From: a virus
Length of the DNA: 21,850 nucleotides
IMG/VR virus record: IMGVR_UViG_3300038701_001425
Location: 1 to 21,850 of that record
Reading direction: 5' to 3' (one strand)
Part shown: positions 1 through 21,850 of the stretch, piece by piece
How the letters are laid out: the number at the start of each line of letters is the position of its first letter
Position numbering within the stretch: position 1 is the first letter of the stretch
Notes under the pieces: model-generated
The model's database searches: none
What the model saw: only the letters and a program-made list of their open reading frames with translations
Told to the model about the DNA's origin: nothing
Translations under genes and position numbers: made by a program

Positions 1-2814
1 ACTCTCAGATAACCGGATCACATTTCCATCTGGCTTAGCAATCTGGACTTGCTTGGGTGTAACCTTGCTGACAGTTCCGAGACCAGGAAGAACGTCGCCC
101 TCGCGCGCGTTGGCCAAGGCGATATTGCCAAAGCTCATGTCGTTCATATCACCAAGGCCGCCAATTGGCTCCTCTACACGAGCCTTGCGCATGTTCAGCT
201 TGCGGTTCGGGTAATCGACTTCGGCAGGGACGGCGCGCATCGGGTCGGTTTCTTGATCGGCGGGCGCGGTTTGGGGCTGATCCGGCGTAACGTCCTGATC
301 TGTCGCGGCTTCTGTCTTGATCGGGTTTTGATCCACGTTGGCGGCAGGATCAGCTGCCGTGCCGCCATCAACGGGGCTTGGCGTCAGTGCAGCGTCGGCG
401 TCGGCTGCCTCCTGCTGGCGAACACCGATGAAACCGCCACCGAACGGCTCGACGGTGTAGCCTGCGCCGAGACGCCCAAGGGCGATATCCTCGGTCGGGA
501 AAACAACCGGGTAGCCGCGATCATCCGTGAACACCGCCTCGCTAATCCGGCTTGCGTTCTCGCGCTCACGGCGCTGGCGCTCTTCCACGTCGCTGGCAAT
601 GGTCCCCACGTCCTCGCGCATCGCTTCAAGCGTGTCCTGCAAGGTCAACTGATACGCCTCGTCAGGCGTCATGCCGTCGGCCTGGCGGATTGCCACGCGC
701 TCGATGAAGGCATCAGGGTCAACGCCTGCAGGGATCGGCGGCATGGGAGCGGCTTGGGGCTGCCCTGTCCTGCTTGCGCCATTTTCCGGCCGCTGTGCCG
801 CATTTACTTCGGGCGTAGCGGAAACAATCTGCGCCACATCGGTAAAACTGCGGACCGGGATGTTTGGAAACATCTTCTGCAACGGGTCGATAATTTCGGG
901 ATGCGCAGGGTTGACCAATATGCCGGCGACGTTTTCCGGGGACGTGTTCGTGGAGCCTTTTTTGAAAGTGATGATAAAGGGCCCATCGCGGTATGCTGTG
1001 CCGCTCGCCGTAGTCCCGCCGCCAGCGTTTTGCCCCGCCAGAGGTGCGGTGTGCAACTTGGCATTGCCTGCGCCACCCACCAAATTAATCAGGTCTTTGA
1101 TCGCTTTTTCAAGCGTTGGAGACTTCGACATTCCGTGAGCGGGGATTGTGCTACCAGCATCGCCAACAGCGTCGAAAGCAGGGTTCGACAAAGCGGTGCC
1201 GTTTTCAAACCACGCATCGCTGCGGGTATTTCTGTTTTCGCGGTCCCAAGCAAGGGTTATATCTGCAAGTAAATCTGCAGGCTGCCTCGACACATCGTCC
1301 ACCGGCGAAACAATCACGTTGCCGCTGGCAATGTCGGCCAGGTCAATTTCGGCGGGCGCTCCGTCGGGCCCGCGGAACGACGCATAGCCTTGCGCGGGGT
1401 CTTCGCCGACGAAGGTTGCCGCGATAGGGTCGCTTAACTCGCCCGTTTCAGGATCGACCAACTGGATTTGCACAGGTTGATTGGGTTGGAAGCCGCCAAG
1501 GGCGGGCTGGGGCGCACCTGCCAGAACATCAGACACAGGCGACGGCGCTGCGGGGCGCTGACCTGCCGGGTCGAGCGGGTCAACGGCCTGCGGGCGCAAC
1601 ACATCGCTTGTGGGGGTCGGCTCCCCCTGCGGAGCCGAGGGGGGCGCAACAGGGGGAACCGGGCCGGATGCAGGGCCAGCGCCGGGAGGAACGGCACCTT
1701 GATCCGATCCGGCGTTCGGTAGTGGCTGGGGCTGCTGGCGGTTGCGATAGGCGTCTACACCCGCACCAATGCCGCCTGCGCCAGCACCAAGGACGGCACC
1801 GACAAGCGCCGCCTCGGTCGCGCCTTCAGTCCAGCCGCGTTCGGGATCGTAAAGCTGCTGCGCGACCATATTGTTAGCCACGGTCGCAAGGTATTCCTGC
1901 GCGGCTTCTTCACCGGCGGACTGCGCAATATCGACAAACCGCTTCATCACGCCGTTGCCGATCTTCTGGCGAACACCTTGAGGCAGGACTTTGAAGGCGC
2001 GAGCCATGGGCACAATTTCTGATGTACCAATAGCGGCGCCCCATCGCGCGGCCTGCTCAGCGACACCCTCCTCGGCCCCCATTTCGCGCGCCTCGCGGTA
2101 AAGCTGGCTGGCGTTCATGGCCGAACCGATGCCGGCACCGGTGGTTAAGCCCGCCACGGTGCCCCCAACGGGGCCGGCAACAGCCGTGCCTGCCGCACCT
2201 GCGGCCAAAGCTGCCCCACCCATGCCGACAAGGTTGCCCGCACCCTCAAACACCTGCCCCCAGAAAGAGCGGTCTTCCGGGTTGGGCGCACCAAACGTGT
2301 CGGCCACGCTGTCGCGCATCTGCTGACCGCGCGCGAAGCCCTCCATGTCGGCTGCGGGGGTGTCTGCGCTATCGGTTTGCGCTTGCGCAATGGCTGCGGC
2401 CTCTGGCATGGCTGCGAAAGGCTCGGCTACTCCGCGCACGAACTGCTGGCCGCGGCGCTTGGCGGTGTCGAGGAAACCCTCGTTCTCCAGCGCGGCCTGA
2501 TTGCGCTGCTGCACTGTGGGCGTGCCGTAAAGCTGCGCCCGAACCTCCGTCGCATAATCCCGGAAGCTGTTGCGCGCCTCGGGCCCGAAAACCTCCGCCA
2601 CAATCGCGGTCGGGTCTTCACCGGCCTTGAACCGGGGGCCAAGCTGCTGCCCTCGCTGGCGCGCAACGTTCAGAAACTCATCCGGCGTCTGTGCCCCCGC
2701 CTGTTCGCCAGCCGCAAACAAAACCTCAATGGGCGTTCCGGTCTCGATGGCGATGTCTTCAAGTGCGGTTTTGGTGTTGACCTGATCGGGGCCAAAGACG
2801 GGCATATCGTTCAT
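1..2814 (-). CDS. Very large virion/ejection-type protein, 3' end outside window (partial)
   Basis: This frame is open for 938 codons from an ATG at 2814 to the left edge with no stop, so the C-terminus is missing. The start is supported by GAGG six bases upstream of the ATG. The N-terminal 180 residues are polar and Gln/Ala-rich. A Gly/Ala-rich, membrane-like stretch lies at about residues 190-233 and a second at about 335-355. Between them are helical segments rich in Glu and Gln (about 295-330), an arrangement I associate with large phage ejection or polyvalent proteins. Residues about 360-430 form a Pro/Ala linker, and a more globular region with the motif PVRSF follows at about 565-680. 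Its place at the end of the tail/ejection block, after other probable internal virion proteins, fits a protein injected with DNA. No catalytic motif is visible in the part present; enzymatic domains could lie beyond the edge. Confidence 0.85.
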   Translation of the reverse strand, partial: MNDMPVFGPDQVNTKTALEDIAIETGTPIEVLFAAGEQAGAQTPDEFLNVARQRGQQLGPRFKAGEDPTAIVAEVFGPEARNSFRDYATEVRAQLYGTPTVQQRNQAALENEGFLDTAKRRGQQFVRGVAEPFAAMPEAAAIAQAQTDSADTPAADMEGFARGQQMRDSVADTFGAPNPEDRSFWGQVFEGAGNLVGMGGAALAAGAAGTAVAGPVGGTVAGLTTGAGIGSAMNASQLYREAREMGAEEGVAEQAARWGAAIGTSEIVPMARAFKVLPQGVRQKIGNGVMKRFVDIAQSAGEEAAQEYLATVANNMVAQQLYDPERGWTEGATEAALVGAVLGAGAGGIGAGVDAYRNRQQPQPLPNAGSDQGAVPPGAGPASGPVPPVAPPSAPQGEPTPTSDVLRPQAVDPLDPAGQRPAAPSPVSDVLAGAPQPALGGFQPNQPVQIQLVDPETGELSDPIAATFVGEDPAQGYASFRGPDGAPAEIDLADIASGNVIVSPVDDVSRQPADLLADITLAWDRENRNTRSDAWFENGTALSNPAFDAVGDAGSTIPAHGMSKSPTLEKAIKDLINLVGGAGNAKLHTAPLAGQNAGGGTTASGTAYRDGPFIITFKKGSTNTSPENVAGILVNPAHPEIIDPLQKMFPNIPVRSFTDVAQIVSATPEVNAAQRPENGASRTGQPQAAPMPPIPAGVDPDAFIERVAIRQADGMTPDEAYQLTLQDTLEAMREDVGTIASDVEERQRRERENASRISEAVFTDDRGYPVVFPTEDIALGRLGAGYTVEPFGGGFIGVRQQEAADADAALTPSPVDGGTAADPAANVDQNPIKTEAATDQDVTPDQPQTAPADQETDPMRAVPAEVDYPNRKLNMRKARVEEPIGGLGDMNDMSFGNIALANAREGDVLPGLGTVSKVTPKQVQIAKPDGNVIRLSES

Positions 2815-2829
2815 GGTGAGCCTCACAGC

Positions 2830-2860
2830 AAAAAGGGCCGGCGCTTTTGCGTCCGGCCCC
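2830..2860 (-). terminator. Rho-independent terminator-like hairpin upstream of the largest gene
   Basis: On the minus strand the stem is GGGCCGG paired with CCGGCCC, continued after one bulged A by CGC/GCG around an AAAA loop, and followed directly by TTTTT. It lies in the 99-base gap between the 536-aa gene (stop at 2914) and the large gene (start at 2814). It could end the upstream transcript or act as a partial terminator that lowers expression of the downstream gene. Confidence 0.8.
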
Positions 2861-2861
2861 T

Positions 2862-2877
2862 TATACCACATATTGGT
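2862..2877 (-). promoter_or_regulatory. Copy A of the CAAYATGTKGTAT motif
   Basis: The minus strand reads CAATATGTGGTATAAG. It contains TGGTATAAG, close to an extended -10 promoter element (TGnTATAAT). It is also an inverted repeat, TACCA-N5-TGGTA. The same motif occurs in three other non-coding positions (13765-13787, 20164-20178, 20205-20220). Here it sits immediately upstream of the terminator hairpin. Whether it is a promoter or an operator cannot be decided from sequence alone. Confidence 0.35.
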
Positions 2878-2913
2878 ACTCAATAAATATCAGACACAAT
2901 ATATTGCGTCCAA

Positions 2914-4524
2914 TTATTGAAACGTCGGCACGACCTGATTGTTACTTCCTCCGGTCACGGCTCCGACACCGCTTGCCGCGCCTGCGGGCGGAGGCGATGC
3001 GGACTGCTCCGGCACAAGGTCAGGCCGGACCGCGCGGATGCGCTGCTTGACCATTTCAATTCGGCTGGCCAGCTCTTCTTGGCTGATAGCGTTTTTCTCG
3101 TAATCGACGAAAGAATCGCTGTCGAACATTTCCTTGAAGGCGCTATCAAACGCTTCTTGGTAAGATTCAGCGTTGGCGATCCGCTTGGCCACTGCTGCGG
3201 CAACACGCTCTTTCTGGCGATCATAAGCCGCCGTCGGCGCGCCATAATCGCTTATTGCAGCGATGACCTGCTGCATACCCTGATATTCCTGTTCAAACAC
3301 CTCGCCCGTGCTTTTATTGCGCAGAGCAAGGACAGCGCCAACAGCTTGACCGTTGTCCGTGGTTATCAAGCGCGTGCCCTTCGTGTCGACGGACCATTCC
3401 CCGTCGCGGTCATACGACTTTGCCATGTTGTCGATGGCGGTAGTGAAGGCATCACTATCACCATAGTTCGCCGCGATGACAGCCTGGTTCATGTATCTCA
3501 TGCCCTTTTGCGTCCGTTCGTTCTGGACGAAATCACGGAACTGTTTGGCGCCGGTGATATCGCCTGCTTGCAGCATTTTCAGAAAAATGGCGTCGGATCG
3601 CTCGATCAGAAAGTCCATGCCCGACTGCACGCCGTTTTTCATGGCCTTGGGCGGCACCTTTCCCAAACGAACGCTTGATCCGTCGCCCATGCTGAGATCA
3701 ATGGCCTCGGGGCCGCGCCCTGACTCCATTGCCTCCTGAATAGACATGCCTTTGGGCAGACGCAGCGGCCCTGTCTTTTCAGGCCGCTTGCCGGTATCGG
3801 GCTCGGCGGGGGCTGGCTTCCCGTCAGCTTTTGGCTCAGTCTGGCCCTCTGCCAGTTTTCGCCTGAAGTAAGCAGGCTCGGCATCATAATCTGCGGCTGT
3901 TTTCCCGCGGCCAGAGCTGAATCCATTTCTGAGCTGATCGCGCGCTACATTGTAAGCGATATCTGACTGACGCTCCAACTTTGCACCAAGCCCTGTCGCG
4001 CCCAAGACAGAAAACCCTGTGCCTGCGGCATCAACCGCCGCTCCATAGAGGCCAGAACCTGCCGCCGACATGGCCCCTGCAACCCGATCCGCGCCATAGC
4101 CGACTGCGCCCCATACTTTGTCGCGAGTAGCTTCGGCTTCGAGTTCGCGTGGTGTCTTTCGGCGCGGCGCGGCTTCCGGGTCACGTATATGAACGTCAGC
4201 ATTTCGCTGTGGCGGCCCACGGCGCTGAGCCGCGGCCTCCATGGCGTTCATCGGTATCCGCCGCTCTGGCGCTGCTGCGGGAGACTGGCTTTGCGGCCAT
4301 GCAAGGAATTGCTCAACCTCGGGCGGCGCCTGATTGGGACGCGCACCCCCGCTTGCCGGAGCTTCAACCGGCGCGTTAGGTGCCTGTGTGGCGGCTTCTC
4401 GCTGTGGCGAAGGAGCCTCAACTGACGCAAGGTATCGCTCAATTTCAGCCTGCATGGTTTCATTTGGCGTCCCTTGCGGGAATGACGCCACAGAGCCATC
4501 CGGCAATCTCACCTCAATGTTCAT
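2914..4524 (-). CDS. Probable internal virion / ejection protein, 536 aa
   Basis: The ATG at 4524 overlaps the preceding stop as ATGA, so the gene is translationally coupled to its upstream neighbour. The first 30 residues (V-R-L-P-D-G, then F-P-Q-G-T-P) resemble a short N-terminal motif seen at the start of many phage internal virion proteins. Residues about 35-125 are Pro/Ala/Gln-rich and probably disordered. A small Gly/Ala-rich segment follows at about 140-180. The C-terminal half (about 270-510) looks helical with regular Lys/Glu/Arg, and the last 25 residues are low complexity. I know no enzymatic motif in it. The assignment rests on position between the S74-domain protein and the very large terminal gene, and on composition. 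Function is inferred, not seen. Confidence 0.8.
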   Translation of the reverse strand: MNIEVRLPDGSVASFPQGTPNETMQAEIERYLASVEAPSPQREAATQAPNAPVEAPASGGARPNQAPPEVEQFLAWPQSQSPAAAPERRIPMNAMEAAAQRRGPPQRNADVHIRDPEAAPRRKTPRELEAEATRDKVWGAVGYGADRVAGAMSAAGSGLYGAAVDAAGTGFSVLGATGLGAKLERQSDIAYNVARDQLRNGFSSGRGKTAADYDAEPAYFRRKLAEGQTEPKADGKPAPAEPDTGKRPEKTGPLRLPKGMSIQEAMESGRGPEAIDLSMGDGSSVRLGKVPPKAMKNGVQSGMDFLIERSDAIFLKMLQAGDITGAKQFRDFVQNERTQKGMRYMNQAVIAANYGDSDAFTTAIDNMAKSYDRDGEWSVDTKGTRLITTDNGQAVGAVLALRNKSTGEVFEQEYQGMQQVIAAISDYGAPTAAYDRQKERVAAAVAKRIANAESYQEAFDSAFKEMFDSDSFVDYEKNAISQEELASRIEMVKQRIRAVRPDLVPEQSASPPPAGAASGVGAVTGGSNNQVVPTFQ

Positions 4525-4958
4525 GCCATTGTCTCCGGAATAAGGCCCCGCTGAGGATCATACGCAAGGCGCATCGGCTGCTGTGGAATGTTTGCCGCAG
4601 GCAGCGCGGACATTTCAACAGGCGTGCCGAAGGACAACGGCGGCCCGTTTCTTGGAACCGCATCCATGATCGACATCCCGCCGAAGGACAGCGGCGGACC
4701 TCCGGCAGGGGCGGTTGTGGATTCAGGCGCGCGACCATAGTCCGCCGTTTCACTGGCGATAATATCACCTCGGGATGGGCCGCGTTTTTTGTTTGCCCGC
4801 TTCATGGCGAGCTCGTGCTTCTGGCGGTCCCAGCCGTGCTTTTCGCCTTCGCGCTCAAAGCGCGTGTCTTCCATCTTCCGAAGGCGCTTGTTGTTGTCCA
4901 TCGTGTCGCGGGCCTGCATCCCCCGGAACACGCCGTCCACAAAACTGCCGATTGCCAT
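4521..4958 (-). CDS. Small virion-associated protein, 145 aa, unknown function
   Basis: I chose the ATG at 4958 because GGAGG lies six bases upstream. A longer frame reaching 5174 would overlap the S74 gene and gives an Arg-rich, unlikely sequence. Residues about 15-60 are strongly charged and helical (alternating Lys, Arg, Glu), probably a coiled coil. The rest is Pro/Gly-rich with two copies of GPPLSFG (or a near copy), suggesting short linear motifs that contact another virion protein. It starts 11 bases after the S74 gene and overlaps the next gene by ATGA, so it belongs to the same late operon. I do not recognise the family. Confidence 0.75.
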   Translation of the reverse strand: MAIGSFVDGVFRGMQARDTMDNNKRLRKMEDTRFEREGEKHGWDRQKHELAMKRANKKRGPSRGDIIASETADYGRAPESTTAPAGGPPLSFGGMSIMDAVPRNGPPLSFGTPVEMSALPAANIPQQPMRLAYDPQRGLIPETMA

Positions 4959-4969
4959 GACTGGCCTCC

Positions 4970-6022
4970 TTACGCTGCTGCATGGCGCTTGGATGCGCCC
5001 ATTTTGTCTACCTTGGCGGCGAGTTCCTGAACCGCCCCCATCGTCACGCCGATCGCGTCTATGACGCTGATCTCTTTGCCGTTGCCCAGACCTGTCGCCT
5101 TCTGGAAGTCCTCTGCATAGGGCCCGATGTGCTTCTTGCCGCCACCGTCGCCCATACCCTGCTTGTATTCCCATTCCTCGACCGGCATGTCGCGCACCGC
5201 ATCGAGGACGGACATAGGCTTGCGCTTGGCTGTCTTATATTCCTTGGAGGACATCATGGCGAAGCCCGCGACGGAACCTGCCGCGCCGGCGATATCGCCG
5301 AGTAGGGATTGGCTGCCCTGCCATGCCCGCAAGTTGTTCTGATACTGATTGTTCAGCGTGCTTGCGAGATTTCTTTGCCCCTGCATCGCGGTTGAGGCGC
5401 CGTTTGCAACCATGTTTGCCGCGTTGCTGATGCCATTCATGCCCGCGTTCATCCCGGTGCTGCCCGCATTGGTCCCCATCTGAAAGCTGGTTCCGGGGTT
5501 GACGGACAGGCCCCGCCCCATGTCGATTGAGGACGCGCGCAGGGAACGACCTGTAGCCTCAGTGTTGCGCCGGGCAGCATTTGCGGCGCCCGCCGCCGCC
5601 AAGGCCTCGGTTGTCTGCGCCCTGTTTGCAGAGGATTGATAGCGCCCGGAATTGGGGTTGACCCCGACGGCTGCCATTTGGCGTTCGTTCTGCTTGCGTC
5701 CGAGAGCGAATTGCTGGCGCACATCTGCCACGGCTTCGTCAGCGGCCATAGCCTTGCGCTCAGGGCTGTCATACGCGTTCGCTTCCGCAATCCAGTCATC
5801 TTGCAGCGGGACAAAGGTGTCCGTGTAGCGCGCGCGGTCCTCAGCGGCCCAGCCGTCCGTGACCGCGGCGCGGTCCATCATCCAGCCCATATACTCGCGC
5901 GACATATCCAGTTGTTGCTGCGCGAAACGCTCCTGCGCTTTTTGCGCTCGGTCGGCGATCCGTGCTTGCTCCAAAGCGGCCATGCCGATCATCGGGTCTG
6001 GCCGTGGCGGTTTGCTTCCCAT
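4970..6022 (-). CDS. Helical virion protein with C-terminal peptidase S74 intramolecular chaperone, 350 aa
   Basis: Residues 15-160 are helical and rich in Ala, Gln, Arg and Met. Residues about 165-235 are Gly/Asn/Met-rich, and a short hydrophobic Gly/Ala stretch lies at about 241-257. From residue 257 the sequence matches the peptidase S74 (endosialidase-type) chaperone pattern. It has S258-S-K-E-Y-K263 with the Ser and Lys spaced as in the self-cleaving dyad, then W284-x-Y286, then H298-I-G-P and an aspartate-containing helix to the end. In known proteins this domain helps trimer folding of fibres or spikes and then cuts itself off. Here it sits on a body that looks more like an ejection or internal protein than a beta-rich fibre, which is unusual. 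It begins one base after the GNAT-like gene (TGACATG), with GAGGA upstream. Confidence 0.85.
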   Translation of the reverse strand: MGSKPPRPDPMIGMAALEQARIADRAQKAQERFAQQQLDMSREYMGWMMDRAAVTDGWAAEDRARYTDTFVPLQDDWIAEANAYDSPERKAMAADEAVADVRQQFALGRKQNERQMAAVGVNPNSGRYQSSANRAQTTEALAAAGAANAARRNTEATGRSLRASSIDMGRGLSVNPGTSFQMGTNAGSTGMNAGMNGISNAANMVANGASTAMQGQRNLASTLNNQYQNNLRAWQGSQSLLGDIAGAAGSVAGFAMMSSKEYKTAKRKPMSVLDAVRDMPVEEWEYKQGMGDGGGKKHIGPYAEDFQKATGLGNGKEISVIDAIGVTMGAVQELAAKVDKMGASKRHAAA

Positions 6023-6023
6023 G

Positions 6024-6449
6024 TCAGTCGTCCTCTTTTAGCCAAGGGCACTCGTCCCGCGTCATGCCGAAATATACACCATCCGTGCCGTCATGTGCAC
6101 CACATTTAGTAGCGCCTTCAACTTTGAACCCTATATGTAGGCAAGCTGTTAGCGCGGGGATATTCCACGACGGGATTGTCGTTTTGATTTTGCGAACGCC
6201 CAGAAACTTGAATGCGTATCCGAAAACCACGCTGAACACCGAGCGTTGCGCCCACGTCTTGCGCCTGTTGCTTGCGATGTGAATGTCGCAAGAGTTTTCG
6301 CAGCGGTTGTCGATCGTCACCACCGCGTGCAGCACGCCTGCGTCATCCACCACGCCCAAGGCAATGCTGTCGTCGCGCATGGCCACCTGCCCATGCCAGA
6401 TAGCGGCTTGGCGCAAGAGGGCCTGCTGGTTGTCCATTGTAACGCGCAT
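6024..6449 (-). CDS. GNAT-like N-acetyltransferase family protein, 141 aa
   Basis: The start at 6449 overlaps the stop of the preceding gene (TAATG), so I prefer it to a longer frame. The C-terminal half (about residues 80-125) matches the helix-strand-helix of phage GNAT-like proteins: F-x-Y-A-F-x-x-L-G-V-x-K-I-x-T-x-I, then N-x-P-A-L, then H-I-G-F-K-V-E-G. This is the region that carries the acetyl-CoA fold's last helix and beta strand in RimJ/RimL-type enzymes. The classical pyrophosphate-binding loop (Q/R-x-x-G-x-G/A) is not clear; the segment A-S-N-R-R-K-T-W-A stands in its place, so activity is uncertain. Similar small genes occur near tail and internal protein genes of podoviruses, and their substrate is not known to me. 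Confidence 0.7.
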   Translation of the reverse strand: MRVTMDNQQALLRQAAIWHGQVAMRDDSIALGVVDDAGVLHAVVTIDNRCENSCDIHIASNRRKTWAQRSVFSVVFGYAFKFLGVRKIKTTIPSWNIPALTACLHIGFKVEGATKCGAHDGTDGVYFGMTRDECPWLKEDD

Positions 6450-6670
6450 TACGCTGTCCCCGGCTGTGTCGGCCACACAGGGTTAAACGGGTCAGCCGTG
6501 TTGCTAGGCAGGTCACGCAGTGCCTGGCGATATGTGGCCCATGCTGCGGCGTCCACGGGCGCATCTGCTACTTGTGTCCAGTCGGATGCAGCAAGGCGGC
6601 GGTTACGCTCGATACGCAGAGCATCCCATGCAGCTGCTTCCCGGCGCGCATTAGTCACGGTGATCTTCAT
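6449..6670 (-). CDS. Tail fibre assembly chaperone-like protein, 73 aa
   Basis: The sequence carries the recognisable pattern of small tail-fibre assembly proteins: R-N-R-x-L-A-x-S-D-W-T-Q, then D-A-P-V near residue 40, then W-x-x-Y-R-Q-A-L-R-D-L-P, then N-P-V-W-P near the end. Such proteins bind fibres and help them trimerise or attach. The ATG at 6670 overlaps the stop of the preceding gene (ATGA), and GAGGTG lies eight bases upstream. A longer upstream reading would overlap most of the neighbour and is rejected. The position, two genes after the tail fibre, fits the assigned role. Confidence 0.85.
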   Translation of the reverse strand: MKITVTNARREAAAWDALRIERNRRLAASDWTQVADAPVDAAAWATYRQALRDLPSNTADPFNPVWPTQPGTA

Positions 6671-7059
6671 GTGACTGTCACCTCGCAAGATGCCTCGACC
6701 CACGGAAACGGCGGGCGCAGGGTCACGGGCCATACGCCGGGCGCGGCGAAGCTCAAGGTTAGACCGGTTTCATCCGTCGTCCCAACAACCTCGCCGTCTA
6801 TCTCGACCTCTGTGCCAGCGGGCACGTCCAATATTACCCAATCGGTGTTGGCTGTGATGGTATAGGCTGTTGGTAATCCGATGACTGGGCGCGGAGCCAC
6901 GGTTCCGTTGAGGATGTAGTCACCCTCAAAATTAAAGTCTTCCGTGTGTATTGATCCCAACTCGCTTCTAGGCGGTGTTGAGTACTCTTCAGACCCAAAG
7001 TTGAACCCTATTATTTTCCCACTATTTTGGTCTAAGTTTTTTTCAAACCAAACTATCAT
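6667..7059 (-). CDS. Fibre-linked structural protein, 130 aa
   Basis: The ATG at 7059 overlaps the tail fibre stop as ATGA and has AGGGGA seven bases upstream. An ATG six codons earlier would overlap the fibre gene by 22 bases and is less likely. The first 70 residues are polar and come from unusually AT-rich DNA. The rest is beta-rich (T-E-V-E-I-D-G-E-V-V-G-T-T, then a Pro-rich W-P-V-T-L-R-P-P-F-P-W) and looks like a small Ig-like or PEGA-like sandwich. It may cap the fibre or be an adhesin-like part of it. No family is certain, and the context between fibre and fibre-assembly chaperone is the main clue. Confidence 0.75.
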   Translation of the reverse strand: MIVWFEKNLDQNSGKIIGFNFGSEEYSTPPRSELGSIHTEDFNFEGDYILNGTVAPRPVIGLPTAYTITANTDWVILDVPAGTEVEIDGEVVGTTDETGLTLSFAAPGVWPVTLRPPFPWVEASCEVTVT

Positions 7060-8693
7060 CGCTTTATCCCCTGACACAACAAAGATATTCTTCTTGAAAC
7101 TCCGGGTGGAAAACCTGATGTTATTAAAACCCTGAATGCTACAAACCCATTACCCCTATAAACTATGTCTGAGAACGGGAGATTAGTGCCACTTGAGGTG
7201 ATAGTAGTCCAAGTAATTCCATTATTAGAAACCTGAAAACTAAAAGCCCCTGCACCCCCAGTAACCCCCACAGTAACAAATAAAGGGATGGTTTTCCCAG
7301 AACCTAGTCCAGATATAGCGGCGGATGCCACAACATTTGACGATGCTGTATCAACCACCACAGAGCCAAATGGAACTGTAACCGCATCCTCCGCTATATT
7401 TAGTGTGTCAACTGCCGCGTTTTGGATTTTAGCGTTGGTAATTAGTGCGTTATTGATCTGGGCGGAGTTAGTGATGATACCACTTGTTGCCAGCAATCCA
7501 CCTGTAATCGTATTAGCTACAATCTTGTTGCCGGTGATGGTATTGGCTGCGATCTTGTCGCCTTCGATCGCCCCCGCCTCAATTTTAACGGCGGTGACGG
7601 CGTTGGTCGCAATTTTGTCCGCCGTCACAGCCCCTGCGGCGATTTCACTGGCAGCAACAGCCCCGGCTGCGATCTTGGCGGCGGTAATAGCATTGGTCGC
7701 GATGGTGTCAGCCGTGACAGCGCCAGCGGCCAGTTTTTCGGTAGTGACAGCCCCGGAAATGATGCTGCCCGCGGAGATTGCGTTTGCCGCCACTTTGTCG
7801 GCGGTGACAGCGCCAGCGGCGATCTTGGTCGCGTCAATGGCGCCTGCGGCGATCTTGGCGGCCTCAACGGCGCCAGCCTGAATTTTTACCGAGGTGACAG
7901 CGTTGCTTGCGATTTTGTCAGCTACGACTGAACCGGCTGCGATTTCTGCCGCTGACACCGCGCCTGCGGCGATCTTGGGTGCTGTGATCGCCTCGTCAGA
8001 AATCTGCGTCTCAGTTATCTGGCCGGTGAGCTTGGCCGCCGCAATGGCTGCGATCTGCGCATCGGTCAGTTGCCCGGTGATCTTGGATGCGGCCAGCCCA
8101 GCAATCTTGGCGTCAGTGATTGCCTGGTCATCAATTTGCGCTGTGGCGATCTGCCCCGCAATCTTGGCGGCATTGATGCTGGCGATCTGCGCGTCGGTGA
8201 TCTGGCCTGCGATCTTGGCGGCCTCAATCTCTGCGATCTGCTCATTGGTTAGTTGACCGATTACATCGATGGCAGGCACGCCCGCTGTCCACTCGTCACC
8301 GGTCCAGCGATAGAGCTTGTTGTCGACGGTGAGGAACACAAGCCGGCCAGGGAAATTGCCTGTCTCCGGCAGCACATCGACAATCTCGGGCGCGGAAAGA
8401 CCTGCGTTGCGAAACAGAAGCGCAGGATCTTCGATCAGGCCACTCAACTCCGTGATTGGTGCCTGAAACTGCTGAACGAACCTGCCGAACACACCGCCGA
8501 AGTATTCATCGAGCTCGCCTACCCGCACCGCGCGCTGACTGTCACTGCCGCGCTGACCGCTCAGGATCATGGCTTCTTCAAGGGCGCGCCGATCCATTGG
8601 GCTGCGTCCATCAACGTCACGCTGCCGAGGCTGTTCGTTGGCAATGGGCGGCACCCCACCCCATGCCGAACCGGGTGTTACATCATCGCTCAT
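7056..8693 (-). CDS. Tail fibre protein with decapeptide repeats, 545 aa
   Basis: Residues 1-145 form an attachment-like N-terminal region (about 62-145 look globular). Residues 147-230 contain irregular repeats of about 17 residues of the type Q-I-T-D-A-Q-I-A-x-I-x-A-A-K-I-A-G. Residues 231-400 are 17 consecutive decapeptides of consensus I-A-A-G-A-V-T-A-D-K. Residues about 435-545 form a distinct beta-rich tip. Such repeats are common in phage fibre and host-specificity proteins and form the elongated shaft; the tip is expected to bind the receptor. The gene overlaps its upstream neighbour by ATGA. The tip is encoded by DNA of much lower GC than the shaft, which suggests exchange of the receptor-binding end. 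Confidence 0.88.
   Translation of the reverse strand: MSDDVTPGSAWGGVPPIANEQPRQRDVDGRSPMDRRALEEAMILSGQRGSDSQRAVRVGELDEYFGGVFGRFVQQFQAPITELSGLIEDPALLFRNAGLSAPEIVDVLPETGNFPGRLVFLTVDNKLYRWTGDEWTAGVPAIDVIGQLTNEQIAEIEAAKIAGQITDAQIASINAAKIAGQIATAQIDDQAITDAKIAGLAASKITGQLTDAQIAAIAAAKLTGQITETQISDEAITAPKIAAGAVSAAEIAAGSVVADKIASNAVTSVKIQAGAVEAAKIAAGAIDATKIAAGAVTADKVAANAISAGSIISGAVTTEKLAAGAVTADTIATNAITAAKIAAGAVAASEIAAGAVTADKIATNAVTAVKIEAGAIEGDKIAANTITGNKIVANTITGGLLATSGIITNSAQINNALITNAKIQNAAVDTLNIAEDAVTVPFGSVVVDTASSNVVASAAISGLGSGKTIPLFVTVGVTGGAGAFSFQVSNNGITWTTITSSGTNLPFSDIVYRGNGFVAFRVLITSGFPPGVSRRISLLCQGIKR
7494..8003 (-). repeat. Array of 17 in-frame 30-bp units in the fibre gene
   Basis: The units encode decapeptides of consensus I-A-A-G-A-V-T-A-D-K with no insertion or deletion across 170 residues. 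Units differ by many substitutions, but several are nearly identical at DNA level. This makes the array prone to recombinational change in copy number and hence in fibre length. Confidence 0.85.
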
Positions 8694-10279
8694 GGTACAC
8701 TCAGATCATCGTAGGATTGCGCCATGGATATGCCGGTGATTGGAACATACCCGGTGATTTCGATTGCCCATTTCTTGGCCCGGAATCCGCCCGGTAAGCG
8801 CGCGGGTTCGTTCAAGTCGGACAACTCTCGTACGAGCGCACCATCGGCATAGACGCGGGTGAGGTTTGGCGTTGCGCCAGTGGGGACGGTTCCGATTGCC
8901 TCGTCGGCTTCGACAAGGATACCTGCGTAGCTGACGGGCGATGTCAGATTGTACAGGCGAGACCGCCAGACTTGGGCCTTCAGCTCTGCCTCTGGCGCAT
9001 CCCAGCGGTATATCTGGCGGCCCGCCTTGAGCATGTAGAGCGCGCCAGTAGCCGGATTACGCGTCATGGTAATCGGCTGCTCATCCGTTTCGATATAGTA
9101 AGGCTGCGCGCCTGTAATATCCACGATGCCCATAGATTGCTGCGCGTCCCCTACCGGGGTGTGGGCGTAGAAGTATCGGCCCTCGTATTGCTCGGCATGG
9201 AAGCTCGCCGGGTTCAAGGCCTTCCACTGCTCCACGGTGAACAGGTTGCGCGAGATCACTTCGGCGTTGTTTCCGGTGATCATCACGAGGCCTTCGGAAG
9301 ACGGATAGACAGCGGCGTAGCCCATATCGACAATGCCACGCTTGGCCACGCAAGGCAGGTCGCGTTCCATCTTTTCCATGACCATGTTTTCAGGTGCCGT
9401 GCCTTGGGCGACATAGGGCGTGGCTGTGGTCAGGATTGCCAGCGTCGTGCCGAACGCGGCCAGCCCCACGATGTCGCGATCCACGGTCAGGCGATACTTT
9501 TCCGGCCATGCGTGCGGGCGGAATGGCTCGGAGAATAGAACCTCCTTCCCGTCAAACGCGGCCATCATCCCGTTGGGCAGGGATACAAGCCCGGCCATGC
9601 TGTCGGGCGGCGGGTCATAGTCTGCCGAGGGCAGAACCTCCTGCAGGGGCCGCTCAGACAGATCATGGGTGTAGCTGGCGCTGGCGATTGGTATTTCGTC
9701 CACGAAGTACAGATCAGTGACGCCAAGCCCGCTTGTCTGCGAGCGGTAGATGCGGATGCGGTCAACGCCGCGCCCATCTGGTGCATCAGCGAACCCGGAC
9801 AGTGTGACGGTGTTTCCTGCGGACCAAAGGAAGGCGTCCGTTGTGGGCGATGGTGCGCTTTCCTCATCGAACTGAGTGACAAAGGTGTAGGCGTAGACCA
9901 CGAATGACGCGATTTCATCGTCGGGCGTGCCGCTCATATTCGCCGTGGGCGCGTCGGCGGGTGCAGGCAGGGCCAAAGGATATGTCACGCCTGCCACGCG
10001 CATCTTGGGCGTCCCATCGCCAGTCAGATAGAGCCTGTCATCGGCCACAGGCCCCGGCACAACGTCCACGTCCCCGGGGAAGGAAAACCATGCGTCCTTG
10101 TGATAGAAGATCGTGCCTGCATCGGCGGCCAAGGTCGTGACCAGCGCCTTTTGTCGGACCGGGGCGATGGTGCCATCATCCAGCCGGGTGTTGCGCGCCA
10201 CCTGCGCGTATTCCATCGGCAAAAGACGCGGGTGCCTGCGGGGTATCTCGCCCTTGAAGTCTGCAATGCGTATTTTCAT
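8690..10279 (-). CDS. Probable tail nozzle / stabilisation-type structural protein, 529 aa
   Basis: I placed the start at 10279 (M-K-I-R-I-A-D-F) because GAGG lies six bases upstream; an open frame reaching 10414 would cover the end of the preceding gene. The N-terminus has R-R-H-P-R-L-L-P and then A-R-N-T-R-L-D-D-G-T-I-A-P. I associate this start with large beta-rich phage structural proteins placed after the head-tail adaptors. Several segments of the form strand-turn-strand with conserved F-S-E-P-F-R-P-x-x-W-P (about residues 268-278) suggest a beta-propeller-like fold. By size and order it could be the tail nozzle, comparable with T7 gp12 or P22 gp10, but I see no diagnostic motif that proves this. 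It overlaps the fibre gene by ATGA. Confidence 0.75.
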   Translation of the reverse strand: MKIRIADFKGEIPRRHPRLLPMEYAQVARNTRLDDGTIAPVRQKALVTTLAADAGTIFYHKDAWFSFPGDVDVVPGPVADDRLYLTGDGTPKMRVAGVTYPLALPAPADAPTANMSGTPDDEIASFVVYAYTFVTQFDEESAPSPTTDAFLWSAGNTVTLSGFADAPDGRGVDRIRIYRSQTSGLGVTDLYFVDEIPIASASYTHDLSERPLQEVLPSADYDPPPDSMAGLVSLPNGMMAAFDGKEVLFSEPFRPHAWPEKYRLTVDRDIVGLAAFGTTLAILTTATPYVAQGTAPENMVMEKMERDLPCVAKRGIVDMGYAAVYPSSEGLVMITGNNAEVISRNLFTVEQWKALNPASFHAEQYEGRYFYAHTPVGDAQQSMGIVDITGAQPYYIETDEQPITMTRNPATGALYMLKAGRQIYRWDAPEAELKAQVWRSRLYNLTSPVSYAGILVEADEAIGTVPTGATPNLTRVYADGALVRELSDLNEPARLPGGFRAKKWAIEITGYVPITGISMAQSYDDLSVP

Positions 10280-10287
10280 GGCTGACC

Positions 10288-10950
10288 TCAGAAATCGTTG
10301 TACTTGGTGCGGCGGCGCGCTCGTTGCTGGCCTGTCAGGCTGACCGAGAAGTGTTGATCCATGAGCGCGTTGAACCGCTGTCCATAGAGGATACCGGCCT
10401 GCGGGTTTGTCCACGGCTTGCTTGGCTGCACCAGCAAACGGGCCAGCGCGCCGGCGGCAATGGCTTCGGCGTGCATTGTGTAGATGAACTCGGGGACGGC
10501 GTCGTAAGCGTCGACAACTATCCCCTTATCGTCCTGCTCCATTTCCGAGCCATTGACCGGCTTCAAAAACAGCGACAGGGATAGAGCGCCTTCTTGGAAG
10601 GGTAGAATGCGAACGGTGTTGTATTCGGCCTGCGTGATATAGCGAGGCGGTGTATCGGCGGTATCCTCGAAGGTCTTTTCGTCTACGTCTGAGTATTGCA
10701 GTGGTTCGAGCTTTGTCTCGCCGTTGAAGGTTGCGCTTTCGATCCGGTGGATGGCGGCGTAGGGCGGCGCTGTAAGGGCCTTGCCATCACGGTTGATATT
10801 GACGGCTGTCATGTGGCGCCAGCAAAGAGTGCGTTCGCAAAACTCTATCGCTGCAAGACGCAGATTGAATGTGGCCATTGCATGCGGGCATTCAGGCGCA
10901 TGCGGCAACACCATGGGCAAGAACTTGGTCAGCGAGACGGTAACGGTCAT
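10288..10950 (-). CDS. Neck or tail structural protein, 220 aa, function unknown
   Basis: The start at 10950 overlaps the preceding stop (ATGA) and has AGGGGG five bases upstream. The N-terminal 45 residues include L-P-H-A-P-E-C-P and a helix with E-F-C-E-R-T-L, a start often seen in proteins that follow head-tail adaptors in podovirus-type operons. The C-terminus is basic (R-A-R-R-R-T-K-Y-N-D-F). No enzymatic motif or membrane segment is evident. From its place between the adaptor-like gene and the nozzle-like gene I infer a role at the head-tail junction or tail tube. Confidence 0.75.
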   Translation of the reverse strand: MTVTVSLTKFLPMVLPHAPECPHAMATFNLRLAAIEFCERTLCWRHMTAVNINRDGKALTAPPYAAIHRIESATFNGETKLEPLQYSDVDEKTFEDTADTPPRYITQAEYNTVRILPFQEGALSLSLFLKPVNGSEMEQDDKGIVVDAYDAVPEFIYTMHAEAIAAGALARLLVQPSKPWTNPQAGILYGQRFNALMDQHFSVSLTGQQRARRRTKYNDF

Positions 10951-11639
10951 GCTTGCCCCCTGCGGTTGGTGGTGTTGACGTTGGCCGCGCCTTCAATGTC
11001 CAGACGAATGCCAAGGGCCGTTTGGAACAGGCCATAGTGGGCTTGCGCGCGCTGCGGCGCGCCGTTCAGGATCATGTCTTCGGCGTAGCAGCGATAGGTC
11101 ACGTAATCGGCCAAGGCGTTGAAATACACGCGGTCGAGAGGTGCGGTCGTGTTGCTGGCGATAGGGCCCTCGATCGGCGTAGGGATCATGGCGACAATCG
11201 CCTCTATGATGCCTTCCCCGTCATTGCCTGGGAATACATAGAACTGTCGAGGCTCGAACTCGTCGGCCACGACATGCTGCACAATGCGCGCGAAGGGTAC
11301 GAGTGCGGGGTCATGCCAATCAAGAAACTGGTCGTTCAGGATATCACGTCGTGCGGGCGTGATTGCCCTGCCCCCGACACGCGGCGTTGCGCCCTGCTCC
11401 CCTGCCACGTTGCGCACGGCTCGGATAAGGCCTGAATAGGCTTCCGGCACAGACTGAAGCGTGCCCTCGTCCAGTGTGATTTCGACAGTGCGCGCGAAGG
11501 CGGAGGGCTTCTGGACGGCAATTTCCAGAAGCCCATCGTTGAAATAGTCGAGCTTTGTTTCTGCGGTCCAGCGCACCTCATCAACGTCGCTCAGTGCCTT
11601 GGCCGCGCGCGAAAGAACCTCAGCGACGTTGACTGGCAT
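10947..11639 (-). CDS. Head-tail adaptor-like protein, 230 aa
   Basis: The sequence begins with a helix and the motif W-T-A-E-T-K-L-D-Y-F-N-D-G-L (about residues 24-37), then short strands and a long helix with L-A-D-Y-V-T-Y-R-C-Y-A-E-D (about 174-186) near the C-terminus. This helical start, the Y-F-N-D-G-L type motif and the C-terminal A-L-A-D-Y-V-x-Y-R-x-Y-x-E-D pattern are what I recognise from phage adaptor proteins that bind below the portal. It lies after the capsid-linked genes and before the nozzle-like gene, as expected for such a protein. The ATG at 11639 is five bases after the previous stop. The family assignment is from pattern memory and not verified. Confidence 0.75.
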   Translation of the reverse strand: MPVNVAEVLSRAAKALSDVDEVRWTAETKLDYFNDGLLEIAVQKPSAFARTVEITLDEGTLQSVPEAYSGLIRAVRNVAGEQGATPRVGGRAITPARRDILNDQFLDWHDPALVPFARIVQHVVADEFEPRQFYVFPGNDGEGIIEAIVAMIPTPIEGPIASNTTAPLDRVYFNALADYVTYRCYAEDMILNGAPQRAQAHYGLFQTALGIRLDIEGAANVNTTNRRGQA

Positions 11640-11644
11640 GGCGG

Positions 11645-12022
11645 TTACTCGGCTGCCTGTGCAGCCGCCTCACGGATCTGGGCGATGCGCGTTTCGCGGG
11701 ACGCCTTATGGTGGGGTTTTTTGCTGAGAACTTCGACGTAGATATCTTCGATCTCGTCATCGGTCATTTCTTCAAGCGGCGTGCTGGGCTCGGGCTCGTC
11801 AGGCACAGCCGGGGGCGCTGCGGGCGCCGGGACCGGTGCGGGGCTCGCCTCAGCGCCGGCCATGCGGAACGTCGGGATAGACAGGAACCGCTGAATATGT
11901 GCGGGATTTTCCACCTCAGCGACATGTGCTCCATCCTGCCCCATCGGGGCAAAGTGATAACTGGCGCCGTCAATGCTATGCACCGAGCCATTGGGGCGTT
12001 TGGTGATGTGTTCGATCAGCAT
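11645..12022 (-). CDS. Small protein with C-terminal HeH/LEM-like motif, 125 aa
   Basis: The start at 12022 is preceded by GGAGG six bases upstream; a longer reading to 12043 would include that ribosome site. The first 60 residues form a small polar domain. Residues about 60-85 are a Pro/Ala linker. The C-terminal 40 residues carry M-T-D-D-E-I-E-D-I-Y-V-E-V-L-S-K-K-P-H-H-K-A-S with R-E-T-R-I-A-Q-I-R-E following, which resembles the short helix-extended loop-helix (HeH/LEM-like) fold found in some phage neck proteins. Such a fold can bind protein or nucleic acid. The role is probably structural at the head or neck; the exact function is not known to me. Confidence 0.75.
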   Translation of the reverse strand: MLIEHITKRPNGSVHSIDGASYHFAPMGQDGAHVAEVENPAHIQRFLSIPTFRMAGAEASPAPVPAPAAPPAVPDEPEPSTPLEEMTDDEIEDIYVEVLSKKPHHKASRETRIAQIREAAAQAAE

Positions 12023-12047
12023 GTGCTTCCTCCGTGATCGCATTTGT

Positions 12048-12077
12048 GAGGCGCGCGGGCTTTACCCCGCGCGTCTT
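12048..12077. other. GC-rich hairpin in the gap between two head genes
   Basis: CGCGCGGG pairs with CCCGCGCG around a six-base loop; the stem can be extended to about 12 pairs with G-U wobbles. On the minus (transcribed) strand no T-run follows, so it is not a good rho-independent terminator there. It may instead limit decay or act as a processing site in the late mRNA. Confidence 0.5.
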
Positions 12078-12089
12078 GTTTCATGCCTG

Positions 12090-12530
12090 TCAGGCTACGT
12101 AATCAATCTTGACCGTGAGCTTCTTGGCCGCGTCTGCGGCGACGTTGGCTGCGATCTTGGCGCCGATCGCACGATGCTCATTCGACGGTGCCACGGCCAG
12201 GCAGGAGGCCAGAGGCGCGTCAGCCGATGCGTCGTTGACGCTGGTGCCATCGAACAACTCGTCACCCACGGTTCGCTCTGCCACGGTATCGCCGGGGGTG
12301 CCGGTCATGATGCCAATGTCAGCCGTGGTCGCGCCAAGGCCGGCGGCAATGACGGTCGCGCCGATGATCTGGGTATCAGCGGGCAGCAAGCCCAGCTCGA
12401 TCACGTCGGTCGCGGTCGCGTAGTCAGATTTGAAGGTGTATTCAAAGATGGCGGAGGTAACGATTCCGGCCTGATAAGCCGAAGGCGTTGCTGCCTGCCC
12501 CTTTGCTGTGGAGCTTTGGAAGATCGTCAT
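12090..12530 (-). CDS. Probable capsid decoration or head-associated protein, 146 aa
   Basis: This gene directly follows the major capsid gene after a 63-base gap and has AAGGA eight bases upstream of the ATG at 12530. The protein is low in charge, rich in Ala, Thr and Val, and predicted beta-rich, ending with K-K-L-T-V-K-I-D-Y-V-A. Size, composition and position resemble the head-decoration or head-stabilising proteins that sit next to major capsid genes in many phages. I do not see a signature that identifies a known family, so the role is inferred from context. Confidence 0.75.
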   Translation of the reverse strand: MTIFQSSTAKGQAATPSAYQAGIVTSAIFEYTFKSDYATATDVIELGLLPADTQIIGATVIAAGLGATTADIGIMTGTPGDTVAERTVGDELFDGTSVNDASADAPLASCLAVAPSNEHRAIGAKIAANVAADAAKKLTVKIDYVA

Positions 12531-12567
12531 CTGGCGATTCCTTCTTTTATGTGGGGGTTAAAGGTGA

Positions 12568-12585
12568 GGCGGCGCGAACGCCGCC
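12568..12585 (-). terminator. Stable UUCG-loop hairpin just after the capsid gene
   Basis: The minus strand reads GGCGGCG-TTCG-CGCCGCC, a perfect seven-pair stem with a UUCG tetraloop, nine bases after the capsid stop codon. The following bases (TCACCTTTAACC) lack a T-run, so it is either a weak terminator or an mRNA-stabilising element that raises capsid mRNA level relative to downstream genes. Confidence 0.5.
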
Positions 12586-12593
12586 CCATTGGA

Positions 12594-13685
12594 TCAGACA
12601 GCCTTCGCGTAGGTGTCGAGTGCGATAGAGCCGAAATCCCGCCCATTGAAACGGGTCTTTTTCACGCCCATGATGAGGCCAGCGACTACGGTGGGCTCGT
12701 TGTCGTAGTCCTCCATTTCCTCTTTCCACATATAGCGCATGCCGCCCGGGGTGCCGTATGCGACGACACCGGCTTGGCGGCCCAAGAAGAGGGCGCGCGC
12801 GGCGGGCAGGTCGCCACCGGTGCCGTAGTCATCAAAACGGATCACGTTTTCATGCTCATGAAGCACGACGTTGTTGATCATGCCCATGTTGCCACGGAAG
12901 ATCGGGTTCTTGCGGCCTTCGGCGGCGGCTGCCGCCTTCTGGAAGTCCAGCCACTTGGAGCCCGACGCGGTGCGCATGGTGTGGGCCTGATACGGCGACA
13001 TGACGGTGACGAAGTGCTTTTCGCCCTCCACGTCGACCGGCATCATGTCAGTGGCATCGGTGTCCTTCGCGCGGATCATCTTGGCGTGCGTTGCCGCGCG
13101 CTCGATCAGGTCCGTGGTCATAACGTCAGCGACGGCCAGATCGGCCTTGCCGGTTGCGTCACCGCCAAACATAATGTGAGCGGCATCAGGGGCCTGCAAG
13201 CTGTTGGTCGCAAAGCCCTCGAAGTCAGAAGGCTCGATGAACTCTTCGTTCATCCCGCGGGCACCCGAGAGATAGATGAAGTAAAGCTCGTCGATATACT
13301 GGGTCCAGTATTCGGCCAGTCGATCCTTGGCGATCTTGCGCATGTCGTGCAGCGTGCGCTTGCGGCTCATGCGGCCACCAGCGGACACGGGGTGCCGCAT
13401 CTGGTCGATCACAACTTCGTCCGTGAAGAACTTGAGGTTTTCTTCTTTGCCTTTCACGCGCTTGTCGCCGAAGGTCGGGCGCTGCTTGAGCTTCACCGAC
13501 AGGTCGAAGGAAATCCGGTCACCGGCATCGGATGCCAGGTCCATTTTTTCTTCGATGATGTTGTTTTCACCTTTACCCACGAACTTCTTGTTGAAGTACG
13601 AGTTGCGGTTAACCTGGGTTGCGAGTGTTGCCGCCCAGCGTTTCACCGCGCTAGGGTCGCCCCAGTTAAGGATGGTTTGTGTCAT
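12594..13685 (-). CDS. Major capsid protein, N4-gp56 family, 363 aa
   Basis: The protein forms the capsid shell. It matches the N4-gp56 / DUF4043 type of major capsid protein. Features include an early N-R-N-S-Y-F-N-K-K-F-V-G segment, then I-S-F-D-L-S-V-K-L near residue 60. Next comes G-R-M-S-R-K-R-T-L-H-D-M-R, then the helix A-K-D-R-L-A-E-Y-W-T-Q-Y-I-D-E-L near residue 120. A later W-L-D-F-Q-K-A lies before a conserved N-P-I-F-R-G-N-M-G-M segment. The start at 13685 is chosen because GAGGA lies just upstream; an ATG four codons earlier (13697) would place this ribosome site inside the gene. Scaffold is upstream and a decoration-like gene downstream. The leader in front of it has an unusual GGA-hairpin layout (see the leader feature). 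Confidence 0.93.
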   Translation of the reverse strand: MTQTILNWGDPSAVKRWAATLATQVNRNSYFNKKFVGKGENNIIEEKMDLASDAGDRISFDLSVKLKQRPTFGDKRVKGKEENLKFFTDEVVIDQMRHPVSAGGRMSRKRTLHDMRKIAKDRLAEYWTQYIDELYFIYLSGARGMNEEFIEPSDFEGFATNSLQAPDAAHIMFGGDATGKADLAVADVMTTDLIERAATHAKMIRAKDTDATDMMPVDVEGEKHFVTVMSPYQAHTMRTASGSKWLDFQKAAAAAEGRKNPIFRGNMGMINNVVLHEHENVIRFDDYGTGGDLPAARALFLGRQAGVVAYGTPGGMRYMWKEEMEDYDNEPTVVAGLIMGVKKTRFNGRDFGSIALDTYAKAV

Positions 13686-13690
13686 GTCAG

Positions 13691-13751
13691 TCCTCATCGA
13701 CTATGAAAGCGAGGCGGACATCCATGCCCTGTTATCATCGGCATCCAGCCG
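13691..13751 (-). promoter_or_regulatory. Capsid mRNA leader with GGA-loop hairpins, candidate CsrA target
   Basis: On the minus strand the first hairpin is CGGC-TGGAT-GCCG (13739-13751). The second is GGGCA-TGGA-TGTCC (13716-13729, one G-U pair). Both expose GGA in the loop. A third GGA (13691-13693) is part of the capsid Shine-Dalgarno sequence and can be partly enclosed in TAGTC-GATGAG-GACTG. The second site reads CATGGATGT, close to the known CsrA SELEX consensus core CARGGAUGU. CsrA dimers commonly bridge an upstream GGA hairpin and a ribosome-site GGA to block translation. The csrA-like gene lies directly upstream. Binding is inferred, not shown. Confidence 0.5.
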
Positions 13752-13764
13752 TGAACGATTATCA

Positions 13765-13787
13765 AATACCACATGTTGTGTGGAATT
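13765..13787 (-). promoter_or_regulatory. Copy B of the CAAYATGTKGTAT motif
   Basis: The minus strand contains CACAACATGTGGTATTTG and forms an inverted repeat, CCACA-N5-TGTGG, extended to AAT/ATT outside. It shares 15 identical bases with copy C near the terminase. A TTGGCA lies 18 bases before TATTTG, so it could be a promoter for the capsid gene as well as an operator; in RNA it would form a small hairpin. Confidence 0.35.
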
Positions 13788-13798
13788 GCCAATATCAT

Positions 13799-13975
13799 CT
13801 ACATATTGCGCTCCCATTCAGTTTTCGCCGCAACAGGTATGCGGGCGATGTTGATTTCGCGCGGGGCTTCTATGCCCACGGTCATGCGGCCTTTGGATGT
13901 TTCTTCTTTGACCACTAGCCGGATATCGTCTCCGATCTGGAGGCTTTCTCCGGCCTTGAGCTTGAGCGTAAGCAC
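13799..13975 (-). CDS. csrA: CsrA-family RNA-binding translational regulator, 58 aa
   Basis: The frame starts at a GTG with AGAGGGA eight bases upstream, 25 bases after the scaffold stop, and ends with TAG. The sequence follows the CsrA/RsmA pattern closely: L2-T-L4, then A8-G-E-S-L12, I14-G-D-D-I18, then G34-I-E-A-P-R39 and a C-terminal R45. In known CsrA proteins Leu4 and Arg44 contact RNA. Leu4 is kept, and R45 aligns with Arg44 after a one-residue insertion near residue 28. The usual E-E-I-Y after that Arg is replaced by I-P-V-A, and the usual T-R-R/K at positions 5-7 is K-L-K, so binding preference may differ. CsrA binds GGA motifs near ribosome sites as a dimer and normally represses translation. 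Placement inside a head-gene operon suggests control of late mRNA, host mRNA, or both. Confidence 0.85.
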   Translation of the reverse strand: MLTLKLKAGESLQIGDDIRLVVKEETSKGRMTVGIEAPREINIARIPVAAKTEWERNM

Positions 13976-13999
13976 CGCGCGATCTTCCCTCTGTGCTGC

Positions 14000-15007
14000 T
14001 TATACGTCCATGCTGGCGAAGGCTTCGGCTTCGTCCGGCGACAGACTGGCGATGATGCGCTCGTATTCCTCTGGCCCTGCGCTTTCGAGGCGTTGCGCGA
14101 GCGCGGAATACTTCCCATCCGAGACGGACACCGGTGCTGCGTTGGGGACGTTGGCCAGTGTGACTGGGGCCTTGTCGCCCGGGCGTTTCTTTTGCGCGGG
14201 CGGCTGCGTGGCGTTGTCCTGTGCATGGGGCTGTGCATCCGCTTGAGGCGCGGGCTTTTCCTTGCCTTTGGGCGCGGGCACTTCAAGCCCAAGAACCTCG
14301 GCTTCAGCCGCATACAAGCGGTGCGCGGCCTCCAGCATTTGCCGGTGAGTCAGGTGTTGATACTGCGGGCTTGCAGTGATCGAGCGCACATGGCGGTCAT
14401 AGGCCTCGGCGTGGCTTTGGGTGGCGAGATCGGGGTATTCCCCGAAATAGCCCTTGGCTGCGCTGATGAATGCCTCGTAAACAGCCTTCTCTTGGCTTTC
14501 GGCCACGGCACGCTGTGAGATGGCTTCTTTTTCCACCCCTGCGATTTCATCCAGCTTTGCGAGGTATTCATCTCGCGAGATTTCCCCGTTCTCGTAGCGG
14601 TCGAACACATCTACCTTGGCGGATTTGAGGGCCTCGATTTCGGCGTCAATGGCGGACATGTCAGGGGCTTGGGTGCCGGTGGCCTGCTCGCCTTTGTCGC
14701 TGTCCTCGTCGGCATTGTCCTCGGCGGTATCGTCGCTGGCGGCCTGAGCTGCGGGTTCGCCTTGGTCGCTCCCTTCGTCAGCCGCATCGCTCACCCCCTC
14801 GTCTGCGTCATCATTGTCGGTTGCGCCCTCGTTCTCCTCGTCGTCAAAAAGTGCCGCGCGTTCCTCGTCGCTGAGAAGGCGCATGTCCTCTTCGGTCCAT
14901 TCCTCGTCATCGCTGGGCGCGTCCTCGATCTCGGGCAGATCGTCCTGCGCCTGTTCGGCCTGCGCCTGATCCTCGGTCACGTCGTCTTTGATGTCGTCGT
15001 TAGGCAT
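14000..15007 (-). CDS. Scaffold protein, 335 aa
   Basis: The start at 15007 is preceded by AAGGAGGG with seven bases of spacing; the longer open frame to 15091 covers the neighbouring small gene and is rejected. Residues 1-115 are extremely acidic (Asp/Glu with Ala, Gln). A helical, coiled-coil-like centre (about 118-235) follows, then a Pro/Gln/Lys linker (about 245-290) and a short helical C-terminus that ends A-F-A-S-M-D-V. An acidic N-terminus, coiled centre and small C-terminal helix that docks on the capsid are typical of phage scaffolds. Its place between portal and major capsid protein agrees. No protease domain is visible. Confidence 0.85.
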   Translation of the reverse strand: MPNDDIKDDVTEDQAQAEQAQDDLPEIEDAPSDDEEWTEEDMRLLSDEERAALFDDEENEGATDNDDADEGVSDAADEGSDQGEPAAQAASDDTAEDNADEDSDKGEQATGTQAPDMSAIDAEIEALKSAKVDVFDRYENGEISRDEYLAKLDEIAGVEKEAISQRAVAESQEKAVYEAFISAAKGYFGEYPDLATQSHAEAYDRHVRSITASPQYQHLTHRQMLEAAHRLYAAEAEVLGLEVPAPKGKEKPAPQADAQPHAQDNATQPPAQKKRPGDKAPVTLANVPNAAPVSVSDGKYSALAQRLESAGPEEYERIIASLSPDEAEAFASMDV

Positions 15008-15027
15008 GTGGTTTCCCTCCTTGTGCC

Positions 15028-15204
15028 TTATGCTGCGGTGAAGTCTTTGACGCGGCTGGCGTGCATCCATCCGTCGCGCCAGTTTGCCCATTGGCCGGGG
15101 TATTCATCCGGCTTGAACGGTGCGTCCTTGATGTGCGGGTTAGCCTCCAGCGGCTTGCCTTGGGCGAAAGCCTGCTGTCCTGCGAGAAACGGGGGCAAAC
15201 TCAC
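15028..15204 (-). CDS. Rmf/CrpP-like small protein, 58 aa
   Basis: The GTG at 15204 overlaps the portal stop as GTGA, so translation is coupled to portal. The protein has the spacing G-x-x-A-F-x-x-G-x-x-x-x-x-N-P-H, then a short loop, then W-R-D-G-W-M-H-A. This is close to the G..A...G.....NPY...W..GW..A pattern of ribosome modulation factor and the CrpP-like small proteins. In E. coli, Rmf joins 70S ribosomes into inactive dimers. Phage relatives of this pattern exist, but their role is not known to me. The Tyr of NPY is His here. It could act on host ribosomes late in infection, or have drifted to a structural role. It stops 20 bases before the scaffold start and includes no signal or membrane segment. 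Confidence 0.65.
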   Translation of the reverse strand: MSLPPFLAGQQAFAQGKPLEANPHIKDAPFKPDEYPGQWANWRDGWMHASRVKDFTAA

Positions 15205-17519
15205 GCCATGCCCTCCATCATTGCCGGATCGCCTTGCATGGCCTGCTGGCCCTGCTCCTGCATCGTCTGCTGTTCCTGCATCGCCATGGCCTGCTGCTCG
15301 GCCAATGCGGCTTCTTCTTCGGCCATGGCCTGCTGGCGGGCCTCATCCACTGGCGAGACGTAGCCGGAACGGTTGAGTACGTTATCGACCACTGGCGCGG
15401 CGGGCGCGGCTGAAAGGATTTGCAAGGCAAGCTCCAGCGCGTCCTTCTGCGTCTGAATGTTCTCGCGCGGCATGCCTTTGAGAACCTTCATCGCGTCGGC
15501 CTTGGCCTTTTCGGCGCGCGCCATCTTCTCAGCAGCTTCGCCTTCCAGCTTGGCAAGGTTGGCTTGCGCCGCTCTGGTCTCCATCTCGGCTTGTGCGGCC
15601 TTGCCTTTCTCCCGGGCCTCTCGCTCTGGATCGGGCTGGTTCGGATCGGCGTCGGGGTCTTCCATGCCTGTAATCTGGCGGATGCGGTTGACCACTTCGT
15701 CGCCGCTTGGCAGGTCCATCATTTCGACCACAAGATCGAGTAGAACCATGACGATCTGGGGCGCGACAGGCCCAACCTGCGTGAGAAGCTCCATGAACTG
15801 CTGCACCGCGGCTTGGCGGAGCGATGCGTTCCAAGCGTCTTCGCTGATAATGTAGTCTGCCTTCGTGCGCACGATGTCGTTCTCGGGCAGCCCGTCATTG
15901 ATGGTGATGTAGTCAGGCGACCCGCGGCGGTTTGTGATCCGGAAGGTCTTTTCTTCGGTCATGAACTGCTCGGACAGGCTCAGCACCTTTTCGCCATGCA
16001 CCTGCCGGGCAAGCCGTAGGTTATCGAAGATAGCGGCGGTGGACATGGCCCCTTGCTCTTGACGGGACTGGATAGCCTTTCCGCTGGTCGCATTTGTGGT
16101 GCGGCCCATGGCTTCGTCTGTGATGCCTGATAGCGTTTGCACCATGGACATGCTGAGGTTCATGATATCGAGGTGCGCGGATGCCAGCTCGCGGTCTGCG
16201 CTGATATCCAGAGCCTTTCCCGGGCGTTTGACGATGATTGAATCGGGCCGGCTGATTTCCTCTTCGAACTCGTCCAGGTCTTCGACCGCGCCCTCATCCA
16301 TGATCACCTTGTTGGAATTGATGATCGCCAAGGCCTTGGACAGGCGCTTGTTGAGGTCTTTCTGGGCGCTAATCATGCCGCGAATGATGCCATATGGCGT
16401 GTTGTCGGCTGCTTTGCGGTATCCCCAGATTGGGGTGAAGGGGTAGCGGTTGTGGCGGTAAGGGCTTGGTGACATCCAAAGGACGCCGCGAAGAGTCATG
16501 ACCATGACATGCACGCGCTGCGTCAGTCGCTTACGCACCTCTGCAAAGCCGCTGGATATGGATACTTGATGACCGAGGCTTTCACGGTCGTAAATTTCGC
16601 CCGTAAACTCCCCGCCTGCCATGCGCTCTTCCATGACCGGCACTTTGAACCATGCTTCGATCAAGCGGACGCGATCGCGGGCATAGCTGGGGTGTTCGAT
16701 GCTGTGATATTGGCTGTGTGCCTGCTCGGACAGGTATTCCTGGCTGTCCATGGGCTGATCGCCGTGCCGGTCGAGGAACGCGCCCCACTCGTAATGGCTT
16801 GACGTGCTGGCCTGCACGATGCCTTTGCGCTCAGGGAACATTGCGCAGGCGGTATCAACGTCCACCCACTTGGTGCGAAAGATGAAGCGGGCATCAGACA
16901 GGTCGAGCTCTTGGGCCGCCGTGTCATAGATGATGTTGCGCCAGCTTTCGTGGCGCTCGTAAATCGGCTCGCCTTCGCTGTCATCTTGCACACCGCTCTC
17001 GATCCAGCCCAAGCCCACCTTGGCCGCGTCCGCAAAGGATCGGGACACATGGAACTCGGTCTTGTTCACGTCTGCCAGATACTTGAGCAGGTGGCTTTTC
17101 TTCTCCGCGCTGGCCAACGCATTCTTGTTGCGGGGCAGGATGCGGTAATCGACCCGGGTGCGGCGCTCTGTGCCCAGCACCCAGTTGATACTTTGGGCGA
17201 TGACGTTGTATGTGAGCGGCTCTTGCCCGCGCTTTTGGAGTACGGCAAGGGCCTCCTGGTCCCACTGGTCGTGGTCATAGAATGCCTCGTCTTGCTCCAT
17301 CAGGCGGCGGCTGTTGCCTTGGGCGTCGAGCTCGCGCAGGTAGTGGCCTATCAGGCGGCCATGCAGCTCTTGGGCGCGCAGGCTGTCCAGATCGGACTTG
17401 ATGGCTTTGTCGACCTCCCCGAGGAAAGCCGCCGACGGCACCTTGAAGCGGTCTTCGGGTGTTTGGTCGGGCTTGACCCGGGCCTCGATCTGGTTCGGGC
17501 TATCGTATGGGTCACGCAT
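15201..17519 (-). CDS. Portal protein, P22-type, 772 aa
   Basis: The portal forms the dodecameric ring through which DNA enters and leaves the head. The length is close to the P22 portal (725 aa). It has the expected N-terminal helices and then a Y-N-V-I-A-Q-S-I-N-W-V-L-G-T-E-R-R-T-R segment at about residues 104-122. The central region has W-R-N-I-I-Y-D and, further on, Y-G-I-I-R-G-M-I-S-A-Q-K-D-L-N-K-R-L-S-K-A. A clip/stem region with S-G-I-T-D-E-A-M-G-R-T-T-N-A-T-S-G-K follows. From about residue 640 a long Ala/Glu/Lys coiled coil is followed by a Met/Gln/Ala-rich tail, comparable with the P22 portal barrel. GGAGGTG lies seven bases before the ATG, and the gene overlaps its upstream neighbour by eight bases. 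Confidence 0.92.
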   Translation of the reverse strand: MRDPYDSPNQIEARVKPDQTPEDRFKVPSAAFLGEVDKAIKSDLDSLRAQELHGRLIGHYLRELDAQGNSRRLMEQDEAFYDHDQWDQEALAVLQKRGQEPLTYNVIAQSINWVLGTERRTRVDYRILPRNKNALASAEKKSHLLKYLADVNKTEFHVSRSFADAAKVGLGWIESGVQDDSEGEPIYERHESWRNIIYDTAAQELDLSDARFIFRTKWVDVDTACAMFPERKGIVQASTSSHYEWGAFLDRHGDQPMDSQEYLSEQAHSQYHSIEHPSYARDRVRLIEAWFKVPVMEERMAGGEFTGEIYDRESLGHQVSISSGFAEVRKRLTQRVHVMVMTLRGVLWMSPSPYRHNRYPFTPIWGYRKAADNTPYGIIRGMISAQKDLNKRLSKALAIINSNKVIMDEGAVEDLDEFEEEISRPDSIIVKRPGKALDISADRELASAHLDIMNLSMSMVQTLSGITDEAMGRTTNATSGKAIQSRQEQGAMSTAAIFDNLRLARQVHGEKVLSLSEQFMTEEKTFRITNRRGSPDYITINDGLPENDIVRTKADYIISEDAWNASLRQAAVQQFMELLTQVGPVAPQIVMVLLDLVVEMMDLPSGDEVVNRIRQITGMEDPDADPNQPDPEREAREKGKAAQAEMETRAAQANLAKLEGEAAEKMARAEKAKADAMKVLKGMPRENIQTQKDALELALQILSAAPAAPVVDNVLNRSGYVSPVDEARQQAMAEEEAALAEQQAMAMQEQQTMQEQGQQAMQGDPAMMEGMA

Positions 17520-17994
17520 GGTCTTTCACCTCCCGATGAATTTCCTTACCGGTGCGATTGTCGGTAACGATCATATCGGCCACCACATCATGGTGATCGC
17601 GGGGGCGCGGCGGGACGGCCAGCAGGTCGCCAAGGTGATCGCGCACGATGCCGATGATCTTGCGGACGTTGTTCAGGTTGTTCGGGTTGAACCCAAGGTT
17701 AGCGCTGAACAGGGCGGCGTTGACCACAATGTCACCCTCGTCACCGGTTTCCTCGGCCCATGCCCATGCGCGGGACAGCGGGATGACGCAGGGAATGATA
17801 CGTTCGTGATTGATGCGGTCGACGCGAGGCGTCAGCGCCATGGCTGCTTCGCCAGAGTTCTGGTTCCACGTTAGCCAGACAAGGACATCGCCGCGGCGGT
17901 AGACCTCATGGCTGATACGCAGGTCATACGGCGCCTTGTATTCGCTTGCGTCTCTCTCGATCATGGTTGTGTTGTGCTGGTTCATCAGATCCAC
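17512..17994 (-). CDS. Protein of unknown function between terminase and portal, 160 aa
   Basis: The frame starts with GTG at 17994, three bases after GGAGG, or with ATG at 17985, which overlaps the terminase stop as TGATG. Neither start is decisive. Two strand-rich parts (about 20-75) are followed by a helical segment with N-N-L-N-N-V-R-K-I-I-G-I-V-R-D-H-L at about 104-120, and a charged C-terminus. No known domain is evident. Genes in this position are usually small packaging or head-linked factors, but I cannot assign a role. It overlaps the portal start by eight bases. Confidence 0.75.
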   Translation of the reverse strand: MDLMNQHNTTMIERDASEYKAPYDLRISHEVYRRGDVLVWLTWNQNSGEAAMALTPRVDRINHERIIPCVIPLSRAWAWAEETGDEGDIVVNAALFSANLGFNPNNLNNVRKIIGIVRDHLGDLLAVPPRPRDHHDVVADMIVTDNRTGKEIHREVKDHA

Positions 17995-19601
17995 ATGCCT
18001 CCGGCTGGTCTGTTTTTGCGGCGCGGCCTACGTGGGCCACTAATTGCGGTGGGGTTGAAGCCTTGCGCCCACTGGCGTAGCGCATCGGCGGCCTCGGAAT
18101 GCCCTTCGAGCTTTTCGGGCTCATGGCTCCATACGCCGAGGCGTGCGTTCCACTTCTTCCGATAGAGGGCCAAGTGTTCGAGGCCGTCGCGGCAGCCCTC
18201 CTCATCGAACCACGCCTCTTGGAACTTGCCGCGGGTCAGTTCGATGCCGTGCTGGATTGTCTGGACGCGGGGCACGATTGTGAAATGCCAATCCGGGGCC
18301 AGGTCGCGCAGCATTTCGACCGGGGCCCCGACTTTGTGTTCCAGTTGCCGGACTTGATCGGCGTCATGCGGCAGGTGATGAACGCCAAAGACATATCCTG
18401 TCTCGCGCAAGATATTGACGTAGTGGGCGTAGCCTTCGCCCCAGCCCTCGATGTAGCGCAGGAAGCGGTGCTGCGCACCCACGTGCTGCATCAGCCAGAT
18501 ACCTGTGCCGTCACCCGCACCGATATCCCAGAAGGTATGGACAAGGCTTTGCTGGACGTGCGGGATGGTGCCGATGCGGCCTTCGATGCGGGCCCTGGCG
18601 AGCTGCGGTGCGAAGAATGTTCCCTCGGTTGACTTGCGCCAGCATTCGGCGCTGGTCGACGGCATTTCCTGCCACATCTTTTCGCCGTTGCCGGAAAAGT
18701 CATTTTCCCGCTTGGACACATACCAGGCGCGCTGCTGGATCGTCAGAGTCGTGCCTGTGTCCGCCTCGATGCTGTTGAAATACTCATGATCGGCCGGCGC
18801 GATGATGACACCTTTGGGGTCCATGACGTAGCCGGGATCGCGCCACCACGGAAAGAAGTGGAATTTCCACTCAGATGGTGAGAGCTGCTCGTCGGTCTTG
18901 ATCTGGCACACGGCCTCGGCGCGGGTGGCAATGTCGTAGAACTCGCCGCTCTGGCCTTCTGCTGTCGATTCAATGATGGCGATGCCATTCTTGGGGACAG
19001 CGGGCAATGAACCGGTGATGATTTCGCGCGCCTTCTCAGGGTGTTTGGCGCCCAGCTTGCCAAGCTCCGAGACGTGCAGGCGGTGGATCGTGCCGGATCG
19101 CATGGAGGTTGCCACGCGGATCGCGCTGTTGTTGTGGGCGAAGTGCAGCGACGATGCGGTTTCAGACTTGAGCGGACAGACTGCGCGTATCTCAGGCGGC
19201 AGGTTGTGATAGGCAAAGCGCACCTTGTCCCGGAAGATCACGGTCGCGTCGTCCAGCGTGTGCGCGATAATGCCGACGCGCTGGTCGGGGATGAACAGTG
19301 CGTGATCCAGCCAGAGGATTGCGATTACGGTAGTGAACCCAAGCTGGCGGGCCTTCATCACCACATTGCGATAGTGCAGCCCCTCGATGAACTGGCGCTG
19401 CGCCTCATTGGGGATGAAAGGGACAACGGCTGGCGCTTCACCTGCGTTGTCCTCATCAGCCTTGGTCATAATCTTGTAGAGGTGGCCTGAAAAGATGCGC
19501 CAGCGCCAAGACTGCAATGCCGCGACAAGCTCGGCCTCTGTCGTGGGCACGAATGTCTCGTCAATCAGGTCAGGGTCCAGGATCACGGCACGGGCGTTCA
19601 T
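17985..19601 (-). CDS. Terminase large subunit (packaging ATPase-nuclease), 538 aa
   Basis: TerL pumps DNA into the prohead and cuts it. The ATPase has a Walker A-like K-A-R-Q-L-G-F-T-T (residues 83-91), a Walker B region ending in the catalytic Glu at H-V-S-E179, and the coupling motif I-I-E-S-T-A-E-G (209-216). The C-terminal nuclease has W-D359-I-G, H-H-L-P-H-D-A-D (408-415) and H-S-E-A-A-D-A-L-R (501-509), all acidic positions expected for metal binding. Length is normal. The ATG at 19601 overlaps the small-subunit stop as ATGA. All active-site residues are present, so the enzyme should be functional. Confidence 0.95.
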   Translation of the reverse strand: MNARAVILDPDLIDETFVPTTEAELVAALQSWRWRIFSGHLYKIMTKADEDNAGEAPAVVPFIPNEAQRQFIEGLHYRNVVMKARQLGFTTVIAILWLDHALFIPDQRVGIIAHTLDDATVIFRDKVRFAYHNLPPEIRAVCPLKSETASSLHFAHNNSAIRVATSMRSGTIHRLHVSELGKLGAKHPEKAREIITGSLPAVPKNGIAIIESTAEGQSGEFYDIATRAEAVCQIKTDEQLSPSEWKFHFFPWWRDPGYVMDPKGVIIAPADHEYFNSIEADTGTTLTIQQRAWYVSKRENDFSGNGEKMWQEMPSTSAECWRKSTEGTFFAPQLARARIEGRIGTIPHVQQSLVHTFWDIGAGDGTGIWLMQHVGAQHRFLRYIEGWGEGYAHYVNILRETGYVFGVHHLPHDADQVRQLEHKVGAPVEMLRDLAPDWHFTIVPRVQTIQHGIELTRGKFQEAWFDEEGCRDGLEHLALYRKKWNARLGVWSHEPEKLEGHSEAADALRQWAQGFNPTAISGPRRPRRKNRPAGGMWI

Positions 19602-20155
19602 TGCTCATCGCCTGCCTTGGCTGTTGCAATGGGTGTTGGCTTTGCCTTGGTGAATGCCTCAAGCAACCCGCTCAGGCTGTTGGCAACATCACGATCTGCC
19701 TTGTCGTTCATCCCCAGATAGCCAGCGAGCTTGTCGAGGGCCTTCAGGCGGTCCAGCGGCTTAATCTTGACCTTTAGCAAGTCTCCCGGCGTCTCTCCGG
19801 GCATTTGGTGACGGTCTGTCTGTATCTCGGCCAGAAGGTCCAGATCGGCGGGTGTGCATCGTGACAGGTCGATCTGAGGCGTTCCGTCTTCACCAATGCT
19901 CACGAATTTGGACAGGCCGGAGAAGGCGATGCGCTCGTATTCGGCTATGACATCATCGAGGGTTTTGGCTGTGCGCTTGGCGGCTGCGCTCATGATTTCA
20001 TGGACGCGCGCTTGGACCTTTTCATTCCCTTTCAAGCGCGAAGCGTTCCCGTCATTCCGCTTGTATCCCGCCGAAACATAAGCATCGCTCGCGCTCGCGC
20101 CTTTTGCGAGAGCCTGTGCGAATGCTTCATGCTTTGGATTAGAAAGGATGCCCAT
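19598..20155 (-). CDS. Terminase small subunit, Terminase_2-like, 185 aa
   Basis: The sequence starts N-P-K-H-E-A-F-A-Q-A-L-A-K-G-A-S-A-S-D-A-Y-V-S-A-G-Y and continues with S-R-L-K-G-N-E-K-V. This is the helix-turn-helix DNA-binding pattern of the Terminase_2 family, which recognises the packaging site and presents DNA to TerL. A central helical oligomerisation region follows (about 55-85), and the C-terminus is Ala/Lys-rich. I prefer ATG at 20155; a GTG at 20170 is also in frame but lies inside motif copy C. No strong ribosome site precedes either start. The gene overlaps terL by ATGA. Confidence 0.9.
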   Translation of the reverse strand: MGILSNPKHEAFAQALAKGASASDAYVSAGYKRNDGNASRLKGNEKVQARVHEIMSAAAKRTAKTLDDVIAEYERIAFSGLSKFVSIGEDGTPQIDLSRCTPADLDLLAEIQTDRHQMPGETPGDLLKVKIKPLDRLKALDKLAGYLGMNDKADRDVANSLSGLLEAFTKAKPTPIATAKAGDEQ

Positions 20156-20163
20156 GCCCTGAG

Positions 20164-20178
20164 ATACCACATGTTGTG
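20164..20178 (-). promoter_or_regulatory. Copy C of the CAAYATGTKGTAT motif, at the terminase start
   Basis: The minus strand reads CACAACATGTGGTAT, identical over 15 bases to copy B in front of the capsid gene. It ends nine bases before the preferred terminase ATG. Its core is 41 bases from the core of copy D, about four helical turns, which would suit cooperative binding by one regulator. Confidence 0.35.
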
Positions 20179-20204
20179 CGCGTACTGGCGTTTATGGGCA
20201 TCAT

Positions 20205-20220
20205 ATACAACATGTTGATA
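20205..20220. promoter_or_regulatory. Copy D of the motif, perfect palindrome CAACATGTTG
   Basis: A perfect ten-base palindrome lies in the divergent region between the terminase (minus) and the toxin-antitoxin operon (plus). It overlaps the presumed -35 element of the plus-strand promoter, so a protein bound here could repress that promoter. Confidence 0.35.
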
Positions 20221-20244
20221 AATGTTAAAAGGATTCACTTAAAT
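20215..20244 (+). promoter_or_regulatory. Possible promoter of the toxin-antitoxin operon
   Basis: TTGATA (20215-20220) and TTAAAT (20239-20244) are spaced by 18 bases in an AT-rich patch ahead of the plus-strand genes. The fit to sigma-70 is fair, and no other candidate is better in this gap. Confidence 0.35.
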
Positions 20245-20259
20245 TCAGGGATGCTGGGC

Positions 20260-20383
20260 ATGGCGGGTTTCTGCACTGAATGCCTCGATCACGCATTATT
20301 GCCTTGCTTGCGGCGGCATCACCTATCATATTGATAGCCATGGCGGGCAAGAAAAACAAAGTTTTAGGACTGATGAACGCTGA
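20260..20383 (+). pseudogene. Possible frameshifted tiny zinc-ribbon ORF
   Basis: An ATG at 20260 with AGGGA eight bases upstream begins M-A-G-F-C-T-E-C-L-D-H but stops after 24 codons. The +1 frame continues H-Y-C-L-A-C-G-G-I-T-Y-H-I-D and stops at 20383, overlapping the proposed toxin start. Joined by a one-base skip near 20293, the two give about 40 residues with two CxxC pairs, like a small zinc ribbon. This may be chance, a sequence error, or a broken gene. Confidence 0.2.
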
Positions 20384-20669
20384 TACTTTTCAGCGAGAGG
20401 TGCGTGACCGCGCGAAGTTTACGCACGCTGTCCGGATCACAGATCATGTGTTGCTGGATAACGCGCATAGAAACATTACGCGCATGATGATCATCCGTGC
20501 TTTGCGCAAGGGGACGCTTAGGAAAGCCCCTGTATGGGACGCTGCCTACGGGAACTGGACGGGGGCTATACAACACATCGGCACTGGCACTGACCTTACC
20601 GTTGTGTGCGCTCTGAAAGAGGGCGTTTTGACGGTTACGGTCGTGACGGCATATGGCACGCCGAAGTAA
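20373..20669 (+). CDS. DUF4258-like toxin of a type II toxin-antitoxin pair, 98 aa
   Basis: The protein has the DUF4258 pattern: H-A-V-R-I-T-D-H near residue 17, then R-N-I-T-R-M-M-I-I-R-A-L-R-K-G-T-L, then G-N-W-T-G-A-I, and a C-terminal L-T-V-V-C-A-L and L-T-V-T-V-V-T-A-Y. This family is related to RelE/MqsR-type mRNA-cutting toxins, so ribonuclease activity is inferred. The frame is open back to 20280. I prefer ATG 20373 because AGGA lies three bases upstream and the length then fits the family; the longer N-terminus is only a hydrophobic stretch without a ribosome site. The antitoxin gene follows after 17 bases. The pair lies on the strand opposite to the late operon. Confidence 0.75.
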   Translation: MNADTFQREVRDRAKFTHAVRITDHVLLDNAHRNITRMMIIRALRKGTLRKAPVWDAAYGNWTGAIQHIGTGTDLTVVCALKEGVLTVTVVTAYGTPK

Positions 20670-20686
20670 GTTTTGGGAGAGACGCA

Positions 20687-21175
20687 ATGACAGATTTTAT
20701 GCACCCACATAACGCGGGGGAACGCTACCACTACACTGACAGTGGGCTTCACAACATCTGGCTTGTCGGTGGCGTTGATCGTGTTGAAACGCCCTACGGA
20801 ATGGCGACCTCAATCCGGGACTTGGATGAGCTTCACATGGAGATTGGCCGCGCTATAGCATCCAAGGCCTTGTCGAGCGGCGAGATAAGCGGGGCTGAGT
20901 TTCGATTTCTACGGCAAGAGCTTGAGCTTTCGCAGAAGGCTTTGGGCCGGTTGCTACACTGCAACGAGCAGCAGATTCACCGATGGGAAGGTGAGAAGTC
21001 AGGCTTACCAGGCACGGCGGCTGTTGCTCTTGCCGGTTATTACATCGAGGCGACTGATCCAGAGAGCCGCGTAAAGGATTTGCTTGATCGGTATGCGGAG
21101 CTTGACGCGCTGGAAGCCAGGTCAGAAATGATCTTCACCATGAAACAGGACCACTGGGAGCCGGAGGCGGCTTGA
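20687..21175 (+). CDS. HTH antitoxin (MqsA/HigA-like) paired with the DUF4258 toxin, 162 aa
   Basis: The start is ATG 20687 with GGGAGAG just upstream. Residues 14-30 (Y-H-Y-T-D-S-G-L-H-N-I-W-L) are a signature of antitoxins that accompany DUF4258 and MqsR-type toxins. Residues about 71-101 form a helix-turn-helix: E-F-R-F-L-R-Q-E-L-E-L-S-Q-K-A-L-G-R-L-L, then Q-Q-I-H-R-W-E. The N-terminal CxxC zinc knuckles of classical MqsA are absent. The protein should bind its own promoter and neutralise the toxin. The toxin-first order is as in mqsRA and higBA. The palindrome at 20208-20217 is a candidate operator, though this is a guess. Confidence 0.8.
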   Translation: MTDFMHPHNAGERYHYTDSGLHNIWLVGGVDRVETPYGMATSIRDLDELHMEIGRAIASKALSSGEISGAEFRFLRQELELSQKALGRLLHCNEQQIHRWEGEKSGLPGTAAVALAGYYIEATDPESRVKDLLDRYAELDALEARSEMIFTMKQDHWEPEAA

Positions 21176-21186
21176 CGGCATGGAAC

Positions 21187-21210
21187 CCCGCCGTGTGAGC
21201 GGCGGGTTTT
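21187..21210 (+). terminator. Rho-independent terminator after the toxin-antitoxin operon
   Basis: CCCGCCG pairs perfectly with CGGCGGG around TGTGAG and is followed by TTTT. It begins 11 bases after the antitoxin stop and would end the plus-strand transcript before it meets the convergent methyltransferase gene. Confidence 0.8.
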
Positions 21211-21319
21211 CAACTATCCTTAGTGAAATGTTCTTTGTTGCCGTTTTCGAGAAAATGGTACACGTTCGCCGAATGTTTGAGCGCCTATTTCGTCAGGGAT
21301 TCGATATAGCAATCCGCAA

Positions 21320-21850
21320 TCATGCTGCGGGCGCGCTTGCGGAATTGTAAGCGTAGGTTTTCCAAGTAGGTTTGTAATCGTCTTCCGCTTGGTTGCCCCA
21401 TACGGCCCATCCATCGCGCTTGCCCCGCCCGAAGAGTTCCAAGTATGGGCCCCATGAGCACGCTTCTATGATGCCATATTGCTCGTCAGGCTTTCGGCTA
21501 TGTTCGCGTTTCCGGGTTTTAAGCAGGTCGCTGTTCGGCTCCTCGGCCTCGATGAAGTTGACTTGGCTGCGGCCCGGCCCGAGCGTTCGCACGTCTTTAC
21601 CCCGCGTCCCGAAGAGCAGGATCTCGGTGACATTGCGAAAGTAGAATCCCACACCGCGGCCATCTGGGCCGCCGTCTTTGCGCACTTTTTCCCAGACGAT
21701 GTTCGACTTGTACTCGAAGCCCCAAGCTTTCAGGACTTGGAGGCCTTCGGGTAGTAGCGCGTTAGGCACCCACAAATAGCAGTGCGCACGTTCTTCGAGG
21801 TGCTCGGCTACCGGCAGGGCGCAAATCTCCTCCAGCGTCATGGTGGGGTT
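21320..21850 (-). CDS. MT-A70 family adenine methyltransferase, 5' end outside window (partial)
   Basis: The frame is open through the right edge, with codons for N-P-T before an internal Met at 21841. The visible sequence N-P-T-M-T-L-E-E-I-C-A-L-P-V, then C-Y-L-W-V-P-N-A-L-L, then A-W-G-F-E-Y-K-S-N-I-V-W-E-K, then G-F-Y-F-R-N-V-T-E-I-L-L-F-G-T-R-G, is the C-terminal part of an MT-A70 domain. The catalytic DPPW motif normally lies just before the N-P-T-M segment and so falls beyond the edge. In phages such enzymes make N6-methyladenine in DNA, which can protect against host restriction. The last residues include the conserved G-W-A-V-W-G-N. Confidence 0.88.
   Translation of the reverse strand, partial: NPTMTLEEICALPVAEHLEERAHCYLWVPNALLPEGLQVLKAWGFEYKSNIVWEKVRKDGGPDGRGVGFYFRNVTEILLFGTRGKDVRTLGPGRSQVNFIEAEEPNSDLLKTRKREHSRKPDEQYGIIEACSWGPYLELFGRGKRDGWAVWGNQAEDDYKPTWKTYAYNSASAPAA

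Follow-up and report, generated by a model that had tools for sequence, protein, structure and literature searches.

The window, the whole 21,850-nucleotide stretch analysed here (positions 1 to 21,850 of IMG/VR virus record IMGVR_UViG_3300038701_001425), carries on its minus strand a terminase, a P22-like portal, a gene in scaffold position, a csrA-like gene, a gap of 113 nt and a major capsid protein (MCP) gene. The portal gene (15201..17519) matched Pfam P22_portal at 605 bits. The gene at 14000..15091 belonged to phrog_8246, a group of unknown function, and its position between portal and MCP suggests that it encodes the scaffold. Both lie upstream of the csrA-like gene (13799..13975), which has a GTG start and a product of 58 aa. 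The MCP gene (12594..13685, 363 aa) matched Pfam Phage_capsid_3 at 216.7 bits and phrog_334, major head protein; the 113-nt gap runs from the end of the csrA-like ORF to the MCP ATG at 13685, and a further in-frame ATG is found at 13697. The sequence CATGGACGT at 14004-14012 was considered as a regulatory site and rejected because it is accounted for by the codons S-M-D-V at the end of the scaffold-position gene. The plus strand carries, at 20280-21175, a small ORF followed by a helix-turn-helix gene, and the two look like a toxin-antitoxin pair.

A preliminary description of this DNA had named the gene next to the capsid leader csrA-like, and profile and structure searches bore this out. The product scored 49.1 bits against Pfam PF02599 (curated cut-off 27) and was assigned in PHROGs as a CsrA-like regulator. 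Its AlphaFold2 model (pLDDT 86) had CsrA, RsmA or RsmE as all of its best 15 PDB matches, with TM scores of about 0.5-0.76. Alignment with E. coli CsrA showed that the window protein and the other members of its clade retain the equivalents of L4 and R44, which are critical RNA-binding residues; R44 was absent from many distant phage CsrA members. The window protein is a true member of the CsrA family. Very divergent CsrA-like ORFs, missed by the profile searches, were also seen directly before the MCP gene in loci L076, L077, L082 and L051 (e.g. MPLLRKIRALDTLTISRDGEEPVVVQVRRVNAAEVRLCVIAPDDVRVT).

The MCP mRNA leader is predicted to occupy 13686..13756 of the minus strand (about 70 nt). A promoter-like pair, TTGGCA-18-TATTTG (13763..13792, minus strand), was read by eye and would place the mRNA start near 13756; its position was kept in the related loci L002-L006, L016 and L017, and it fell below a strict consensus scan. 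Among the relatives at large, -10-like boxes were general and mostly lay 12-18 nt before the hairpin designated A below, and their conservation points to a promoter in the csrA-MCP gap.

Two hairpins with GGA in their loops and a third GGA in the capsid ribosome-binding site (RBS) had been noted in this leader, and all three were found in place on the minus strand. Hairpin 1 (13739..13751) reads CGGC[UGGAU]GCCG and holds the second GGA site. Hairpin A, numbered hairpin 2 in the preliminary description, reads GGGC[AUGGAU]GUCC (13716..13729) and contains CATGGATGT at 13726-13718, which resembles the CsrA consensus (CANGGANGU). The CsrA consensus obtained by SELEX is RUACARGGAUGU, in which GGA has to sit in a short hairpin loop and GU has to come next (PMC7652899). 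The window site GGGCAUGGAUGU, in hairpin A, matches it from CA onwards, in keeping with the description of one site as close to consensus. The Shine-Dalgarno sequence is GAGGAC (13690..13695), and its GGAC (13693-13690) can pair with GUCC of the hairpin A 3′ arm (13719-13716). This second pairing, termed mask B, was identified from the leader's own complementarity, its predicted fold and the swap test described below.

Hairpin candidates with GGA loops were concentrated in the MCP leader, with 3 in 80 nt against 0.19 per 80 nt expected over the whole strand, and none of the other window leaders checked had more than two. The sequence CATGGANGT occurred 3 times in the window (0.51 expected), one non-leader copy being due to coding sequence. 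A search of the window for further copies of the element gave none besides the one before the MCP gene. The stability of the 131-nt region was nothing unusual when compared with shuffled sequences (z = 0.06); stability was therefore dropped as evidence, and the signal lies in conservation and covariation.

Relatives were collected with the MCP as bait, an earlier scan of viral contigs with the csrA protein having given one locus only. The resulting set of 80 IMG/VR loci and named phages covered many hosts and provided 72 non-redundant MCP leaders. Hairpin A was present in 65 of the 72; among dinucleotide-shuffled leaders its share was 2.0%, and among leaders of other ORFs it was 12 of 434. The search pattern was drawn up after inspection of the alignment, so the evidence is the contrast with these controls and not the count itself. 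The closing pair was always C-G and the same G-U wobble was usually present, with loops of the types AUGGAN, AGGAN, AAGAN and AUGAN or a tetraloop version; the family-wide form is GCGC[ANGGAN/ANGAN/ANGA]GUGC. Since the MAFFT alignment of the leaders displaced the tetraloop members, pairs were counted sequence by sequence and the pair-counting tool was not used on the alignment. No Rfam family matched at gathering score in the leaders of the window, L022, L034, L026, L016 and L031.

Of the two hairpins and the Shine-Dalgarno GGA, only hairpin A was conserved across the family. Hairpin 1 was restricted to the window's clade (the window and L002-L006), where its loop varied and GGA was retained, and GGA in the Shine-Dalgarno sequence was common only in the window's wider clade. 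Neither hairpin 1 nor the Shine-Dalgarno GGA belongs to the conserved design.

Comparison of the leaders together with folding analyses indicated that the capsid leader is a two-state switch, in which hairpin A and the RBS-masking structure B share one arm. In 60 of the 65 leaders with hairpin A, three or more of the four bases in the A 3′ arm can pair around the Shine-Dalgarno sequence or the start codon; B pairs poorly by this count of arm bases in five (e.g. L003 and L100). The A 5′ arm, the A 3′ arm and the RBS partner covary three ways: they read GCGC/GUGC/GCAC in most phages, GGGC/GUCC/GGAC in the window's clade and ACGC/GUGU/ACAC in L062. When arms and RBSs were exchanged among leaders, the own-own pairing scored -11.09 as against -8.58 (sd 0.29) for permuted pairs, and the best of 2000 permutations reached -9.57. 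Predicted RBS pairedness was 0.71 at MCP starts compared with 0.49 at other starts (p = 8e-26), so that such masking is uncommon in these genomes.

Folding analyses of the relatives gave a mean probability of A of 0.73 in the nascent RNA and 0.02 in the full-length leader, a result consistent with a model in which A would form in the nascent 5′ RNA and be displaced once the RBS is transcribed. In the window, A was predicted at about 0.43 in the nascent RNA, and the minimum-energy fold of the full leader was B, without hairpin A. Holding A in the predictions lowered the RBS pairing from 0.75 to 0.50, with a reduction in 62 of 65 leaders; in the window the decrease was only from 0.71 to 0.53. 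Because A and B are mutually exclusive, any binder of A should open the RBS.

Mask B could also operate without protein, as a fixed translational damper or an RNA thermometer, with hairpin A a by-product of the B arm. Pairing of the RBS in B would by itself explain the conservation of GANGUGC. The A 5′ arm (GCGC, GGGC or ACGC), however, is unneeded for most of B and yet changes in step with the 3′ arm. The loop A-N-(G)GA, too, persists in copies that have different B partners. We regard a protein-free mask as very improbable, and as the least probable of the explanations weighed here.

The same element was found before other late genes of the relatives. Its core motif, GCGCANGA(N)GTGC, occurred 109 times in 45 phage records, compared with 13 occurrences of the reversed pattern. 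Outside the MCP leaders, 47 of the 53 copies examined lie 20-65 nt before an ORF start; a -10-like box precedes 40 of these 47 (10% at random positions), and the pairing of the non-MCP copies with their own RBSs was better than in all 5000 permutations (0/5000). The element precedes endolysin genes in LASTA, Itty13, Stean, Skulduggery, POI1126 and PBC5, and also the gene of a giant DarB-like protein that includes a cell-wall hydrolase domain, genes for an internal virion protein and for an endosialidase-chaperone virion protein (POI1126), and a tail-fibre gene in Mwe-JY07. The endolysins behind it belong to the unrelated families GH108, N-acetylmuramidase and lysozyme, which indicates that the element became attached to different genes and was not inherited with one. 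In view of these copies, control of capsid timing specifically, as first proposed, is not supported. As part of the whole best explanation, we somewhat favour the reading that many relatives have a late-gene regulon, marked by copies before genes for endolysins, tail fibres, internal virion proteins and DarB-like proteins.

Copies inside the DarB-like gene of JC1, CSP3, BcepMigl and L086 are probably not leaders, since they are part of coding sequence and no proper start follows them. At L226 (PBC5 961-972), with a matching site in L012, L013 and L019, the loop of the hairpin A motif holds the start codon of an integrase, so that the same protein might turn the integrase off and late genes on. 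The motif was also seen upstream of a small acetyltransferase-like gene in L184, L188, L210 and L220, which by eye resembles window 6024-6476.

The distribution of the element followed that of csrA closely. A csrA-like ORF was found in the same locus for 58 of the 65 leaders with hairpin A, and a weak or divergent match was found in 6 of the other 7 records, so that the hairpin, which could have proved unconserved in relatives that keep csrA, is retained with it. In Atu_ph08 the MCP gene lies about 27 kb away and csrA is still with the portal and scaffold genes, as expected of a trans-acting factor. KLEP18-1 and RHph_Y1_10, more distant capsid relatives without csrA, had no leader copy, the sole motif match in RHph_Y1_10 being inside an ORF. 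In the closest relative without csrA (L007), a methyltransferase-like fragment occupies the place of csrA (1-433) and hairpin A is lost; on a contig of just 5.3 kb, this is possibly a natural loss of both. PA8, an F116-like phage of another lineage, encodes besides its known canonical CsrA a second, phage-type CsrA (MSKKMSVDLKVGEVLLIDGTAIRLEKKSGQVARLQI) in its structural region (L245, PA8 3300-11000) and has the motif three times, in two cases at a distance of 37-38 nt from the ORF start that follows. An A-like hairpin occurred in just 2 of about 50 csrA leaders, which gave no indication of csrA autoregulation.

In about half of the family the loop holds GA and not GGA, and many of the corresponding proteins are without R44; recognition there cannot be the canonical contact of CsrA with GGA. 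In raw counts, R44 accompanied GGA loops in 22 of 26 cases and GA-only loops in 5 of 26 (Fisher 4e-6). Mapped on the MCP tree, this amounted to 2-3 independent concordant changes with no discordant ones in most pairings, which is not significant, and co-evolution of the GGA loop and R44 is therefore suggestive only.

These departures from GGA and R44 would also fit a switch that is real and answers to another protein, such as the capsid, the scaffold or a host factor, with csrA a mere neighbour. A single peptide of JC1 CsrA was detected in virions (PMC9144972), which likewise leaves room for another role of the protein. Copies on unrelated genes, however, make a capsid-specific ligand unlikely, and the element and the phage-type CsrA occur together even in PA8 and are jointly absent from two related phages. 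The retention of csrA with portal and scaffold where the MCP has moved also speaks for csrA itself. No PF02599 gene was found in two alphaproteobacterial host genomes of relatives (Breoghania and a Sinorhizobium MAG), so that host CsrA is not the general ligand. Absence of csrA has also been reported for Burkholderia hosts of csrA phages (PMC7366521). Another ligand is therefore improbable, and the phage CsrA is the most likely trans-acting partner.

The preliminary description had proposed a csrA-tied switch that holds back or tunes capsid synthesis. The translational control element is supported by the conservation of hairpin A and its linkage to csrA, and by its rarity in leaders of other ORFs; repression as the default direction is not, as the RBS is masked without protein in the predicted fold. 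Repression of the glgC type would require a phage CsrA dimer to bridge hairpin A, or hairpin 1, to the Shine-Dalgarno GGA and so block ribosomes. The layout of the window's clade fits this and weighs there against activation. The Shine-Dalgarno sequence of the window, L002, L004-L006, L016 and L017 includes GGA. In the window it follows the GGA of hairpin A at 27 nt, within the 10-63 nt bridging range of a CsrA dimer (PMC7652899), and two loop GGAs lie upstream. Most relatives with csrA and hairpin A, by contrast, have a Shine-Dalgarno sequence without GGA or have not kept it (JC1 CGAGGCAT, LASTA GAGGGC). Repression of this type also presupposes an RBS that is accessible unless CsrA is bound, whereas the RBS of the free window leader was predicted to be paired at 0.71 and the protein site to be exclusive with the mask. 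Bridging to the Shine-Dalgarno sequence is a possible arrangement in the window's clade; as the explanation of the element it is unlikely, although less so than another ligand.

An RBS masked without protein and a CsrA-like site exclusive with the mask, as indicated by folding prediction and covariation, are the features of activation of the ymdA type. Activation by the phage CsrA, the opposite of the repression proposed, is thus the best-supported reading, in which we infer both binding and its direction. We give a probability of roughly 0.55 to a capsid leader that is a two-state switch with the phage CsrA as its most likely trans-acting partner, freeing the RBS. According to this model, a promoter inside the csrA-MCP gap, suggested by the conserved -10-like boxes, would start the mRNA just before the hairpins. 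Hairpin A, which lies on the 5′ side and has a small stem closed by a loop of the form ANGGAN or ANGAN, would fold first. Once the RBS is transcribed, the A 3′ arm would re-pair with the Shine-Dalgarno and start region as B and translation would be shut, a step with comparative and folding support. Phage CsrA expressed from the portal-scaffold-csrA genes would bind nascent hairpin A, prevent B and leave the RBS free, so that late proteins would be made only once the CsrA-like regulator is present. In the window's clade there is a further GGA hairpin 23 nt upstream, and a single CsrA dimer could occupy the two hairpins together. The broader proposal is a phage-autonomous regulon of translational licensing, in which a CsrA paralogue would turn on capsid, lysis, ejection and tail genes by capturing a 5′ hairpin common to them all, which would otherwise refold and mask each RBS, the loop and the protein pocket having co-evolved away from GGA and R44 in some lineages. 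We hold it tentatively, at a little less than even odds.

Activation by CsrA has a precedent in E. coli ymdA, where CsrA destabilises the leader structure that keeps ribosomes from binding (PMC7492729). As proposed for the capsid leader, the 5′ leader of ymdA has CsrA sites and masks its own Shine-Dalgarno sequence by default, and binding opens it. In ymdA, however, a single host gene is the target of host CsrA, whereas the phage case has a phage-encoded regulator and a short covarying element on many late genes. The glgC leader (reviewed in PMC7652899) resembles the capsid leader in having a loop GGA just upstream, and in the window's clade only in having GGA in the Shine-Dalgarno sequence; it differs in that the RBS of the phage leader is predicted to be masked without protein and its Shine-Dalgarno GGA is not conserved in relatives. 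Phage Mu offers a parallel to the proposed role, in that its small RNA-binding protein Com activates the translation of a phage mRNA, but Com is a zinc-finger protein of unrelated fold and its target is mom (PMC6483171).

Phage csrA genes have been catalogued before (PMC7366521). The order of csrA and capsid gene is likewise already published for Lessievirus, a csrA-like gene directly before the MCP gene appearing in papers that cover BcepIL02, DC1, BcepMigl, JC1 and CSP3 (PMC9144972, PMC10269572); the leader element is also present in the DNA of these five phages. The JC1 paper labels csrA a moron gene (PMC9144972), and the searched passages of the JC1 and CSP3 papers contain no description of a CsrA target or of the leader element (PMC9144972, PMC10269572). 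Phage PTXU04 similarly encodes a CsrA family protein, knock-down of which leads to smaller plaques (PMC11879866). Its csrA differs in lying beside lysis genes, and PTXU04 was rejected as a published test case because its CsrA is elsewhere in the genome and no copies of the element were found. As recently as 2025, what phage CsrA does during the phage life cycle was described as untested (PMC11879866). Neither the leader nor the regulon was found described in Rfam or in the openly available papers searched, and nor was any phage mRNA or gene as the target of a phage-encoded CsrA.

Phage CsrA genes have so far been labelled morons or factors of host takeover; if the activation model is true, they would be dedicated regulators of the phage's own late genes, which would explain the retention of csrA with the portal and scaffold genes. 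It would also place a layer of late-gene control at translation and not transcription, and the family would offer a natural series of protein-RNA pairs with changed CsrA pocket and loop. A conserved family of RNA switches accompanying phage csrA points to a previously undescribed means by which phages time their late proteins.

Several minor features were noted at starts in the window. A CAAYATRTGG/TAG element lies around the capsid promoter (13763-13812, minus strand) as a direct repeat flanking the -35 box, and again just before the giant virion gene (2863-2873, minus strand) and the start of the terminase small subunit (20164-20174, minus strand); it is perhaps a shared promoter site. At the terminase small-subunit start (about 20145-20175, minus strand), which reads GGGCATGGGCATCC and recalls hairpin A, the ATG lies about 10 nt past a TATCTC box, and the mRNA may therefore be nearly leaderless. 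In the leader of the giant DarB-like gene (about 2820-2865, minus strand), a promoter-like element is followed immediately by a terminator-like hairpin (GGGCCGG..CCGGCCCTTTTT).

Follow-up and report, generated by a model that had tools for sequence, protein, structure and literature searches.

The window analysed here, the whole stretch of 21,850 nucleotides, carries a short csrA homologue between a gene in the scaffold position and the gene for the major capsid protein (MCP; Table 1). Its frame begins with GTG at 13975, ends with TAG at 13801-13799 and encodes the 58-residue product MLTLKLKAGESLQIGDDIRLVVKEETSKGRMTVGIEAPREINIARIPVAAKTEWERNM, while the plus-strand frame over the same interval is interrupted by a stop. 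A sequence-only reading of this DNA had proposed the 58-residue frame with its GTG start, naming no strand, and had located it between the scaffold and major capsid genes; the frame exists, on the minus strand, and both neighbours were recovered where the reading had put them. The family matched by the upstream neighbour is listed in PHROG as of unknown function. In the capsid gene, the first ATG lies at 13697 and the family alignment begins at the ATG at 13685; the true start is probably the latter codon rather than the former, which overlaps the Shine-Dalgarno sequence. About 100 nt separate the csrA stop codon from the capsid ATG, and this gap contains a conserved RNA hairpin. It is the gap with its hairpin that is new here; the gene itself was already known.

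Table 1. Features of the csrA-MCP region and related sites in the window
Feature	Position	Strand	Basis or remark
MCP gene	12594..13697	minus	PF13252, E 6.5e-64; phrog_334, major head protein
Segment C: MCP Shine-Dalgarno GAGGA (13695-13691) and probable start ATG (13685-13683)	13683..13695	minus	predicted to pair with segment B
Leader hairpin 2 (segments A and B), GGGC-AUGGAU-GUCC	13716..13729	minus	family-wide element, covarying stem
Leader hairpin 1, CGGC-UGGAU-GCCG, GGA in loop	13739..13751	minus	nearest relatives of the window only
CAACATGTGGTAT (CAACATNTGGTAT motif), immediately upstream of the leader hairpins	13766..13778	minus	recurs in MCP leaders of relatives
csrA homologue, 58 aa	13799..13975	minus	Pfam match, fold, annotation of relatives, 66% identical gene in L001
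Shine-Dalgarno-like AGAGGGA of csrA	13986..13992	minus	read from sequence
Scaffold-position gene, upstream of csrA	14000..15091	minus	phrog_8246, E 2.8e-27; between portal and MCP
All CAACATNTGGTAT motif sites	13766-13778, 20164-20176, 20205-20217, 2863-2875, 7477-7489 (minus); 20752-20764 (plus)	as marked	

The assignment of the 58-residue protein to the CsrA family, likewise proposed earlier, was borne out. The CsrA profile PF02599 matches it with an E value of 5.4e-13 and 49.1 bits (curated cut-off 27), a PHROG search returns CsrA-like regulators, and phmmer finds solved CsrA/RsmA/RsmE chains. The fold was modelled with AlphaFold2 as a monomer (mean pLDDT 82, pTM 0.55), and the six best PDB matches of the model are all CsrA or RsmA (TM 0.48-0.65, best Foldseek E 0.011). 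The motifs that the earlier reading had listed are found by alignment: Leu4, G9-E10-S11, I14-G15-D16-D17-I18 and A37-P38 are retained, as is the equivalent of CsrA Arg44, which is numbered residue 45 in the window protein because of a one-residue insertion. Residues 5-7 read K-L-K in place of the usual T-R-R/K, so that of the two basic positions of strand 1, positions 6 and 7, occupied here by Leu6 and Lys7, one is kept.

Conservation of the gene at this place was also found among related phages. A 66% identical csrA occupies the equivalent position in L001, and csrA is annotated directly upstream of the capsid gene in CSP3, BcepIL02, JC1, DC1, BcepMigl, Parlo, Pavtok and LASTA. A csrA at the head-module position is thus a known kind of gene, and the description of the frame as hidden and easily missed does not hold up, since it had already been annotated as CsrA-like at the equivalent place in these eight named phages. 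Judged from its P22-type portal, scaffold-position gene and PF13252 capsid protein, the window belongs with the Bcep22-like podoviruses. In L025 (Microcystis phage Mwe-JY25) and L124, a strongly diverged csrA lies immediately at the start of the MCP gene, leaving little space for a promoter, and the 3' end of csrA abuts or runs into the hairpin.

The leader of the window contains two GGA hairpins. The loop of hairpin 2 fits the binding consensus of CsrA/RsmE proteins, CANGGANG, and this hairpin recurs as an exact copy, once each, in 7/7 close relatives of the window. Viral contigs, named phages and genomes supplied the MCP loci, of which 168 distinct ones were retained; 167 of these carry hairpin 2 or a homologue (151 recognized by pattern, 16 by eye), about 30-60 nt ahead of the capsid start. 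The family forms combine a GCGC/GUGC or GGGC/GUCC stem with an (A)NGGAN, AUGAN or AAGAN loop. Across 98 distinct hairpin sequences, 99-100% can form each of the core stem pairs 1-4; at pair 3, C-G occurs in 87, G-C in 8 and U-G in 3, and at pair 2 a G.U is present in 91. The G.U at pair 2 favours an RNA element over a DNA dyad, since a palindrome in DNA would not preserve it. No Rfam family matched the region 12500-14100 up to E 1. A scan of viral contigs with the hairpin pattern returned 19 stretches, 5 of which are MCP leaders; the other matches, which have no MCP gene close by, were treated as chance. GGA hairpins are not enriched across the window (10 found against 17 in shuffles), and we therefore claim no window-wide CsrA regulon; the leaders of the remaining window genes contain no convincing GGA hairpin.

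Just upstream of the hairpins lies a copy of the CAACATNTGGTAT motif, which, allowing up to 2 mismatches, matches the window 6 times against 0.79 expected, a number reached in 0/100 shuffles. With sites near the MCP and small-terminase starts, the motif is a candidate phage promoter or operator element. If it is one, translation of the small terminase probably begins downstream of GTG 20170. A promoter-like pattern is often found directly upstream of the hairpin in the family as well (40 cases against 7 in shuffles), while a strict sigma-70 promoter scan gave no match in the csrA-MCP gap of the window. A terminator-like site at 13783-13769 was discarded as no better than chance.

What could the hairpin do in the leader? 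Its 3' arm, segment B, is complementary not only to segment A but also to segment C, either at the Shine-Dalgarno sequence or between it and the ATG, as in L236 (GGAAGUGCUCU with AGGAGCACUUCC) and L086 (GGAGUGUGGG with GCACACUCCC). The B:C complementarity within a leader scores 14.9 against 11.8 (sd 0.30) after permutation, and the computed probability that B pairs with the ribosome-binding site (RBS) is 0.74 for a leader's own RBS segment against 0.365 (sd 0.023) with RBS segments exchanged, both permutations ignoring relatedness. When A:B is enforced, the accessibility of the RBS rises in 118/131 leaders, from a mean of 0.27 to 0.47. The models thus describe A:B and B:C as two mutually exclusive folds. 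Enforcing A:B costs a median of 7.3 kcal/mol relative to the free ensemble, which implies that CsrA would have to act during transcription or bind tightly. For the window leader, the best fold pairs B with the Shine-Dalgarno sequence and the start codon (probability of B:RBS pairing 0.69); its overall stability relative to shuffles is z -1.45, and B:C is moderately supported there.

That the hairpin and CsrA belong together is suggested by their joint variation. Lineages whose CsrA has lost Arg at residue 44 mostly show U or A where the loop GGA has its first G. With distal CsrA copies included, 54 loci combine Arg with GGA, 6 Arg with another loop, 16 a non-Arg residue with GGA and 70 a non-Arg residue with another loop, where 16 loops and residue 44 of the distal copies were assigned by eye. 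Leaving out the distal copies gives 53/5/15/52, that is, GGA in 53/58 Arg loci and its absence from 52/67 non-Arg loci. When all CsrA columns are compared, with none picked in advance, residue 44 best predicts the first loop base (phi 0.66, against 0.41 for the runner-up), and the pair of first loop G and residue 44 ranks 1 among 2,419 protein-RNA column pairs (z 7.0). Shared ancestry was considered in two ways: in simulations along the capsid tree, the observed phi of 0.70 was reached in 0/3,000 runs under either null, and among 15 independent pairs differing in Arg44, the loop changed as expected in 7 and in the reverse direction in 0 (sign P 0.008). The covarying pair corresponds to a known contact, because in the crystal structure of RsmN with RsmZ2 Arg62, the equivalent of Arg44, touches the first G of ANGGA at its N7 (PMC3791407); the R62A exchange in RsmN lowers the affinity more than 1,000-fold (PMC3791407). 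The protein and the hairpin have very probably changed together through evolution, giving lineages with their own protein-RNA pairs. The second-ranked covarying pair, CsrA residue 21 with the loop base after GA (z 5.6, leaders of 110 loci), may be a further contact or may be tied to loop length.

The correspondence has exceptions. Arg occurs with UGA loops in L028/L127, L025, L161, L166 and L305, and Lys with GGA in L085/L122/L230. A non-Arg residue occurs with GGA in L014, L100, L178, L205, L240 and L252, and also in L110/L114/L115/L189/L198/L202/L209, where the region before position 44 is altered (FTDLPIRxL.DG); the Pavtok type counts as an exception, too. The L110/L114 group possibly represents a second mode of reading GGA. 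On the window itself, the canonical code fits, because Arg44 is kept and the leader has two GGA hairpins. The sequence-only reading had concluded from the altered residues that the RNA preference of this protein has changed: K-L-K at 5-7 is indeed there, but a changed preference is not supported for the window protein, and the comparison suggests one instead for relatives lacking Arg44.

But what about phages in which csrA does not adjoin the capsid gene? Of 25 records where no csrA, or only a weak one, was detected beside the MCP gene, 23 have a match elsewhere or nearby; in PBC5, Atu_ph08 and other rhizobial phages, the capsid gene is set apart from the scaffold-position gene and csrA is elsewhere. 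The idea of phages that keep the hairpin without csrA was dropped, as csrA sits elsewhere in those genomes. Further copies of the hairpin were found as well: its pattern occurs 54 times in 22 records against 9 for a reversed control, with several extra hairpins 8-31 nt upstream of the starts of endolysin, DarB-like, tail or virion genes in LASTA, Pavtok, Itty13, PBC5, Atu_ph08 and POI1126 (L355-L362). Second copies within the DarB-like coding sequence of Lessieviruses were excluded from the leader counts. Within genomes, the loop base is concordant in 51/60 pairs against 26.5 in permutations that ignore relatedness (maximum 42). The extra copies suggest a small late regulon in those phages. 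In the window clade, the MCP site is the only hairpin site found, and a wider regulon is thus indicated for other lineages only.

We consider it likely that the phage keeps its CsrA as a dedicated regulator of translation from its own late mRNA, with the MCP leader as the foremost target, and that the protein activates by switching between A:B and B:C. The leader would begin right after csrA, and the loop of hairpin A:B would present the predicted CsrA site. In the alternative helix B:C, the 3' arm would mask either the Shine-Dalgarno region of the MCP gene or the nucleotides leading to its start codon. A CsrA dimer could bind A:B as the leader emerges from RNA polymerase; with A:B held by CsrA, B:C would be blocked and ribosomes could enter, so that rising CsrA would turn on capsid translation. 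In other members of the family, where a hairpin also precedes endolysin, DarB-like and tail genes, these might respond in the same way, and the recognition code would drift, the first loop G giving way mostly to U or A once residue 44 is no longer Arg. Activation is predicted because B:C closes the RBS and A:B opens it, as in E. coli ymdA, where CsrA activates by opening a hairpin that sequesters the Shine-Dalgarno sequence (PMC7492729). The sequence comparisons establish the hairpin and its conservation, the covariation in its stem, the complementarity of B to C and the joint variation of residue 44 and loop base; from these we infer the binding of CsrA to the hairpin, activation rather than repression, and the timing. 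Of the earlier proposal that CsrA exerts post-transcriptional control on phage or host mRNAs, the phage option stands, and the evidence points to the MCP leader rather than to host transcripts.

The opposite sign of regulation deserves attention, although we regard it as rather unlikely. A CsrA dimer might bridge the hairpin and the Shine-Dalgarno sequence and so delay capsid synthesis until it is titrated, or tune the capsid-to-scaffold ratio. Repression from a site on or close to the Shine-Dalgarno sequence is the commonest mode of CsrA action (PMC7492729), and in the window and L016 this sequence itself includes GGA. However, many members have no second GGA there, and in the predictions the RBS is closed by the conserved B:C helix when CsrA is absent and opened by A:B. 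Host-directed action is the published view of such genes: for JC1 (PMC9144972) and CSP3 (PMC10269572), csrA was called a 'moron' gene, which would mean that the protein mainly targets host mRNAs for metabolism, motility or immunity. A differently placed homologue, gp28 of PTXU04, lends this some weight, since its knockdown gives small plaques and it is among the genes that are toxic on expression or interfere with infection (PMC11879866). Yet a host-directed role predicts neither that CsrA covaries with the phage leader nor that many lineages have lost Arg44, and Burkholderia cenocepacia, a host of such phages, reportedly has no chromosomal csrA (PMC7366521); we judge it unlikely.

A hairpin that works without CsrA, as an mRNA stabiliser, DNA operator or transcription element, with the residue 44 match owed to shared ancestry, would explain why the hairpin stays where csrA does not adjoin the MCP gene and why a promoter-like pattern often precedes it. 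This seems very unlikely to us, as csrA is still present elsewhere in those genomes, the tree simulations and independent pairs oppose ancestry alone, and most stems contain a G.U pair. Finally, CsrA could be packaged in the virion and enter the cell along with the DNA. Mass spectrometry of JC1 virions did detect one unique CsrA peptide, which its authors deem not definitive (PMC9144972), but a single peptide is little, and a product made beside the MCP can be carried along; we give this reading hardly any credence.

Control of late genes by the phage's own CsrA would have consequences beyond the window. We lean slightly towards the broader view that a podovirus family runs late-gene translation (capsid, endolysin, DarB-like and tail genes) through phage CsrA and switch-like hairpins, with a code that has been repeatedly rewritten into naturally orthogonal pairs: Arg44 with GGA; Asn, His, Ile or Leu44 mostly with UGA; and Gly44 with AGA. 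Phage CsrA genes would then have to be re-read: no longer host-directed accessories, they would serve as dedicated regulators of late genes in the phage itself, with a precise, testable target. In the leader, phage head modules would possess a conserved RNA switch absent from Rfam, one operated by CsrA and kept across a large virus family. The series of natural specificity changes at a single contact, between residue 44 and the leading G of GGA, could reveal how CsrA specificity evolves and also provide orthogonal regulator pairs.

Finally, we would set the phage element beside the systems it resembles. The csrA genes of Bcep22-like phages (JC1 gp47, BcepIL02 gp49, CSP3 orf23, Parlo gp62, LASTA gp20) share the order scaffold-position gene, csrA, MCP gene, and the leader hairpin, but the window protein is only about 20-35% identical to theirs. 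The excerpts available of the JC1 and CSP3 publications describe no leader target for these genes, publications on JC1, POI1126 and Atu_ph08 that we searched make no mention of a CsrA-capsid leader link, and within the open-licence literature we found no report of one for any phage CsrA, although priority is not certain. PTXU04 gp28, likewise a CsrA homologue from a phage, has a knockdown phenotype, but it does not adjoin the MCP gene; considered as an experimental parallel, it was rejected as a case of this arrangement, because only 23 nt precede the PTXU04 MCP gene and such a leader is therefore missing. With the CsrA/RsmA/RsmE proteins, such as E. coli CsrA and P. aeruginosa RsmA, the window protein shares the sequence family, the fold, Leu4, the GES and IGD motifs, Arg44 and a candidate GGA-loop target; it differs in K-L-K at 5-7, in the one-residue insertion and in the single apparent target in its clade, and many of its phage relatives have lost Arg44 along with the loop G. 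The ymdA leader offers a likeness in mechanism, CsrA binding in a 5' leader opening a structure that sequesters the Shine-Dalgarno sequence, as predicted for the phage family; however, ymdA pairs a host gene with the host CsrA, whereas the phage case would pair a conserved phage element with its cognate protein, activation being a prediction. For RsmN and RsmZ2, the excerpted study reports no natural loss of the Arg with a loop change, yet the base that Arg62 contacts in that complex is the very one that covaries with residue 44 across the phage family.
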